64,000 nucleotides of DNA, taken from the NCBI RefSeq assembly GCF_029946165.1, contig NZ_JAQSDZ010000010.1, positions 124,001 through 188,000 on the forward strand, given 5' to 3'. The translations under genes were made by a program, and so were the position numbers. This DNA comes from Methylotenera sp. Its GTDB lineage: Bacteria > Pseudomonadota > Gammaproteobacteria > Burkholderiales > Methylophilaceae. The notes below the pieces were generated by a model. That model had not been told where the DNA came from, searched no databases, and worked only from the letters and a program-made list of their open reading frames with translations. Below are positions 1-64,000 of the stretch, piece after piece; within the stretch, counting starts at the first letter, position 1; each line of letters begins with the position of its first letter.

Positions 1-1
1 C

Positions 2-880
2 CATAAGTACAGCTCTAGGGGCGACGGCGCTTTTATCGCAGTAAATTGCGGAGCGATTCCAGATAACTTAATGGAAAGCGAGTTCTTTGGCTATAAAAAA
101 GGTTCTTTTACTGGTGCTAACCAAGATAAAGAAGGGTTGTTTCAGGCGGCGAATGGCGGAACCTTATTTTTAGATGAAGTCGCTGATTTACCGTTGCCGA
201 TGCAAGTCAAACTTTTACGTGCGATTCAAGAGAAAAAAGTGCGCATGGTAGGTGGCGCTAATGAAGAAGCCGTGGATGTGCGCATTATTAGCGCCACTCA
301 CAAAAATCTGGCTCAAATGATGGATGCAGGCTTGTTTAGACAAGACTTGTATTACCGCCTCAACGTTATTCAGCTTAAGATGCCTTCTTTGCGCGACCGC
401 CCAAGTGACATTCCTTTACTGGCTAATTTATTACTCGCAAAATTATGTGCCTACCAAAAAATTAGCATGCCAGAACTGGATAGCGAAGCGCAGGCATACC
501 TCTCTAAAATGCAGTTTCCTGGGAATGTCCGCGAGTTAGAGAATATGCTAGAGCGCGCTTTGGCAATGAGTGATGGCAAATTGATTACGATTGAAGATTT
601 AAATTATGGAAGTAACGACAGCACGCCGGCCACAGGATTAAGTGCTGAAAAAAATTCTACATTTAATGCGGAAAAACCACTTAATCTCAACTTATCTGAT
701 TATCTTGAAGATGTTGAGAAGAAAGCGATTATTAAGGCGTTAGAGAAAACCAACAATAATAAGACAGCCGCAGCAAAATTGCTCGGCATTAGCTTTCGCA
801 CTTTGCGTTACAGACTAGCTAAACTTGGTTTAGCAAAAGAGAGTGATTTGGATCCAGATTTTGAAATCGATGAAGCTTAG
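2..880 (+). CDS. Sigma-54-dependent response regulator, PilR-like (5' truncated by window edge)
   Basis: The reading frame is open from base 2, so the gene begins outside the window; 292 residues are visible. They cover most of a sigma-54 AAA+ domain: the GSFTGA loop that contacts sigma-54, a Walker B motif GGTLFLDEVADL and the arginine-finger region FRQDLYYRL. A Fis-type helix-turn-helix follows near the C-terminus (NKTAAAKLLGISFRTLRYRL). The family uses ATP to open sigma-54 promoters. The short spacing after the AAA+ domain and the FRTLRYRLAKLG ending resemble PilR, the type IV pilus regulator, but the receiver domain and any partner kinase lie outside, so that identity is an inference. A hairpin overlapping the stop codon probably terminates transcription. 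Confidence 0.85.
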   Translation, partial: HKYSSRGDGAFIAVNCGAIPDNLMESEFFGYKKGSFTGANQDKEGLFQAANGGTLFLDEVADLPLPMQVKLLRAIQEKKVRMVGGANEEAVDVRIISATHKNLAQMMDAGLFRQDLYYRLNVIQLKMPSLRDRPSDIPLLANLLLAKLCAYQKISMPELDSEAQAYLSKMQFPGNVRELENMLERALAMSDGKLITIEDLNYGSNDSTPATGLSAEKNSTFNAEKPLNLNLSDYLEDVEKKAIIKALEKTNNNKTAAAKLLGISFRTLRYRLAKLGLAKESDLDPDFEIDEA

Positions 881-911
881 TTAAACTCAAGTTTACCTAA
901 GCTTCATTTTA
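871..911 (+). terminator. Rho-independent terminator after the sigma-54 regulator
   Basis: A 10-bp perfect stem (TGAAGCTTAG at 871-880 with CTAAGCTTCA at 898-907) is extended inside by TAAACT/AGTTTA and followed by TTTT. The left arm contains the stop codon of the upstream gene. It also separates that gene from the convergent exchanger gene. Confidence 0.7.
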
Positions 912-934
912 ATAAGCTGTTTATATTAATAACT

Positions 935-1936
935 TTAACTTAACACTAGCGCCAAATAAGTCACATACATCGCGCCATTCACTAGCAAATGCCAAACGCG
1001 AATACCGCCTTTTGCAACTAAGTAACGCAGCCAGATGGATGCCAGTAAAGTCATTGCAATACCTAACACAACCTCTTTACGCGGCTCCCAAGGTGTTAAC
1101 ATAATCCCTATCGCTGGTAATAATGTCCCTTGAAACACCATGGCGCCAGTAATATTGCCAAATGCCAAAGTGTCTTTGCCTTTGCGTATCCATAAAATAC
1201 TGTTCACTTTTTCAGGCAATTCAGTCGCAATCGGAATAATGAGTAAAGATAACAATAACGCCGAAATACCGAGGATTTGAGAGGCTGCTTCAACGCCATG
1301 AATAAAACCTTTAGCGCCGGCAATCAGCAAGCTCAGACCTAGTAACAACTGAATAATAATCACCACCATATTATTTGGCAAACCAGTTTTACATAGGAAC
1401 ATATCGCCGCCTGCTTCTGTGGCATGACCGTCTTGCACCAAAGCTTTTGATGCATTGATCGTCATCATCACGTAAACAACATAAATTAATACCATGCAAG
1501 CACCCAAGCCATAGCGAACCGTTGTTAATGTGTGCGGTACGTACATAGCCACTGCAGCAAAAGTAAAAGCCGCAATGAAATAATTAAGATCGCGGGTTAA
1601 CCCAGTACGCTCTGGTCTTAAATGCCCTTGCGTGCCACGACGCTTCCAAACAGAAATCGCCATGAGCGATATGGATAAAGTAGCTAACATTAAGGGCGCA
1701 CCTAAAATGGAGCCGACGCCAATTTCTTCATTGGTTGCCACGTTTTGAGTACCCGCTAATAAAGCCAGTAAAGGCACCATGGTTTCAGGCAAAGCTGTGC
1801 CTACCGCTGCAAATATAGAGCCTGTCACGCCTTCAGAAATACCAAGCTTTTCGCCTAAGTGTTCTAGTGCGTTGGTAAACACTTCTGCCGCGATTAAAAT
1901 CACGATCAACATGGCGAATAACTCTAAAAATATCAT
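935..1936 (-). CDS. Sodium/calcium exchanger (CaCA) family membrane protein
   Basis: This 333-residue protein is almost entirely hydrophobic, with about ten membrane segments. Two inverted alpha-repeats can be seen: SIFAAVGTALPE near residues 40-52, and LLIIPIATELPEKVNS around residues 233-248. The acidic LPE motifs are the cation-binding core of the CaCA superfamily (YrbG/ChaA-like). It probably exchanges Ca2+ or another cation for Na+ or H+ at the inner membrane; the ion cannot be told from sequence. It is transcribed alone, convergent with the upstream regulator and divergent from ampD. Confidence 0.85.
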   Translation of the reverse strand: MIFLELFAMLIVILIAAEVFTNALEHLGEKLGISEGVTGSIFAAVGTALPETMVPLLALLAGTQNVATNEEIGVGSILGAPLMLATLSISLMAISVWKRRGTQGHLRPERTGLTRDLNYFIAAFTFAAVAMYVPHTLTTVRYGLGACMVLIYVVYVMMTINASKALVQDGHATEAGGDMFLCKTGLPNNMVVIIIQLLLGLSLLIAGAKGFIHGVEAASQILGISALLLSLLIIPIATELPEKVNSILWIRKGKDTLAFGNITGAMVFQGTLLPAIGIMLTPWEPRKEVVLGIAMTLLASIWLRYLVAKGGIRVWHLLVNGAMYVTYLALVLS

Positions 1937-2042
1937 CTGACGCTTCCCTAACTATTGCAAAATTGAAGTAAATTTTTGTTTATACCGTCATTTTATCGGA
2001 ATACTGCAATTTACAACTAAATTTCGCATAAAATTAACCTTT

Positions 2043-2612
2043 ATGAAATCTTATACAATCAATGAAGCTGGCATGGCGATTAACGCGCAATATATCGCAT
2101 CGCCTAACTTTGACGCTCGTCCTGCCAGTAAACCCACCAGTAAACCAGAAAGTGAAATAAGCTTAATTGTCATTCACAACATCAGCCTGCCGCCAAGCCA
2201 GTATGGTGGAAATGGCATTATTGAGCTATTTACCAATCAACTTAATCCAGACGAGCATCCTTATTATGCGGAAATATACACGCGTAAGGTATCTTCGCAT
2301 TTTCTGATTCGACGGGATGGCGAACTCATACAGTTTGTGTCTTGTCTAGATCGTGCTTGGCACGCCGGTGTGTCAAATTGGAATAATCGGGAACGTTGCA
2401 ACGACTTCTCGGTCGGAATAGAGCTCGAAGGTTCAGACTTTGAAGCATTTGAGCCAGCACAATACCTTACCCTGAAAAATTTGATAACAAGCCTGACTGA
2501 AGCTTACTCAATTCAAGCTATAGTGGGACATTCTGATATTGCACCTATTCGCAAAACAGACCCTGGGCCATATTTTGACTGGTCTCAAATAGATAACATT
2601 AACAAAAAATAA
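2043..2612 (+). CDS. ampD: 1,6-anhydro-N-acetylmuramyl-L-alanine amidase AmpD
   Basis: A cytoplasmic zinc amidase of peptidoglycan recycling that cleaves the peptide from anhydro-muropeptides. The 189-residue length is normal for AmpD. The amidase_2 fold shows its zinc ligands: the His in IVIHNISLPP, and the His and Asp of VGHSDIAPIRKTDPGP near the C-terminus. There is no signal peptide, which fits AmpD rather than periplasmic AmiD. Any effect on a beta-lactamase cannot be judged because no ampC or ampR is present. The RND efflux genes follow 20 bp downstream. Confidence 0.92.
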   Translation: MKSYTINEAGMAINAQYIASPNFDARPASKPTSKPESEISLIVIHNISLPPSQYGGNGIIELFTNQLNPDEHPYYAEIYTRKVSSHFLIRRDGELIQFVSCLDRAWHAGVSNWNNRERCNDFSVGIELEGSDFEAFEPAQYLTLKNLITSLTEAYSIQAIVGHSDIAPIRKTDPGPYFDWSQIDNINKK

Positions 2613-2632
2613 GAAACGAATACTCTTAGAAA

Positions 2633-3766
2633 ATGCAAAAAAATATCAAACTATTCTTTATTGTAATAATTTCCACCTTAATGGTGGCTTGTGGCGCTAA
2701 AGATGCGGCTTCGGAAAAATCTCAGCTCGATAAAAAAGTGGCAAAGCCAACACTGGTAACGGTCACTCAAGTAAAAAATCAAGCAGTTGAAACAAGTGAA
2801 GAAGCCATTGGCATGCTTGAAGGATTAACCAACCCAACTATTTCAGCTGAGGTCGCTGCGCGTGTCGTAAAAATTCATGTAAATACCGGCGAAGCCGTAA
2901 AACAAGGTCAACTCATCGTTACCTTAGATGCATCTGATTTTGGAATGCAACGTAACGAAGCTCAAGCAGAAGTAGCGCGAATCCAAGCTTTATTATCGAA
3001 TCAAATTAAAACTGTTGAACGCAACCAAGCGCTGGTGAATAAGAAATTTATTTCACAAAATGCGGTGGATAATGAAGTGGCGCAACAGAATGTATTGAAA
3101 GAACAATTAATCGGCGCTAAAGCCCGTGTGGGCAGCATTAACCATACAAGCAGTAAAACCAAAATCTATGCGCCAGCCAGTGGTAATGTTGAAAAAAAAC
3201 TAGTAGATGACGGCGAGTTTGTAAAAGTGGGTGACCCTATGATTATGATAGTTTCTAAGCAGCATCTGCGCGCTCATCTGCCCTTTCCTGAATATATAGC
3301 AGCAAAACTCAAACCCGGTTTAGAAGTACGCCTCACTTCACCCACCAGCGAGACTATCATCAAAAGCACCATTCACGATTTAAAACCAATGATCGTTGAA
3401 GGCAGCCAAACCGTAGATGTCATTGCAGACATAATAGGTTCACCCGATTGGCAACCTGGTGCCAGCGTAACTGGAACAGTGATTCTAGGTGAACAAGCTG
3501 CCGCTATGATGGTACCCGAGCAAAGCGTAGTGCTACGCCCTGCGGGTGAAGTCGTGTATATCGTGCGTAATAATAAAGCCTATCAGGCCATCGTGAAAAC
3601 AGGCGCACATCAAAATGGCATGGTTGAACTGCTCAGTGGTGTCAAAGAAAATGACACCATCGTGGTGGATGGTGCTGGCTTTTTAACTGACGATACTGAC
3701 ATTAAAATTGCAAGTACCCCAACCGATGCAAATACCGATAAAGCTGCTAACACGCTTAAAAAATAA
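2633..3766 (+). CDS. RND efflux periplasmic adaptor (membrane fusion protein), lipoprotein
   Basis: This 377-residue protein starts with a signal peptide ending in a plausible lipobox (MVAC, Cys near residue 20), so it is probably anchored to the inner membrane. The order is that of HlyD/AcrA adaptors: a first lipoyl half (AARVVKIHVNTGEAVKQGQ), a coiled-coil hairpin around residues 100-150, a second lipoyl half (KIYAPASGNVEKKLVDDGE), then beta-barrel and membrane-proximal domains. It should link the pump encoded 33 bp downstream to an outer-membrane channel; no TolC-like gene is present here, so the channel must be encoded elsewhere. Substrate unknown. Confidence 0.92.
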   Translation: MQKNIKLFFIVIISTLMVACGAKDAASEKSQLDKKVAKPTLVTVTQVKNQAVETSEEAIGMLEGLTNPTISAEVAARVVKIHVNTGEAVKQGQLIVTLDASDFGMQRNEAQAEVARIQALLSNQIKTVERNQALVNKKFISQNAVDNEVAQQNVLKEQLIGAKARVGSINHTSSKTKIYAPASGNVEKKLVDDGEFVKVGDPMIMIVSKQHLRAHLPFPEYIAAKLKPGLEVRLTSPTSETIIKSTIHDLKPMIVEGSQTVDVIADIIGSPDWQPGASVTGTVILGEQAAAMMVPEQSVVLRPAGEVVYIVRNNKAYQAIVKTGAHQNGMVELLSGVKENDTIVVDGAGFLTDDTDIKIASTPTDANTDKAANTLKK

Positions 3767-3799
3767 CACCGTGACTCTCAAAGACAAAGTAATCCGCAC

Positions 3800-6700
3800 A
3801 TGACCTTGCCAGAACTATCCATTAAACGCCACGTTCTAACTTGGATGATCTCTGGCGTGATTATTCTCTTCGGCATCATCGCCTACCAGCGCATCGGTGT
3901 AGATCGCGTGCCTTCGATTGATTTTCCTGTCATTACGGTGAATACCGTGTTGCGTGGTGCTAACCCTGACGTGGTTGATACCAGTATTACCAGCATCATT
4001 GAATCTGCTATTAACACTACTCCGGGTATTGAGCATATTCAATCAGCTTCATCACCTGGCGTGTCTAGCATTAGCATTACCTTTGCGCTAAGTAAAAACA
4101 TAGACGTCGCTTATAACGAGGTGCAATCCAAAGTAAATCAAATAGTGCGCCGTTTACCTACGGACACTGATCCACCTGTCGTTCAGAAAGTAGATACCAA
4201 CGCATCGCCAGTTATTTGGTTGGCATTAAGTGGTGATCGAACCATTCAACAACTTAACTTGTATGCCAATAATGTACTAAAAAAGAAATTTGAAACCATC
4301 AATGGCGTGGGTGAAGTCACCCTAGGTGGGCGCAGAGATCGTGTGATTCGCGTTAACATTCAACCAGATCGTATGGCAGCCTACAAACTTACTGCCCAGG
4401 ATTTAATTACCGCTTTTAATCGCGAACATGTCCAACTTCCAGGCGGGTTTCTCGTCAGCTCACAAGCAGAACAATTACTTAAACTAGATCTTGAATTTCA
4501 TAAAATTTCAGACTTAGCCAATATGGTTATTGTAGATAAAGTTGGCGCGCCTATTCGGCTTAAAGATGTTGCAACAGTGGAAGATGGCATTTCTGATAAC
4601 CGTCAGATAGCCCGTTACAATGGTAAACCAACAGTTGGAATTGGTATGGTTAAAATTGCCAATACCAATACTGTCGACATTATTAAAGAAGTTGAACGTA
4701 GACTGGAAAGTGATATTCGCCCCAATTTACCTGCTGGTATGTTGCTGGAAATCTCAACTAACGACGGCATTTTCATCAATCAGTTAGTCGCTTCGTTGAA
4801 AGAACATCTGGTAGAAGGCACCTTGTTTGCCGCCCTGATTGTACTGATTTTTATGCGGTCGTTTAGCTCTACATTAATGATTTGTTTAGAAATTCCCGTA
4901 TCGCTATTAGGTGCCATTGCCGTAATGTATTTTGCTGGCTATACCTTTAACAGCATGACCTTGCTTGCATTATTATTGCTGATTGGCGTGGTGGTCGATG
5001 ACGCCATTGTGGTGCGCGAGAGTATTTTGCGACATATGGAAGGTGAAGTTGGCGAAGGTATTAGAGCAATCGATATAAAAAATCCACTAGCGGTTGCCGC
5101 ATTTCGTACCAAAACCACTATTTTAGGCAGTAATGAAGTGGTATTCGCAGTACTAGCCTCCTCAGCATCCCTCGTTTGCATATTCGCTCCCGTGATTTTT
5201 ATGGATGGCATCATCGGCATGTTTTTTAAATCTTTTGCAGTGGTCGTCACGTTCGGCGTACTGGCATCGCTGCTGGTTTCTCTCACGCTCACACCAATGT
5301 TGTGTTCGCGCTACTTAAGCGTCACCCACAATGAAAATGCGGTTTACAAAGCGGTTGGACGCGTATTATCCCGCATGGATGTGGTCTATAAAAAGCTACT
5401 TTATTCATCACTCAACCATCGCGGTTTGGTCTTGTTAATTACGCTAATTTTTGTTGCGGTGAGCGGCTTTTTCTCTCTTAAATATGTAGAGAAAGATTTT
5501 GTACCAGAAACTGATGAAGGCAGTTTCAGTATCAATATTAAAACACCGCTAGGTTCCAACTTAGACTACACCGACTCACGCTTGAAATTAGTAGAAGCAA
5601 CGCTCGCGACCCATAAAAGTGAAGTCGAAAGCTACTTTGCTACGATAGGTGCGGGCTCACGCGGACAAGTTAACCAAGGTAATGTGAATGTGCGTTTAAA
5701 ACCCAAAGAGGAGCGCGCTAAAAGCCAACAAACGCTAATTAAGGAGTTAAAAAAAGAACTAGATCAACTCCCCGGCGTGCGCGCTATTCCTTCTCCTAGC
5801 TCTATCGCACGCGGTCAACGTTCTGAAAAGCTTCAATTCAATCTCACTGGCGTAAATTTACAAGAAATCGGTCGTATTTCTCAACTCTTACAGAAAGAAT
5901 TAAGCACCAATAGCGACATTGGTAAGGTTGATGTAGATGTGCAGTTAGATTTACCACAACTCAATATGCAGATTGACCGACTCAGAGCATCTGCACTTGG
6001 CATTAGTGCTAATGATATCGCCACTGCGGTTTCCCTCTATGCTGGTGGCATTAACATAGCCAAATATAATGAATTGAATGGTGATGGTCAGCGTTATGAC
6101 ATCCGTGTAAAAGCCAATGAATCTGAATTAGAAAATATCGCTGATTTAAATAAAATATACCTACGCAGCAGTAGTGGTGAATTAGTCAGAATCGATGCAG
6201 TGGCAAGCTTTAATAAAGAATTAGGCGCTGCAGTCATTGGTCGCTACGACCTACAATACGCCGTTAACTTTTACGCCAATCCTGCTGTTCCTCTTGGTGA
6301 GGCAGTCGACATAGTGAAAGCCACCGCAGCCAAAATTGTGCCACCTGATTACACACTCAAACTCACAGGGCAAGCAGAAGAGTTCGGCAAAACCATGAAA
6401 AACATTAAGTTTGTATTCGCTCTAGGTTTTCTTTTACTCTATATGGTACTCGCCAGCCAATTCAACTCATTCATCCAGCCGCTATTCATCATGCTGGCAC
6501 AACCGCTCGCTATTATTGGTGGCTTAATCGCCCTACTTTTGACAGGCAATACTTTAAACATTTACTCAATGATAGGCTTGGTATTGCTGATAGGTTTAGT
6601 CGCTAAAAACTCTATTTTGCTGGTTGATCTCACTAATCAACTTGTAGAAAAAGGCGCCAGTATTAACGATGCCCTCAAAGAGGCTTGTCCTATTCGTCTG

Positions 6701-6901
6701 CGCCCAGTAGTCATGACCTCACTCACCATTATTCTAGCGCTGTTACCAGCGGCGCTAGGCCTAGGAGCAGGTTCAGAAACCAACAAACCGCTATCAGTCG
6801 CGATTATTGGCGGGATGATTTCCTCAACCCTATTAACCTTAGTTGTAGTGCCAGCGGCCTATTCATTGGTGATGGGTGGGCTTAAAAAATTGAAGCATTA
6901 A
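3800..6901 (+). CDS. RND efflux pump, inner-membrane transporter (AcrB/MexB superfamily)
   Basis: At 1033 residues this is the usual RND length. It has one N-terminal membrane segment, a large periplasmic loop, a block of segments around residues 335-540, a second periplasmic loop, and a final block around 860-1020. The proton-relay motif GVVVDDAIVVRE, with paired aspartates, lies near residue 400, and the second half carries GLVAKNSILLVD. It is a proton-driven exporter working with the adaptor encoded immediately upstream. The sequence resembles the MdtB/CzcA-like branch loosely; whether it exports organic drugs or metals cannot be settled here. Confidence 0.93.
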   Translation: MTLPELSIKRHVLTWMISGVIILFGIIAYQRIGVDRVPSIDFPVITVNTVLRGANPDVVDTSITSIIESAINTTPGIEHIQSASSPGVSSISITFALSKNIDVAYNEVQSKVNQIVRRLPTDTDPPVVQKVDTNASPVIWLALSGDRTIQQLNLYANNVLKKKFETINGVGEVTLGGRRDRVIRVNIQPDRMAAYKLTAQDLITAFNREHVQLPGGFLVSSQAEQLLKLDLEFHKISDLANMVIVDKVGAPIRLKDVATVEDGISDNRQIARYNGKPTVGIGMVKIANTNTVDIIKEVERRLESDIRPNLPAGMLLEISTNDGIFINQLVASLKEHLVEGTLFAALIVLIFMRSFSSTLMICLEIPVSLLGAIAVMYFAGYTFNSMTLLALLLLIGVVVDDAIVVRESILRHMEGEVGEGIRAIDIKNPLAVAAFRTKTTILGSNEVVFAVLASSASLVCIFAPVIFMDGIIGMFFKSFAVVVTFGVLASLLVSLTLTPMLCSRYLSVTHNENAVYKAVGRVLSRMDVVYKKLLYSSLNHRGLVLLITLIFVAVSGFFSLKYVEKDFVPETDEGSFSINIKTPLGSNLDYTDSRLKLVEATLATHKSEVESYFATIGAGSRGQVNQGNVNVRLKPKEERAKSQQTLIKELKKELDQLPGVRAIPSPSSIARGQRSEKLQFNLTGVNLQEIGRISQLLQKELSTNSDIGKVDVDVQLDLPQLNMQIDRLRASALGISANDIATAVSLYAGGINIAKYNELNGDGQRYDIRVKANESELENIADLNKIYLRSSSGELVRIDAVASFNKELGAAVIGRYDLQYAVNFYANPAVPLGEAVDIVKATAAKIVPPDYTLKLTGQAEEFGKTMKNIKFVFALGFLLLYMVLASQFNSFIQPLFIMLAQPLAIIGGLIALLLTGNTLNIYSMIGLVLLIGLVAKNSILLVDLTNQLVEKGASINDALKEACPIRLRPVVMTSLTIILALLPAALGLGAGSETNKPLSVAIIGGMISSTLLTLVVVPAAYSLVMGGLKKLKH

Positions 6902-6930
6902 GGCCACTTAAAGACTAATAAGCATGCTAC

Positions 6931-7866
6931 TTATTTCTTGCCTAAACTTATCGCCAACACTCCAATCAACACCAAACACGTTCCAGCTAATTGCAACAAG
7001 GTAATATCTTCACCTAAAAATATACTGGCTAAAAATATCGTCGATACTGGGCCGATTGAGCTAATAAGCGCGGCCTTGCTACTGCCAATTTTATGTATGC
7101 CAACATTTAATAAAATTGCAGGGAACACTGTGGCAACCACCGCCATTAACATGCTAAGTAAATAAACTTGTGTAGGCAAATGCAAAATCTTCACCTGATG
7201 CGAGGTACTGCCGTAATGTGCCGCGCTCGCTGCCGTGGCAGCAAGCATCGTATACGCAGTAAACAACGATGCTCCTACTCGTGGAATCAATCTGCCACTC
7301 GCAATTAAGTAAGCAGCATATGCCACGGCGCTAGCCGCGACTAAACTAGCACCAAGTATAGTTTCAGCGGAACCTGATTTTACGATAAGTACATCATGCC
7401 CAACAGCTAAAGCCACACCCGCATAGGTTGCCAACAGAGCAAAGTAGACGCGTTTGCCGATACGGTGTTTGAACATGGCTGCGCTTAGCAAAATCACGAT
7501 TGTGGGATAGATATATAAAATGATTCGCTCTAAGCCCGCGGTCACATAGACTAGCCCTGCAAAATCTAACAACATAGGAACATAACCGCCCATAATTCCC
7601 ATCAAAGCGATTACCCAAGCATCGTAACTTGATATTTTTGGTACTGAATCAGATGCGCGCGCCCAAATCGCCAATGCAATAAAAAATGGCGCTGAGAATG
7701 CCATACGTAAAGCGATTAACGTAGAAGCATCTACTGGAAATGGCTCTGCATAAGCATAGGCGATTTTCACCATAATCGCTTTAGATGAGACAGTGACGGC
7801 AGCAGCCAGCACCATTAATGCACCAATTAAGGCATCGCGCGAGGTTTGAGTGTTTTGGGATTGCAT
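6931..7866 (-). CDS. EamA/DMT-family membrane exporter
   Basis: This 311-residue protein has about ten hydrophobic segments arranged as two EamA repeats; the second ends in the family-typical SSIGPVSTIFLASIFLGE. EamA proteins export small metabolites; the founding E. coli member exports cysteine and O-acetylserine, but family substrates vary widely. The ATG is preceded by AAGGG with 6 bp spacing, and that Shine-Dalgarno lies inside a small hairpin. Upstream is a structured leader with a Cys-rich small ORF, which suggests controlled expression. The 3' end converges on the RND pump gene, 29 bp away. Confidence 0.88.
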   Translation of the reverse strand: MQSQNTQTSRDALIGALMVLAAAVTVSSKAIMVKIAYAYAEPFPVDASTLIALRMAFSAPFFIALAIWARASDSVPKISSYDAWVIALMGIMGGYVPMLLDFAGLVYVTAGLERIILYIYPTIVILLSAAMFKHRIGKRVYFALLATYAGVALAVGHDVLIVKSGSAETILGASLVAASAVAYAAYLIASGRLIPRVGASLFTAYTMLAATAASAAHYGSTSHQVKILHLPTQVYLLSMLMAVVATVFPAILLNVGIHKIGSSKAALISSIGPVSTIFLASIFLGEDITLLQLAGTCLVLIGVLAISLGKK

Positions 7867-8051
7867 ATATTGCCCTTAAATTAGGGCTCAATGGGATGAA
7901 TGACTAAAGACAACCGCGGAGAGCCCACGGTTGCTAAATTGATGACGACCTAAATTACATCAAAGCAACCGCAGCATACAATGGCCAGAAGCCATAATGC
8001 TTTTCGGTTGTTAATGACCGCATTTGCGGTAATGTTGTAATTGGTTGTCAT
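7867..8051 (-). promoter_or_regulatory. Candidate leader-peptide attenuator upstream of the EamA exporter
   Basis: On the minus strand four arms alternate: CAACCG (8010-8005), CGGTTGCT (7971-7964), AGCAACCG (7935-7928) and CGGTTG (7916-7911). Arm 1 can pair with 2, 2 with 3 (8 bp), or 3 with 4, which are mutually exclusive choices. Arm 2 overlaps the Cys codons of a 33-codon ORF. Further down, GGGCTC (7926-7921) can pair with GAGCCC (7889-7884); the latter overlaps GCCCT (7887-7883), which otherwise pairs with AGGGC (7876-7872) and covers the exporter's Shine-Dalgarno. No strong U tract follows arm 4, so control of translation looks likelier than termination. All pairings are read from sequence; the regulatory role is inferred. 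Confidence 0.5.
7950..8051 (-). CDS. Putative 33-residue Cys-containing leader peptide
   Basis: An ATG-started 33-codon ORF ending in TAG, upstream of the EamA exporter on the same strand. Its C-terminal part is hydrophobic, and residues 26-29 read Cys-Cys-Gly-Cys (codons 7976-7965). Those codons overlap one arm of a set of competing hairpins, as in amino-acid attenuators. No clear Shine-Dalgarno precedes the ATG. A promoter-like sequence ends about 10 bp upstream, so translation would be from a very short leader. It could instead be a small membrane protein or a chance ORF; the surrounding pairing pattern is the main reason to list it. Confidence 0.4.
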   Translation of the reverse strand: MTTNYNITANAVINNRKALWLLAIVCCGCFDVI

Positions 8052-8061
8052 AAGCTTATGT

Positions 8062-8090
8062 ACTTTACTCGACCAGTTTTATCTGGTCAA
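8062..8090 (-). promoter_or_regulatory. Putative sigma-70 promoter for the EamA leader
   Basis: On the minus strand TTGACC (8090-8085) and TAAAGT (8067-8062) are separated by 17 bp and match the -35 and -10 consensus at 5/6 and 4/6 positions. The start point would fall a few bases before the leader ATG at 8051. The element lies within a perfect-stem hairpin (8065-8096). Confidence 0.4.
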
Positions 8091-8096
8091 GAGTAA
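8065..8096. other. Inverted repeat between GNAT gene and EamA leader
   Basis: TTACTC-GACCAG and CTGGTC-AA-GAGTAA form a 12-bp stem with a short bulge and a 6-base loop. It lies 15 bp beyond the GNAT stop codon and could stop that transcript, but no U tract follows on either strand. It overlaps the putative leader promoter, so it might instead be an operator. Confidence 0.35.
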
Positions 8097-8110
8097 GCCC
8101 AAACAATACT

Positions 8111-8650
8111 TTATTTTGGGATGAACTTTTCTAGCGTTTCTAATTGTAAACCATCCAATTTAGGTTGCCAAACGTCTGGGTTAACTGGAAATTCACCAAC
8201 AATACCAGTACGCACATAACCGCGTCTCTCATAGAATTTGATTAACTCGAGCCTTACCGTAATCACATGCATTTGAAACTGCTCTATGTTCCATATTTGC
8301 CTGGCCAGACTTTCAGCCTCAATTAGTAAGCGTTTACCAATACCTTTCGCTTGTGTCTGAGGATGCACAACAAACATGCCAATATGTGCAATATTGTGGT
8401 CATTTCCTTTCCTTACCTCTTTTTCAAGGCAAATTGAGCCAAGCAATTCCTCATCATTCAAGCACAGCAAAATAATGTTGTTTTCAGAATCAATGAGACG
8501 TTTAACCTCGTTAACAGAAGTCCGTAAGCCATCAAGAATATCCGCTTCCGTGGTCCAACCCGCGCGGCTAGGCTCCCCACGATAAGCCATATTCACCAGC
8601 TTCACGATGGCTTCCACATCGGTTGAAGCCGCTTTTCTGAAATGTTGCAT
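8111..8650 (-). CDS. GNAT-family N-acetyltransferase
   Basis: A 179-residue single-domain protein. The acetyl-CoA binding motif A is clear: MFVVHPQTQAKGIGKRLL, with the QxxGxG signature (QAKGIG). The C-terminal IKFYERRGYVRTG is the typical GNAT motif B tail. It should transfer an acetyl group from acetyl-CoA to an amine, but the acceptor is not predictable and the neighbours give no clue. It ends 60 bases before the start of the EamA leader ORF and is probably a separate unit. Confidence 0.85.
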   Translation of the reverse strand: MQHFRKAASTDVEAIVKLVNMAYRGEPSRAGWTTEADILDGLRTSVNEVKRLIDSENNIILLCLNDEELLGSICLEKEVRKGNDHNIAHIGMFVVHPQTQAKGIGKRLLIEAESLARQIWNIEQFQMHVITVRLELIKFYERRGYVRTGIVGEFPVNPDVWQPKLDGLQLETLEKFIPK

Positions 8651-8819
8651 ATAAAAATTATCTTCTGTCTAAATGATGAAAAAATTTAGCTAAGTGATGC
8701 TAGTTTGGCTTGTGTTGGATAAAGCATCTACTGATGCTAATATCTCACATCTGCTTGATTGCAGGTATGCTCTAGAGTTGACTTACTTGAAAAAAAACAA
8801 ATAATATTTAGGGGGAAAT

Positions 8820-10169
8820 ATGTCAGAGAATCAAACACCCGTCGTCTTTACGGGAAAAGCGGGGGAGTATTTTGGTATTTGGATTGTGAATTTACTGCTT
8901 TCCATTGTCACTTTAGGTATTTATTCAGCTTGGGCAAAAGTGCGCCGAAAAAAATATTTTTACAATAACACGCTGGTCGATGGCGTTGGTTTTGATTACC
9001 ACGCGAACCCTATCAATATTTTAAAAGGCCGCATCATCGCCTTTGTTTTATTTGTCATTTACAGCGTTGTTTCTGGTTTTAACCCGATATTTGGCGTTTT
9101 GATGGGGCTCGCTTTATTCCTTGCGCTACCTTGGATTATCGTTCGCGGCATGATGTTTAATGCGCGTAACTCCAGTCACCGCGGCTTACGTTTTGATTTT
9201 AATGGAACATACGGTCAGGCTATCAAGGTATTTATCGGCTATACATTGTTAATTATCGTCACATTAGGCTTGGCTATTCCGTTTGTAGCACAACGCACCC
9301 AAAAATTTATTATATCTGGTCATAAATTTGGGGTGACAAATTTTAAAATGGAAGCTTTAGTGAAAGATTTTTACAAAATCTACCTCGTCATTTTCATCAT
9401 TCCATTATTAGGTATTGTCGCAGCAATTGCCATTCCTGCTTATCAACAATATAAAATTAAAGCTAGTCATGTTAGCGCATATCAGACCCAACAGTTCTCT
9501 CATGCCTCAACTAGTATAAAGGCTGAAATGGACATGGGTGGTTTTATTAAAGTAGCTGATGTGACCACGACTGAATCTGTAACATCTGAAAATTATGTGA
9601 CTGAAGATAACGTAACAGATGAGGCAGCAATGTCTGAAGAAGATTATCTCAAAAATTTAACCCCTGAAGAGCTTGCCGAATATAACAAATTGATTAAGGG
9701 AGTTGAAGCAAATAATCCTGAAACAGACATGACAACACAAAAAAAAGATCCACTAGCAGACGCATTTGCTGGGCTAATGGGTAAATGGGGTGTTGCGGCA
9801 GCAGTATTAGCTGGTTTAATTGGCTTATTACTCTATCTTGCGGTCATATTTTCATTCGCTGCTTATATGAAATCACGTATTCATAATCTCGTTTTTAACA
9901 ACACCTCGCTTGAACATATCGGCTTTTTTAGCAACCAACGTATGCGTGATTTAGTCTTACTCTACATCACCAATACTATTGTTTTACTCTTCACTCTTGG
10001 TCTTGCAACGCCTTGGGCACAAGTGCGCATGGCGAGATATACTGCAAATCATTTGGCGCTTACAGGTGAAACAGATTGGGACAAATTTGTAGGCGAGAAA
10101 AAAGATGCATCACGTGCATTAGGTGAAGAAATTGCCGATATGTTTGATGTTGATATTTCATTCGGTTAA
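8820..10169 (+). CDS. DUF898 (YjgN-like) membrane protein with pilin-like segment and acidic spacer
   Basis: A 449-residue protein made of DUF898-type membrane repeats, seen in SAWAKVRRKKYFYNNT near residue 40 and again in PWAQVRMARYTANHLALTG near the C-terminus. Function in the family is unknown. In the middle, about residues 195-215, GIVAAIAIPAYQQYKIKA strongly resembles the N-terminal helix of type IV pilins. It is followed by an acidic, Thr/Glu-rich spacer (about 235-320) before the last membrane block. A strong AGGGGGAAAT precedes the ATG. The M48 peptidase gene starts 8 bp downstream, so the two are probably co-transcribed and may act together at the membrane. Confidence 0.8.
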   Translation: MSENQTPVVFTGKAGEYFGIWIVNLLLSIVTLGIYSAWAKVRRKKYFYNNTLVDGVGFDYHANPINILKGRIIAFVLFVIYSVVSGFNPIFGVLMGLALFLALPWIIVRGMMFNARNSSHRGLRFDFNGTYGQAIKVFIGYTLLIIVTLGLAIPFVAQRTQKFIISGHKFGVTNFKMEALVKDFYKIYLVIFIIPLLGIVAAIAIPAYQQYKIKASHVSAYQTQQFSHASTSIKAEMDMGGFIKVADVTTTESVTSENYVTEDNVTDEAAMSEEDYLKNLTPEELAEYNKLIKGVEANNPETDMTTQKKDPLADAFAGLMGKWGVAAAVLAGLIGLLLYLAVIFSFAAYMKSRIHNLVFNNTSLEHIGFFSNQRMRDLVLLYITNTIVLLFTLGLATPWAQVRMARYTANHLALTGETDWDKFVGEKKDASRALGEEIADMFDVDISFG

Positions 10170-10177
10170 TCAGTTAC

Positions 10178-11227
10178 GTGCAATTTGAAGCAGAATATTA
10201 CGATGGCATCAGCCCCCGCGCCAAGCGGGTGCTGGTGGACATTGTAGACAGTTACTTTACTTTTACGGTAACGACTACCAATGCTGATGAAACTATTAGT
10301 CATCAGCCAATCAAAGTATTAATCAAGGATTGTCATGTACAAGCAAGACTTGGTAGTGGCAAACGACTGATTGATTTACCTGACGATAGCCGTTTAGAAA
10401 CAGACTTTAAAGACTTAGAACGTTGTTTACCTGCAAAACCAGCGAACAGATTTTGGCAAGGTGTACATTATGCCGAAACTCACAAACTTGTGATTCTTAT
10501 TGCCTTTGTTGGCATTGCACTGGCAAGCGCTGTATTACTTAAATATGGCGTACCTGTCATTGCTAAATATGCAGCATTAGCAACCCCTATTAGCATGGAA
10601 AAAGATTTAGGTAAACAAACCCTAGATTCGCTAGACAGTGAAAAACTTGGCTATTTTGAAGCCTCGAAAATACCCGCGACAAAACAAAAAGACATCACCG
10701 CCGCACTCGCTGCTATGTGTGCCAAAACCAACAATTGCCCTGCCTACCAATTAAATTTTAGAAAAAGCCCTATTATTGGCGCGAACGCCTTTGCCTTGCC
10801 TGGCGGCTATATGGTCATCACCGATGAGTTGATTGATTTGGCTAAAAATAATGATGAAATCATCGCCGTGTTAGCGCATGAATTAGGCCATGTTAAAGGC
10901 CGTCACGCTTTGCGACAAACCTTGCAAGGCACAGTTTCTGGGCTGATTATCCTCGCCATCACAGGTGACGTAAGTAGCATAGCGTCTGGCTTACCAGCCA
11001 TAATGATGAATTTGAGTTATTCTCGAGAGCTAGAAAATGATGCAGATAATTACTCTTTGCAATCACTAAAAGCGGCATGTATTCCAACCAAATCATTCGC
11101 TATGCTCTTAATGAGATTAGAAAAAAGTCATGGCGGTGGCGGTTCAATGCCAGAAATGATTTCATCGCATCCTGATACCAAAGCGCGGATTGTGCCATTT
11201 TTAAAAGTTCATAGTCACTGCAACTAA
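10178..11227 (+). CDS. Membrane-anchored M48-family zinc metallopeptidase
   Basis: 349 residues, starting at GTG just after the DUF898 gene. An N-terminal soluble region of about 100 residues is followed by one membrane segment (about 105-125) and an M48 peptidase domain. HELGH near residues 234-238 supplies two zinc ligands and the catalytic Glu; the downstream ENDAD supplies the third ligand. It is related to HtpX/BepA-type quality-control proteases, but without the TPR repeats of the second M48 protein in this window. The DUF898 neighbour may be a partner or target; this is inferred only from gene pairing. Confidence 0.87.
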   Translation: MQFEAEYYDGISPRAKRVLVDIVDSYFTFTVTTTNADETISHQPIKVLIKDCHVQARLGSGKRLIDLPDDSRLETDFKDLERCLPAKPANRFWQGVHYAETHKLVILIAFVGIALASAVLLKYGVPVIAKYAALATPISMEKDLGKQTLDSLDSEKLGYFEASKIPATKQKDITAALAAMCAKTNNCPAYQLNFRKSPIIGANAFALPGGYMVITDELIDLAKNNDEIIAVLAHELGHVKGRHALRQTLQGTVSGLIILAITGDVSSIASGLPAIMMNLSYSRELENDADNYSLQSLKAACIPTKSFAMLLMRLEKSHGGGGSMPEMISSHPDTKARIVPFLKVHSHCN

Positions 11228-11374
11228 GCCTCACGCGAGTAGGTCTAGCCTGCAGAATCTTTTCATTTCAGCCATTGCTTCAACAAACATTCACATTCCA
11301 TTCATCAATCCTTCACATTTCAATGACATTCTAGCCTTCATACTAAAAGGAAAGAATAATAGAAACAGGAGGTT

Positions 11375-11914
11375 ATGATGTCACTCAAGATGCGTTTTTA
11401 TATCAGTCGTATGCATCAATTAGATAGTTTTTTATGTATTGCGGTAAACCACACTAGCCAATACAGATTAATACGTCACTTTTTTAGAATAACCAGCAGA
11501 CTTGGTGATGGCATATTCTGGTACGGACTAATGGCTGGCATTATGCTACTACATGGCATGGATGGTTTAATGCCAGTGATACATATGGCGCTGGCAGGCC
11601 TAAGCGGCACTTTGCTATACAAATGGTTGAAAGGTAAAACCCTAAGACCTCGTCCATACGAAGTGCATCAAGACATTTGGCTGACTGGCACGCCGCTGGA
11701 TAAATTCAGCTTCCCTTCAGGTCACACTTTGCACGCAGTTGTGTTTAGCTTAGTCGCGATTGGCTACTACCCACAAATCGCCATCATTGTTGTGCCATTT
11801 GCAGTGCTAGTAGGATTATCGCGTGTAGTGCTAGGTTTACACTACCCTAGCGACGTGATTGCTGGCGCTGTGATTGGTGCGACGATCGCTAGATTGTCAT
11901 TTTCTCTTGTTTAG
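11375..11914 (+). CDS. PAP2-family phosphatase
   Basis: A 179-residue membrane protein with the three phosphatase signatures in order: KGKTLRPRPYE, FPSGHTLHAVV and SRVVLGLHYPSDVIAG. The conserved His residues of motifs 2 and 3 are present. Members dephosphorylate lipid phosphates such as undecaprenyl pyrophosphate, phosphatidylglycerol phosphate or lipid A. The substrate is not determined. GGAGG lies upstream of adjacent ATG codons (11375 chosen). The following 294 bp hold a dispersed repeat and no gene. Confidence 0.87.
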   Translation: MMSLKMRFYISRMHQLDSFLCIAVNHTSQYRLIRHFFRITSRLGDGIFWYGLMAGIMLLHGMDGLMPVIHMALAGLSGTLLYKWLKGKTLRPRPYEVHQDIWLTGTPLDKFSFPSGHTLHAVVFSLVAIGYYPQIAIIVVPFAVLVGLSRVVLGLHYPSDVIAGAVIGATIARLSFSLV

Positions 11915-11978
11915 TCATCTAATAGTGAACTTTGGACTCACTTAAATATAGTTGTATTTTAGCTAAATTATCAAATAT

Positions 11979-12190
11979 CCGTCATACCAGCGAAGGCTGG
12001 TATCCAGTCATATCTCAATGCAAGTGATTATAATTTAATGCTTTAATATTGAAACCTGACTGGATTCCGTCCTTCACGTGTGAATAATGCGCTTCAGCAC
12101 ATATATTCCACGGGGATGCCAAGCACTGGTACGACGAAATGACGAACATTTGATAATGTTTATTCAAAACAACGTGTCAAATCGATTCTT
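11979..12190. repeat. Dispersed inverted-repeat element, diverged copy 1
   Basis: Starts CCGTCATACCAGCGAAGG and ends near GAAATGACGA (12146), with a tail CAAATCGATTC shared with the element at 28471-28633. The central part (ATCTCAATG, GTGATTATAATTTAATGCTT) also aligns with that copy. Its right arm is interrupted by about 55 extra bases. It fills most of the gap between the PAP2 gene and the phospholipase-like gene. Confidence 0.7.
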
Positions 12191-12208
12191 GTAATGATTT
12201 CCAGTAAT

Positions 12209-13069
12209 CTAATGAAAAGCATCTTCAACCAAAGTCTTTTGATAATATTGAATCGGCGTTGAGTGCACAATATACAAGTGTTTTAAACATTGCTCACGCC
12301 AAACATTCAACTGATCCACACTGAGATTCTTGAGCTCTGGCTCTAATAATGGATTCTTACCATTGAGCACCTCACCGATATCCGCCACAGCGACTTGCGT
12401 TTTAGCCACATAGTAGACAAAGTGCTTAAACACACGCTTATCAAGCACCTGCACCGCTTTATAAATCAATGTTGGTAGTTTGACTGCACGTAGTACGCCA
12501 TCCCAGAATGATAGGCGCTTTAAAGCCTTAATGGTGACATGCACGGGGCATTCAAATTGAATAGAAATAAACGCAGCAATCACGGCTTGGTGTTTATTTA
12601 ATAGCTTTGTTACTGATGCATCTAACAATGGCGCCAAATGGCCGTCCATTGCCCATTCAGAGGCTATATGCGTAAACACCTCATTTTTATGCCACATCGC
12701 CTCGTGCGCTGGAACAAAATGGTTATGCGCAATCACATCAATATATAAGTGGCTGATATAGCCAATGGCAATCGCCGTTTCTTCTTCTGTGCGCGCAGAT
12801 TGCATCAGTTGATGACCATTCTCCCAAAGATGAGTCTTGCGATAGTGAGGGCTCACAATCGCCAAGTCAGGCAAGCAAGCACCTGCCATCACTAGCTCAG
12901 GAAAGTTTTTGATTGCGCGTTGCAAGCGTGGATCCAACAGCGGCATTGCCCAAAGCAACGACTGCGCAAAATAGAGATGCGTCACCAACCCCCAAGCATT
13001 CGCATCCACTGAATAAAAGCAGCATGGCAACCACCAACAATAATATTTAATAAATTTTGGTATTTGCAT
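12209..13069 (-). CDS. Zinc-dependent phospholipase C-like protein
   Basis: A 286-residue protein with an N-terminal hydrophobic stretch that may be a signal peptide (mature end near DANAWG). The body matches the zinc-dependent phospholipase C/S1-P1 nuclease-like fold: WGLVTHLYFA near the N-terminus, LPDLAI, and clustered His/Asp residues (GYISHLYIDVIAHNHFVPAH) that would bind zinc. Proteins of this type are widespread and mostly uncharacterised, so lipase activity is not established. It stands alone and is divergent from the glycosyltransferase gene. Confidence 0.65.
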   Translation of the reverse strand: MQIPKFIKYYCWWLPCCFYSVDANAWGLVTHLYFAQSLLWAMPLLDPRLQRAIKNFPELVMAGACLPDLAIVSPHYRKTHLWENGHQLMQSARTEEETAIAIGYISHLYIDVIAHNHFVPAHEAMWHKNEVFTHIASEWAMDGHLAPLLDASVTKLLNKHQAVIAAFISIQFECPVHVTIKALKRLSFWDGVLRAVKLPTLIYKAVQVLDKRVFKHFVYYVAKTQVAVADIGEVLNGKNPLLEPELKNLSVDQLNVWREQCLKHLYIVHSTPIQYYQKTLVEDAFH

Positions 13070-13249
13070 AGCATGTAATTTGCCATGCGGTGATTAAGCA
13101 TTAGTGACAGATAGATGACTATTTAGTGAAATTCTAAGGGTTTATTGAAGCGTTAAATAAATTTCATTAAACCGTCATATTGGCTCGCTATCGTTCAGTT
13201 TAACAACGGGCTAATTAACCACTTGATTTAATTGAATGAACTCTAAACT

Positions 13250-14455
13250 ATGAAAATATTATTTATCTCAGATGTCTATTTTCCGCGAATTAATGGCGTA
13301 TCGACTTCTATCAGGACATTTGTTTTGCAAATGCAGAAGTTAGGTCATGAAGTGCATTTAATAGCACCTGACTACGATGTAGTGACAGAAGATGAAGCTT
13401 GGATTAAGCGCATTCCAGCACGTAGCATCTATTTTGACCCTGAAGATAAACTCATGAAATACGGCGAGGCGCTACAATTATTGCCCACGCTTGAAAAAGA
13501 AAAATACGACATTATTCACGTACATACGCCCTTTGTGGCGCATTACTTAGGTCTGACGCTTGCAACTCAACTGAATATTCCATGCATCGAAACTTACCAT
13601 ACCTTCTTTGAAGATTATTTGCATCACTACTTACCATGGATGCCTAAGTCTATAGCACGTGGTATTGCTAGAATGATTTCCAAACGCCAATGTAATGCGG
13701 TTGATGCCATTGTCGCTCCATCAAACCCCATGTTGGATGTATTACGCAAATATGGAGTTAACGTGCTATCCGAAGTGATTCCAACTGGGTTACAAGACAC
13801 TAGCTTTACCGAGGCAGATGGCCAAGCATTTAGATTGAAATATGGTATTGCTCTAGATAGGCCGATGTTGCTGTATGTAGGTCGTGTTGCATTTGAGAAG
13901 AATATCGATTTCTTATTAGAAATGACTAAGCTACTCGCGGAGAAACGACCAGATGTTTTATTGGTGGTGACTGGCGAAGGCCCAGCAGAGGCGAGTTTAC
14001 ATAAACTTGCCAAAACATTAGAGATAGAAAACAACGTTCAATTTATCGGCTATTTAGACCGCAACAAAGAATTGAATGCCTGCTATGAATCTGCTGATAT
14101 TTTTGTGTTCGCTTCTAAAAGTGAAACTCAAGGCTTGGTGCTACTAGAAGCCATGGCGCAAGCCACGCCAGTAGTGGCGATTGCCGAACTTGGCACGGCC
14201 TCTATTCTAATTGAAGGAAAAGGCGCGTTGATTGCGCCAGATGAAACTGCTAAATTTGCAGATAGAGTGCATCAGTTATTACTGAATCCTGAGCATAGAT
14301 TTGAACTGGGTAAACGTGCTAAAAGTTATGCTTTGGACAAATGGACTGCAACATTGCAAGCGCAACGGATGATTAAATTCTATGAAGAAATCATTCGCAA
14401 TCCATCGCTACGTCAAGCTTATGCAAAGACGCATCTTAACCCTGTAAAAGGTTAA
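13250..14455 (+). CDS. Glycosyltransferase family 4 (GT-B fold)
   Basis: A 401-residue protein. The N-terminal half opens with SDVYFPRINGVSTSIRTF, the acceptor-side motif of GT4 enzymes such as the PimB and SqdX groups. The C-terminal half has YVGRVAFEKNIDFLL and the nucleotide-sugar E-x7-E motif within FASKSETQGLVLLEAMAQ. It likely adds a hexose to a lipid or glycolipid at the membrane face; donor and acceptor are unknown. It is a single-gene unit, convergent with the DAACS transporter gene. Confidence 0.88.
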   Translation: MKILFISDVYFPRINGVSTSIRTFVLQMQKLGHEVHLIAPDYDVVTEDEAWIKRIPARSIYFDPEDKLMKYGEALQLLPTLEKEKYDIIHVHTPFVAHYLGLTLATQLNIPCIETYHTFFEDYLHHYLPWMPKSIARGIARMISKRQCNAVDAIVAPSNPMLDVLRKYGVNVLSEVIPTGLQDTSFTEADGQAFRLKYGIALDRPMLLYVGRVAFEKNIDFLLEMTKLLAEKRPDVLLVVTGEGPAEASLHKLAKTLEIENNVQFIGYLDRNKELNACYESADIFVFASKSETQGLVLLEAMAQATPVVAIAELGTASILIEGKGALIAPDETAKFADRVHQLLLNPEHRFELGKRAKSYALDKWTATLQAQRMIKFYEEIIRNPSLRQAYAKTHLNPVKG

Positions 14456-14479
14456 TTGCGAAGTGAGTAAATTATCGAC

Positions 14480-15721
14480 TTAAGTTGATTTCTGCATCAC
14501 AAGCTTTTGCACAACTAGGCTGCCGACCATATCGCCCTCTACGTTCACAGCGGTGCGTAATGTATCAAGCAGCCTATCAACAGGCAGCAGAATAGCAATC
14601 GCTTCGGCAGGTAAGCCTACAGACTGTAATACCATCACCATAGTGACCATGCCCGCACTAGGTATGCCGGGCGCCCCCATAGCGGCTATCATGGCTGTAA
14701 AGAACACTATAAGTTGCTGACCCATACTCAGCTCTATACCAACCAAATTAGCAATGAAGATTGCCGCGGCAGCTTCATATAATGCCGTGCCATCCATATT
14801 GATGGTGGCACCTAATGGTAGTACAAAGCCTGCTATTTCAGGTTTTACGTGTAAATGCTGAGTAGCGCAGCGTAAAGTGACTGGTAGCGTCGCTGAACTT
14901 GAACTTGTCGCGAATGCAGTAATAAGAGATTCACGTGCGCCACGCCAAAACCATAGTGGTGACCGGCCAGTGAATAAATATAAGATCAAAGGTAATAAGA
15001 TTAAACCGTGGACTAACAGTGAGCCAACGACTACGGCAACAAACTTAGCTAAGGTGCTCAACATCGCAGCATCTTGTACTGTAATTAACTTAATCAATAG
15101 CGCCATAATGCCCAGTGGCGCTAAGCGCATCACCCAGCTCACAATGTGCATAGTCACATCTAAGCCTTCTTGCAATAGCGAAAGGATGTTTTTGAAACGC
15201 TCTCCCCCCATGACGAGCGTGATGCCTAGAATAAGCGCAAATACCACGACTGCAAGCACATTACCTTGAGACAAAGCCGTAAATGGATTGAGAAATAAAC
15301 CATGAAGAAACTGCGCAAAAAACTCGGGCAAAGGTAATTGCTTAGCCTCAAAATTTTGCATGGCATCCTGAAACATCACCAACTGTAAGCCCGTTCCTGG
15401 CTTAAAATAATTGCTTGCGACTAACGCTAACACCATTGCAATAGTCATACTACTGATAAAAAACAGTAAGGTCTTCACCCAAACCTGGTGTATTTGCTGA
15501 TGTTGCCGTAAATTAGCAATCCCCACACTAATAGAGCAAAATACTAGTGGAATCAAGATCATTTTGAGCAAATCAATAAACAAGGTGCCGACTAAACCTG
15601 ATGCGTAAAGGCTAGTCTGCACTAGATTACTTTCAGAGCCTAGCGAATGAAAATACAAGCCCAGCCCAACACCAAACACAGCACCTAATAATATTTGGAC
15701 GTTAAGGCTAGGGAGTTTCAT
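14480..15721 (-). CDS. Dicarboxylate/amino acid:cation symporter (DAACS/GltP family)
   Basis: 413 residues with eight membrane segments and two re-entrant loops. The serine-rich loop AFATSSSSATLPVTL and the NMDGTALY motif, both substrate and Na+ binding elements of the GltPh/DctA fold, are intact. It imports glutamate, aspartate or C4-dicarboxylates with Na+ or H+; specificity cannot be assigned. It starts only 5 bp after the RsmB-like gene, so the two are probably co-transcribed despite unrelated jobs. Confidence 0.92.
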   Translation of the reverse strand: MKLPSLNVQILLGAVFGVGLGLYFHSLGSESNLVQTSLYASGLVGTLFIDLLKMILIPLVFCSISVGIANLRQHQQIHQVWVKTLLFFISSMTIAMVLALVASNYFKPGTGLQLVMFQDAMQNFEAKQLPLPEFFAQFLHGLFLNPFTALSQGNVLAVVVFALILGITLVMGGERFKNILSLLQEGLDVTMHIVSWVMRLAPLGIMALLIKLITVQDAAMLSTLAKFVAVVVGSLLVHGLILLPLILYLFTGRSPLWFWRGARESLITAFATSSSSATLPVTLRCATQHLHVKPEIAGFVLPLGATINMDGTALYEAAAAIFIANLVGIELSMGQQLIVFFTAMIAAMGAPGIPSAGMVTMVMVLQSVGLPAEAIAILLPVDRLLDTLRTAVNVEGDMVGSLVVQKLVMQKST

Positions 15722-15726
15722 GGTGT

Positions 15727-17286
15727 TTACTCCTTAACAGCCTTAGTTTTAACTGCTTTAGGCTTAACTATTTTCTCTTTCACAAGTTTCTCTTTCACAG
15801 CCTTTTCTTTCTCTTCTTTCGCTACTTTTTCTTTAACGACCTTCTCTTTAACTACTTTTGGTTTAGCTCCCTTTTCTTTTGAGACGCCTTCTTTCGCCAC
15901 TTTAGGTTTGGCCGCGGTCTTTTTAGGTTTTGCTTCTGGGGCGACGGTTTCTAGTACGGTCTCCTCTACAGCAACTACGGGTGCTTCTACTTTCGCAGGC
16001 TTGCTTGTGCCATCAGTTTTTTCAAACACTGCAGCAAAAAAGCCGTCGGTACTATGTAAATGTGGCAGTAATTTTAAATAGTCGCCAGTATCTAAATTAA
16101 TTTGTTGTTGTCTTAAAATTTCTGCGGCGTTGAGCAATTTAAAATCTGGATGTGCTGACAAAAAGTTTTCTGCTATTTGCTCATTCTCATCTCGCAATAA
16201 ACTGCATGTTGAGTAAATCAAGCGGCCACCCACTTTAGTCAGTTTAGACGCGCGCGCTAAAATATTACCTTGCTTCACTGTCAGCTCAGCCAAGTCTTGC
16301 GGCGTTTGACGCCATTTAAGATCTGGATTACGGCGCAAAGTGCCTAAACCTGTGCATGGTGCATCAACCAGAACGCGGTCAAATTTACCATTTAAGCGTT
16401 TAAGTTTAGGGTCGGTTTCACTGCTAATACTTTGTGCATTGAGGTTGCTTAAACCAGAACGCTTCAAGCGCTGACCTAAGCTGTGTAAACGTTTTTCTGA
16501 TACATCAAAGGCATACAAACGGCCAGTGTTGCGCATTAAAGCGCCCATGGCTAATGTTTTACCGCCAGCGCCTGCGCAAAAATCTGCCACCATCATGCCG
16601 CGTTTGGGGGCGACTAAATGCGCTAAAATTTGACTACCTTCATCTTGCACTTCAATTTGGCCTTCAGTAAACATTACGTGGCGGCTAATGTTCAACCTTA
16701 ATGGCATACGCAAACCAATTGGCGAATAAGGGGTTTTAGTCACATTGCTTTCACCCGAAGTATTTTCCGCATTAAATTTCGCCATCACTTCATCGCGCGT
16801 GCCTTTAATAGTGTTCACGCGTAAATCTAAGGTGGCGGCATCATGCATACTACGTGCGATAGTAAGTGCTTCCTTTTCACCATACTGTGCAACCAGTTTT
16901 TCCCATAACCAATCACGCACATCTGCTTGAACAGCAAGCGGTAAATTCTCAGTCGATTTTGCTTTAATGGTATGCGCCCACTCGATTTGCTGCTCAGTTA
17001 ACATAGATTCGATTTTCTGTATGCTCATACCTTGTATGCGTAGCATCCATGCAAGCACCAATTTACGCGCATCATCAGGATCATTGTCATCATTAGCGGT
17101 CACCGCGCTTAAAAAGCGCAAACGACGCAAAACACCATAAACACTTTCTGCTACAAAGGCGCGTTCTTTGGTACCAAGGTCACGATTATTGCGAAAGAAT
17201 TCGCTTAGCTTAGCATCAGCAGGGCTGTTGAACTCAAGCAAGTTAGATAACATTACAGCGGCTTGCCGTATAAGATTGGGCGTCAT
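15727..17286 (-). CDS. RsmB/NOP-family RNA m5C methyltransferase with lysine-rich tail
   Basis: 519 residues. An N-terminal NusB/RsmB-like helical region (about 1-140) precedes a SAM-dependent domain with DFCAGAGGKTLAMGAL, and the two catalytic cysteines sit in VDAPCTGLG and YSTCSLLRDENE. The enzyme should make 5-methylcytosine in rRNA or tRNA. A second RsmB homologue at the right edge sits in the classic rsmB context, so this one is a paralogue with an unassigned target. The last 80 or so residues are a low-complexity tail of repeated (A/V)KEK and PKV units, strongly basic and probably RNA-binding or disordered. Confidence 0.88.
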   Translation of the reverse strand: MTPNLIRQAAVMLSNLLEFNSPADAKLSEFFRNNRDLGTKERAFVAESVYGVLRRLRFLSAVTANDDNDPDDARKLVLAWMLRIQGMSIQKIESMLTEQQIEWAHTIKAKSTENLPLAVQADVRDWLWEKLVAQYGEKEALTIARSMHDAATLDLRVNTIKGTRDEVMAKFNAENTSGESNVTKTPYSPIGLRMPLRLNISRHVMFTEGQIEVQDEGSQILAHLVAPKRGMMVADFCAGAGGKTLAMGALMRNTGRLYAFDVSEKRLHSLGQRLKRSGLSNLNAQSISSETDPKLKRLNGKFDRVLVDAPCTGLGTLRRNPDLKWRQTPQDLAELTVKQGNILARASKLTKVGGRLIYSTCSLLRDENEQIAENFLSAHPDFKLLNAAEILRQQQINLDTGDYLKLLPHLHSTDGFFAAVFEKTDGTSKPAKVEAPVVAVEETVLETVAPEAKPKKTAAKPKVAKEGVSKEKGAKPKVVKEKVVKEKVAKEEKEKAVKEKLVKEKIVKPKAVKTKAVKE

Positions 17287-17338
17287 TTGATTCTCTTTAA
17301 TATAATTTGAGGGCTATCGATTTAGCCCATGTACTGGA

Positions 17339-18457
17339 TTATTCCTGCGAAGTAACTGGCAATTCTGTTTTCAAACTTGTCACTAGCAACTCGTAAACTT
17401 GGCCATCTTTGTTCGTTTCACGTATTTTAACAGGTACATGCTGATAATCTAAAGCTAACCATAATTCTGTTTTCTTTTCGCCTGCTTGGGCACCTCGTAG
17501 CAAGTGGAAAGTCTTTAAATCACCTATTTTCGTAGAAATAATTTCTTCGCCCTCAAAGGAATAGTCATAAATACCTAGTTTTCTACCGTTTGTAATACTC
17601 AACTGCATGCTTTGCATAGGTGGAACAAACATAAATTGATACATAAAACTCAATAAATCTTGCGTGCCCGCCTTTATATCTAGGGTTTCAACCCCCTTTT
17701 CACTTTTTAAAACTAACTTCTTACTTTCCCAATTGAAATCAGCGTTGTAAGTTTTATTTTTTTTATTACCAAATTGATAGAGGTAATGTGCTGGTTGCAA
17801 ACCCATTTCACCAAAATAGCCATCACTCGTCTGAAGCAGATCTGGAATAACTAAGGCGGCAATGCCTCTAGCCTGTATCAAACTTTTAATTTGATACTGC
17901 TCACCATTAGGGAAGCGCTGATACACCATTTTGGCACCTCCAGCTATAGACCTATTTGGCATATCTTCTTTATCAGCATATACGTCAAATTCAGACTCAA
18001 CATATTGATAGGGTTCTTGCTTAGCTGTTAAATCAGGAACCTCACTTTGACTTTCTGGCTCGGCTTGGACAACTTCTGCAGGCTCAATTGGAGTTGCGGT
18101 ATCAACTGGCGATGGCACTGTGGGCTGTGCCAGTATTGGGTTAACTTGAGCTACTTCTTCAACTAGCCCGTCTTTAAGCTCCGTAGGTTTATTTGGCTTG
18201 GCTTGGTTTGCAACAGGTTTTTTTACTGCAGTTGGATTTTGAACTGGACTAGGCAACGCTTTTTGCAAAACTTTGGGCAACACTAACCGAGCATCAATTA
18301 AATCATGCTGCTCATTTAAGTTTGGTAGATTAAAGCTGAACTTCCCTATTAAAAATAAATGCAGTAAGAGCGAAAATCCTAATGCTAGCGCTAGCTTTCT
18401 ATAACTAGCATCTTGGCATATACACTTTAATTTAATCCAATAACGGCTAATCCACAT
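17339..18457 (-). CDS. DUF3108 protein with membrane anchor and Pro-rich linker
   Basis: 372 residues: an N-terminal membrane segment (about 20-42), a Pro/Gln/Val/Glu-rich linker (about 65-150) that suggests a periplasm-spanning arm, then a DUF3108 domain of about 210 residues (TSDGYFGEMGLQPAHYLYQF). The same domain forms most of the gene upstream, so this looks like a tandem duplication in which one copy gained an anchor. Function is unknown. The two genes overlap by 11 bp, implying co-translation. Confidence 0.75.
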   Translation of the reverse strand: MWISRYWIKLKCICQDASYRKLALALGFSLLLHLFLIGKFSFNLPNLNEQHDLIDARLVLPKVLQKALPSPVQNPTAVKKPVANQAKPNKPTELKDGLVEEVAQVNPILAQPTVPSPVDTATPIEPAEVVQAEPESQSEVPDLTAKQEPYQYVESEFDVYADKEDMPNRSIAGGAKMVYQRFPNGEQYQIKSLIQARGIAALVIPDLLQTSDGYFGEMGLQPAHYLYQFGNKKNKTYNADFNWESKKLVLKSEKGVETLDIKAGTQDLLSFMYQFMFVPPMQSMQLSITNGRKLGIYDYSFEGEEIISTKIGDLKTFHLLRGAQAGEKKTELWLALDYQHVPVKIRETNKDGQVYELLVTSLKTELPVTSQE

Positions 18458-19184
18458 GTAACTCAGTGAGTGTTTGTTCTAGTTTTGCACCATCAGAATC
18501 TACCATTAGAAAACGTACCAAAAGGAAGTTCTGCTCTGACGCCAACCAAAGCTCTTTGGTTTCAGATTGCGCTTTATCAGAGCCACCCGGCACCAAATGT
18601 ACCGTTTTGTATTGGCTACCAGCAAGGTTAAGCTGCTCTAGTTCTGGTTTAACCTTATATTGATACTGATTGAGTTTTTTACCTGTGGTGAGTGTGACCG
18701 TAAGATTGTTTTTAAAAGGTCTAGGTAGAAACATAAATTGGTAAGCAAAGCTAGCTAAGTCTTGCGTGCCAGCTTTAAGCGGAATGGTTTGAGGCTCACC
18801 TTTACCTTGCATGCGCAAGGTATTAGTCGCCCAGTCAAAATCTGCAAACAACGCCTTATTTGGGTTGCTACCTTGGTGTAACTCAAAGTGCGTCGGCACT
18901 AAACCTTTCCGCGTCACTTTACCTGTGCTGGTCAGTTTTCTTACGCCCAATAATGCATATACCCCTATGCCTTTTGTCGTACTTTCCACTTTATAAGTGT
19001 TACCTGTGACCACATACTTCTCACGGACATTAGCAAACGGCGTACCGTCTTTGGTCACTACATAGTTGGCTTGAATACGTTTAGGCAGGTTCACCTGCTG
19101 TGCTGCGAAGGCAGATGAACTGGTGAAAATGAACGCTAGACTTAATACGCTAACTGTACTAAAAACTCTAATTTGACTCAGCAC
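18447..19184 (-). CDS. Secreted DUF3108 protein
   Basis: 245 residues with a cleavable signal peptide (SSSAFAAQQVN, cleavage about residue 27). The rest is a DUF3108 domain; shared features with the downstream paralogue include LPTHFELHQGSN-like and TQDLASFAYQFMF-like segments. It is probably a soluble periplasmic beta-rich protein of unknown role. In related betaproteobacteria DUF3108 genes lie next to purine genes, as here with purM just upstream. Confidence 0.8.
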   Translation of the reverse strand: MLSQIRVFSTVSVLSLAFIFTSSSAFAAQQVNLPKRIQANYVVTKDGTPFANVREKYVVTGNTYKVESTTKGIGVYALLGVRKLTSTGKVTRKGLVPTHFELHQGSNPNKALFADFDWATNTLRMQGKGEPQTIPLKAGTQDLASFAYQFMFLPRPFKNNLTVTLTTGKKLNQYQYKVKPELEQLNLAGSQYKTVHLVPGGSDKAQSETKELWLASEQNFLLVRFLMVDSDGAKLEQTLTELHVD

Positions 19185-19269
19185 GAAAACTCCTTAATAT
19201 GACTTTATAAAAAAGTCTCACCAGTACTTAACGCATCAAGTTAGCTTTTAGATACAGGTACTATAAAAT

Positions 19270-20319
19270 TTAGACTACTACTGTTGGTGCTTCACCCGCT
19301 TGTTGCGCGCGGATATGACCAATTTCAAATACAGTTTCACCGGCATCTTGGAGTAATTTTTGCGCTGCCTCAGCTTGGTCTTTAGATACAATCACTGCCA
19401 TACCAATACCGCAATTGAAGGTTTTATACATTTCTAAATCGGCCACATTGCCTTGGGCTTGCAACCATGTGAATAATGGCGGTATCGTCCAGCTACCTTT
19501 TTTAATTTCAGCGGTTAAACCTGCAGGCAATACACGTGGAATATTTTCAGTAATGCCACCACCTGTGATATGCGCCATGCCTTTAACTGGCATTGCTGCG
19601 ATTAACGCTAACAATGGTTTTACATAAATACGCGTTGGTGCCATGACGACATCTTTGAATTTTCTACCATGAAAATCTGACTCAAAATCGATACCTGACT
19701 TATCAATCAATTTACGAATTAATGAGTAGCCATTTGAATGTGCACCGCTTGAAGCCAAACCAAGCACAACATCACCCTCAGCAATCGTTGTGCCATTGAT
19801 AATATTCTCTTTATCCACACAACCTACGGCAAAACCTGCTAAATCATATTCGCCAGCTGGGTACATGCCTGGCATTTCAGCCGTTTCGCCACCCACTAAA
19901 GCACAACCAGATTGTTCACAACCTTCTGCAATGCCTTTAATCACTTGTGCTGCGGTACCAACTTCTAGCTTTCCACAAGCAAAATAGTCTAAGAAAAATA
20001 GTGGTTCAGCGCCTTGCACTAAAATGTCGTTCACGCTCATAGCAACCAAATCAATACCCACGGTATCGTGTTTATTCAACTCGAAAGCTAATTTAAGTTT
20101 AGTACCCACGCCATCTGTACCTGAAACCAGCACAGGATTCTTAAACTTCTTCGGCATTTCGAACAATGAGCCAAAACCGCCGATGCCACCCAAAACTTCT
20201 GGTCGCATGGTGCGCTTTGCAAATGGCTTAATCTGCTCAACTAGCGCGTCGCCAGCTTCCATATCCACGCCCGCATCGCGGTAGCTAATTGATGGTGTGT
20301 TTGATGAGTTAGTGGTCAA
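19270..20319 (-). CDS. purM: Phosphoribosylformylglycinamidine cyclo-ligase
   Basis: AIR synthetase, fifth step of de novo purine synthesis: FGAM plus ATP gives AIR. The 349-residue length is typical. [12 protein letters not shown] at the N-terminus, [25 protein letters not shown] and [18 protein letters not shown] are family hallmarks. The likely start is TTG at 20319; no ATG lies before the conserved SYRDAGV. purN, often the next gene, is absent. The gene is divergent from the AI-2E transporter, an arrangement (purM / AI-2E / hda) common in betaproteobacteria. Confidence 0.95.
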
Positions 20320-20413
20320 AAGGGCTCTCGCTTAGTAATAATATTTAATTAAATAAAGGTTTCTGAATGCTTTTAAGTGAGTATTCAATATATTAAGTAT
20401 AATTTTAACCTAT

Positions 20414-21508
20414 ATGACGACTGAACCCAAAAAAACAGCAGCAAAAAATGTATTTTTCGATAATCGCTGGTTAATAGTTACCACGATTCTTGTATTTATT
20501 ATTTATTTATTGCTGCCAATACTTACACCCTTTTTAGTTGCGGCAATACTTGCTTATATGTGTGATCCACTGGTTGATCGGCTTTGTGTAGTTGGATTTG
20601 GTAAATTCAAAATTGGTCGCACGCTAGCTACGGTCATAGTCATGGCAGGTATTTTCGGCATTATTACTATATTGCTACTTATTCTTATTCCGTTACTGCA
20701 AAAAGAATCACTGCTGATTGCCGAGCGTTTACCCAGCACTATCAACAATATCCGCGCGACTGTTGAACCTTGGTTACAAAGCCAATTCGGCATTAGTTTT
20801 GCGATTGATGGCTCGCAGATTCAAGAAATCATTACCAAAAACTGGAAAACTGCGGGCGGACTGCTTGGCGATGTGCTAATTATGGCTGGCAATAACGGCT
20901 TGGCGCTAGTCGGCATAATTGCGAACATCTTACTTTTACCCGTGGTGCTGTTTTATTTACTACGCGATTGGGATATCTTTGTAGCGCGCATAGGTCAATT
21001 GATTCCACGTGAATGGCATGATAAAACCGTCGCCATGGTGAGTGAAATTGACCAAGTATTAGCGGAGTTCTTACGCGGTCAACTTTCAGTCATGCTCGCT
21101 ATGAGCGCCTTTTATGCCATAGGCTTATGGTTCGCAGGGTTAAATATGGCGTTACCGATTGGTTTAGTTGCAGGCTTGTTAGGCTTTGTGCCCTATTTAG
21201 GATTCGCCCTTGGCGTTATTTTAGCCTTAGTGGTTGCAGCATTGCAATTCACCAGCTTCGGTCAATTGATTCCAGTATTAATAGTATTTGGCTTAGGCCA
21301 ACTAGTAGAAAGCATGTTTCTTACCCCGAAATTAGTCGGCGACCGCATTGGTTTACACCCAGTTATCGTGATTTTTGCTTTGCTCGCTGGTGGAGAATTA
21401 TTTGGCTTTGCTGGCGTTCTGCTTGCTTTACCAGTAAGCGCGGCGATTGCTGTAGGCTTGCGTCACACCAAAGACACTTATCTCAATAGCGATACTTATC
21501 TCAATTAG
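20414..21508 (+). CDS. AI-2E/PerM-family transporter
   Basis: 364 residues with about eight membrane segments. The N-terminal pair, central periplasmic or cytosolic domain and C-terminal block (GLNMALPIGLVAGLLGFVPYLG) match the AI-2E transporter family. Members export autoinducer-2 or act as Na+/H+ antiporters; the actual substrate is unknown. The C-terminus carries a short tandem duplication (DTYLN twice) caused by an 18-bp near-repeat. A MITE-like element follows directly and separates it from hda. Confidence 0.87.
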   Translation: MTTEPKKTAAKNVFFDNRWLIVTTILVFIIYLLLPILTPFLVAAILAYMCDPLVDRLCVVGFGKFKIGRTLATVIVMAGIFGIITILLLILIPLLQKESLLIAERLPSTINNIRATVEPWLQSQFGISFAIDGSQIQEIITKNWKTAGGLLGDVLIMAGNNGLALVGIIANILLLPVVLFYLLRDWDIFVARIGQLIPREWHDKTVAMVSEIDQVLAEFLRGQLSVMLAMSAFYAIGLWFAGLNMALPIGLVAGLLGFVPYLGFALGVILALVVAALQFTSFGQLIPVLIVFGLGQLVESMFLTPKLVGDRIGLHPVIVIFALLAGGELFGFAGVLLALPVSAAIAVGLRHTKDTYLNSDTYLN

Positions 21509-21515
21509 CCCCACC

Positions 21516-21661
21516 AAGGACGCTTCTATAAATTCAAGTTTCTAAATTAGACAAGGCGCGAGTAAAAAATGATAACGCCGCATATGTTTTATTAGTAAGG
21601 AATTATTTTTTATGAGCAACGCCGTATAATGACGAAAATTTAATTTTATAGAAGTGTCCTT
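21516..21661. mobile_element. 146-bp MITE-like inverted-repeat element upstream of hda
   Basis: The left end AAGGACGCTTCTATAAATT and the right end AATTTTATAGAAGTGTCCTT are near-perfect inverted repeats (one substitution and one extra A). The interior has a second pair of related blocks (AACGCCGCATATG, AACGCCGTATAATG) and no ORF. No clear target duplication is visible. It ends 12 bp before the hda ATG. Confidence 0.65.
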
Positions 21662-21673
21662 CAAATTTTGTTA

Positions 21674-22279
21674 ATGAGACAACTAATACTCGACATCAAG
21701 CCTGCGGCTCCGCCCACGCTACTTAATTTTATAGTTGGGCGTAATGACGAGGCGCTCGCTAGCTTAAATGCAGTCGCTAGCAATACTGCACAATCAAAAT
21801 TTATATATCTATGGGGTGAAACTGGTAGTGGTAAAAGCCATTTACTAACGGCCTTTGAGTCAATAGACATGAAGGTTGTAGATAATGTGCATTTGCTCGG
21901 CAATGATGCACAAATTGATTTATTTAACACTTATAATCAGCTTAAAGAAAGCGGCGGCACGCTAATTACCGCCGGCTTACATGCGCCAACGCAAATGGGG
22001 CTGCGTGACGATTTAGCTACCCGCTTGGCTTGGGGCTTGGTTTATCAGCTCCATCCACTTAATGATGCGGAAAAAGCCTTAGCCCTACAAAATCATGCGG
22101 CGGAACGTGGCATTCGTTTACCCACCGAAGTTGTGGATTACTGCTTACGTTACCTCAGACGCGATCTATCTACCTTAATGGCGACTTTAGATGCCTTGGA
22201 TGAGTGGTCACTTACTACTAAGAAACCTGTGACCGTACCTTTGCTACGACAGTTACTACAGCTGAATTTAGAATCTTGA
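21674..22279 (+). CDS. hda: DnaA regulatory inactivator Hda
   Basis: A DnaA-like AAA+ protein that, with the beta clamp, triggers hydrolysis of DnaA-bound ATP and prevents re-initiation. The ATG at 21674 is preferred over TTG two codons earlier because it begins MRQLILDI, a typical Hda start with the clamp-binding QL..DI segment. Walker A is WGETGSGKSHLL; VVDNVHLLG is the Walker B/sensor region. It lacks the DNA-binding domain of DnaA, as expected. At 201 residues it is slightly short but complete. Its promoter must lie in or beyond the adjacent MITE-like element. Confidence 0.9.
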   Translation: MRQLILDIKPAAPPTLLNFIVGRNDEALASLNAVASNTAQSKFIYLWGETGSGKSHLLTAFESIDMKVVDNVHLLGNDAQIDLFNTYNQLKESGGTLITAGLHAPTQMGLRDDLATRLAWGLVYQLHPLNDAEKALALQNHAAERGIRLPTEVVDYCLRYLRRDLSTLMATLDALDEWSLTTKKPVTVPLLRQLLQLNLES

Positions 22280-22300
22280 ATTTAGAAACCTAGGACGAAC

Positions 22301-23623
22301 ATGAGCGCAAATTTTCTATTAATTTTTATCGCATTTCTATTAGTATTACTTAACGGTTTCTTTGTAGCAGCAGAATTCAGCTTAGTTAAACTTCGCAGCA
22401 CACGTGTGCGCACCATTGCAACAACCTTAGGCTGGCGCGGCAGAATGTTGGCGAAGGTTCATTCAAATCTTGACACCTATTTATCTGCCTGTCAGCTTGG
22501 GATTACATTATCTTCACTAGGATTAGGCTGGATTGGCGAACCTGCTTTTGCGGCATTAATCGAACCATTACTTGCGCAAATTGGCGTCACTAGCCTAAAA
22601 CTAATTCACAGCATTGCCTTCATTTTTGCCTTTTTTACCATTTCATATTTGCACATCGTACTTGGCGAATTAGTGCCAAAATCACTGGCGATTCGCATGT
22701 CTGAACGGGTAGGCATTTGGACAGCCCCAGCTTTATATGGATTTTATTGGCTAATGTTTCCTGCTATTTGGTTACTCAACCAGAGCTCAAATGTTGTAAT
22801 TCGCGCATTAAAGCTAAAAAATAAAGTGGGGCACGACTCACACTATTCTACAGAAGAGTTAAAGTTGATTTTGCGTAGTTCTCACGCCAGTGAAGAATTT
22901 AGCGATGATGAGTGGAAAGTACTCGCGCAAGCCATTGATTTCAGAGAACTGGAAGTATCGGATTTAATGCACCCGTTTAGCGAAGCAGTTGCTTTATACG
23001 AGGAAGATACTTTCGATGAAAATATGGATCGCATCTTGCAGCACCGTTATAGCCGTTACCCATTGGTGAATGACAATGGAGTGGTGACGGGCATTGTGCA
23101 TATTAAAGATATTTTTGTTGCTATGCGTAAAAATGTAGATTTCACTGAGATTAAGAGTCTCGCGCGGCCAATTGAACAGGTGCCACCATCCACGCACGCC
23201 ATGACATTATTCAGAAAGCTACAAAAAGGTGCGCCTCACTTTACTGTAGTCGGCTATTCAAATGCAGCACCTATCGGCTACATTACACTAGATAATCTAT
23301 TATCAGCATTGGTTGGCGATATTCGTGATGAATTCAGACAATCGCAAAGCGAATGGGCAAAGTTAAACGACGGCTCACTGCTCGGTAAAGGCACTTTGCC
23401 GCTGAATACATTAGAGCGCACTTTGGGCATTGATATTGAATCAGAGGATGCCGACACTATCGCAGGCTTAATACTGTGGGCGCTTGGTGACCTCCCCAAA
23501 GAAGGTCAGCGTGTCTCGTTCACGTCTTTTGATGTCGTAGTGAAAAAAATGATAGGCCCACGTATTTTATTAGTAAGGGTTTACCCAAAAATACAAGTCG
23601 TTGATAATACTTCTGCGCACTAA
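22301..23623 (+). CDS. CNNM/CorC-family CBS-domain membrane protein
   Basis: 440 residues: an N-terminal CNNM transmembrane domain (about 1-190, AAEFSLVKLRSTRV), a CBS pair (about 210-340, HRYSRYPLVNDNGVVTGIVHIKD) and a C-terminal CorC/HlyC domain (about 350-432, DADTIAGLILWALGDLPKEG). Relatives influence Mg2+ or Co2+ handling; the old hemolysin label is misleading. It lies 21 bp after hda and could be read from the same transcript, though the functions are unrelated. Confidence 0.88.
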   Translation: MSANFLLIFIAFLLVLLNGFFVAAEFSLVKLRSTRVRTIATTLGWRGRMLAKVHSNLDTYLSACQLGITLSSLGLGWIGEPAFAALIEPLLAQIGVTSLKLIHSIAFIFAFFTISYLHIVLGELVPKSLAIRMSERVGIWTAPALYGFYWLMFPAIWLLNQSSNVVIRALKLKNKVGHDSHYSTEELKLILRSSHASEEFSDDEWKVLAQAIDFRELEVSDLMHPFSEAVALYEEDTFDENMDRILQHRYSRYPLVNDNGVVTGIVHIKDIFVAMRKNVDFTEIKSLARPIEQVPPSTHAMTLFRKLQKGAPHFTVVGYSNAAPIGYITLDNLLSALVGDIRDEFRQSQSEWAKLNDGSLLGKGTLPLNTLERTLGIDIESEDADTIAGLILWALGDLPKEGQRVSFTSFDVVVKKMIGPRILLVRVYPKIQVVDNTSAH

Positions 23624-23637
23624 TGGTTAGTATTCCT

Positions 23638-23907
23638 TCAGGCCACCACAGTTACTTCTTCGCTATTAACTGCTGGTTTAGCAAACAATCTAAACCAAAT
23701 ATAGCCTAACAAGCCCGCTGAAAGTGATGCTAATAAAATCGCCATTTTGGCGGCATTAACCGTTTCATGATGGCCCGGAAAAGCTAGGTTTGTGGTGAAA
23801 ATTGACATAGTAAAACCTATACCTCCCAATATGCCTGCCCCACAATGTGCAACCATTTCAAGTCCGCAGGTAATTGACAAAGTCCCGCAAATACCGCAAA
23901 AAAACAA
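23638..23907 (-). pseudogene. C-terminal fragment of an NhaA-type Na+/H+ antiporter
   Basis: An 89-codon stretch on the minus strand matches only the end of NhaA: GILGGIGFTMSIFTTNLAF followed by AAKMAILLASLSAGLLGYIW. A full NhaA is about 390 residues, so over 300 residues are missing, and the first 20 codons do not resemble the family. It differs clearly from the intact nhaA at 24568 and lies on the opposite strand, so it is not a simple duplication. It is best read as the remnant of an older antiporter gene. Confidence 0.7.
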
Positions 23908-24567
23908 AATAAAGCTACGCCTAACGGTTTGCAGATTATTAAACCCTGTTCGATTTGAACAACAACAAATCGGACATTGAAAATGTGTCTACATTATTGG
24001 GGGAAGTCCAATAAGAGGCACCAAGATACTGAAGAGAACCATCGATTGAAGTGGTAATCAGTAAAACGCTCTTAAAATTCATAATAAAGAAAAATAATTA
24101 CTAATACAACATTTAGTGATGCCATATTAGTATACTTACCATATATTGATTGACATCTCGTTGTAACACTAGGTTTTAGTTCATTAGAAGATGGTGATTC
24201 AACGCATTATTCCTATACAAGGCTTTACGCTTCAACAAAAAGCGTAAACAACTCTGAAAGGTAAAGTTAAAATGCTTAATTTAAGCCAGCTATTTTATAC
24301 AAGTACGGACGAGTGCTTGCTATCGAACTTGGAATTTCTCCCCAATCAAAAAACTACGATGAATGATGCAAAGTTGCTTATCAGACAAATTTTAAGAGAG
24401 GAGCTTCCTAGAGTTAGCCGCGATTGCAGGCGAAAGTGAGCCGGTCTGCTTTGTAAGAATAGGCAGATAGCAGCAAGACTTATAGCGACATACCTCGCTC
24501 AAGTCAGACTCTATATCTTTAACAAACCCAGATTAAACTACTTAATTAAGTTATCGGAAAAGCAACT
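23908..24567. other. Gene-poor 660-bp stretch with decayed coding remnants and hairpins
   Basis: No intact gene. Hairpins are visible at 23948-23975 (GTTCGATTTG/CAAATCGGAC), 23994-24014 (TTATTGG/CCAATAA) and 24224-24248 (TTTACGCTT/AAGCGTAAA, perfect 9 bp). A short ORF starts at 24272, and protein-like stretches continue in other frames up to the nhaA start. The section looks like a recombination scar between the nhaA fragment and the intact nhaA. Confidence 0.5.
24272..24439 (+). pseudogene. Small ORF, possibly the start of a frameshifted gene
   Basis: A 55-codon ORF with GAAAGG before its ATG. The part NDAKLLIRQILREELP looks like genuine protein. Shortly after it, another frame reads ELAAIAGESEPVCFVRIGR and a third continues QIAARLIATYLAQVRLYIF up to about 24500, as if one gene had suffered two frameshifts and a stop. 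I do not recognise the family. It might alternatively be an intact small protein. Confidence 0.35.
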
Positions 24568-25947
24568 ATGTCACATCAAGATCAATCCGCAGCGAATAAG
24601 GAGAGTGGGCTCATTTACGCACCATGGGAGCGTGCTTTCAGTCGTGTGCTCACCCCATTTGAGGAATTTATCCATCGGCAGACGACAAGTGGTCTTCTGC
24701 TAATGGGCTCTGCAATTATCGCGCTATTTTTAGCCAACGGTATTTTCGCAGAGGTTTACCAGCATCTCATTCATACTCCTATTAGCCTGAACATCGGGAG
24801 CTGGGTAATCAATATGAGCATGCATCATTGGGTGAATGATGGCCTGATGGCGTTATTTTTCTTTGTCGTGGGCTTGGAGTTAAAGCGCGAAATTATGGTG
24901 GGTGAATTGTCGGATTTCCGGCAGGCGGCGCTGCCCATCATCGCGGCTGCAGGAGGCATGGTGGTGCCCGCACTCATCTATCTTGCATTTAATCACGATA
25001 GCGAGGCAGCCCAAGGTTGGGGGGTGCCAATGGCAACTGATATCGCATTCGCTGTCGGCGTGTTGGTATTGTTAGCGAGCCGCGTGCCTAAAGCGCTCAT
25101 TACATTTCTTGTGGCTTTAGCGATTGCTGATGACTTAGGGGCGGTACTGGTTATTGCATTATTCTATACGCAGGAATTGGCATTGAATTGGTTGCTGGCA
25201 TCAGCTGTGTTAGTAGTAGTTCTGATGAACTTTAATTATGCCGGTATCCGCAAAGCCATGCCCTATTTTATTGTTGCAGTGTTACTTTGGTATGCCTTGC
25301 TACAATCCGGCGTACATGCAACCCTGGCTGGCGTTATAGGCGCCTTTACAGTACCGGCAAGATCTAAATATGACCCGAGTTTATTTGCAGATCTCATTAA
25401 TGAGCAAATAGATCGTTTTATTGCCAATCGTCATCAGGGCGATAGTCTGATGACTAACGAAAAACTCTACTCTATAGTGCAGAATCTGGAAGAAAGCGTA
25501 AACGGAGTGCAGACACCACTGCAGCGACTGGAGCATATCTGGCATTTACCAGTCGCTTTTATCGTGATTCCGATATTCGCTATTTTTAACGCGGGTATTC
25601 CATTGCAATTGGGCACGCTAAGTGAGACTTTCTCTCATCCTGTCATGCTAGGTGTAACTTTTGGCCTGCTGTTTGGTAAGTTTATTGGCATCACAGGCGC
25701 ATGCTGGCTAGCGCTGCGTTTCGGTATCGGACAGCTGCCTACTGGTACACGTTTCAGCCAGATTGCCGCCGTATCAGTGTTAGCCGGTATCGGATTTACT
25801 ATGTCGATTTTTATTGCCGAGCTAGGCTTTGCGAATCAGACGGAATATCTATTGATGGCTAAGACCGGTGTGCTAGTAGCTTCGTTACTGGCAGGTGTGT
25901 TAGGCTTTGCATGGCTATGGTGGCTGGGACGTAAAATACACGAATAA
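24568..25947 (+). CDS. nhaA: Na+/H+ antiporter NhaA
   Basis: 459 residues, the longer NhaA form. The paired aspartates that bind Na+ are in ALAIADDLGAVLVIALFY; the unwound-helix region GWGVPMATDIAFAVGVL and the C-terminal VLAGIGFTMSIFIAEL are also present. Compared with the 388-residue E. coli protein it has an N-terminal extension and a hydrophilic insertion (about residues 265-330). It expels Na+ in exchange for H+. The gene looks somewhat more GC-rich than its surroundings and sits beside decayed genes, which suggests recent acquisition. Confidence 0.93.
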   Translation: MSHQDQSAANKESGLIYAPWERAFSRVLTPFEEFIHRQTTSGLLLMGSAIIALFLANGIFAEVYQHLIHTPISLNIGSWVINMSMHHWVNDGLMALFFFVVGLELKREIMVGELSDFRQAALPIIAAAGGMVVPALIYLAFNHDSEAAQGWGVPMATDIAFAVGVLVLLASRVPKALITFLVALAIADDLGAVLVIALFYTQELALNWLLASAVLVVVLMNFNYAGIRKAMPYFIVAVLLWYALLQSGVHATLAGVIGAFTVPARSKYDPSLFADLINEQIDRFIANRHQGDSLMTNEKLYSIVQNLEESVNGVQTPLQRLEHIWHLPVAFIVIPIFAIFNAGIPLQLGTLSETFSHPVMLGVTFGLLFGKFIGITGACWLALRFGIGQLPTGTRFSQIAAVSVLAGIGFTMSIFIAELGFANQTEYLLMAKTGVLVASLLAGVLGFAWLWWLGRKIHE

Positions 25948-25971
25948 CATCCAATTTTATAGTTAAGCTAG

Positions 25972-26013
25972 TATCAATGTGCCTTGGTTTAGGTCAATTA
26001 CCAAGCATTGATA
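25972..26013. other. Hairpin downstream of nhaA
   Basis: TATCAATG (25972-25979) pairs perfectly with CATTGATA (26006-26013), extended inside by CTTGG/CCAAG. No U tract follows, so it may be a weak terminator or an RNA-stabilising structure. Confidence 0.4.
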
Positions 26014-26058
26014 TAATGCCCGATTAGCCTGTTGCGCATTTTAGGCTCAAGCAAGTAG

Positions 26059-26520
26059 ATGCATGTGAAAGTTGGAATCATGAGGTTTGGTAAAACAGGG
26101 CGTGCCGTTGCCACTGTATTGCTGGAATCAAAGAAAACAAATCTTCAATGGGTAGTCCGTCAACCAACCTTATTGGAGCACTGTTCCGTTCCTGAGTTTT
26201 TAGGAATTGCATCAGACGAGCCCAGGTTAATTTATTCCAAAGATGAATTCACGATCTCAGAGTTGCTTGATCAGCATCCGATTGATGTCATTGTTGATTT
26301 TTCTTCGGGTACGGGCTTGGATTATTACGCTGAAGAGGCGGCAAAACGTGGGGTAACCATCGTTAGTGCAGTATCTCAGTACAGTGATGAACGGGCTAAA
26401 ACTATCCGTAAATTAGCAAAGCGAACATGCGTACTGCATTCACCCAACATCACGCTAGGCATTAACTTCCTGATTATCGCGGCAAAGATTCTTAAGCGAG
26501 CAAAATTCAAACGAGCGTAA
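26059..26520 (+). pseudogene. Truncated dihydrodipicolinate reductase (DapB)-like gene
   Basis: 153 residues match only the N-terminal NAD(P)-binding half of DapB-like reductases: VGIMRFGKTGRAVATVLL, IDVIVDFSSGTGLDYYA and the end of that domain, SPNITLGINFLI. Full-length members have about 100 further residues carrying the substrate-binding domain; here the frame ends after AKFKRA and no continuation is visible in the next 270 bp. The glycine-rich loop is altered (GIMRFGKTG). It is probably inactive and is not likely to be the cell's main dapB. Confidence 0.65.
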
Positions 26521-26669
26521 ATGTAATTAGTAAATGCCACTGGCTTTTTCTGATTCAATAAACTGAGTAAACGTTTTTGATAATTTCATTGATGCTGTTG
26601 TCGTGGAGGATGAAGTCATGGGGCAATCTTTAAAATTTTAATGTTTGAAAGCAATCTTTTATAACATAA

Positions 26670-26707
26670 GTTATCATTGCAAAACTAGTCGATAACAGCC
26701 TTTTTTT
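26670..26707 (+). terminator. Possible weak terminator after the dapB-like remnant
   Basis: GTTATC (26670-26675) and GATAAC (26691-26696) form a 6-bp stem followed within 4 bases by seven Ts. The stem is short and AT-rich. Confidence 0.35.
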
Positions 26708-26714
26708 AATAAAA

Positions 26715-26746
26715 CTGCACTAACTAATCAATCTGCACTAGTTAAT
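26715..26746. repeat. Pair of 14-bp direct repeats upstream of the COG2509 gene
   Basis: CTGCACTAACTAAT (26715-26728) and CTGCACTAGTTAAT (26733-26746) match at 12 of 14 positions and are offset by 18 bp. They lie 44-75 bp before the start of the flavoprotein gene and could be regulator sites. Confidence 0.35.
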
Positions 26747-26789
26747 ATTATCAGTACCACATAAAATATCATCGGGCAAAATCAATAAC

Positions 26790-28397
26790 ATGCTTAGAAT
26801 CACTGAAATAAAATTACCACTTGACCATCAACCCAGCGACATTAATGCCGCCATTGTTAAAAAATTGGCGATTAATAAGGCTGATTTAGTCGAATATACC
26901 ATATTCAAACGAGGTGTAGATGCGCGTAAAGCCAATGCGATTTTATTAGTTTATTCGCTTGATGTGACCGTAAATGGTGAGGCTAAAGTGTTAGCCAAAC
27001 TGGGTAAAGACCCGCATGTAAAACTTGCGCCAGATACTTCTTATAAATTTGTCGCCCAAGCACCAGAAACGCTTAAAGAACGACCTGTGATTGTTGGCTT
27101 AGGTCCTGCTGGTCTTTTTGCGGCGCTTATTTTGGCACAATCTGGCTTTAAACCAATCGTGTTAGAGCGCGGCAAAGCTGTGCGTGAACGTACCAAAGAT
27201 ACTTGGGATTTATGGCGTAAATCAAAACTTAACCCAGAATCTAATGTGCAGTTTGGTGAAGGCGGCGCTGGGACTTTCTCAGATGGCAAACTGTATAGCC
27301 AAATTAAAGATCCTAATCATTATGGTCGCAAAGTATTAAATGAGTTCGTACAAGCGGGCGCACCAGAAGAAATCTTATACGTTAGCCATCCACATATCGG
27401 TACTTTCAGGCTAGTTGGTATGGTGGAAGAAATGCGCAACAAAATTATCGCGCTTGGCGGCGAAGTGCGTTTTCAAAGCAAAGTGGACGACATCGAGATT
27501 ACAGACAATCAAGTGCAAGCTGTGGTGTTAGCAAGCGGTGAACGCATTGCGACAAACCATCTTATTTTAGCGGTTGGCCACAGCGCACGCGATACTTTCG
27601 AAATGATTCACAAACGTGGCATTTATATTGAAGCTAAGCCTTTTTCTATCGGCTTCCGTATTGAACATCCGCAGTCGCTTATTGACGCCGCACGCCATGG
27701 TCCAAATGCGCAACACCCAATTTTAGGTGCAGCAGATTACAAATTAGTACACCACGCCAGTAATGGTCGCAGTGTATATAGCTTCTGTATGTGCCCGGGC
27801 GGCACCGTGGTAGCGGCAGCGTCTGAAGAAGGACGTGTAGTCACCAACGGCATGAGCCAATACTCACGTAACGAACGCAACGCGAATGCGGGCATCGTAG
27901 TGGGCATCACGCCAGAAGTCGATTACCCGGGTCATCCTCTCGCGGGTATGGAGTTACAACGTAAATGGGAAAGCCAAGCTTATTTATTAGGCGGCAGCAC
28001 TTACCAAGCGCCGGGGCAGTTAGTCGGCGACTTTTTAGCCAATCAACCCTCAACTCAATTTGGTGAAGTCACCCCTTCATATACGCCGGGCGTTCATCTT
28101 ACCAACTTAGATACGGTTTTGCCTGAATACGTGATTTCGGCAATTCGTGAAGCGATACCGCAATTTGCCAAACAGATTAAAGGCTTCGATATGGCAGATG
28201 CCATACTCACAGGCGTTGAAACCCGCACCTCGTCGCCGATTCGTATTAAACGCAATGATGTCGATTTGCAAAGTATCAATACCAAAGGCTTATACCCAAC
28301 TGGTGAGGGCGCTGGTTATGCTGGTGGCATTCTCTCTGCTGGCGTAGATGGCATTAGAATCGCTGAAGCAGTAGCTTTAAGTATGGTGGGGCTTTAA
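26790..28397 (+). CDS. FAD-dependent dehydrogenase, COG2509 type
   Basis: 535 residues. A small N-terminal domain of about 90 residues (a ferredoxin-like alpha/beta module typical of this group) precedes a Rossmann FAD-binding domain starting RPVIVGLGPAGLFAALILA near residue 97. Other signatures are NVQFGEGGAGTFSDGKLYS and, at the C-terminus, GLYPTGEGAGYAGGILSAGVD, which closes the FAD site. These flavoproteins are widespread but no reaction is firmly assigned. The gene is flanked upstream by direct repeats and downstream by a MITE-like element. Confidence 0.85.
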   Translation: MLRITEIKLPLDHQPSDINAAIVKKLAINKADLVEYTIFKRGVDARKANAILLVYSLDVTVNGEAKVLAKLGKDPHVKLAPDTSYKFVAQAPETLKERPVIVGLGPAGLFAALILAQSGFKPIVLERGKAVRERTKDTWDLWRKSKLNPESNVQFGEGGAGTFSDGKLYSQIKDPNHYGRKVLNEFVQAGAPEEILYVSHPHIGTFRLVGMVEEMRNKIIALGGEVRFQSKVDDIEITDNQVQAVVLASGERIATNHLILAVGHSARDTFEMIHKRGIYIEAKPFSIGFRIEHPQSLIDAARHGPNAQHPILGAADYKLVHHASNGRSVYSFCMCPGGTVVAAASEEGRVVTNGMSQYSRNERNANAGIVVGITPEVDYPGHPLAGMELQRKWESQAYLLGGSTYQAPGQLVGDFLANQPSTQFGEVTPSYTPGVHLTNLDTVLPEYVISAIREAIPQFAKQIKGFDMADAILTGVETRTSSPIRIKRNDVDLQSINTKGLYPTGEGAGYAGGILSAGVDGIRIAEAVALSMVGL

Positions 28398-28415
28398 GTC
28401 TTAGAAAGGCAATAT

Positions 28416-28633
28416 GAGACCTTTTAACAAACTAAAAATTGAGTTAATTGCCCTAAAAAACCTTAAATTACCGTCATTCCGTCGAAGGACGGAATCCAGT
28501 AAATCTCAATGTTAGTGATGGTAATTTAATGCTTGAATGTTGAACGCTGACTGGATTCCGTCCTTCGATGGAATGACGAGTATTGGGTAGTTTTACCCAA
28601 TAAAAGTTTCAAATCGATTCGTGCAAAAGTCTC
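28416..28633. mobile_element. MITE-like element containing a fold-back repeat (copy 2)
   Basis: The outer ends GAGACCTTTTAACAAA (28416-28431) and TTCGTGCAAAAGTCTC (28618-28633) are imperfect inverted repeats (12/16). Inside, 28472-28500 and 28550-28578 form a 29-bp inverted repeat with one mismatch (CGTCATTCC...GGAATCCAGT). The inner part recurs in diverged form at 11979-12190; the outer right end recurs at 58197. There is no coding content. Confidence 0.65.
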
Positions 28634-28648
28634 AAAAAGGAAAATCAA

Positions 28649-30145
28649 TTGATCCACTTTAAGTTAGCGCTAAAAACTCTAGCGGTTTCGTTTATTTGCT
28701 TTGCGCAAATGGCTATGGCTTCGCCCGAACTGACTTACATTGACAATCAAATTACCGCTCATCCTAATCAAAGTGGCATCTACGTACTTGATAAAGGTGA
28801 TGATGCCCTACTCGCGCGCGCTTGGCTGGCTGACCATGCGGAGAAAACCATTGAAGTGCAATACTTCATCTGGAGTACCGATAACATCGGTATATTAGCT
28901 TCAGAAGCCTTACTTCGCGCGGCTGATAGGGGGGTGAAAGTGCGTGTGATTGTTGATGATTTATTAATTGATGCACCAGATAAATCTTTACTGGCGCTCG
29001 CTAAACATCCCAACGTTGAAATCCACATTTACAACCCACAGCACTCAGTAGGCACACCATTTCACAAACGCTTGATGAATATCGTTGTCAATTTTCGTGG
29101 TGTAAATCAGCGTATGCACGATAAAACTTTTATAGTAGATGGCAAGCTTGCTATAACTGGCGGTCGCAATATGGCGGCTGAATATTTTGACTATAACCAA
29201 AAGTATAACTTTCGCGACCGCGATGCTTTACTGATTGGCGATGTAGCAAAAGACATGCAAGCCAGCTTCGAAAAGTTTTGGCATAGCCCACTTAGCGCAC
29301 CCGTGGAAGATTTGTATGACGGCTTAGGTCTCATGCAGAAACATGTCACGGTAAAAGATGATGAAATTCAAAAAATCTACAGTGACCTTCACAATTACGC
29401 TAACTCACCTGAAAACTTCGCCCCTGAAAATCGCAAAGCAATTAATGAGATGCCAAAGGTATTTGCTGAACTTGCCGAAAAAGTCATCTGGACGCCAATT
29501 GAGTTTATTAGCGATACGCCAGGTAAAAACAATTACAAATACATCATGGGCGGCGGTGGCGTTACCACGCAAAAATTAGCGCAATTAGTTGAAAACGCGA
29601 AAACGCAAATCGTGATTCAATCGCCTTATCTAGTCATGTCTAGCCAAGCGAAAAAACTGTTCAAAAACGCGCTTAAACGTGGTGTTAAAGTCAGTATCAA
29701 TACCAACTCAATGGCTTCTACAGACAATTTAGAAGCCTTTAGCGGTTACCGAAACCAACGTGATCAGCTCATCAGAATGGGCATAGAAGTTTACGAATAT
29801 AAACCCGACCCGCAAATCAAACAAAAACTGGTGCAACGTGTTTTACCTAAAGATGCCAAGCCACCTGTATTCGCGATTCACGCCAAGACTATGGTGGTTG
29901 ATACTAAAACAGTGTTTATTGGCACCTTTAATTTTGACCCACGCTCACAAAATCTAAATACCGAAGTTGGTGTGATTGTTAACAATGACGCCTTAGCACA
30001 AAGCGTGCAAAGCGCTATTGAAACTGATATGCAGCCTGAAAATAGCTGGAGCGCCGCTACTGATAATCCAGACCAATACGCTACAGGTGCTAAACGTAGA
30101 AAAGTGACGGCTTTGCAATTAACGCCAATTAAACCTTTGCTCTAA
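28649..30145 (+). CDS. Phospholipase D-family protein, cardiolipin synthase-like (ClsC type)
   Basis: 498 residues with a signal peptide (ending near MAMASPEL) and two HKD motifs, HDKTFIVDGKLAITGGRN around residue 152 and HAKTMVVDTKTVFIGTFNFD around residue 414. The pair of HKD motifs forms one catalytic centre for phosphatidyl transfer. Length and layout match the ClsC/YmdC group, which makes cardiolipin from PG and PE, but other phosphodiesterase roles are possible. The start is TTG at 28649, with AAAAAGG just upstream; a nearby element ends 15 bp before it. Confidence 0.85.
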   Translation: MIHFKLALKTLAVSFICFAQMAMASPELTYIDNQITAHPNQSGIYVLDKGDDALLARAWLADHAEKTIEVQYFIWSTDNIGILASEALLRAADRGVKVRVIVDDLLIDAPDKSLLALAKHPNVEIHIYNPQHSVGTPFHKRLMNIVVNFRGVNQRMHDKTFIVDGKLAITGGRNMAAEYFDYNQKYNFRDRDALLIGDVAKDMQASFEKFWHSPLSAPVEDLYDGLGLMQKHVTVKDDEIQKIYSDLHNYANSPENFAPENRKAINEMPKVFAELAEKVIWTPIEFISDTPGKNNYKYIMGGGGVTTQKLAQLVENAKTQIVIQSPYLVMSSQAKKLFKNALKRGVKVSINTNSMASTDNLEAFSGYRNQRDQLIRMGIEVYEYKPDPQIKQKLVQRVLPKDAKPPVFAIHAKTMVVDTKTVFIGTFNFDPRSQNLNTEVGVIVNNDALAQSVQSAIETDMQPENSWSAATDNPDQYATGAKRRKVTALQLTPIKPLL

Positions 30146-30240
30146 TGTAACTTTAGTCACTGTATTGATGTCAATATGGCGTACTCTTATGTATGTAATG
30201 TATTCTCAATATGATTAATATCTTTTCAAAAGGAGTGATG

Positions 30241-30426
30241 ATGAAAGCGAATGTTGGAGGTTTAGATAAAGTATTACGCATTGCATGTGGTGCCGCTTTA
30301 ATTACTTGGGCTTTGCTAGGTGGCCCGTCGTGGGCTTGGATTGGCGTTATTCCATTAGCGACAGGACTTTTTAATTTTTGTGGCCTTTATTCTTTAATTG
30401 GCATTAATACTTGTAAAGTTAAGTGA
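30241..30426 (+). CDS. Small DUF2892 membrane protein
   Basis: About 61 residues, two hydrophobic segments, with NVGGLDKVLRIACGAALI at the start and GLYSLIGINTCKV at the end, both typical of DUF2892 (YgaP-tail) proteins. AAAAGGAG precedes tandem ATGs; the second (30241) has the better spacing. Related domains accompany rhodanese or sulfide-handling proteins, but no role is proven. It is followed by a strong terminator. Confidence 0.8.
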   Translation: MKANVGGLDKVLRIACGAALITWALLGGPSWAWIGVIPLATGLFNFCGLYSLIGINTCKVK

Positions 30427-30468
30427 ATTTATACACCTCAAATGTTATCACTAGAAATTTAAACACAT

Positions 30469-30497
30469 AAAAAATGGCGGATTATCCGCCATTTTTT
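30469..30497. terminator. Bidirectional rho-independent terminator
   Basis: TGGCGG and CCGCCA flank a 5-base loop, with six As before and six Ts after, so it can work on both strands. It lies between the convergent DUF2892 and ahpF genes. Confidence 0.85.
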
Positions 30498-30520
30498 ATA
30501 TTGCTAAAACTTAAACCAAA

Positions 30521-32104
30521 TTACTGCCTAATTAAGTAATCAAAAGCACCTAACGCAGCCTTTGCACCTTCACCCATTGCAATAATAATCTGCTTATAAG
30601 GTGTCGTAGTCACATCGCCCGCCGCAAACACGCCAGGTAATGAAGTAGCATTATGATGATTCACTTCTACCTCACCAAACTTACTTAAGTTGACCGTGCC
30701 TTTAAGCCAATCACTATTAGGCAATAAGCCGATTTGCACGAATACTGCATCAAGCACTAAATGTTTACTTTCACCCGTCACGCGATCGGTGTAAGTTAAG
30801 CCATTCATTTTAGTGCCATCGCCTGTGACTTCAGTGGTTTGTGCACTGGTAACAATGGATACATTTGACAATGAGCGTAGTTTTTTCTGCAATACTGCAT
30901 CAGCTTTTAACACTGTATCAAACTGCAATAAAGTCACATGTGCCACAAACCCAGCCAAATCAATCGCCGCTTCAACGCCTGAATTACCGCCACCAACCAC
31001 TGCGACAGGTTTGCCTTTAAACAAAGGGCCATCACAATGCGGGCAATAAGCTACGCCTTTTCCACGGTATTCTTTTTCACCTGGCACGCCAAGCTCGCGC
31101 CAACGCGCGCCAGTAGCCAATATCACTACTTTACTTTTAAGTGTGCCGCCGCTTTCTAACTTAAGCTCGATTAAATCAGTATTTTTATTGCCATCTTTAC
31201 CTGGTTCAGACAAGCTTACTGCACGTTGCAAGTTCATAATATCGACATCGTAACTTTTCACATGCTCTTCAAAAGCCGCGACTAATTTTGGCCCTTCAGT
31301 TGCTTCCACAGAAATAAAGTTTTCAATGCCTAGCGTATCCATCACTTGGCCACCAAAACGCTCGGCGACGATACCAGTTCTAATGCCTTTACGTGCTGCA
31401 TAAATAGCAGCAGAAGCACCTGCTGGTCCGCCGCCAACCACTAGCACATCATAAGGCGCTGCCGCGTCTATTTTTTTAGCTTCGCGTGCTGCTGCGCCAG
31501 TATCAATTTTGAGTAGAATTTCATCTAACTCCATACGTCCTGCGCCAAAAACTTCACCATTTAAATACATGGTTGGCACAGACATAATTTCTCTGGCCTT
31601 TACTTCATCTTGATACAGCGCGCCGTCAATCATCACGTGAGTGATGTTAGGGTTAATCACTGCCATCATGTTCATGGCTTGTACAACATCTGGGCAATTA
31701 TGGCAGCTCAAAGAAATATAGGTTTCAAAATGAAACGTGCCTTCAACCGCCGCAATTTGCGCAATTTTTTCAGCTTCTAATTTCATTGGATGGTCACCTG
31801 TATGTAGCAAAGCTAATACAAGTGACGTAAATTCATGCCCCATAGGAATACCAGCAAAGCGCACACCCTCTGATTGGCCTGCATTTTTATGTGTGGCAGC
31901 GCGTTTCACCGCAAATGATGGTTTACGCGCATCATCGCCATTAGTCAGTGTAATTTTATCTGACATGCTAGTAATTTCTTCTAATAACTCACGCATCTCT
32001 TGTGCAGCTGCGGTGTTATCTAATGAAGCAACGAGCTCGATAGGCTCGCGCAACATACCTAAATAGGTTTGTAACTGAGTTTTGATATTTTCTTCTAATG
32101 CCAT
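30521..32104 (-). CDS. ahpF: Alkyl hydroperoxide reductase subunit F
   Basis: The NADH-dependent flavoprotein that reduces AhpC. 527 residues: an N-terminal double thioredoxin-like domain with the redox CxxC in LSCHNCPDV, then an FAD/NAD thioredoxin-reductase-like module ([15 protein letters not shown], the second CxxC in AYCPHCDGP, and [15 protein letters not shown]). All motifs for electron flow from NADH through FAD to the N-terminal dithiol are intact. It lies downstream of ahpC, separated by two hairpins that probably lower its expression relative to ahpC. Confidence 0.95.
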
Positions 32105-32147
32105 GATGATCCCTTTTTTTATTCCTAAACAGCTTATTTTGGCAAAT

Positions 32148-32178
32148 AAAAAAGCATTATCTTTTGAACAATGCTTTT
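32148..32178 (-). terminator. Terminator between ahpC and ahpF
   Basis: Read on the minus strand, AAAAGCATT and AATGCTTTTTT form a stem ending in six Ts, just downstream of ahpC. Partial read-through would give less ahpF than ahpC. Confidence 0.65.
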
Positions 32179-32184
32179 GTAAGC

Positions 32185-32218
32185 GTTACACCTTTAAATG
32201 ATGTTTTAAAGGTGTAAC
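32185..32218. other. Long perfect hairpin downstream of ahpC
   Basis: GTTACACCTTTAAA pairs perfectly with TTTAAAGGTGTAAC (14 bp). It lies between the ahpC stop codon and the terminator-like hairpin, and probably protects the ahpC mRNA 3' end. Confidence 0.6.
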
Positions 32219-32246
32219 GTAATGCGTACTACTTAAAACTAACTTC

Positions 32247-32810
32247 TTAGATCTTACCTACTAGATCTAGTGAAGGTGTAATTGTTTTAGCGCCTTCTTG
32301 CCATTTTGCTGGGCATACTTGGCCTGGGTTGGCCGCTGTAAATTGAGCAGCTTTTAATTTACGTAGAGTTTCTTTAACGTCACGGGCAATTTCGTTGCTG
32401 TGGATTTCTACAGTTTTAATTACGCCTTCTGGGTTGATTACAAAAGTACCGCGCAATGCTAGACCTTCTTCATCAATATGCACGTCAAACGCACGTGTCA
32501 ATTGGTGTGTAGGATCACCCACTAATGGGAATTTTGCTTTACCAACTGCTGGTGAAGTCTCGTGCCATACTTTATGTGAGAATTGTGTATCTGTAGTAAC
32601 GATATACACTTCTGCATTTGCTTTTTGAAATTCTGCGTAGTTATCCGCAGCATCTTCAACTTCTGTTGGGCAGTTAAAAGTAAATGCGGCAGGCATAAAA
32701 ATAACCACAGACCATTTACCTTTCATGCTTACGTCGCTCACTTCAATAAATTGACCGTTATGAAAAGCTTGTGCTTTAAATGGTTGAACTTGTGTATTGA
32801 TTAATGACAT
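32247..32810 (-). CDS. ahpC: Alkyl hydroperoxide reductase subunit C (2-Cys peroxiredoxin)
   Basis: The peroxidase component, which reduces H2O2 and organic or peroxynitrite peroxides. 187 residues, the family's exact size. The peroxidatic Cys47 is in FTFNCPTEVED and the resolving Cys166 is in GQVCPAKW. AhpF, encoded next, restores the dithiol. A consensus-like promoter and a 17-bp palindrome lie upstream, which suggests stress control. Confidence 0.96.
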   Translation of the reverse strand: MSLINTQVQPFKAQAFHNGQFIEVSDVSMKGKWSVVIFMPAAFTFNCPTEVEDAADNYAEFQKANAEVYIVTTDTQFSHKVWHETSPAVGKAKFPLVGDPTHQLTRAFDVHIDEEGLALRGTFVINPEGVIKTVEIHSNEIARDVKETLRKLKAAQFTAANPGQVCPAKWQEGAKTITPSLDLVGKI

Positions 32811-32869
32811 AGTTTCTTTCCTTATTGTGGGTTGAATAAAATTTACTGCTTTTTTAATTGGTAGAAGCG

Positions 32870-32899
32870 ATTATAGGGCGTTAAATTGACTAAATCCAA
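32870..32899 (-). promoter_or_regulatory. Putative ahpC promoter
   Basis: On the minus strand a perfect -10 box TATAAT (32875-32870) lies 18 bp after TTGGAT (32899-32894), about 60 bp upstream of ahpC. A weak -35 next to a perfect -10 suits an activator-dependent promoter. Confidence 0.55.
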
Positions 32900-32919
32900 T
32901 ATATCATTCTAATGGTTAT

Positions 32920-32936
32920 GATAAATTTAATTTATC
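32920..32936. promoter_or_regulatory. 17-bp palindrome upstream of the ahpC promoter
   Basis: GATAAATT-N-AATTTATC is a perfect palindrome about 20 bp upstream of the -35 box, where an activator would bind. OxyR is the obvious candidate at ahpC, but the four-part OxyR spacing is not convincing by eye. Confidence 0.4.
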
Positions 32937-32964
32937 TTAATTTCATATTTGAATATTAAACTTA

Positions 32965-33279
32965 TTAAGTGACAGTAATATTTTGTGTAGCTGTTTCGCC
33001 TAAGTTATCATGCCAAGTCACTTCAATTGTGTCTCCAGTTTTTGCGCCAGACAATCTAAACGTTAGATATGGATTTTTTGAAATGCCCGTTCCCCATTGC
33101 GCTTCCAACACCGTTTTGCCATTTAAGGTGGCAGTCACTAATTGAACAAAATGCGCAGGGATCAATCGATCAAAGTCATCTTTTTTGCGGCCAGTTTCCA
33201 TGGGGTGACTCATAAGCACTTTCACCTCGGTAACATCGCCTTTTAACTGGGCGCGCATTTTCATGTTATCTGATGCCAT
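32965..33279 (-). CDS. soxZ: Sulfur-oxidation carrier SoxZ
   Basis: 104 residues from an ATG at 33279, preferred over an upstream TTG inside soxY because MASDNMKMRAQLKGDVTEV is a typical SoxZ start. HPMETGRKKD and IPAHFVQLV are family motifs. SoxZ pairs with SoxY to hold sulfur intermediates during thiosulfate oxidation in the periplasm; it reaches the periplasm together with SoxY. The gene lies directly after soxY. No soxXA, soxB or soxCD is in the window. Confidence 0.9.
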   Translation of the reverse strand: MASDNMKMRAQLKGDVTEVKVLMSHPMETGRKKDDFDRLIPAHFVQLVTATLNGKTVLEAQWGTGISKNPYLTFRLSGAKTGDTIEVTWHDNLGETATQNITVT

Positions 33280-33287
33280 AGAAATCC

Positions 33288-33731
33288 TTAGCCGCAACCA
33301 TTCTCTAATACAACCACATTTTTAGCATTCATGAAATATTCATTGCCGGCTTTCACAACTACTTTAACATCTGAAGTTTCCGCCATTTTGATACGCGTCA
33401 CCACAAAGGGCTCGGCGCCATTGCTAAATTTGAAATGTGCGATGAGTGGGGTGGGATTTTTTTCTACAAAAATAGAAATCGTTTCAGTGTTAAGAATATT
33501 GCTTTTGACTTCAACCTGAACAATTGCACCATTTTCAGCTTTATCTGGTACGGTAATCAAAATATCTTGGCTAAGCTTTTCGCCGTTAACTTCTAAATTC
33601 TTTTCGGCTTCATTTAACTGAGTAGTTTCAAACGCAGCCTTATTCCATATAGCGGCTAAGGCATTCTTAGGTAGAATAAAAGCCAAAGTAAACGCACCAA
33701 ATACGAGCTTAACGAAATCTCTACGTTGCAT
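33288..33731 (-). CDS. soxY: Sulfur-oxidation carrier SoxY
   Basis: 147 residues with a Tat-like leader (MQRRDFVKLVFGAFTLAF, a twin-Arg with hydrophobic stretch). Sulfur substrates attach to a Cys on a flexible C-terminal arm; here it is Cys146 in ENGCG, shorter than the common GGCGG ending but with the key Cys kept. The body shows the immunoglobulin-like SoxY fold. It is followed at once by soxZ; without the other Sox enzymes nearby, its partners must be encoded elsewhere or its role differs. Confidence 0.88.
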   Translation of the reverse strand: MQRRDFVKLVFGAFTLAFILPKNALAAIWNKAAFETTQLNEAEKNLEVNGEKLSQDILITVPDKAENGAIVQVEVKSNILNTETISIFVEKNPTPLIAHFKFSNGAEPFVVTRIKMAETSDVKVVVKAGNEYFMNAKNVVVLENGCG

Positions 33732-33741
33732 TTTTAACCTT

Positions 33742-35241
33742 TTAACCTTTTTTCACATCGCTTTGCATACGGCGCAATTCAGTAAGCCGCGCTTCAACGA
33801 TAGATTTTTGATAAAAATCCCCATCATTTGCTTTTACCGCTAACTCCATTTGCTCAATTGCCCGCACAAGATCATACTTTCTAAAATAAGACTCACCTTG
33901 GGCTTGATAGCTCAGCAAAAGTTTATTCTGCATAGTATAGGCTTTTGCCAATACATCGTAAAACTGCGCATCATTGGGATATAAACCTTGCTTCTCTTTA
34001 ATCAGTTTAATCGCGCTATCGGCTTGTTTAATCGCTAAAAAGTGGTCTGCGTATCCGTAAATTAATGCCCGATTATCTGGGTATAATTTAAGTGCTGCCG
34101 CATATTGTTTTGCTGCTTGCTGTGGATTGTTTTCTAGCACCTGCATACGTGCGCTTATATTTTCTATCATGGCATGCGACGGGGCATTTTTTTTCAGCCA
34201 AGCAACCTCTTTCTCGGCTTGCGGCAAAGCATTTTTACGCAGATATGCGACTGCTAACCCGTAATGCTCTGCCGCTTCATTGCTATATTTATGCTCATTA
34301 ATATTTTGTTTAAATACTTCAATATTAGTGTCTGCCGAACCATTGTTGGCAATGATTTTTGCCCGCACAAATTGAAACTCAACACTATCTGGCACTTGTC
34401 GGTAAGTCATTTGTGAAACGCGATTTTCGACATCGGCGATACGTTCTCCAGTTAGCGGATGGGTACGTAAAAAGCTAGGCGCACCACCTTCTGCAAAACG
34501 AGTACCGCGCTGCAGAGTGGTAAAAAATGCGGGCATTGCGCGCACATCGAAACCGCCACTATCTAAAATTTGTAAGCCTACGCGGTCTGCCTCACGCTCA
34601 TGGTCACGCGTGTAATCTAATTGGTTTTGTACTCCAACAGCCGCAGACGTTGTTAGCGCACCGCTCGCTAATTGTGGATTAGCGCGCGCGACCAGCAATG
34701 CTAAGGCAATGCCCGCTATATTTTTAAACATGTCATATTTTTGTGAAGCCAACATGCGTGCCATATGGTGCTGTGTCACATGACCAATCTCATGACCTAA
34801 TACACTCGCAAGTTCAGATTCAGTATTGGTAGCTAATATTAACCCTGTATGCACGCCCACCACGCCACCAGGCATGGCAAAAGCATTGATTGAGCTATCC
34901 TTCACCACAAAAAAGTTAAATTTTTGCTGCTTATCACTGCTGGCAGAAACCAATCGATTGCCCAGATTATTCAGATAATCGATAATTTCTACGTCTTGCA
35001 CCACCTCGTCACTGGTCGATACCTCGCGCATAATCTGCTCACCAATGCGCCTTTCATCAAGCGGTGTTAACACAGTTTGCGAAACATCACCTAGCTCAGG
35101 CAGACTCAAATCAAAGCTTCTAGGCGCTTCGTAAGGCTTGCCAGTTAACACAGCTTCGCCGTAAGCTTGCGCCCGCAAATTGGAGGCTAACGTGCCGTTT
35201 GTTATCAGCAAAATTGCAATTACAATAGTTTTTAATTTCAT
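33742..35241 (-). CDS. BepA-like periplasmic M48 metalloprotease with TPR repeats
   Basis: 499 residues: a signal peptide, an M48 domain with HEIGHVTQHH around residue 149 and the downstream ligand in DHEREADRVGLQ, then a TPR-rich C-terminal half (about 300-480). This is the BepA/YfgC layout: a chaperone-protease that assists or degrades outer-membrane proteins such as LptD and BamA. It could also belong to the related LoiP/YcaL group, but the TPR half favours BepA. It is divergent from moaC. Confidence 0.85.
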   Translation of the reverse strand: MKLKTIVIAILLITNGTLASNLRAQAYGEAVLTGKPYEAPRSFDLSLPELGDVSQTVLTPLDERRIGEQIMREVSTSDEVVQDVEIIDYLNNLGNRLVSASSDKQQKFNFFVVKDSSINAFAMPGGVVGVHTGLILATNTESELASVLGHEIGHVTQHHMARMLASQKYDMFKNIAGIALALLVARANPQLASGALTTSAAVGVQNQLDYTRDHEREADRVGLQILDSGGFDVRAMPAFFTTLQRGTRFAEGGAPSFLRTHPLTGERIADVENRVSQMTYRQVPDSVEFQFVRAKIIANNGSADTNIEVFKQNINEHKYSNEAAEHYGLAVAYLRKNALPQAEKEVAWLKKNAPSHAMIENISARMQVLENNPQQAAKQYAAALKLYPDNRALIYGYADHFLAIKQADSAIKLIKEKQGLYPNDAQFYDVLAKAYTMQNKLLLSYQAQGESYFRKYDLVRAIEQMELAVKANDGDFYQKSIVEARLTELRRMQSDVKKG

Positions 35242-35315
35242 TATTGTTATGATAGCTACTTTACCGAGCTAGTTCAGCAGGAATCATAAAAATAATAGAT
35301 CTTGGAAAGCAAAAA

Positions 35316-35804
35316 ATGACCAACGCAGCAAACATCCTCACCCATTTTGACAACAGTGGCCAAGCGCACATGGTCGATGTTGGCGACAAAGCACACACCA
35401 AGCGAATTGCTATTGCCAGCGGAAAAATTACCATGCAAGCCAGTACCTTAGCACTGATTAAAAGTGGTGATTCAAAAAAAGGTGATGTACTCGGCATTGC
35501 AAGAATTGCCGCGATTCAAGGCTCAAAACGCACCTCTGATTTAATTCCTCTGTGCCACCCGATTAGCTTAACAAAAGTAGCTGTCACCTTTGAAATAGAC
35601 GATAAAAATACATCTGTCATATGCACTGCCACTACAGAGACCACAGGTCAAACGGGGGTGGAAATGGAAGCGCTTGCGGCTGTAAGCGTGGGCTTACTGA
35701 CGATATATGATATGTGCAAAGCTGTAGATAGAGGCATGACAATAAGCAGCATTAAGCTATTGGAAAAACATGGCGGCAAGTCTGGAGATTGGGTGGCTAA
35801 ATAA
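35316..35804 (+). CDS. moaC: Cyclic pyranopterin monophosphate synthase MoaC
   Basis: Converts 3',8-cyclo-7,8-dihydro-GTP to cPMP in molybdenum cofactor synthesis. 162 residues, normal length. Conserved signatures are [46 protein letters not shown] and the active-site helix [20 protein letters not shown]. It is a single gene here; moaA and other moa genes are not in the window. Confidence 0.95.
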
Positions 35805-35845
35805 GTTTAAAAGGCTAAGCTGACGAATACAGTCATTAGAAAATC

Positions 35846-37165
35846 ATGATAACAAAAACTATAAATCTAAAAATCATACTTAAGCGAACGCTCTATACCA
35901 TTTTATCAATATTGTTACTCTTGATAACTTGGATAGCTTTCGCTATTTACCATGATGAATCACCAGATATTGGAAGAGATGAGTTTTACGCTCTTAATCC
36001 TGAAAATATACCTGACAGTCAGAATATTGCAGTTGCATTATCAGGTCTAAATGCGCCAATAGGTGCGGATGTTATTGAACACGGGCAATTTGTAATTGGC
36101 ACCTATGAGCATTCGTTAAACAACTTCATCGCTAAACTAACAGTCGAAAATACAGGTGAACTGTCATTTGTAGGTGATTCAAATGAGTTTGACTGCTGGT
36201 CTGATTTTCCAGTTGAAAAAAAGAAAGGCAACTATATTAGTGAAGATCGCGTTAAATTCTTGTTACTTCAGAACAAAGTCTTACTAGACCGTTACAGCAG
36301 CTTATTTAATATGCCAGATTGGCGCGGTATGAGTAGTCATGGGCAAATTCATTACAGCGGTCAAACACTTATCAATTTGAATAAACTGCTTGCTGAGGAA
36401 ATTAAGCTCAATATTCAAACTGGTAATTCTGAAGCGGCTTATAGCAAGTGGCTAGCAAACCATCACTTTATAAGTCATATCTTGAAGCAAGATACAACAG
36501 CAATAGAGCACGCTGTTTTTTTAGTGTTAGACGGAATAAATTTATATTCACTAGAAAATTTACTTTTCAAATCTCCCGAAATAGGGATTAAACATTTTGA
36601 GGAACTACAAGTAGTTCTTAAACCAACCAATATAGAAAGATATAACTTGGCTGGCATGCTCAGGGCTGATTATAATTTCTTCAACATAGAGTTTTTAAAA
36701 AAACAAAATCAAACCACTGTTTTTCATCGTGAATTTATTCGTAACAGAATTTATCGCGCGCAAGTAGACTTGTTAAATAGAGCACAAAAACCACCAGCTA
36801 CATTCAGTGCAAGTAGGCATGAACTGAATGAAAAGTATGGCGAAACAACCAATATATTTGCTTATAATTGGCTAGACCCATTTAACAGCTTTCTTGCCAT
36901 GAGACTAACAAGTGGCTTTGCAAAAAACTTGTATTTGATTGGTTCTATGCATGCTAAAAATGCGTTGATTAATTCACTTAACTTAAGCGTTCAAATTAAG
37001 CAGAAAAAAATATCTCCAGCAAAAATTCAGGAATTTTTAAATCAAGCAGGCAAACAATACGATTGCCCATTTACTAATCAGCCTATGCAGTTTGATGCCC
37101 AAAACAATATATTGTTTTGTGACATCCCAGAATCAAAAACTCGCGTTGCTGAGGTTAGGCTTTAA
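35846..37165 (+). CDS. Membrane-anchored protein of unknown function
   Basis: 439 residues that I do not recognise. There is one N-terminal membrane segment (about 15-35), followed by a hydrophilic region of about 400 residues, probably periplasmic. Asn, Leu, Lys and Ile are plentiful and there are three cysteines near FDCWSDFP, YDCPFTNQ and LFCDIPES. No catalytic motif stands out. It lies 41 bp after moaC, followed by a 340-bp repeat-filled gap. The composition looks more AT-rich than its neighbours, which could mean later arrival. Confidence 0.6.
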   Translation: MITKTINLKIILKRTLYTILSILLLLITWIAFAIYHDESPDIGRDEFYALNPENIPDSQNIAVALSGLNAPIGADVIEHGQFVIGTYEHSLNNFIAKLTVENTGELSFVGDSNEFDCWSDFPVEKKKGNYISEDRVKFLLLQNKVLLDRYSSLFNMPDWRGMSSHGQIHYSGQTLINLNKLLAEEIKLNIQTGNSEAAYSKWLANHHFISHILKQDTTAIEHAVFLVLDGINLYSLENLLFKSPEIGIKHFEELQVVLKPTNIERYNLAGMLRADYNFFNIEFLKKQNQTTVFHREFIRNRIYRAQVDLLNRAQKPPATFSASRHELNEKYGETTNIFAYNWLDPFNSFLAMRLTSGFAKNLYLIGSMHAKNALINSLNLSVQIKQKKISPAKIQEFLNQAGKQYDCPFTNQPMQFDAQNNILFCDIPESKTRVAEVRL

Positions 37166-37202
37166 CTAAATAGCACTAGCTACAAACTTCTGGTCTATTT
37201 AA

Positions 37203-37237
37203 CGTCACTAGATTCCGACTTTCGTCGGAATGACGGG
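37203..37237. repeat. Short palindromic repeat of the CGTCATTCC type
   Basis: ATTCCGAC and GTCGGAAT flank TTTC, followed by GACGGGG. It resembles the arms of the fold-back repeats at 11979 and 28472 and the hairpin at 59239. The form recalls neisserial dRS3 units (ATTCC-N-GGAAT). Confidence 0.55.
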
Positions 37238-37296
37238 GTTTGAGATTAACTAAGCCCTCGTGAAAATCCAATGCGTTTTGATCCCCTGCTTTCGCG

Positions 37297-37460
37297 CCTG
37301 TTCTGTTCAGCTTCATGGGAGTATTCGGCTAGCGGTTGTTTGAGCGTTAGCGAGTTTCCGATGGCCGCCCAGGAAGCTGAGCAGAACAGGAAATAAGCGG
37401 AAGGGGGTAGCCTTTTCTTTGGTTACTTTCTTTTGGCTAAGCAAAAGAAAGTAATTCGTG
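37297..37460. repeat. Composite dispersed repeat with two hairpins
   Basis: One inverted repeat pairs CCTGTTCTGTTCAGCTTC (from 37297) with GAAGCTGAGCAGAACAGG (to 37390), with GTTTGAGCGTTAGCGAGTTT between. A second is perfect: TTACTTTCTTTTG (37423-37435) with CAAAAGAAAGTAA (37442-37454). Repeats of this wording are familiar from many Proteobacteria. There is no gene in this gap. Confidence 0.6.
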
Positions 37461-37505
37461 CGTCGCGCGAAAGCGACCTATTACAAGACTCAAGAACGCG
37501 CCCTG

Positions 37506-38588
37506 CTAATAACTACAATGGTAAGGCTCGGCATCTATCATCGGTTTTTCACCTAACATTAACGCCGTCACTAATTTCGCACTGGCTGGTGCCATGGTTA
37601 ATCCGTATCTAAAATGACCAGTATTCAGGTAAAGATTTTCGATGGTTGGATGCGCTGAAATAGTCGGCAAGTTTTCTGGAGTACCTGGGCGTAAGCCACT
37701 CCAGTGTTTGAGTATGGCTTGATTCTTTAGTGCTGGCATAATGGCTTCGGCTTTTGCGCTAATCTCATTGCGTACTTCTTGCGTCACGGAGGTGTCGAAA
37801 CCGACATCTTCTAAAGTGCTGCCAGCTAATAAATAGCCATCGCGACGTGGAATCATGTAGAAGCCTTCTCGATAGACAATTTGCTCAAGGTTTTTTTCTG
37901 GTTTATACAGCAGAATTTGCCCACGCATCGGTTTGATATTCAATTTTGCGCTAGTTTCTTTTAATAAATCAAAGCTCCACGCGCCTGATGTGACTATAAA
38001 TTGATCTGCGCTGATAGTTTTGCCATCAATCGTTTGCCACTCATTTAACTTTTGCGTTTCTTTTAGCGGCACAAGTTCGGTGTGTTCTAGCATGGTGACT
38101 TTGTTTTGCTCTAACCATTTACGCATGGCTTGCATAAAGTATGGCGGGCGAATTTGGCATACAGTAGGTAACCATAACGCATCTTCGCCACTGAGCGATT
38201 GCACGCCAAATGCAGATGCTTTAACGGCTTGGGCTGGTACTTGGTTGTTAGCGCACCATGCAGTTGCTGCTTGGGTATCGAAGTTTGGCAGTAGCAGAAA
38301 GCCTGACTGCTCAAAGTCGGTATCAATGCCTGTTTCGCGCAATAAGCGTTGGCAAATTTCTGCATAAGACTTCGCCCCATAATTGGTAAGCGTATTTACA
38401 GCTTCAGAATAAAGCCAAGGCAAGAGCGGAAAAACAATGCCGCCGCCCGCCCAAGATGATTCACCAGATGTCTGGCTGGCGATTTGGTTCCGCTCTACGA
38501 TAGTGACTTTGCAGCCACGACCGACCAACTCCATCGCGGTCATACAGCCAACAATACCACCACCTACAATTACTACATGTTTTGTCAT
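37506..38588 (-). CDS. FAD-dependent amine oxidase, glycine oxidase ThiO-like
   Basis: 360 residues of the D-amino-acid-oxidase fold. An N-terminal FAD loop VVIVGGGIVGCMTAMEL and the following E of TIVERN bind the nucleotide; MRGQILLYKP and the C-terminal WSGLRPGTPENLPTI and LNTGHFRYGLTMAP are typical of ThiO, which makes the glycine imine for thiazole synthesis. No other thi gene is adjacent, so D-amino acid or other amine oxidation remains possible. It lies just downstream of the Kef-type antiporter gene and is probably co-transcribed with it. Confidence 0.82.
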   Translation of the reverse strand: MTKHVVIVGGGIVGCMTAMELVGRGCKVTIVERNQIASQTSGESSWAGGGIVFPLLPWLYSEAVNTLTNYGAKSYAEICQRLLRETGIDTDFEQSGFLLLPNFDTQAATAWCANNQVPAQAVKASAFGVQSLSGEDALWLPTVCQIRPPYFMQAMRKWLEQNKVTMLEHTELVPLKETQKLNEWQTIDGKTISADQFIVTSGAWSFDLLKETSAKLNIKPMRGQILLYKPEKNLEQIVYREGFYMIPRRDGYLLAGSTLEDVGFDTSVTQEVRNEISAKAEAIMPALKNQAILKHWSGLRPGTPENLPTISAHPTIENLYLNTGHFRYGLTMAPASAKLVTALMLGEKPMIDAEPYHCSY

Positions 38589-38597
38589 AATTCCTGC

Positions 38598-40586
38598 TTA
38601 TTTATTAGCTACTCGCCCTATTAACAAAGCATTCTGTGCGTTAGTTAAACCTGTTGGCTGACCAAGCAGAACGATCACATCGCCTTCTGCCAAGATGCTT
38701 TGCTCGCTAAGCTGAGAGCCATTTGAGTTTGGGCGACGTATAGATTTCACTTCTACCTCAAAATTTTCCAGATGCATATCAGCCAAGTTTCTACCAATGG
38801 CAAATGTACCTGGTGAAATAATTACAGAATGCAGCCGCACTTGTTGATTGTCTAACCCCTCATTTTCCACATCTGAAATACCGTGGAAGTAACCTTTAAA
38901 TAATTTGTAGCGTTCTTCGCGGAAAATACGAATGCGCTTCACCACGCGATTTAATGGCACACCGAGTAGCATGAGCGCATGCGAAGCTAGCATTAAACTA
39001 CCTTCTAAAATCTCAGGTACCACTTCAGCGGCACCAGCCGCTCTTAGCGTTTCCATATTGGTATCGTCCACTGTACGGACGATGACTGGTAATTGTGGGT
39101 AATTTTCTTGTACGATATGCAGAATCTTCATAGCGGCACGATTATCCGCATAACTAATCACCAAGGCTTTAGCTCGCGCACCGCCTGCCGCTTCTAATAC
39201 AACGCGTCGCGCTGCATCCCCAAACATTACATTCTCCCCTGCGGTTGCCGCCTCCAGCACCCGAGCAGGATCAATATCTAAAGCAATATATGGGATGGCT
39301 TCTTCTCTTAAAAAGCGGGCAAGATACTGGCCACTCCGTCCATAGCCGCAAATAATCACGTGGTTATGTAAGTGCTTACCCGCATCATCAATATCCTGCA
39401 CAACTTGCCCGCTATTGCGGCTATAGCTTTGCACCAACTTTCTGGCAATACGACCATTAAACTGAATAAGAAACGGCGCAATCACCATAGAAAGTAAGGA
39501 GGCAGCAAGTACCACTTGCAACGCTGGGCCACCGATAAGTTTTTGCTCTACACCTAGCGCCAAAATAACAAAACTAAATTCACCTGCCTGGGCAAGAATC
39601 AAACCAGTGCGAATCGCTACACCATTTTCGTACTTCACCAGTCTAACAACCAAAGTAACGATTGCGGCTTTGAGCATTATAAGTGCGATTAACACCAATA
39701 AAATCGCGCCAATATGATGGGATATTTGTTGCACATCTAGCAGCATGCCAACGCTGATAAAAAACAATCCTAAAAAGATGTCGCGGAACGCTGAAATGTC
39801 AGACTCCACTTGGTATCTAAATTTGGTTTCTGAAATTAACATCCCTGCGATAAAGGCCCCTAGGGCATAAGATAAACCCGCGAGCTTAGTCGCATACGCC
39901 AACAACAATGTGACCATTAATACGTTCATTACAAACAGTTCGCGTGAACGTTGACTAGCAACCAAATTAAACCACGGGTTAATTAACCATTTACCGATAG
40001 TAAATAAGAACAACAGCATGGCCGCCGCTTTTAACATCGCCAAACCAAGTACGTCTGTTAGATTAGTACCCGCCACGCCTAAAGCAGGAATAAGCACCAG
40101 AACTGGCACCACGGCAATGTCTTGAAATAGGAGTACGCCTATACTCAAGCGCCCATGACGTGAGTTTAAATCAACGCGTTCAGCTAAAATCTTTGAAACA
40201 ATCGCCGTAGAAGACATAGTGATAGCCGCGCCCACAACAAATGCCGCAGACCAATCTAATCCCGCTAACTTGGCGATGCACATCACTACACCCAGTGTAA
40301 TGAAAACTTGCGACCCACCTAAGCCGAGCACTTTCTTACGCATGGCATAAAGTTGAGGCAAGCTAAATTCAAGGCCGATACTGAACATTAGAAACACAAT
40401 GCCGAACTCTGCAAACTCGCGATTAGCTTCGCTTTCTGTAAGTAAGCCAGAGGTATGCGGGCCAAGCATCACACCGACTAAGAAATAAGCCAACATCGCT
40501 GGCAAGCGCAGCCTGCGGAACAAGGCAACGGCTAATACAGCGCTGACAAGCAGAATTAAAATTAATGGTAAAGTTTCGTTCATCAT
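38598..40586 (-). CDS. CPA2-family cation:proton antiporter with RCK domain (Kef/YbaL-like)
   Basis: 662 residues: an N-terminal antiporter domain of about 12-13 membrane segments (about 1-380), a TrkA-N/RCK Rossmann domain (IICGYGRSGQYLARFL near 415) and a TrkA-C domain at the end (about 575-655). Membrane motifs include MSSTAIVSKIL. Members exchange K+ or Na+ for H+, gated by nucleotide or glutathione adducts. It is closest in layout to YbaL/KefB; the glutathione site cannot be checked by eye. It is divergent from kdsD. Confidence 0.9.
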   Translation of the reverse strand: MMNETLPLILILLVSAVLAVALFRRLRLPAMLAYFLVGVMLGPHTSGLLTESEANREFAEFGIVFLMFSIGLEFSLPQLYAMRKKVLGLGGSQVFITLGVVMCIAKLAGLDWSAAFVVGAAITMSSTAIVSKILAERVDLNSRHGRLSIGVLLFQDIAVVPVLVLIPALGVAGTNLTDVLGLAMLKAAAMLLFLFTIGKWLINPWFNLVASQRSRELFVMNVLMVTLLLAYATKLAGLSYALGAFIAGMLISETKFRYQVESDISAFRDIFLGLFFISVGMLLDVQQISHHIGAILLVLIALIMLKAAIVTLVVRLVKYENGVAIRTGLILAQAGEFSFVILALGVEQKLIGGPALQVVLAASLLSMVIAPFLIQFNGRIARKLVQSYSRNSGQVVQDIDDAGKHLHNHVIICGYGRSGQYLARFLREEAIPYIALDIDPARVLEAATAGENVMFGDAARRVVLEAAGGARAKALVISYADNRAAMKILHIVQENYPQLPVIVRTVDDTNMETLRAAGAAEVVPEILEGSLMLASHALMLLGVPLNRVVKRIRIFREERYKLFKGYFHGISDVENEGLDNQQVRLHSVIISPGTFAIGRNLADMHLENFEVEVKSIRRPNSNGSQLSEQSILAEGDVIVLLGQPTGLTNAQNALLIGRVANK

Positions 40587-40651
40587 GAGCTATAAATTGT
40601 AACTAGATATCAGTTAAGTTCTTTTGTTTTTTGTCAATTAAGTAGATACTA

Positions 40652-40718
40652 AAAAACCAGCTAGCAAAATCACATTAGCAAAATGTGTGCCTAAAACAAT
40701 AGTATTTTGCTGGTTTTT
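40652..40718. other. Complex inverted repeat between the antiporter gene and kdsD
   Basis: AAAAACCAG (40652-40660) pairs with CTGGTTTTT (40710-40718), CAAAAT with ATTTTG, and an inner hairpin is CACATT/AATGTG. It looks like a bidirectional terminator set between two divergent genes, where none is needed, so it may end a small transcript or be a repeat remnant. Confidence 0.4.
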
Positions 40719-40835
40719 GCAAAAATGTCATTTTTGAAGCTTATTTAGGCTTTATGTGTGACGATTTCCCTTTTATACTAACCGATAATTATGTCAATTT
40801 TCGAAAAATGCTATTAATTATGCAGCTTAAAATAA

Positions 40836-41840
40836 ATGTCAGCACAAAGTAACCTATCAAAATCTGCAACTACTGAGCAAAACACACTAGCGCTGGCCCG
40901 TGATGTACTGCTATTAGAAGCCAGTGAAATCAATGCACTTGCTTTGAGGCTGGATGGACAATTTACGGATGCAGTCGCACTTATTCTACAATGCAAAGGA
41001 CGCGTTGTAGTAAGTGGCATGGGCAAATCTGGCCATATTGGCGGCAAAATAGCCTCGACATTAGCTAGTACTGGTACGCCAGCATTTTTTATGCATCCTG
41101 CAGAAGCCAGCCATGGCGATTTAGGCATGATTACCACGGGCGACATTGTGATTGCGCTGTCAAATTCCGGTGAGAGCGATGAAATTCTCGCCATTGTGCC
41201 GCCGCTCAAAAGGTTAGGCGCAAGCATTATAGCTATTACAGGTAATGATTCATCCACTTTAGCAAAAGCCGCGGATATTCATTTAAGCGCACATGTCGCG
41301 AAAGAAGCTTGCCCACTTGGATTAGCGCCAACTTCGAGCACAACGGTTGCTCTGGCTTTAGGTGATGCGCTGGCGCTGTGCGTACTCGATCAGCGTGACT
41401 TTACCGCGGAAGATTTCGCGCGCTCTCACCCGGGCGGTAGCCTTGGTCGACGTTTACTAATTCATGTAAGTGACTTAATGCGCACTGGCGAACAAATTCC
41501 AAAAGTTGCTATCAATGCCAATCTTTCTGATGGTTTGTTAGAAATGACACGCAAGGGCTTAGGGCTTACCGCAATTGTTGATAGCATCAATATGCCGATT
41601 GGTATTTTTACCGATGGTGATTTACGCCGAGCGTTTGAGCAAAAGGTAGATGTTGCTATTTCTGGTATTAAAGACGTGATGCATCAAAATCCATTTACCA
41701 TTCATCAAAGTAAATTAGCCATTGAAGCCGTTGAGATGATGGAGCAACGTAAAATCAACGCGTTGTTAGTTATTGATGATGCAGGCGTTTTAGTTGGTGC
41801 ATTAAACATGCATGATCTTTTATTAGCGAAAGTAGTTTAA
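40836..41840 (+). CDS. kdsD: Arabinose-5-phosphate isomerase KdsD
   Basis: Makes arabinose 5-phosphate from ribulose 5-phosphate, the first step of Kdo synthesis for lipopolysaccharide. 334 residues: a SIS domain with GMGKSGHIGGKIASTLASTG and FMHPAEASHGDLGMI, then two CBS domains (about 205-330). It heads the run kdsD-kdsC-lptC-lptA-lptB, a standard arrangement. Only 5 bp separate it from kdsC. Confidence 0.95.
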   Translation: MSAQSNLSKSATTEQNTLALARDVLLLEASEINALALRLDGQFTDAVALILQCKGRVVVSGMGKSGHIGGKIASTLASTGTPAFFMHPAEASHGDLGMITTGDIVIALSNSGESDEILAIVPPLKRLGASIIAITGNDSSTLAKAADIHLSAHVAKEACPLGLAPTSSTTVALALGDALALCVLDQRDFTAEDFARSHPGGSLGRRLLIHVSDLMRTGEQIPKVAINANLSDGLLEMTRKGLGLTAIVDSINMPIGIFTDGDLRRAFEQKVDVAISGIKDVMHQNPFTIHQSKLAIEAVEMMEQRKINALLVIDDAGVLVGALNMHDLLLAKVV

Positions 41841-41845
41841 GTGTA

Positions 41846-42406
41846 ATGAACATAAAGACGTTAAATACTGAGTTGCTGGCTCGTTTCAAAAATATTAAGT
41901 TATTAGTGCTTGATGTCGATGGTGTGATGACCAACGGCGGTCTGACCATAGGTGATGATGGTCAAGAATATAAGACTTTTCATGCGCATGACGGGCTTGG
42001 CATGAAGTTGCTTAAAGCCACAGGCGTTGAAATGGCGATTATTACAGGACGTACCTCCAACGTAGTAAAAAAACGTGCTGAAAGTACTGGCGTTGCGCAT
42101 TTCTACCAAGGTGCAGAAGATAAATTAGCGGCGTTTAACGACTTAATGAGTAAAAGCGGTTTGCAAGCAAACCAATGTGCATTTATGGGCGATGATGTGG
42201 TGGATTTACCACCTATGCTTAAATGCGGCCTTGCACTTGCCGTACCAGATTCACCAGCTTTAGTACTGAAATATGCCCATTATGTCACCGCTAAATCAGG
42301 GGGTCACGGGGCGGTGCGTGAGGTTTGCGAACTCATTATGCAGGCGCAAGGTACGTTTGATTCACAAATGGCACAATTTTTAACGCAAGCAAGTATCTCC
42401 AACTAA
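41846..42406 (+). CDS. kdsC: 3-deoxy-D-manno-octulosonate 8-phosphate phosphatase KdsC
   Basis: A HAD phosphatase that releases Kdo from Kdo-8-phosphate. 186 residues. The catalytic motif DVDGVMTNGG (about 24-33), motif II Thr in IITGRTS and the metal-binding MGDDVVDLP are all present. There is no cap domain, as expected for this tetrameric class. Its last base overlaps the first base of lptC (TAATG), indicating coupled translation. Confidence 0.95.
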   Translation: MNIKTLNTELLARFKNIKLLVLDVDGVMTNGGLTIGDDGQEYKTFHAHDGLGMKLLKATGVEMAIITGRTSNVVKKRAESTGVAHFYQGAEDKLAAFNDLMSKSGLQANQCAFMGDDVVDLPPMLKCGLALAVPDSPALVLKYAHYVTAKSGGHGAVREVCELIMQAQGTFDSQMAQFLTQASISN

Positions 42407-43137
42407 TGAGCTTGAGTAAACGTTCGGCAATTATTTTCCCGATAGTGATATTGTCGGTACTGGCATTGATTACCGCGTGGATTAATTATACGGTACAACC
42501 GCCACAAGCAAAGCTAGATGGTAGCAGCAGGCATGACCCAGATTATATCGTGAGTAATTTTGTGACTTCTCAAACCGATGTAAACGGTAAGTTGCGGTAT
42601 AAACTAGCCGCAGCGGAAATGAGACATTTTCCTGATAATGACAGCACAGATTTACAGCGCCCTCGTTATACACAATTTAGTCTTGACAAGCCTTATACGC
42701 AAGTTGAGGCGTTACGTGGTTATGTTGCAAGCGATGGTGAACGAGTGCAGCTAGTTGAAAAAGTTAAAATTACTCGCCAAGCATTTGCTGGTAAAGGTGA
42801 AATGACGGTTGAAACAGAGTATCTTAACATTCTGCCCAATCAAGATTTAGTGCAAACCGATAAGCCAGTCGTAATAAAACAAGCGCCTAAAACTGTTATT
42901 TACGCCACGGGGATGGTGTATGAAAAGAATATCCGCACCATGACCCTATTGCATAAAGTACGTGCGCATTACGAAAAGCCGGCGACAATAAGCCAGAATG
43001 CTGCGGTACCAGAAGAAACGAAAATACCACAAAGTGAATTATCGCCACCAAGCGAAGAAAATAAAAAGACTACAAAAGCCACTGAAACTGCTAAGCAAAA
43101 GGCAGGTTCACCATTACAAAAATCTAATACGAATTAA
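42406..43137 (+). CDS. lptC: LPS export protein LptC
   Basis: A bitopic inner-membrane protein that passes lipopolysaccharide from LptB2FG to LptA. 243 residues: an N-terminal membrane helix (about 8-26), a beta-jellyroll domain (DPDYIVSNFVTSQTDVNG and later strands), then a C-terminal extension of about 50 residues rich in Lys, Thr, Glu and Pro that is longer than the usual 190-residue protein. The extension looks disordered. It is placed between kdsC and lptA as in most Proteobacteria. Confidence 0.9.
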   Translation: MSLSKRSAIIFPIVILSVLALITAWINYTVQPPQAKLDGSSRHDPDYIVSNFVTSQTDVNGKLRYKLAAAEMRHFPDNDSTDLQRPRYTQFSLDKPYTQVEALRGYVASDGERVQLVEKVKITRQAFAGKGEMTVETEYLNILPNQDLVQTDKPVVIKQAPKTVIYATGMVYEKNIRTMTLLHKVRAHYEKPATISQNAAVPEETKIPQSELSPPSEENKKTTKATETAKQKAGSPLQKSNTN

Positions 43138-43158
43138 TGTACGAATTTGGGAGAAGCC

Positions 43159-43758
43159 ATGATTAAAAAATTAACCAACAGACAGCATCACTTAATAATA
43201 AACTATGTTTTTCTAAGCTTAGCTTTGTTAAGCTGTTCCAACTTAGCGTTAGCTGAGTCGGCAGATAGAAATAAGCCAATTGATTTGGAAGCCGACTCCG
43301 TCAAAGTAGATGATGCCAAACAAATCAGCACTTATTCAGGTAATGTGATATTGACACAAGGCACTTTGATTATTCATGCGGATAAACTTATCGTGCGTGA
43401 GGACAGTGCGGGCTTTCAACACAGTACCTCATTGGGCAATCCAACGACATTTAAACAAAAGCGTGAAGGTAAGAACGAGTATATGGAAGGTAGCGCCCAA
43501 CGTATTGAATATGATGGTCGCATGGATAAAATACAGTTATATACCAAAGCTTGGGTAAAACGTGGCGAGGATATTGTGCATGGTGACTACATCAGCTATG
43601 ACGCTAATGCTGAATATGCTGAAGTCTTGGGCGGCACAAAAACAGTAGATGGAAAAACCACTAATGGCCGAGTGCACGCTATTATTCAACCAAAAAACAA
43701 AAAAACAACCGAGCCAGTTATTGATAATGCAAAGCCTGCTACTAAGCCAAGCAATTAA
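43159..43758 (+). CDS. lptA: LPS transport periplasmic protein LptA
   Basis: The soluble bridge protein for LPS across the periplasm. 199 residues from the ATG at 43159, chosen because GGGAG lies just before it; an upstream TTG is in frame. A signal peptide ends near NLALAESAD. The OstA-type beta domain contains DDAKQISTYSGNVILTQGT and RIEYDGRMDKIQLY. The C-terminus has a short Lys/Thr/Pro tail. Confidence 0.92.
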   Translation: MIKKLTNRQHHLIINYVFLSLALLSCSNLALAESADRNKPIDLEADSVKVDDAKQISTYSGNVILTQGTLIIHADKLIVREDSAGFQHSTSLGNPTTFKQKREGKNEYMEGSAQRIEYDGRMDKIQLYTKAWVKRGEDIVHGDYISYDANAEYAEVLGGTKTVDGKTTNGRVHAIIQPKNKKTTEPVIDNAKPATKPSN

Positions 43759-43815
43759 CTACTGGCAATCCAAATGCTCAATCAAGTCATTGAGAAATAT
43801 TAGATTATAGCTATT

Positions 43816-44550
43816 GTGAGTAAGCAAATGAGTGAACTGGTTGTAGAAAATTTACGTAAATCGTACAAAACGCGTACCGTCGTGCAGGATATCTCCTTGA
43901 GCGTCAAAAGTGGCGAGGTCGTGGGTTTACTTGGTCCAAATGGCGCAGGTAAAACTACCAGTTTTTACATGATAGTTGGCTTAGTAGCTCTAGATGATGG
44001 CCGCATCCTACTCGATGGCAAAGATTTAAGTCGCATGCCTATTCACATGCGCGCAAGAATGGGTTTGTCTTATTTGCCGCAAGAGCCTTCTATTTTTCGT
44101 AAACTCACCGTCTCTGAAAACATTCTTGCTGTATTAGAGTTGCAAGAGATGTCAGAAGATGACATGAACGAGAAATTAGAATCGTTACTTGAAGAGTTAC
44201 ATATTTCGCATATTCGTGACAGCGCTGCGGTGAGTTTATCTGGTGGTGAGCGACGCCGGGTTGAAATTGCACGCTGTTTAGCCTCTAACCCAAGCTTTAT
44301 TTTGTTAGATGAACCATTTGCAGGGATTGACCCAATTGCTGTAATTGATATTCAAAAAATCATTCGCTTTTTGACGGCGCGCAATATCGGCGTGTTAATA
44401 ACTGACCATAATGTGCGTGAAACCTTAGGCATTTGCGACCGTGCTTATATTGTTAATCAAGGTCATGTATTCGCATCAGGCCATCCCAACGAAATTGTTG
44501 AAAATGAAAGAGTGCGCGAAGTGTATCTAGGTAAAGATTTCCGTCTATGA
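43816..44550 (+). CDS. lptB: LPS export ABC transporter ATPase LptB
   Basis: The cytoplasmic ATPase of LptB2FG, which extracts LPS from the inner membrane. 244 residues with Walker [12 protein letters not shown], the Q-loop [11 protein letters not shown], signature [15 protein letters not shown] and Walker [13 protein letters not shown]. The start is GTG at 43816 or ATG at 43828. lptF and lptG are not in this window, as is common. It overlaps rpoN by 4 bp. Confidence 0.95.
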
Positions 44551-46130
44551 AGCAAGGTTTACAACTTAGGTTTTCGCAAAACCTTTCACTAACGCCGCAG
44601 TTACAACAAGCGATTAAGCTATTGCAACTATCAACGTTAGAGCTTAATCAAGAAATTGATTTATTAATGCAAACCAATCCATTGCTAGAAAGAGGCGATG
44701 ATGGTGAAGATGAATATGGCAACTCAACCGATAACAGTAATGATGAAGTTACTGTAAACACAACAAGCAATGATGGGAATGTGGTCGATACTACACAAGA
44801 ATACGAAGCCAATAGCGATGCTGACTTTGAAAAAAACAGCACCGAGTTTACTGAAGTTAAAACAGAGCTAAGTCAGACCGAACCAACTGAATTTGATGCT
44901 AGCACCTCTGAATTTGAACAAAGTACCACTGATTTTTCTGCAGAGTTCAATGATGATTACGATGAATACTCAAACGGCAGCCTGTGGGATGAAAACAGCA
45001 CGCCAGCAGATGATGATAGCGATTACAAACAACAAGACACCCTACAAATCGGCTTGCGTGAACATCTACTTTCACAACTAAAGCTCATGCAGTTATCAGA
45101 GCGCGACCAAACGCTCACGATGCTATTGGTAGATAGTATTAACGATGATGGCTATTTAGAAGCATCGCTCGAAGATATTGTAGAAGAGATGCCAGAAGAG
45201 CTTGAAATTGAAGTTTTAGAGCTACAAACTGCTCTACGTCATATTCAAAACTTAGATCCAGTTGGCGTTGGTGCACGTAACTTAAGTGAATGTCTGCTAT
45301 TACAACTCGAATTGTTGCCGCCAATTACACCACATTTAGAACTAGCCAAATTGATGGCAAAACATTACTTAGCGGCGCTTGGCGCGCGCGACTTTGGCAA
45401 ATTACGTAAAGAGCTAGGTTGTGATGAAGCCACTTTAAAATGTGTTCAACAAGTCATTACCAACTTAAACCCTCGCCCTGGTAGCGCCTTCAGCATTATT
45501 GGTTCGGAACATTACATTCAACATGAAGTCATCATAAAAAAAGTAAAAGGCATTTGGATTGCCAGCTTGAATGATGCTGTGATTCCTAAACTTAAAATTA
45601 ACCAGCTTTACGCAGGCATTTTAAAACGCAATCGCGATAGTTCTAGCCAATATTTGCAAAGCCAAATGCAAGAGGCTAAGTGGATGATTAAAAACATTCA
45701 GCAGCGCTTTTCTACTATTCTACGAGTATCGCAAGCTATTACTGACCGCCAGCGTAACTTTTTGGAATACGGTGAAGTAGCGATGAAACCTTTAGTCTTG
45801 CGTGAAATTGCGGAAGAGCTTGAGCTACATGAATCAACCATTTCACGCGTCACCAACAACAAATACATGCTGACACCACGCGGGATTTTCGAGTTGAAAT
45901 ATTTTTTCGGTAGCTCAGTGGCAACCGATTCAGGCGGTACTTGCTCCGCCACTGCAATTCGCGCATTGATTAAGCAATTAATTGATCAGGAAAATCCTAA
46001 AAAACCTTACTCAGATAGCCAAATTACTGAGCTATTAGCCAAGCAAGGTATTGTTGTTGCACGCCGCACCATTGCAAAATATCGCGAGTCACTCAATATT
46101 GCTCCAGCTAGCCTGAGAAAATCTCTTTAG
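44547..46130 (+). CDS. rpoN: RNA polymerase sigma-54 factor RpoN
   Basis: 527 residues. Region I begins [21 protein letters not shown]; region II (about 50-165) is unusually long and acidic, rich in Asp, Glu, Asn, Ser and Thr; the core-binding domain and HTH follow ([14 protein letters not shown]), and the C-terminal RpoN box [11 protein letters not shown] contacts the -24 element. It recognises -24/-12 promoters and needs activators; the partial regulator at the left end is one, while NtrX at the right end seems unable to act this way. ATGA overlap with lptB. Confidence 0.95.
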
Positions 46131-46344
46131 TTTTTTTAGCTGACCCGCTAAATGAAAGTATTCATTGCAATTGATTTAACAGAAGCATAAAAAATTCTCT
46201 ATTCGCATGGCACAGACGTGAATTAAAGTAGTAAACTGAAATTGTTCGAAAAGTTAAGATCCTAACGCTAAGGTGCTAAATTTTTCACACACAGCAGCTT
46301 TTAGGAAATTCAAACTTTGAGAATATCTTAAAAAGGAGCAAGTC

Positions 46345-46671
46345 ATGAATTTACAATTAACTGGTCATCATTTAGAAGTAACTCCTGCATTACGCGATTA
46401 TGTCACAAGCAAATTAGGAAGAATTAGCAACCACTTTGATCACGTGATTGATGTCAAAGTCACCATGAGTGTAGAAAAACTTATCCAAAAGGTAGAGGCT
46501 ACGCTGCATGTTCCTGGTAACGATTTACATGCTGCCTGTACAGACGATAATATGTACAGCGCAATTGATATGCTGACCGATAAGCTCGATCGACAAGTCG
46601 TAAAACACAAAGAAAAAAATGCCGATCATCACAAAACGAATGGCGCAGTTAAGCACCAAAGTATTGAATAA
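46345..46671 (+). CDS. hpf: Ribosome hibernation promoting factor, short form
   Basis: 108 residues, the short HPF/YfiA-type length without the dimerisation tail of long HPF. LTGHHLEVTPALRDYVTSKL and the basic C-terminal region that sits in the ribosomal decoding groove are typical. It blocks mRNA and tRNA sites in stationary phase. AAAAAGGAG precedes the ATG. It lies between rpoN and hprK; the usual next gene, ptsN, is missing. Confidence 0.93.
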   Translation: MNLQLTGHHLEVTPALRDYVTSKLGRISNHFDHVIDVKVTMSVEKLIQKVEATLHVPGNDLHAACTDDNMYSAIDMLTDKLDRQVVKHKEKNADHHKTNGAVKHQSIE

Positions 46672-46697
46672 TTTTTACACACATCTTGTAACTTAAC

Positions 46698-47648
46698 ATG
46701 GCTCAAATAAATGTAGCTGAGCTATTCAAACAAACCCGCCTTAAGCTCAAACTTAATTGGATTGCCGGACTTAACGGCGGGTCTAATTCCCTCACTAGCG
46801 AAACTGTTTCAAAGCCTTCTTTGGCCCTTATCGGGCATGTCAATTTTGTTCATCCGAATCGCGTACAAGTATTAGGTTGCGCTGAAATGGATTATTTGCG
46901 CAGCTTAAAAACGGATGAGGCAGATGGTGCAATTGCAAATCTATACTCCACTAACCTAGCCGCTGTGATTGTAGCTAATAGCGAACAAGTACCCGATAAA
47001 CTGATTGAAGAAGCCAATAATCGCAATACGCCGCTATTCACTTCAACATTACCCAGCCCAGGGTTGATGGACATTCTGAACCATTTTCTGGCGCAAGCCG
47101 TTGCAGAATCAGTCAGCGCACATGGTGTATTTATGGAAGTGCAAGGCTTTGGCGCGCTCATTAAAGGTGAAGCTGCCATTGGTAAAAGTGAACTAGCTTT
47201 AGAACTCATTTCCCGCGGGCATCGATTAATTGCTGATGACATTGTGGATTTCTATCGCATTTCACCCGAACGTATCGAAGGTCGTTGTCCGCCTTTATTA
47301 CAAGATTTTTTAGAAGTACGCGGCTTGGGTATTCTGAATATCCGCGCACTATTTGGCGATAATTCAGTCAAACCAACCAAGCCACTAGATTTGATTATTC
47401 AATTAGTCATGGCGGATAAACAATCGCCTGACCAACTCAACCGATTAAGCATTAAAAAACTGCATGAAGAAGTATTAGGGATGAAGATTGCTAAAGTGCA
47501 GATTCCCATCGCGGCTGGCCGCAACATAGCAGTGTTAGTAGAGGTCGCGATACGCAACCACATGCTATTATTACGGGGCATCAATGCGACTAAACAATTT
47601 ACCCAACGCCAACAGCGTGAAATGAAAAAACAGCAATTAGTTAAATAA
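46698..47648 (+). CDS. hprK: HPr kinase/phosphorylase HprK
   Basis: Phosphorylates or dephosphorylates Ser46 of HPr according to metabolic state. 316 residues: an N-terminal domain (about 1-130) and the catalytic domain with the P-loop GEAAIGKSELAL near residue 157 and the signature EVRGLGILNIRALFG. His and Asp of the bifunctional core (HRLIADDIVDFY) are present. Its HPr target is encoded 1.5 kb downstream and keeps Ser46. Confidence 0.95.
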   Translation: MAQINVAELFKQTRLKLKLNWIAGLNGGSNSLTSETVSKPSLALIGHVNFVHPNRVQVLGCAEMDYLRSLKTDEADGAIANLYSTNLAAVIVANSEQVPDKLIEEANNRNTPLFTSTLPSPGLMDILNHFLAQAVAESVSAHGVFMEVQGFGALIKGEAAIGKSELALELISRGHRLIADDIVDFYRISPERIEGRCPPLLQDFLEVRGLGILNIRALFGDNSVKPTKPLDLIIQLVMADKQSPDQLNRLSIKKLHEEVLGMKIAKVQIPIAAGRNIAVLVEVAIRNHMLLLRGINATKQFTQRQQREMKKQQLVK

Positions 47649-47652
47649 CGCT

Positions 47653-48519
47653 ATGAAACATCTCATTATCGTCACAGGGCTTTCAGGTTCTGGCAAGAGT
47701 ATTGCGCTACATGCGCTGGAAGACAGTGGCTACTATTGTGTAGACAATTTACCAGCCACGATGTTGTCACAAATTGCAGCGCATTTACAGTCTGAAAATA
47801 AGCGACGAGATAATCCAATCACCACCAACTATGACCGCGTGGCTATTAGCATTGATAGCCGCAGCGTGGCCATTGAAACGCTGCCCGCTCACATTGAACA
47901 ATTAAAGTCACAAGGCATTATTGCTCAAGTATTGTTTTTAGAATCTAATGTTGAAACACTTGTTAAACGATTTAGCGAAACGCGTCGCAAACACCCATTA
48001 AGCAAAGACACCACGACACTTGCTGAAAGCATTGCTGAAGAACGCGAATTGCTAGGCGATTTAGGTAAGCTAGGTCATGTGATTGATACGAGCTATATTA
48101 GCGCCAATAAATTAAGAGCATGGATAAAAGATGCAGTAGCCATTGAGAGCTCTGGCTTAACGCTACTCTTCACCTCATTTGGTTTTAAACATGGCATTCC
48201 ATTAGATGCTGACTTTGTATTTGATATACGTTGCCTGCCTAACCCACATTACGATCCAAAATTAAAAGATTTAACTGGTTTAGATGCTGATGTTAAGTCG
48301 TTTTTAGAAGCTCAAGCTAACGTGCAGGACATGTTAAATGATATTAAAAATTACATTGAAAAATGGCTACCTTGTTTTGTATCAGACAACCGCAGTTATT
48401 TAACCGTGGCAATTGGTTGTACTGGCGGACAACACCGCTCAGTTTACTTTGTAGAGCAACTGACTAAATATTTTGCGCCTAAACAAAAAGTATTAACGCG
48501 GCACCGCGAATTAAAATAG
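47653..48519 (+). CDS. rapZ: RNase adapter protein RapZ
   Basis: 288 residues. The N-terminal Walker A GLSGSGKSIALHAL (residues 9-22) and YYCVDNLP, then the C-terminal half with FDIRCLPNP and GCTGGQHRSVYFVE, are family hallmarks. In E. coli RapZ guides RNase E to the GlmZ small RNA to control amino-sugar synthesis; in betaproteobacteria the RNA target is less clear. It begins 4 bp after hprK, suggesting coupling. Confidence 0.95.
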   Translation: MKHLIIVTGLSGSGKSIALHALEDSGYYCVDNLPATMLSQIAAHLQSENKRRDNPITTNYDRVAISIDSRSVAIETLPAHIEQLKSQGIIAQVLFLESNVETLVKRFSETRRKHPLSKDTTTLAESIAEERELLGDLGKLGHVIDTSYISANKLRAWIKDAVAIESSGLTLLFTSFGFKHGIPLDADFVFDIRCLPNPHYDPKLKDLTGLDADVKSFLEAQANVQDMLNDIKNYIEKWLPCFVSDNRSYLTVAIGCTGGQHRSVYFVEQLTKYFAPKQKVLTRHRELK

Positions 48520-48669
48520 AAATTTCGACGCGCCATTTTAAGATGCCGTTCTAAAATAATGTAGTCATTGATTAAAATTAAAACAAATCTAGAAAGTTAG
48601 TATTGAATCCCTGGGTTTCATTACCCCGATCTTAGTACTTAAGTTTTAGATAAATGGGTTGAGGTAAAC

Positions 48670-49083
48670 ATGATTGGAATTTTAATAATCGCGCATGGAA
48701 GTTTAGGTGAAAGCCTAAAAGAATGTGCTAAACACGTGATAGGCAATGAACCTCGGCAATTAGCTTTCTTAGCAGTTAACACTTCGGACGACCCAAGTGA
48801 GTTACTTCCTAAAGCTAAGGCATTGATACTAGAACTGAATCAAGGTGACGGCGTTCTAGTGCTGTCAGATATGTATGGTGCAACTCCTTGCAATATTGTT
48901 AGCAAACTACTCGTTCCAGGTAAGGTTGAAGGCGTAGCAGGCGTCAATATGCCAATGATAGTTCGCACCATGACTTACCGACATGAATCACTTATGGCAT
49001 TGGTAGAAAAAGCTGTGAGTGGTGGGCGTGAAGGCGTTGTGCATTTTGATAGAGAGCGTTGTGACAGGTTTGTACCTTCGTAG
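48670..49083 (+). CDS. PTS EIIA component, mannose type
   Basis: 137 residues of the EIIA-Man fold. The phosphorylated His9 is in IIAHGSLGESL, and LVLSDMYGATPCNIVSKLL is the second conserved region. It accepts phosphate from HPr. No EIIB, EIIC or EIID genes occur nearby, so it is probably a regulatory rather than a sugar-transport component. A GAGG Shine-Dalgarno precedes the ATG. Confidence 0.92.
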   Translation: MIGILIIAHGSLGESLKECAKHVIGNEPRQLAFLAVNTSDDPSELLPKAKALILELNQGDGVLVLSDMYGATPCNIVSKLLVPGKVEGVAGVNMPMIVRTMTYRHESLMALVEKAVSGGREGVVHFDRERCDRFVPS

Positions 49084-49157
49084 TATTGAATCATAAGATT
49101 CATCTTAAAACGACCTCACAAGAACAATAAATAACAATATAACTGGGCTTATAAAGC

Positions 49158-49427
49158 ATGATTAGCACTGAAGTAGAGATTATCAATAAATTAGGGCTGC
49201 ACGCACGTGCATCAACTAAATTAACGCAAACTGCGAGTAAATTTGCATCCGAAATCTGGATAACTCGCAATGATCGCCGTGTGAATGCAAAAAGTATTAT
49301 GGGCGTGATGATGTTAGCAGCCGCCAAAGGTTCTATTGTCAAACTAGAAGCCAGCGGTGCAGATGAGAAAGAAGCTATTGAAGGCTTAACAGCCTTGATT
49401 ACGAATTTTTTTGGTGAAGGCGAGTAA
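49158..49427 (+). CDS. ptsH: Phosphocarrier protein HPr
   Basis: 89 residues. His15 (in KLGLHARAS) is the site phosphorylated by EI; Ser46 (in NAKSIMG) is the HprK target. Both are intact, so HPr can be controlled in two ways. It lies between EIIA-Man and EI genes. Confidence 0.95.
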   Translation: MISTEVEIINKLGLHARASTKLTQTASKFASEIWITRNDRRVNAKSIMGVMMLAAAKGSIVKLEASGADEKEAIEGLTALITNFFGEGE

Positions 49428-49472
49428 CTTTCATGAGAGTGCTAAAAGTGATTTCTAGCGAGGGAGATAACA

Positions 49473-51248
49473 TTGACTAGTTTTAGCATTCATGGCGTAG
49501 GCGTTTCTAGCGGCATTGCGATTGGGCAAGCACATCTCATTTCTAATGCACTGTTAGAGGTCGTTCATTACCAGATTCCGCCACATTTGATTAAGGATGA
49601 AGTAAAGCGCTTTATCGATGCCATAGATACGGTTAAAGCGGATTTAGAAGCCATTAACGGAAGTTTGCGTAAAAATGCGCCTGCTGAAATAAGCGCTTTC
49701 ATTGGTACCCATTTAATGATGTTGGCAGATAAGTCTTTATCTGAAGCGCCCATCAAAATAATCGAAAACGAGCGATGCAATGCCGAATGGGCAATCAAGC
49801 TGCAAATGGACGATATTGTCGAGCAGTTTGAGCAAATCGAAGATGAGTATTTGCGCGAACGTAAGCAAGATGTGATTCAAGTTGTTGAACGTGTCATTAA
49901 GGTGCTGCTTGGCCATCCTAGCCAATTAAGTACCGAGCAGAAAATCAGCGCCGCGAGTCAAGAACACAAGCTCATTTTAGTAGCGCACGATATTTCGCCC
50001 GCTGATGCTATTCAATTTAAACAACACGAATTTGCCGCTTTTATTACCGATGTTGGTGGCGTAACCTCGCACACGGCAATTTTAGCGCGTAGCCTTAATA
50101 TACCTTCTATTGTTGCGCTGCAAAGAGCGCACGCTTTAATTCGCGATGGCGAGTTAATTATTGTAGATGGCAAACAAGGCGTGGTGATTGTTAATCCCGA
50201 TGCCAGCATCTTAACTGAATACAAGTTGCGCCAAGAGCAGTGGGAACTGGAGCAACAAAAACTACAACGCATTAAATCGACTAAAGCGGTCACTTTAGAT
50301 GGGGTGAATATTGAATTATTTGCCAACATTGAAGTGCCAGAAGATGTAGTCGCAGTCGCGGCATCAGGCGCTACGGGCATTGGCTTATACCGCACCGAAT
50401 TCTTGTTTATGAATCGGCGTGAAATGCCTGATGAAGAAGAACAATTTATTGCGTATAAAACAGTGGCTGAAGCAATGAAAGGCGCAACTGTCATCATACG
50501 CACTTTGGATTTGGGCGCAGATAAACAAATGAATCCTGAAACGATAGTCACTTGCGCTAACCCAGCACTGGGTTTACGTGCTATTCGCTATTGTTTATCT
50601 GAACCGCAGATTTTTAATACGCAATTGCGCGCCCTATTGCGCGCCTCGCATTTTGGCAATATCAAAATATTAGTGCCTATGCTGTGTACGTTATCTGAGC
50701 TGCGCCAAACTAAACTATTGTTGGAGCGCGCCAAAATCAGCCTGCGCAAACAAAACATTCCGTTCAATGAAAATATCCCATTAGGCGGCATGATAGAAAT
50801 CCCCGCAGCTGCGATTAATGCTGAAGCATTTGCCAACGAATTAGATTTCCTGTCTATCGGCACTAACGATTTGATCCAATACACATTAGCGATCGATCGC
50901 ACCGATGATGCAGTTGCACACCTTTACAACCCATTGCATCCGTCAGTATTAAAACTCATTGCAATGACCATTAAAGCTGGTGAAAAGTTAGGCAAATCGG
51001 TTTCAGTGTGTGGCGAAATGGCGGGTGACGCAAGGTTAACCAAGCTATTGATTGGCATGGGCTTGCGTCAGCTTTCTATGCATCCATCACATATATTGAG
51101 TGTAAAACAACAAATATTGCATAGCCAATTGACCATGCTTAAAGCGGATGCCCGCAAAGTGCTGAACTTAACGGATTTGGAAAAAGTTGAACCATTAGTA
51201 GCCAAACTGAATCGAAATTCTGATTTAGGCCTTCATCTCAGTTCATAA
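49473..51248 (+). CDS. ptsI: PTS enzyme I (phosphoenolpyruvate-protein phosphotransferase)
   Basis: 591 residues. It takes phosphate from PEP onto His200 (GGVTSHTAILARS) and passes it to HPr. The C-terminal PEP-binding domain has GLYRTEFLFMNR, LDLGADKQ, FLSIGTNDLIQYTLA and the catalytic Cys in VCGEMAGD. No ATG fits; TTG at 49473, preceded by AGGGAG, is the likely start. It ends the regulatory PTS block. Confidence 0.94.
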   Translation: MTSFSIHGVGVSSGIAIGQAHLISNALLEVVHYQIPPHLIKDEVKRFIDAIDTVKADLEAINGSLRKNAPAEISAFIGTHLMMLADKSLSEAPIKIIENERCNAEWAIKLQMDDIVEQFEQIEDEYLRERKQDVIQVVERVIKVLLGHPSQLSTEQKISAASQEHKLILVAHDISPADAIQFKQHEFAAFITDVGGVTSHTAILARSLNIPSIVALQRAHALIRDGELIIVDGKQGVVIVNPDASILTEYKLRQEQWELEQQKLQRIKSTKAVTLDGVNIELFANIEVPEDVVAVAASGATGIGLYRTEFLFMNRREMPDEEEQFIAYKTVAEAMKGATVIIRTLDLGADKQMNPETIVTCANPALGLRAIRYCLSEPQIFNTQLRALLRASHFGNIKILVPMLCTLSELRQTKLLLERAKISLRKQNIPFNENIPLGGMIEIPAAAINAEAFANELDFLSIGTNDLIQYTLAIDRTDDAVAHLYNPLHPSVLKLIAMTIKAGEKLGKSVSVCGEMAGDARLTKLLIGMGLRQLSMHPSHILSVKQQILHSQLTMLKADARKVLNLTDLEKVEPLVAKLNRNSDLGLHLSS

Positions 51249-51291
51249 TTAACTACTTAAGAAAACTCATTTACTATCGAAAGGACTTTCC

Positions 51292-51660
51292 ATGCCTACC
51301 GAAATTAATCATGAAGAACCCCTGGTCAACAACCAAAATCCTAGCAGTGACGATAAAAACATCGCCACAATTACCCATATAGGCGGCACTATTTTCTCTT
51401 TTGTGCCTGCGCTTATCGTGTGGATTCTTAAAAAAGATAACAATGCATACCTTGCCGACCAATCCAGAGAAGCGCTAAATTTCCAAGTCACCATGGTGCT
51501 GGCTTATATGGTCGCTGGTGTGCTTTCTTGGATACTCATCGGCTTGTTATTTTTTCCTGTTATTTGGGTGCTGAATATTGTTTTCTGCATTATCGCCGCC
51601 ATCTCTACTAGCAAGGGCGAAAATTACCGCTATCCGTTTAGTCTACGTCTAATTAACTAA
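51292..51660 (+). CDS. DUF4870 membrane protein
   Basis: 122 residues. A polar N-terminal 25 residues precede membrane segments (ITHIGGTIFSFVPALIVWIL, then about 65-105) with the motif SREALNFQVT, typical of DUF4870/Tic20-like small membrane proteins. Function unknown. GAAAGGAC precedes the ATG. It lies 20 bp before prlC. Confidence 0.82.
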   Translation: MPTEINHEEPLVNNQNPSSDDKNIATITHIGGTIFSFVPALIVWILKKDNNAYLADQSREALNFQVTMVLAYMVAGVLSWILIGLLFFPVIWVLNIVFCIIAAISTSKGENYRYPFSLRLIN

Positions 51661-51680
51661 TCTGTTTTAAGGAATAATCT

Positions 51681-53726
51681 GTGTCAAACCCATTGTTGCA
51701 TCTTGCTGGCTTACCTAAATTTAATGAAGTTAAACCTGAACATGTCAGCCCAGCCATTGACAGCTTACTTACGGAAGGCCGCGCACTTGTTGAAAGCTTA
51801 GCTACCGCAACAGAAGCGCCAACATGGGAAAACTTTGCACTTAAGTTAGAAGACCATAGCGATAAAATCAGTCGCGCATGGAGCCAAGTCGGCCACATGA
51901 ACGCTGTGGTGAATAGCCCAGAATTACGTGAAGCCTATAACGATAACTTAGCAAAGTTAACCGATTACGGCAGTGATATGTCGCAAGATGAACGATTGTA
52001 CGCTAAGTATAAAGCCATACAAGCAAGTGCTGCGTTTGCCAGCTTAACGCCAACACAACAAAAAATTATTAACAACGAAGTACGTGATTTCAAACTAGGT
52101 GGTGCCGAGTTAGCAGAAGCGCAAAAAGCGCGCTTTAAAGCCGTGAGCGAAGAGCTTTCAAAATTAGGCTCAAAATTTGAAGAAAACATTCTAGATAACA
52201 CCAATGACTTTGCGCATTACGTTGAAGACATTGCCGATTTAGCGGGTATACCAGCCGATGCGATTGAAGCCGCTGCTGAGGCTGCAAAAGCTGAAAGCAA
52301 AACTGGGTATAAATTTAGCCTGCAATTTCCTTCTTACATGCCCGTTTTGCAATACGGCGAAAACCGTGCTCTACGCGAAACGCTTTACCGCGCTTACGCG
52401 ACTCGCGCTTCAGAATTTAGTAAGCCCGATGAAAATGGAAACATAAAGTGGGATAACACAAAACTTATCAGCGATATTTTGAAACTTAAGCAAGAAGAAG
52501 CGCAAACCTTAGGCTTTAAAAACTATGCTGAACTTTCGCTCGCTACCAAAATGGCAGACACCCCTGCACAAGTCACTGAGTTTTTAGATACGCTGGCAAA
52601 ACGCGCTAAACCGTATGCTCTACGCGATATGCAAGAACTCACCGCCTATGCCAAAAAGCTTGGTATTGAAGACATGCAATCATGGGATGTCGGCTACGTT
52701 AGCGAAAAACTACGTGAAGATAAATACGCCTTCTCAGACCAAGAAGTGAAACAATACTTTCCTGAAAGTAAAGTACTGGAAGGTTTATTCAAAGTCACAG
52801 AAACTATTTTTGGCGTACAAGTACAAAAAGCCGAAGCTCCGCTTTGGCACGCAGACGCTGCGTTTTACCAAATTAATGATGCCGCAGGTAAGGCTATCGC
52901 CTACTTCTATTTAGACCTCTATGCCCGCAACAACAAACGTGGTGGCGCCTGGATGGATGAAGCGATTACCCGTCGCAAAAAAGCCGACGGCATTGAACTG
53001 CCAGTTGCGTTCTTAACCTGTAATTTCTCTGCGCCAGTTGGCGGTAAGCCAGCCTTATTCACGCACGATGAAGTTATCACCATGTTCCATGAATTTGGTC
53101 ACGGCCTGCACCATATGCTCACGCAAGTGGATGAATACGGCGTTTCAGGTATCAAAGGTGTGGAATGGGATGCGGTTGAACTACCAAGCCAATTTATGGA
53201 AAACTTCTGCTGGGAATGGGAAGTGCTACGCCACATGACCGCCCACGTAGATACAGGCGCACAATTACCACGTGAATTATTCGACAAAATGGTCGCCGCT
53301 AAAAACTTTCAAGCAGGCATGCAAACCATGCGCCAAATTGAATTTTCACTGTTCGATATGCGCCTACACGGCGAGTTTGATCCTAATGGTAAACAAACCG
53401 CACTAGATTTAATCGAACAAATTCGTGACGAAGTGGCTGTGGTCAGACCACCAAAATGGAACCGCTTCCCCAACAGCTTTAGCCATATTTTTGCAGGTGG
53501 TTACGCCGCAGGCTACTACAGCTACAAATGGGCAGAAGTACTCTCTGCCGATGCTTACAGCCTGTTTGAAGAAATGGGCACACTCTCCGCTGAAGCTGGA
53601 AAGCTATTTAAAGATGAAGTACTAGCAAAAGGTGGTTCACGTCCTGCCATGGAGTCATTTGTAGCGTTTAGGGGCAGAGAACCTAGTATGGATGCGCTGT
53701 TACGGCATAATGGAATGAGCAGATAA
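51681..53726 (+). CDS. prlC: Oligopeptidase A (M3 family)
   Basis: A cytoplasmic zinc oligopeptidase that degrades signal peptides and short peptides. 681 residues, typical length. The zinc motif is MFHEFGHGLHHML with the third ligand Glu in VEWDAVELPSQFMENF. The start is GTG at 51681 with AAGGAA upstream. Confidence 0.95.
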   Translation: MSNPLLHLAGLPKFNEVKPEHVSPAIDSLLTEGRALVESLATATEAPTWENFALKLEDHSDKISRAWSQVGHMNAVVNSPELREAYNDNLAKLTDYGSDMSQDERLYAKYKAIQASAAFASLTPTQQKIINNEVRDFKLGGAELAEAQKARFKAVSEELSKLGSKFEENILDNTNDFAHYVEDIADLAGIPADAIEAAAEAAKAESKTGYKFSLQFPSYMPVLQYGENRALRETLYRAYATRASEFSKPDENGNIKWDNTKLISDILKLKQEEAQTLGFKNYAELSLATKMADTPAQVTEFLDTLAKRAKPYALRDMQELTAYAKKLGIEDMQSWDVGYVSEKLREDKYAFSDQEVKQYFPESKVLEGLFKVTETIFGVQVQKAEAPLWHADAAFYQINDAAGKAIAYFYLDLYARNNKRGGAWMDEAITRRKKADGIELPVAFLTCNFSAPVGGKPALFTHDEVITMFHEFGHGLHHMLTQVDEYGVSGIKGVEWDAVELPSQFMENFCWEWEVLRHMTAHVDTGAQLPRELFDKMVAAKNFQAGMQTMRQIEFSLFDMRLHGEFDPNGKQTALDLIEQIRDEVAVVRPPKWNRFPNSFSHIFAGGYAAGYYSYKWAEVLSADAYSLFEEMGTLSAEAGKLFKDEVLAKGGSRPAMESFVAFRGREPSMDALLRHNGMSR

Positions 53727-53735
53727 GGAACTTAA

Positions 53736-55685
53736 TTGATTGAATTTAATGACATTAATGATCTAGATTGGCTCTGTGAGTCCGTTATTGTTGAATGCAA
53801 GCTTGGTACAGGTCAAGATGGACGTGGCAAACTTCCTGATGATTTCTGGCCGACTTATAGTGCATTTGCTAATACACATGGAGGTTTGATCATACTTGGG
53901 GTCAAAGAGAAGCAAGGTAAGTTCGAACTAAAAGGCGTTCCAGATGCAGATCGCATCATTAAAGAGCTTTTTGATAATTTAAATAACAAACAAAAAGTGA
54001 GCATTAACCTCATTACGGATGCGATGGTTCGCAAGGTTAGCTTGCAAAACGGCGATGTTATCTTAATCGAAGTTCCTGTTGCCTCTCGTAAACAAAAACC
54101 TGTTTATCTTAATGGCAATCCAATGGGTGGCAATTCATTCAAACGCTTACATGAAGGAGATCGTAAATGTGATGATGAAGATGTGAAGCGTATGCTTACT
54201 GAACAAATTGAGGATGACCGTGATCAACGCATACTAAAGGGTTTCGGGTTAATTGATTTGGATGCAGAGAGTCTTCGGATATTTAGGCAATCTTTATATG
54301 ACCGGAATCCAACGCATCCTTTTTTGGAACATCAAGATGCTAGTTTTCTACAACAAATAGGTGCATGGCGTAGAGATAGAAGTACAGGTGATGAGGGATT
54401 AACCTTAGCTGGTCTATTAATGTTTGGTCAATGGCATGCCATTCAGGCGGCTGTACCTCATTACTTTGTTGACTATCAAGAACGACCTGAAGCCCGCACA
54501 GAAAATAGATGGGTGGATAGAATATGCCCTGATGGCTCATGGTCTGGCAATGTATTTGACTTTTACCGCAGAGTGTATAGGAAAATTACATCCGACATCA
54601 AGATTCCTTTCGAATTAAAAGGGGACCAACGACGGGATGATACTCCTGTTCATGAGGCTCTCCGAGAGGCGTTGGTTAATACATTGGTTCATGCCGACTA
54701 TAGTGGTCGACTTTCAATACTTGTGGTCAAACGTCCAGATATGTTTGGTTTTAGAAACCCTGGTGGATTACGCTTGCCGATTGAACAAGTTTTGCGTGGA
54801 GGTGAAAGTGATTGCCGCAATCGTTTAATGCACCAAATGTTTCTTATGATAGGTCTAGGGGAACGTGGTGGTTCTGGTGTTCCAAAAATATATAGTGGTT
54901 GGGGTAGTCAGCATTGGCGACCTCCCGCTTTATATCAAAAAGATGACCCAGAACAAACGTTGCTTGAATTGCGTATGCTAGATTTATTGCCTGAACCAGT
55001 TTTAGCGAAGCTGCGTGACAGATTTAAACAAAAATTTGATGCATTAAAAACTACAGAACGACTAGTTCTTGCAACAGCAGAAATTGAGCGTGTAGTGACG
55101 CATCAAAGATTACTCGAAATAAGTACTGATCACCCCCATGATTTATCTACATGCTTGCAGGGTTTAGTTCGTCAGGGATATTTGGAAACCAACGGTCGAT
55201 CAGGAAAAGGAACTGTATACCACTTACCGGGAGAGAATTTACCAACACCAGATCAAGTATTTTCATATATAGGGAGCAGCTCCGAATATATGGTGAGCAG
55301 CTCCGAACATTTGAATCGTAGCTCCGAACATTTAACGACCCAGAAAGGGAACAGAAACTCTGATGGGTGTTGGATTAGTCCTTTATTAACAGTGCCAATA
55401 GTTGATGATATAGAGTCCCTATCACCTATACTTAAAAGCAAATTAGAAGGATTAACGAACCAAGCTAGAAATAACAAAAGATTAGCTTCAGATGAAATGA
55501 AAACATTGATTAGTAGTGTTTGTAGAGACCAGTTTCTAACACTGCATGTCCTCGCAAAACTACTCAATAGAAGCCCAGATGCTTTAAGACAACAGCATTT
55601 AAATGAAATGGTTCGTTCTCAACAGATTGGGCTTGCTTTCCCAGCCACACCCACGCACGAAAAACAAGCATATAGGTCGTTATAA
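53736..55685 (+). CDS. AlbA_2 (Schlafen-type) and HATPase_c_4 protein, putative regulator
   Basis: 649 residues. The N-terminal AlbA_2 domain (about 12-150; ESVIVECKLG, FWPTYSAFANTHGGLIILGV) is followed by a RecG-like/HATPase_c_4 region (about 300-420; HEALREALVNTLVHADYS, FRNPGGLRL). The rest holds winged-helix-like segments. Between about residues 512 and 535 a Ser-Ser-Glu motif occurs three times (SSSEYM, SSSEHL, RSSEHL) from a 21-24 bp tandem repeat. Such proteins are regarded as transcription regulators or ATP-dependent nucleic-acid proteins, some linked with mobile or defence loci. The start is TTG at 53736 with AAGGAA. It lies between prlC and tpm and shares one base with tpm. Confidence 0.8.
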   Translation: MIEFNDINDLDWLCESVIVECKLGTGQDGRGKLPDDFWPTYSAFANTHGGLIILGVKEKQGKFELKGVPDADRIIKELFDNLNNKQKVSINLITDAMVRKVSLQNGDVILIEVPVASRKQKPVYLNGNPMGGNSFKRLHEGDRKCDDEDVKRMLTEQIEDDRDQRILKGFGLIDLDAESLRIFRQSLYDRNPTHPFLEHQDASFLQQIGAWRRDRSTGDEGLTLAGLLMFGQWHAIQAAVPHYFVDYQERPEARTENRWVDRICPDGSWSGNVFDFYRRVYRKITSDIKIPFELKGDQRRDDTPVHEALREALVNTLVHADYSGRLSILVVKRPDMFGFRNPGGLRLPIEQVLRGGESDCRNRLMHQMFLMIGLGERGGSGVPKIYSGWGSQHWRPPALYQKDDPEQTLLELRMLDLLPEPVLAKLRDRFKQKFDALKTTERLVLATAEIERVVTHQRLLEISTDHPHDLSTCLQGLVRQGYLETNGRSGKGTVYHLPGENLPTPDQVFSYIGSSSEYMVSSSEHLNRSSEHLTTQKGNRNSDGCWISPLLTVPIVDDIESLSPILKSKLEGLTNQARNNKRLASDEMKTLISSVCRDQFLTLHVLAKLLNRSPDALRQQHLNEMVRSQQIGLAFPATPTHEKQAYRSL

Positions 55686-56323
55686 TGAAACACGATTTCT
55701 GGCACAGTAAATGGCAAAAAGACGAGATTGGTTTTCACTTAGCTGAAGCCAATCCATTATTGGTTAAACATTTTCCTGCGTTACAACTTGCGTCAAATAG
55801 CCGCATTTTTTTGCCTTTATGTGGCAAAACCTTAGACATTCATTGGTTGCTGGCGCAGGGCTACCAAGTGGTTGGGGCCGAGTTGAGCACTATTGCGGTT
55901 GAGGCTTTGTTTAGTGAGTTAAACCTTATGCCAACCATTACTCAAGTGGGTAGGTTGGTCCAGTATAGCGCGCCTAATATCACCCTATGGAATGGTGATA
56001 TTTTTGAGATTAACCAAGCTTTACTCGGCAAGGTGGAGGCAGTGTACGACCGTGCTGCTTTGGTGGCGCTGCCTGAAGATATGCGCACAACCTACACCGA
56101 GCATTTAATGGCGCTCACAAACAAGGCACCCCAATTACTGATTTGCTTTGAGTATGACCAGTCTGTGCATGCGGGGCCGCCATTCTCAATTGGTGCGGAT
56201 GAAGTAAAACAGCATTACCAAGCTGTTTATGACTTAACTTTGCTAGCAAGCGAGACCTTAGCCGATGGTTTGAAAGGTAAATACCCAGCTACAGAACAGG
56301 TTTGGTTGTTAAAGCCTGACTAA
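55685..56323 (+). CDS. tpm: Thiopurine S-methyltransferase (TPMT family)
   Basis: 212 residues. SAM-dependent methyltransferase: WHSKWQKDEIGFHLAEANPLL is the characteristic start; RIFLPLCGKTLDIHWLLAQG and VVGAELSTIAVEALF form the SAM site; VYDRAALVALP follows. Bacterial TPMTs methylate thiols and, in several species, selenium or tellurium compounds; the natural substrate is unknown. The ATG overlaps the stop codon of the previous gene. Confidence 0.93.
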   Translation: MKHDFWHSKWQKDEIGFHLAEANPLLVKHFPALQLASNSRIFLPLCGKTLDIHWLLAQGYQVVGAELSTIAVEALFSELNLMPTITQVGRLVQYSAPNITLWNGDIFEINQALLGKVEAVYDRAALVALPEDMRTTYTEHLMALTNKAPQLLICFEYDQSVHAGPPFSIGADEVKQHYQAVYDLTLLASETLADGLKGKYPATEQVWLLKPD

Positions 56324-56327
56324 ACTT

Positions 56328-57467
56328 TTATTTATACAAGGCATTAATCACATCGGTTTGCGACAATATGCCTACTAAGCGCTTTTCATCATCCACCACG
56401 GGAATAACATGCAGGGCATGCGTGGTGATAAGCGGAATAATATGCACAATATGCGCGTCATGTTGAATGGTGACGGCATGGGTGCTCATAATTTGCCCAA
56501 CTACTTCTGGCTGAGTGCTATGTGTGCGATGCGAGCGACGGATAAGTTGCTTAAAGCGTGATTCCACATGCGCAAATGATTCAGGTTTGGCGTGGCGCAT
56601 AAAGTCATCGTGACTTAATAGGCCAATCACTCGGTTTGCTTTGTTAACTACAGGAATGGCTGGGTAAGGGCTTTGCCTGAGCTTTTCCCAAGCATCTTCT
56701 AATCTATGCCCATACTCCAAGGCAAAAGTCACAGGGCTCATGATTTTATTGCATTGAATTTCTCCCAGCTTACGCTTATAAGCATTGAGCTCAGTTTGCT
56801 CTAACAATTGCTTTAAATTATCACGGTTAATATCAATAATTTGATCAAATTGCTGCAGTGCTGCGTTGAGATCTTCTTCGCGAAAGCCGAATTGATAATG
56901 CATTTGCGCGGGAGAGGCCGTTTTTTCGCTCGCGGATGCAGGTGGATAGGTGCGTCCAGTCAGGTTGTTGTAAATTAAAGCCATGCCTAATAATAGAAAG
57001 CTGTTAACAGCCACTGGCCAAAGTACAAATCCGTAGCCCAGCGCATGAATCGCTGGTCCACCTAAAACAGCGGTAAGCGCAACAGCGCCGCTGGGCGGAT
57101 GCAAGCAACGCAAGGCAAACATTAAGAGTATGGAAAACATGGCAGCTAGCCCTGCGGCGAGCGAGATATTCTGCGGAAACAATAATGCAAAGCTCACTCC
57201 CGTCAATGCGGCAATGATGTTGCCGCCAACAATAGACCACGGCTGCGCTAAAGGGCTACTGGGTAGAGCAAACAGTAGAACTGACGAAGCTCCCATGGGA
57301 GCAATCAAGAAAAAGGTCGCGATAGGGTCGTAATTAACCGCGTATTGAGCAATCAAACCCGTAAATAAAATGCCACATAAAGCACCTACAGCAGCGCGGT
57401 ATTTTTCAGCCCAACCACCTGTCATGGCTTGAGGCCAAAAACGCTTTAGATAAATAATCAGATTCAC
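56328..57467 (-). CDS. HPP-family membrane protein with CBS pair
   Basis: 379 residues: an HPP domain of four membrane segments (about 25-175; APMGASSVLLFALPSSPLAQPW, LRCLHPPSGAVAL) and a C-terminal CBS pair (about 235-378; DAWEKLRQSPYPAIPVV, IPVVDDEKRLVGILSQTDV). HPP proteins have been linked to nitrite transport in chloroplasts and cyanobacteria; here the role is unknown, with CBS domains suggesting control by nucleotides. The start is GTG at 57467, 8 bp after the HAD gene. Confidence 0.88.
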   Translation of the reverse strand: MNLIIYLKRFWPQAMTGGWAEKYRAAVGALCGILFTGLIAQYAVNYDPIATFFLIAPMGASSVLLFALPSSPLAQPWSIVGGNIIAALTGVSFALLFPQNISLAAGLAAMFSILLMFALRCLHPPSGAVALTAVLGGPAIHALGYGFVLWPVAVNSFLLLGMALIYNNLTGRTYPPASASEKTASPAQMHYQFGFREEDLNAALQQFDQIIDINRDNLKQLLEQTELNAYKRKLGEIQCNKIMSPVTFALEYGHRLEDAWEKLRQSPYPAIPVVNKANRVIGLLSHDDFMRHAKPESFAHVESRFKQLIRRSHRTHSTQPEVVGQIMSTHAVTIQHDAHIVHIIPLITTHALHVIPVVDDEKRLVGILSQTDVINALYK

Positions 57468-57475
57468 TTTTTAGC

Positions 57476-58132
57476 TCAAGCACATTTGTTATCAACATTA
57501 GTCAAAGTCAGCCAATCACTTAAGTTATTAACTACATGGTAACTATTTTGCACTACAAAGTCGCTAGGTTGTTTTAAATCTGGCACCACAACTACTTTTA
57601 AACCTGCGGCTATGGCGGCTTGTGCGCCTAATTCGCTATCTTCAAACGCGATACATTCACTGGCTTTTAAGCCTAGCTTCTCTACTGCAAGTAAATAAAT
57701 ATCTGGGTTTGGCTTGCCTCGGGAAACTTCTTGACCGCTGGTAAGATGACTAAAATAATCCAACACACCAGTATGCGTTAATCGATGGGTAATGTGTTGC
57801 ATTGGCGATGAAGAAGCCACGCTACAAATCACGCCATTGGTTTGGTAGTGGTGTAATAAAGCTTGTGCGCCTGCTTTCAGGGGAAACACATGATTGCGCA
57901 GATCTAAGTAGGTATTTAAGCCTTGTAACACGTGATTAAAGTTGGCTTCTCCACCCAATTGCTGAGTCATGATGCGCGTGGAATCTGACCAAACTCGTCC
58001 AACTAACTCAACATACTCAGTTTGCGTGTAGTTAATACCAATTTGTTCTGCGGCTTGTATGCAGCCTTGCATGATGATGCGCTCAGAATCAATCAGTAAG
58101 CCATCCATATCAAAAATTGCTGCTTTTATCAC
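57476..58132 (-). CDS. HAD-superfamily phosphatase (beta-phosphoglucomutase/YniC-like)
   Basis: 218 residues. The nucleophile motif is FDMDGLLIDSE (residues 7-17), motif II is VASSSPMQH, and motifs III/IV are GKPNPDIYLLA and AFEDSELGAQAA. It has the helical cap of subfamily I. It likely removes phosphate from a sugar phosphate or phosphoglycolate. The GTG start lies 65 bp from a MITE-like element. It forms a two-gene unit with the HPP gene. Confidence 0.88.
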   Translation of the reverse strand: MIKAAIFDMDGLLIDSERIIMQGCIQAAEQIGINYTQTEYVELVGRVWSDSTRIMTQQLGGEANFNHVLQGLNTYLDLRNHVFPLKAGAQALLHHYQTNGVICSVASSSPMQHITHRLTHTGVLDYFSHLTSGQEVSRGKPNPDIYLLAVEKLGLKASECIAFEDSELGAQAAIAAGLKVVVVPDLKQPSDFVVQNSYHVVNNLSDWLTLTNVDNKCA

Positions 58133-58196
58133 GTGAGCTTTTTCGCAAAAAGCGTGACTTTAACATACAACAAGAACCGTGATTTAAATTCATTAA

Positions 58197-58324
58197 GAGA
58201 CTTTTGCACGAATGCACTTTCGTTATAAAAACTTACAAATTCGTCCTTCCGTCGCATGCGGTTAAGACGGGATTTTATAACTCTGCTCAAGACACACCTA
58301 AATTCTGGTTCGTACAAAGGTCTC
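58197..58324. mobile_element. 128-bp MITE-like element with GAGAC ends
   Basis: The ends GAGACTTTTGCACGAA (58197-58212) and TTCGTACAAAGGTCTC (58309-58324) are inverted repeats matching at 14 of 16 positions. The end sequence resembles IS5-family termini. No ORF of its own; an ORF called across it is not credible. The same end occurs at 28618-28633. Confidence 0.7.
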
Positions 58325-58393
58325 ATTTATATAGAATTATATGCAATTATTTACACATGCTAAAATAGGCTAAACCATAATTGAGATTGAGCC

Positions 58394-59161
58394 GTGAAAC
58401 TTGCAACTTGGAACGTAAACTCACTGAATGTGCGCCTACCGCATGTACTAGATTGGCTCCGTGATAACCCCATTGACGTGCTTTGCTTGCAAGAAACTAA
58501 GCAAGAAGATAGCAAGTTTCCTTATGCTGAATTAAAAGAGGCAGGTTACAACGCCATTCATAGTGGGCAAAGAACCTACAATGGCGTGGCAATTTTAAGC
58601 ACTCATGAAATGACAGATATTGAGCATGGTATTAACGCTTTTGAAGATGAGCAAAAACGTGTGATTTCTGCCACTATTAACGGCGTGCGAGTAGTGTGTG
58701 TGTATATTGTAAATGGCCAAGCTGTGGATTCTGAAAAGTATGAATACAAGATGCGCTGGTTAAGTGCGCTTAATGCATGGTTAGCGATTGAGCTTAAAAA
58801 GTACCCAAAATTAGTTTTATTAGGTGATTACAACATTGCACCTGAAGACCGTGATTGCCACGACCCTGCAGCCTGGCTTGGGCAAATATTAGTCAGCCCA
58901 AAAGAGCGCGAGCATTTTCAAAAACTGCTTCAATTGGGATTGCATGATAGCTTTAGGTTATTTGAGCAAGCAGAAAAAAGCTTTAGCTGGTGGGATTACC
59001 GCATGATGGGTTTCAGACGTAACTTCGGTATGCGCATTGACCATATTTTAGTTAGCGACGCGCTTAAATCAGCTTGTATCGCTGTGGCTATCGACAAAAC
59101 ACCACGCAAACTGGAAAGACCTTCTGACCATACACCTGTGATTTTGGAATTAGGTATTTAA
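58394..59161 (+). CDS. xth: Exodeoxyribonuclease III
   Basis: AP endonuclease/3'-5' exonuclease of base excision repair. 255 residues. Start GTG at 58394 gives KLATWNVNSLNVRLPHVLDWL. Catalytic features: LCLQETKQ, LLGDYNIAPEDRD and the final RPSDHTPVILEL with the Asp-His pair. Complete. Confidence 0.95.
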   Translation: MKLATWNVNSLNVRLPHVLDWLRDNPIDVLCLQETKQEDSKFPYAELKEAGYNAIHSGQRTYNGVAILSTHEMTDIEHGINAFEDEQKRVISATINGVRVVCVYIVNGQAVDSEKYEYKMRWLSALNAWLAIELKKYPKLVLLGDYNIAPEDRDCHDPAAWLGQILVSPKEREHFQKLLQLGLHDSFRLFEQAEKSFSWWDYRMMGFRRNFGMRIDHILVSDALKSACIAVAIDKTPRKLERPSDHTPVILELGI

Positions 59162-59238
59162 AGGAAATATACGGCGGTCAGAATACACTTGCGGTTTAAC
59201 GTTCTTGCTAGATAAAACCTAGACCTTTCACGTTTAAT

Positions 59239-59266
59239 CGTCATTCTCGACTGCTCGGGAATGACG
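59239..59266. repeat. CGTCATTC-type palindrome between xth and ntrX
   Basis: CGTCATTCTCGA and TCGGGAATGACG form a 12-bp stem (one wobble) with a CTGC loop. It belongs to the same repeat style as at 28472 and 37203 and may also serve as a terminator between these convergent genes. Confidence 0.6.
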
Positions 59267-59271
59267 CCTGA

Positions 59272-60591
59272 TTACTTAATCTTAATCCCAAGCTGTTTGA
59301 GTTTACGGTACAAATGTGTGCGCTCTAATCCAGCTATATCGGCTAATTTACTCATATTATTAGCCGCAGCCTTCATGTGATGCTGAAAATACATACGCTC
59401 AAAGTCGTCTCGCGCCTCACGCAAAGGCTGGTCTAAGAATGACATACTTAGAGCGTCCGCCATATTGACCTCTCCAACTTGTACTGGTTTATGCTTTTTA
59501 ATTTCAGCAGTATTAACCTGCACTTCAGAGTTATCAAACTGGTGCAAAACACGCTTCACATCATCTAAAGTGATTTTCTCACCCAAACTCGTGTGTATTA
59601 AATTTCTGATTGCGGCATCTAATTGCGCCAAATCGCCAGGCCAATTAGCATTACGTAGCGCATTTAATGCGGCTATATCAAACTCGCGGTATTCCAAGCC
59701 CGCCAACTCGAGTTGCAAATTAGCAATCGCAACTACTAAGTCAGGGATGTCTTCCCTATGCTCATCTAAGGCTGGTACACGTAAAGATGCCGCAGACAAA
59801 GCTTGAAATAAATTGAGATCAAATAAAGATTCAGCTTGTAACTTAGGTAAGTTTTCGCTGGTGCCACACACAACACGCACATGATACTTTTCTGATTTTG
59901 CAATTAACAGCAGTAAGCCTTTTTGTTCAGCTTTCTTAAGATCGGCAATCTCGGAAAGAAATAATACGCCACCACGAACCGATTCAAGTATGTCCAAAGG
60001 CGTATCTACCAGTTGGTTGAAGTCCGTGAGTTGCAGCCAAGGGCTACCAGCATCTTGTAAATATCGTGCGCAAAGCTCCGCCCCACAACCCTTAGGGCCA
60101 ATCAATAAAATTGGCGTAGGACTAACGCCAACGGCAATTTTATCTAGCCTATCTTTAAGTGCTGTAACAATCGGGCTTTTGCCTAAACTGCTGAGATTCA
60201 TTTCTGATTTTGGCAACTGTTCACTGTGTTTTAACGCGGCACTTACAGTTTTTAAGAGCTTTTGTAGTGCAATTGGCTTTTCTAAAAAGTCAAAAGCGCC
60301 GATACGTGTTGCTTCTACTGCAGTATCAATCGTGCCATGCCCTGACATCATCACCACGGGCATTGTCAATAAACTGCTATTCGCCCATTCTTTAAGCAGC
60401 GTAATACCATCACAATCTGGCATCCAAATATCAAGCAACACAAGATCAGGGCGTTCATGCAAGCGTGCTGCACGGGCTGCGGCAGCATTTTCTGCCAGCT
60501 GTACTTGGTAGCCTTCGTCTTGCAGAATATCGCGCAAAAGCTCGCGTATACCAATTTCATCGTCAACTACTAATATATGTTTTGATGCCAT
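59272..60591 (-). CDS. ntrX: NtrX-type response regulator with degenerate AAA+ domain
   Basis: 439 residues. The receiver domain (1-120) is intact, with phospho-acceptor Asp in LVLLDIWMPD, MSGHGTIDTAVEA and FDFLEKPI. The central domain has a weak P-loop (GPKGCGAELCARYL instead of GxxGxGKE), no GAFTGA loop at all, and a Walker B where Asp is replaced (GGVLFLSEIADL). A Fis-type HTH ends the protein (MSKLADIAGLERTHLYRKLKQLG). It is therefore unlikely to hydrolyse ATP or open sigma-54 promoters, and may act as a DNA-binding repressor or activator of sigma-70 genes. It follows ntrY by 12 bp. Confidence 0.87.
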   Translation of the reverse strand: MASKHILVVDDEIGIRELLRDILQDEGYQVQLAENAAAARAARLHERPDLVLLDIWMPDCDGITLLKEWANSSLLTMPVVMMSGHGTIDTAVEATRIGAFDFLEKPIALQKLLKTVSAALKHSEQLPKSEMNLSSLGKSPIVTALKDRLDKIAVGVSPTPILLIGPKGCGAELCARYLQDAGSPWLQLTDFNQLVDTPLDILESVRGGVLFLSEIADLKKAEQKGLLLLIAKSEKYHVRVVCGTSENLPKLQAESLFDLNLFQALSAASLRVPALDEHREDIPDLVVAIANLQLELAGLEYREFDIAALNALRNANWPGDLAQLDAAIRNLIHTSLGEKITLDDVKRVLHQFDNSEVQVNTAEIKKHKPVQVGEVNMADALSMSFLDQPLREARDDFERMYFQHHMKAAANNMSKLADIAGLERTHLYRKLKQLGIKIK

Positions 60592-60603
60592 TTTCTATCT
60601 TCT

Positions 60604-62760
60604 TTATGATTCCGTATGACTAAGTGTATCTATCAAGAGTGGGATTTTGATTGCAACAATTGCACCTGTGGTTTGCATGGCTTTTGGCACATTTTCAATT
60701 TTAATACTGCCTTTATGTTCTTCAATAATTTTTTTCACGATGGCTAAGCCTAAGCCAGTACCATGTGATTTGGTTGTGACATAAGGTTCAAAAACACGCA
60801 ACAGCATGTCTTCAGGAAAACCTAAGCCATTATCGGTGACAGTGAGCGCTAACATTTCACCTTCAATTTTAGTCTGAACCGCTATGGTGGCATCGGCTTG
60901 ATCTACAAGTGCATCTTGCGCATTTTGAAGCAAATTATGAATCACTTGACGCAACATCGTACTATCGCCTTTTATTGAACAAGGCTGTTTTTCTAACACC
61001 AAACTTATCTTACTACCCGAATGATCATAAAGTGAAACTACTTCTTTAATGAGATTGTTTAAGTTTAGCTTTTGTAGTTGTGGCGCTGGTGAACGCGCGT
61101 AATCACTAAACTCATTCACCATGCGCTTCATCGCATCTACTTGGTTAACGATGGTTTCTGTCGAACGTCTTAACATTTCCGCATCAGCATCATTCAGCTT
61201 ACTCAGTAATTTATGCGACATGCGTTCTGCTGATAGTTGAATCGGCGTAAGCGGATTTTTAATTTCATGCGCAAGTCGTCTTGCCACCTCACCCCATGCT
61301 GCATCGCGTTGCGCTTGTATCATCGTGGTTGCGTCATCAAATACCGCAACATAGCCGCCATCAGGTAAGCGCGTGCCACGCACTGTTAGTATCTGCTTGC
61401 CATTAGCACCTAACAATTCTACCTGGGTTTGACCATCTTCTTTATGAGTGCCAGCTTGCTCAATATCATCTAAGCTATTCTTAGCCACAGTAAGTAAAAA
61501 GTTTTCCAATCGGGGATATTTAAGGTTAATTTGTTCTAGCTGCAGGCCGACATAACCTTGCAATGGCACCCCAAGTATGTTCATAGCCGCTTCGTTAAAT
61601 GTGCGCAACTCGCCACGTTTATTGAGCGCCATCACGCCTGATGACAAATGCGCGAGTATGGTTTCTAAATAGCCGCGTGCGGCTTCAACTCGCGCACGAT
61701 TTCCATCAGCAGCTTTTGTCGCATCGCCTAACTGTTGCGTCATGCTATTGAATGATTGCACCAGCACGCCCAACTCATCTTTACCATGCGCAGGCAACAT
61801 CGTACTGTAGTCACCGCTAGCAATCGCCTTAGTACCTTCTGCTAAAACGGTTAATGGTGCAGAAAGGCGCCGACTTAACACGAAAGCCACAGCAACCGCT
61901 CCCAGCATCGCCAGCATCATCACCAAAGTGAGCGTAAGGGCAAATACCTCCCTTAATGAAGCACGACTATATGAAAGCTGCTGATAATCTTGATAGACAT
62001 CTTGTACCGCTTCAGCTGTTTTTGCTAACGGTTTAGGTACTGGCTGCAACAGCTGTAATATACGTAGTTCACCAGTTAAGTCTTGCCCATTGACGGGTGC
62101 CAGCACGCGTAAATATAAACCTTTATCGCCGATAGGTTCAATACTTGCCACGGTATGTTTACGCGCTTGCCTAAGCTGAACAATGCTTGGCAACTCAGGC
62201 AAAAAAGTCCCTGAATCACTACTTGAAACCTCTAAAATTCGGCCTTGTACGGTTAATAAAGTCAGATCTTGTATTCCGCTTTTTTCACGTAAATCATTTA
62301 GTATGGAATGGGTATTTAAAGGTTGAAAAGATAAGGCTGTCGCCATGCTCTCGCCTTTTTCTTTTACATCCGCCAGCATAATATCTAAGGCCGTGCGCCC
62401 TAAATTAAGCCCGCCCTCAAGCGCAGCTTCAACCTTCACGTTAAACCAAGATTCAATAGACCTTGTTAAAAAGTTCACGGAAACTAGGTAGACGATTAAG
62501 CCTGGAATAATCGCCATCATCGCAAAGCTACCTAACAAACGTAGCGTAAAACGGCTACCCACCACACCTTTACGAATTTGTCGGTATAAACGCCAAATTT
62601 GATAACCAATCAATACAATCAAGAAGGTTGCTAAAACGCCATTGAGCGTCACCAGTAAAGTGTAGTATTCACCTGAAGCAGCAGTATTCGCACTTGCATT
62701 TGACAGCAAGTAAAGTAAAAAAACGCCTAAAGCAGCGCTAATAAAAATGACATACTTCAT
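60604..62760 (-). CDS. ntrY: NtrY-type membrane sensor histidine kinase
   Basis: About 718 residues from the ATG at 62760; a longer form from 62802 would overlap the previous gene. Three N-terminal membrane segments, a periplasmic region, a fourth segment near residues 280-305, HAMP, a PAS domain, then HisKA with the phospho-His in RLAHEIKNPLTPI and HATPase motifs VTDNGLGFPEDM and GTGLGLAIVKKI. It should phosphorylate NtrX. In other bacteria NtrYX affects nitrogen, redox or envelope functions. Confidence 0.92.
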   Translation of the reverse strand: MKYVIFISAALGVFLLYLLSNASANTAASGEYYTLLVTLNGVLATFLIVLIGYQIWRLYRQIRKGVVGSRFTLRLLGSFAMMAIIPGLIVYLVSVNFLTRSIESWFNVKVEAALEGGLNLGRTALDIMLADVKEKGESMATALSFQPLNTHSILNDLREKSGIQDLTLLTVQGRILEVSSSDSGTFLPELPSIVQLRQARKHTVASIEPIGDKGLYLRVLAPVNGQDLTGELRILQLLQPVPKPLAKTAEAVQDVYQDYQQLSYSRASLREVFALTLTLVMMLAMLGAVAVAFVLSRRLSAPLTVLAEGTKAIASGDYSTMLPAHGKDELGVLVQSFNSMTQQLGDATKAADGNRARVEAARGYLETILAHLSSGVMALNKRGELRTFNEAAMNILGVPLQGYVGLQLEQINLKYPRLENFLLTVAKNSLDDIEQAGTHKEDGQTQVELLGANGKQILTVRGTRLPDGGYVAVFDDATTMIQAQRDAAWGEVARRLAHEIKNPLTPIQLSAERMSHKLLSKLNDADAEMLRRSTETIVNQVDAMKRMVNEFSDYARSPAPQLQKLNLNNLIKEVVSLYDHSGSKISLVLEKQPCSIKGDSTMLRQVIHNLLQNAQDALVDQADATIAVQTKIEGEMLALTVTDNGLGFPEDMLLRVFEPYVTTKSHGTGLGLAIVKKIIEEHKGSIKIENVPKAMQTTGAIVAIKIPLLIDTLSHTES

Positions 62761-62773
62761 TGTGGGATATTGA

Positions 62774-63355
62774 TCATTTAAACAAACTAGGCACCCATTC
62801 AAAGCGCTGCGAACTCATCTTCCAGTCATCTGAGCCTATGGTATCGCCCTGCACTACTTTTGGTAATTTTCTAGGATCAAGCCTTATCAATAAAGCGGCT
62901 TTATAATGCTCACCCTTTTCCACTTCAGACTTTTGAAATAACTTTAGGTCGCTGATTTCAGATAAATCATCAGTCGCTTCATCTAAACGCACAAAAGCTT
63001 TTTGCTGATCGCCGCGGATGACTAAAAATTGTCTCGAAAGCGCATGGTAGCTTAAAGTCACACGGTTAGTTACAGTTACCACCTCATCGTCAAACCAATA
63101 TTGACGTGGTTTTGCTAACTGGAATTCAATTAAGAAATTTAGCTCAAAACCTTTACTAATGGCTTGTTCCATCTTCTCGCTGAATTTCATGTCAAGGTCT
63201 GCATTAAGTGCGTAAGAATCATCAGTCGCAACTAGTGAAGCACTCCTGATAATCATACTGCTATTACCCGCCAAAACTGTTGTAGAAAACAGCATGAGCA
63301 AGCAGAGTGCGAAAAATGGTTTAATTTTTTTGTAGCAATGCATAAAAAAAGCCAT
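62774..63355 (-). CDS. DUF4390 secreted protein
   Basis: About 193 residues from an ATG at 63355, chosen among three clustered starts (63385, 63355, 63343). A signal peptide ends near TTVLAGNSS. The rest is a DUF4390 domain (SASLVATDDSYALNADLDMKF, FVRLDEATDDL). Unknown function; in betaproteobacteria it is regularly found between rsmB and ntrY, as here, which hints at an envelope sensor role with NtrY. It overlaps the end of rsmB by 35 bp. Confidence 0.8.
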   Translation of the reverse strand: MAFFMHCYKKIKPFFALCLLMLFSTTVLAGNSSMIIRSASLVATDDSYALNADLDMKFSEKMEQAISKGFELNFLIEFQLAKPRQYWFDDEVVTVTNRVTLSYHALSRQFLVIRGDQQKAFVRLDEATDDLSEISDLKLFQKSEVEKGEHYKAALLIRLDPRKLPKVVQGDTIGSDDWKMSSQRFEWVPSLFK

Positions 63356-64000
63356 CGTGTGCAATTGTAGGAAGAAGTTGACCATTTATATGCGTGATAT
63401 CTGCAGAAGCATAACTTTCTGGAAGTTCAAACGGCAGTTGAGTTGCGTCCGCATTATTTTGTAAGAAATTATCCACTTGACCTTGATTTTCTTCATTGAA
63501 AACAGAGCAGGTTACATAAAGTAATTTACCACCCTTTGCCAACATCTGCCATAAATTAGCCAGAATTTTAGCCTGTTGTCGCGTAAACGAAGCAATATCA
63601 GCCTCACGTCTTAACCATTTAATATCTACATGGCGGCGCACAATACCAGATGCGCTACAAGGTACATCCGCCAATATTCTGTCAAAAAGCTGCGGGGCAG
63701 TTGTGTTCTCATTCCACCAATCAGTCATGGATGCATCGCCAACCAATAAATTCGCCTGTAAATTCATGCGACTCAAATTACTTTGCACGCGCTGCAAACG
63801 CGTTTCATCAGAATCTAAAGCCGTTAATGCCACATCTGCCAACTCGAGAATATGACCAGTTTTACCACCTGGCGCGCAACAAGCATCTAGCACGTTCATG
63901 CCAGCTTTGGCATCGAGCATATACGCCGCCAACTGCGCACCTAAATCTTGCACAGAAACAATACCATCGCTAAAACCTGGGATTTTTTCTACTGGTAATG
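63321..64000 (-). CDS. rsmB: 16S rRNA m5C967 methyltransferase RsmB (5' part beyond window)
   Basis: The frame is open to the window edge; about 225 C-terminal residues are visible. VLDACCAPGGKTGHILEL is the SAM loop, and the catalytic cysteines are in LADVPCSASGIVRRH and LLYVTCSVFNEENQG. It makes m5C967 in 16S rRNA. The context rsmB-DUF4390-ntrY-ntrX is the conserved one, so this is probably the true RsmB, while the homologue at 15727 is a paralogue. It could also include the N-terminal NusB-like domain outside the window. Confidence 0.92.
   Translation of the reverse strand, partial: LPVEKIPGFSDGIVSVQDLGAQLAAYMLDAKAGMNVLDACCAPGGKTGHILELADVALTALDSDETRLQRVQSNLSRMNLQANLLVGDASMTDWWNENTTAPQLFDRILADVPCSASGIVRRHVDIKWLRREADIASFTRQQAKILANLWQMLAKGGKLLYVTCSVFNEENQGQVDNFLQNNADATQLPFELPESYASADITHINGQLLPTIAHDGFFYALLQKN

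Follow-up and report, generated by a model that had tools for sequence, protein, structure and literature searches.

Within the window, by which we mean the whole analysed stretch of 64,000 nucleotides, itself part of a 2.94-Mb genome, a leader of about 190 nt lies on the minus strand between a GNAT-type gene upstream and a gene for an EamA-family transporter. The leader contains a short upstream ORF (uORF) and a series of arms that can pair in alternative ways, the last of them at the ribosome-binding site (RBS) of the transporter gene. The features are listed below in the order in which they are transcribed.

8062..8090, minus strand: predicted promoter from a consensus scan, with -35 TTGACC at 8090-8085, a 17-nt spacer and -10 TAAAGT at 8067-8062
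7950..8051, minus strand: predicted uORF of 33 codons plus TAG, MTTNYNITANAVINNRKALWLLAIVCCGCFDVI, predicted to be leaderless or nearly so
8005..8010, minus strand: arm 1, CAACCG, identified by sequence, with arm 2 as its partner in the best fold
7992..7997, minus strand: conserved Leu-Trp codons, TTA TGG
7965..7976, minus strand: Cys-Cys-Gly-Cys codons, overlapping arm 2 and present mainly in the window's family
7964..7971, minus strand: arm 2, CGGTTGCT, with covariation in 2:3
7925..7935, minus strand: arm 3, AGCAACCGTGG, with the core AGCAACCG at 7935-7928, supported by covariation and fold
7921..7926, minus strand: arm 3b, GGGCTC, resembling the RBS side of 5:6, with weaker covariation in 3b:5
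7911..7919, minus strand: arm 4, CCGCGGTTG, containing CGGTTG, with covariation and paired in the best fold
7884..7889, minus strand: arm 5, GAGCCC, partner of 3b or of arm 6, with covariation
7872..7876, minus strand: arm 6, AGGGC, with the exporter Shine-Dalgarno, 5:6 covariation and pairing in the best fold
6931..7866, minus strand: gene for an EamA-family (DMT) transporter of 311 aa (Pfam PF00892, 107.7 bits against a cut-off of 28.2)

The exporter ATG is at 7866, with arm 6 directly 5' of it. The protein can be assigned to the broad EamA family only, the TIGR00950 and YddG models scoring below their cut-offs; the first-pass annotation had considered it a cysteine exporter, an identity that goes beyond this assignment. 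The GNAT acetyltransferase gene (8111-8650, minus strand) is directly upstream of the leader, and a similar frame precedes the leader in one relative, L074, where the leader looks degenerate. A 1033-aa ORF (3800-6901, plus strand), presumably an RND-type efflux pump, stands tail to tail with the EamA gene, and similar sequence was seen by eye next to EamA in some relatives.

The uORF ATG is 10 nt downstream of the -10 box, so the mRNA is predicted to begin at or within a few nucleotides of this ATG and its translation would start without a leader. Promoter and uORF are predictions, and the consensus scan taken alone is weak (2 sites in the region against 1.0 in shuffles); the same layout, with a -10 box ending 6-10 nt before the start of a uORF of 22-44 codons, is shared by 79 leaders, and in these a conserved short ORF appears to occupy the predicted 5' end and to overlap the first arms. 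The Cys codons of the window uORF are at 7976-7974, 7973-7971 and 7967-7965 (minus strand). They, the 33-codon ORF, the four arms and the GGGCTC/GAGCCC/AGGGC trio all lie where the first-pass annotation had placed them, and its observation of a leader ORF with a four-arm set is confirmed.

Folded as a single strand, positions 8056-7850 reach -66.6 kcal/mol in comparison with a shuffle mean of -45.4 (SD 4.44, z = -4.77), and none of 200 shuffles folded as low. The best fold is the closed state, with 1:2 (enclosing a nested hairpin), 3:4 and GCCCU:AGGGC at the exporter start all paired. Between 8160 and 7850, the minus strand yielded no terminator-like site, the one such site being on the opposite strand, and helix 3:4 is not a terminator of the trp-operon type in the window leader or, by eye, in the relatives.

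Leaders in relatives and the codons of their uORFs

A DNA search of 61 genomes gave matches in 12 (E value up to 0.1). Apart from the genome of the window, four of the 12 contained the leader, at 92, 77, 78 and 69% identity, and the rest were short matches. EamA orthologs were found in 45 of 187 genomes of the window's family (E value 1e-20), and of the 31 upstream pieces that we read, from 30 loci and L006, 27 contained the leader. The covariance model built from these 27 family leaders, R1, gave strong matches (E value at most 2.2e-11) in 28 of the 187 family genomes, one per genome, a second match in one genome (G126) being left out. Across the order, R1 by itself matched 4 of 399 genomes, of which one lies outside the family. 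Two weak R1 matches, L075 and L076, were rejected as leaders on reading. The EamA search of the order matched 111 of 300 genomes, with 14 matched places left out, and we read upstream regions at 28 loci and then in 80 more pieces (10 from the family), part of the latter being counted by script and others also by eye. Among named records, the best 80 of 508 relatives were read. The same leader plan was found in Gallionella, Sideroxydans, Sulfuriferula, Methylophilus, Methylovorus, Methylobacillus and others, and also in Hydrogenophilales and Nitrosomonadales MAGs; many EamA genes further off had no leader by eye.

After removal of near-duplicates and short pieces, 181 of 218 upstream pieces were left. 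A first mechanical detector of the helix trio 3:4, 3b:5 and 5:6 was discarded as unspecific: GC-rich regions lacking any leader scored high, and the hairpin nested within the uORF (H1) was often mistaken for 3:4. A stricter version still gave scores of 50 or more in 37 of 362 shuffles, compared with 65 of the 181 real regions, and the leaders were therefore counted by promoter and uORF instead, with a rule blind to the RNA arms and to the Trp codon. The rule was satisfied by 81 of the 181 regions. Two were dropped, L142, which shows no leader features by eye, and L035, a leader with a shifted frame, giving 79 leaders; 28 come from the window's family and 29 from named records, which may share species with other genomes beyond the reach of the duplicate filter.

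In four leaders of Gallionella, Nitrosomonadales and other MAGs (L248, L256, L219 and L264), extra sequence, seemingly a further hairpin, stands between the GGGTCTGA loop and arm 5. Six MAG contigs with EamA relatives (L212-L214, L220, L254 and L265) carry names such as Leptospiraceae, Rhizobium and Sporocytophaga; L220 has a Gallionellaceae-like leader, and its record name may thus be a binning error.

The uORFs contain Trp in 77 of the 79 leaders (77 of 81 with L142 and L035 included), with at least two Trp in 13; a Trp codon stands at the control position, upstream of a gene of the broad EamA family. Leu-Trp is in frame in 73 of 79, 11-29 codons after the ATG, the Leu codon being CTG in 54, TTG in 8, CTA in 5, TTA in 4 and CTC in 2. 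The reading frame of two elements was compared in 53 divergent representatives. [CT]T[ACG]TGG was counted 55 times in the uORF frame, 4 times in one of the other frames and never in the third; the arm-2 core was located in 40 representatives and is distributed over the three frames as 10/11/19. Leu-Trp is thus frame-bound and arm 2 frame-free, which suggests that the former is held at the codon level and the latter at the RNA level.

The first-pass annotation had regarded cysteine as the signal. At least two Cys among the last nine residues were found in 23 of 79 leaders, 21 of these among the 28 of the window's family and 2 among the 51 others. In the 56 leaders without the run, Cys triplets are not enriched in the uORF frame (36 in frame versus 140 and 46 in the other frames). 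Inside the family, the arm-2 TGC-GGT-TGC is mostly kept and the flanking Cys codons drift to Arg, Tyr, Phe or His: Arg replaces the second Cys in L029, L030, L036 and L040, and the fourth is replaced by Tyr in L023-L026 and L044 and by Phe in L017 and L018. The Cys codons whose conservation was to be looked for in relatives are thus present as a run in most leaders of the window's family and in few outside it; by comparison of the uORFs, the cysteine codons appear as a local feature of one family and the tryptophan codon as the kept one. With the run in 23 of 79 leaders only and the flanking Cys drifting, we rejected a cysteine attenuator for the leader family as a whole.

Covariation of competing helices

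Partner-swap tests were based on 51 leaders with located arms; 6 lacked a usable arm 6, which left 45, 28 of them divergent. For 2:3, the 28 representatives scored 19.57 with their own partners against 16.97 with swapped ones, and none of 2,000 permutations was as high. The same zero out of 2,000 was obtained in the 28 divergent leaders for 3:4, 3b:5 and 5:6, helices on which the leaders had been selected and for which the test is biased, so that only the 2:3 and 1:2 tests are free of selection. Helix 1:2 received no support (1,626 of 2,000 permutations as high in the 28 divergent leaders), and the nested hairpin H1 within the uORF gave 0 of 2,000 in 51 representatives.

Alignment A7 comprises one leader from the window's family and 25 from elsewhere, 26 in all, and was compared with shuffles, which do not keep relatedness. 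Of the cells of the closed set, 91.2% were paired. Changes on both sides affected 10 of its pairs, compared with 2.3 in shuffles, and the covariation score was 0.170 against 0.125 (0 of 500 shuffles as high). The combination of 2:3 with a short 3b:5 was paired in 92.4% and had 17 double-change cells against 4.9 in shuffles and a score of 0.226 against 0.126 (0 of 500); only the short 3b:5 fits beside 2:3, as 2:3 and the full 3b:5 share columns. At columns 37:84, for example, the pairs were AU in 11 leaders, GC in 10, CG in 1 and GU in 1, with 3 unpaired. The full 3b:5 scored 0.126 against 0.094 (1 of 500 as high), and its pair types were matched in 312 of 500 shuffles. When the partners were shifted by 1-3 columns, pairing fell to about 20-48%. 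In helix 1:2, 91% of cells pair and one pair is changed on both sides; an extended register of 1:2 gave 80.9% paired cells, compared with 80.5% in shuffles. At columns 83 and 101 of helix 3:4, a C-A mismatch or bulged C is kept in many leaders.

In three leaders, triplets of segments were seen by eye to change together: GGGTCTT / AAGACCC / GGGTCTT in L043, GCGGACTTTA / TAAGGTCCGC / GGACTTTAT in L083 and GCGGATGACATC / GATGTCGTCCGC / GGATGACAT in L184. We scored the trio in divergent leaders that had been chosen solely by their promoter and uORF; with three short pieces (L044, L123 and L207) excluded from 53, it was above the 99th percentile of dinucleotide shuffles in 34 of 50 and weak or absent by the rule in 14. 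At least six of the 14 reflect limits of the rule, L237 having a wrong start codon and L211, L226, L243, L247 and L166 showing the trio by eye. The comparison of relatives thus points to two sets of mutually exclusive helices with covariation, 2:3 versus 3:4 and 3b:5 versus 5:6. Of the arms proposed for checking in relatives, 2:3 and 3:4 hold, as does 5:6, and 1:2 does not; the suggested alternation of GAGCCC between the GGGCTC of the 3:4 loop and the exporter RBS also shows covariation, weaker on the side of 3b:5.

A second covariance model, R2, was built from A7, the leader from inside the family being L166. It had matches in 31 genomes, 27 among the 399 sampled from the order and 4 among the 369 sampled from the class, and missed the leader of the window. 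Fourteen of the 27 order matches are genomes whose leaders built the model, so that their EamA context was given beforehand. The other 17 of the 31, several of which were also found by the EamA search, include 16 that precede EamA by tblastn and one, L285, with a truncated EamA start; the four class matches outside the order all lie upstream of EamA, the weakest at an E value of 0.0072. In L285 the leader is retained before an EamA frame of about 23 codons to the stop, apparently a decayed exporter.

Rfam gave no match at the gathering score in window positions 1-20000 and 20 related loci; two miRNA matches were at chance level (E values 8.1 and 9). The first-pass annotation knew of no such leader for EamA, and we likewise found no description of one before EamA genes in the open-licence PMC literature; the main text of PMC2965389 mentions neither DUF6 nor EamA, and that of PMC8632094 does not mention EamA.

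A putative switch and its signal

Equilibrium folding of the 79 leaders with a ribosome mask gave a mean accessibility of the EamA site of 0.43-0.47 at every ribosome position, presumably because 3:4 is so stable. This absence of a switch at equilibrium counts against the switch model, and any switch has to be kinetic; we then folded truncated transcripts, cut before arm 4, for the 51 of 79 leaders with located arms. On average, arm 3 was paired upstream at 0.84 with the Trp codon in the A site, about 0.5 with the ribosome on arm 2 and 0.43 with it at the stop codon; the mean without a ribosome was 0.66, so that absence of the ribosome does not clearly close all leaders. With three other footprint sizes, the value at Trp exceeded that at the stop in 47-49 of 51 leaders, and the reverse was seen in 1. 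In the window transcript, the value was 0.006 when no ribosome was present and 0.89 when one stood at Trp; it was 0.00 on each of the three Cys codons, 0.07 at the stop codon and 0.43 one codon earlier, at Ile33. A ribosome placed between codon 2 and two codons past Trp gave 0.84-0.95 in the window, with a dip to 0.35-0.41 at Lys17-Ala18. This pattern suggests that the switch is opened by a ribosome detained in the early uORF, no further than just beyond Leu-Trp.

The leader is probably a ribosome-mediated translational attenuator of the EamA transporter, opened by a ribosome on or before Leu-Trp at the time arm 3 emerges. The ribosome would start at or beside the mRNA 5' end and read the short uORF. 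In the closed state, 1:2 and 3:4 would be paired and arm 5 would cover the RBS, arm 6. A ribosome standing on or before Leu-Trp when arm 3 leaves the RNA polymerase would mask arm 1 and allow arm 2 to pair with arm 3; arm 4 would then be left out, and 3b, a look-alike of arm 6, could capture arm 5 and free the exporter site. With the ribosome on arm 2 (in the window, on the Cys codons), at the stop codon or missing, the switch is expected to stay closed. The competing helices, except 1:2, the in-frame Leu-Trp and the EamA context emerge from the comparison of leaders, and the direction and kinetic nature of the switch are what we infer from the folding models. The interpretation of the first-pass annotation is in this respect partly supported: a stall on the Cys codons would, by folding, keep the switch closed by blocking 2:3 (0.00 in the window), and the proposed formation of 2:3 once the ribosome has cleared arm 2 disagrees with the 0.07 at the window's stop codon.

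The candidates for the signal holding the ribosome are uncharged tRNA-Trp, a ribosome inhibitor and nascent-peptide arrest. The conserved Trp codon is weak evidence for a tryptophan signal, and induction of an exporter by Trp starvation is not obviously sensible. A U-G wobble in arm 1 that might have served as proof of the Trp codon was set aside, as another register pairs the U with A. The leader could also sense translation stress in the manner of toiL; the transporter would then export harmful compounds, and its site would open with any inhibitor that arrests ribosomes in the early uORF. The RNA mechanism would be the same as in the attenuator opened at Leu-Trp and only the signal would differ; the likelihoods of the two overlap. 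Opening is predicted for ribosome positions along the whole stretch between the start codon and the codons just after Trp, and not at one codon; this favours such a sensor, as does the opening of the topAI site by stalling anywhere in toiL, described in the consulted sections of PMC12121999. It leaves the in-frame Leu-Trp unexplained, however, and the means for free and early-ribosome transcripts are close (0.66 vs. about 0.75-0.84), and we consider it rather unlikely.

For the window's family at least, a ribosome occupying the Cys codons might report on cysteinyl-tRNA and gate a cysteine exporter. This would account for the position of the Cys codons inside arm 2, seen in the window and in close relatives, for the two or more terminal Cys in 21 of 28 family leaders and for the block of 2:3 by a ribosome on these codons in folding, and the consulted sections of PMC9031893 report cysteine-responsive leaderless short ORFs in mycobacteria. 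It is made very unlikely by the 56 of 79 leaders that lack the run and show no in-frame excess of Cys triplets, by the drift of flanking Cys even inside the family, and by the failure of 2:3 to be favoured in the window once arm 2 is cleared. Of similarly low probability is a metabolite-binding riboswitch or protein-binding site with an incidental uORF: the strong conserved 3:4 hairpin and the switch over the RBS would suit it, yet both the uORF start behind the promoter and the Leu-Trp frame are kept, Rfam has no match, and no conserved unpaired core was seen by eye in alignments A6 and A7.

Taken together, and tentatively, the leaders may form an undescribed family of leaderless-uORF attenuators of one EamA lineage, occurring in many families of the order and in a few more elsewhere in the class, in which a ribosome at Leu-Trp, placed there by the charging of tRNA-Trp or by Trp-dependent nascent-peptide arrest, frees the exporter through an RBS look-alike. 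If true, a widespread regulatory leader is absent from Rfam and gives a simple prediction of when an uncharacterised exporter is made; its conserved codons and RBS decoy would be handles on the trigger, and perhaps the substrate, of the exporter in iron-oxidising and methylotrophic bacteria.

Comparison with known systems

Translational attenuators of the ermC/ermB type follow a 1:2, 2:3, 3:4 arm logic and hide the RBS when closed. The EamA leader resembles them in both respects and differs in having no macrolide-resistance gene and in its extra decoy step (3b:5 vs. 5:6).

With the leaderless polycysteine attenuators of mycobacteria (as covered in the available part of PMC9031893) and the Cys leader ORFs of actinobacterial cys operons, for which the available part of PMC1262725 reports no conserved terminator hairpins, the window leader shares a short Cys-rich ORF and a leaderless start, predicted in the case of EamA. 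The actinobacterial leaders precede cys operons, whereas the EamA leader precedes a transporter and Cys is not conserved across its family. The uORFC-8-2 motif before cysS in Rhodobacterales, according to the parts of PMC8632094 consulted, likewise has a uORF from proteobacteria, and its first stem contains tandem Cys codons; it has an intrinsic terminator and precedes cysS, unlike the window leader, on whose strand no terminator was found.

The toiL uORF of topAI-yjhQP in E. coli, in which ribosomes stalled at any position open the topAI site, is presented in the consulted sections of PMC12121999, which also mention ermB and ermC. As proposed for the EamA leader, a short uORF with a stalled ribosome alters the pairing at the RBS of the next gene, and regulation is at the level of translation. 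Gene, uORF and RNA are different, and toiL, which carries a Shine-Dalgarno of its own, is paired to the target site without intermediates, whereas in the EamA leader several arms in succession and a decoy resembling the site appear to be interposed.
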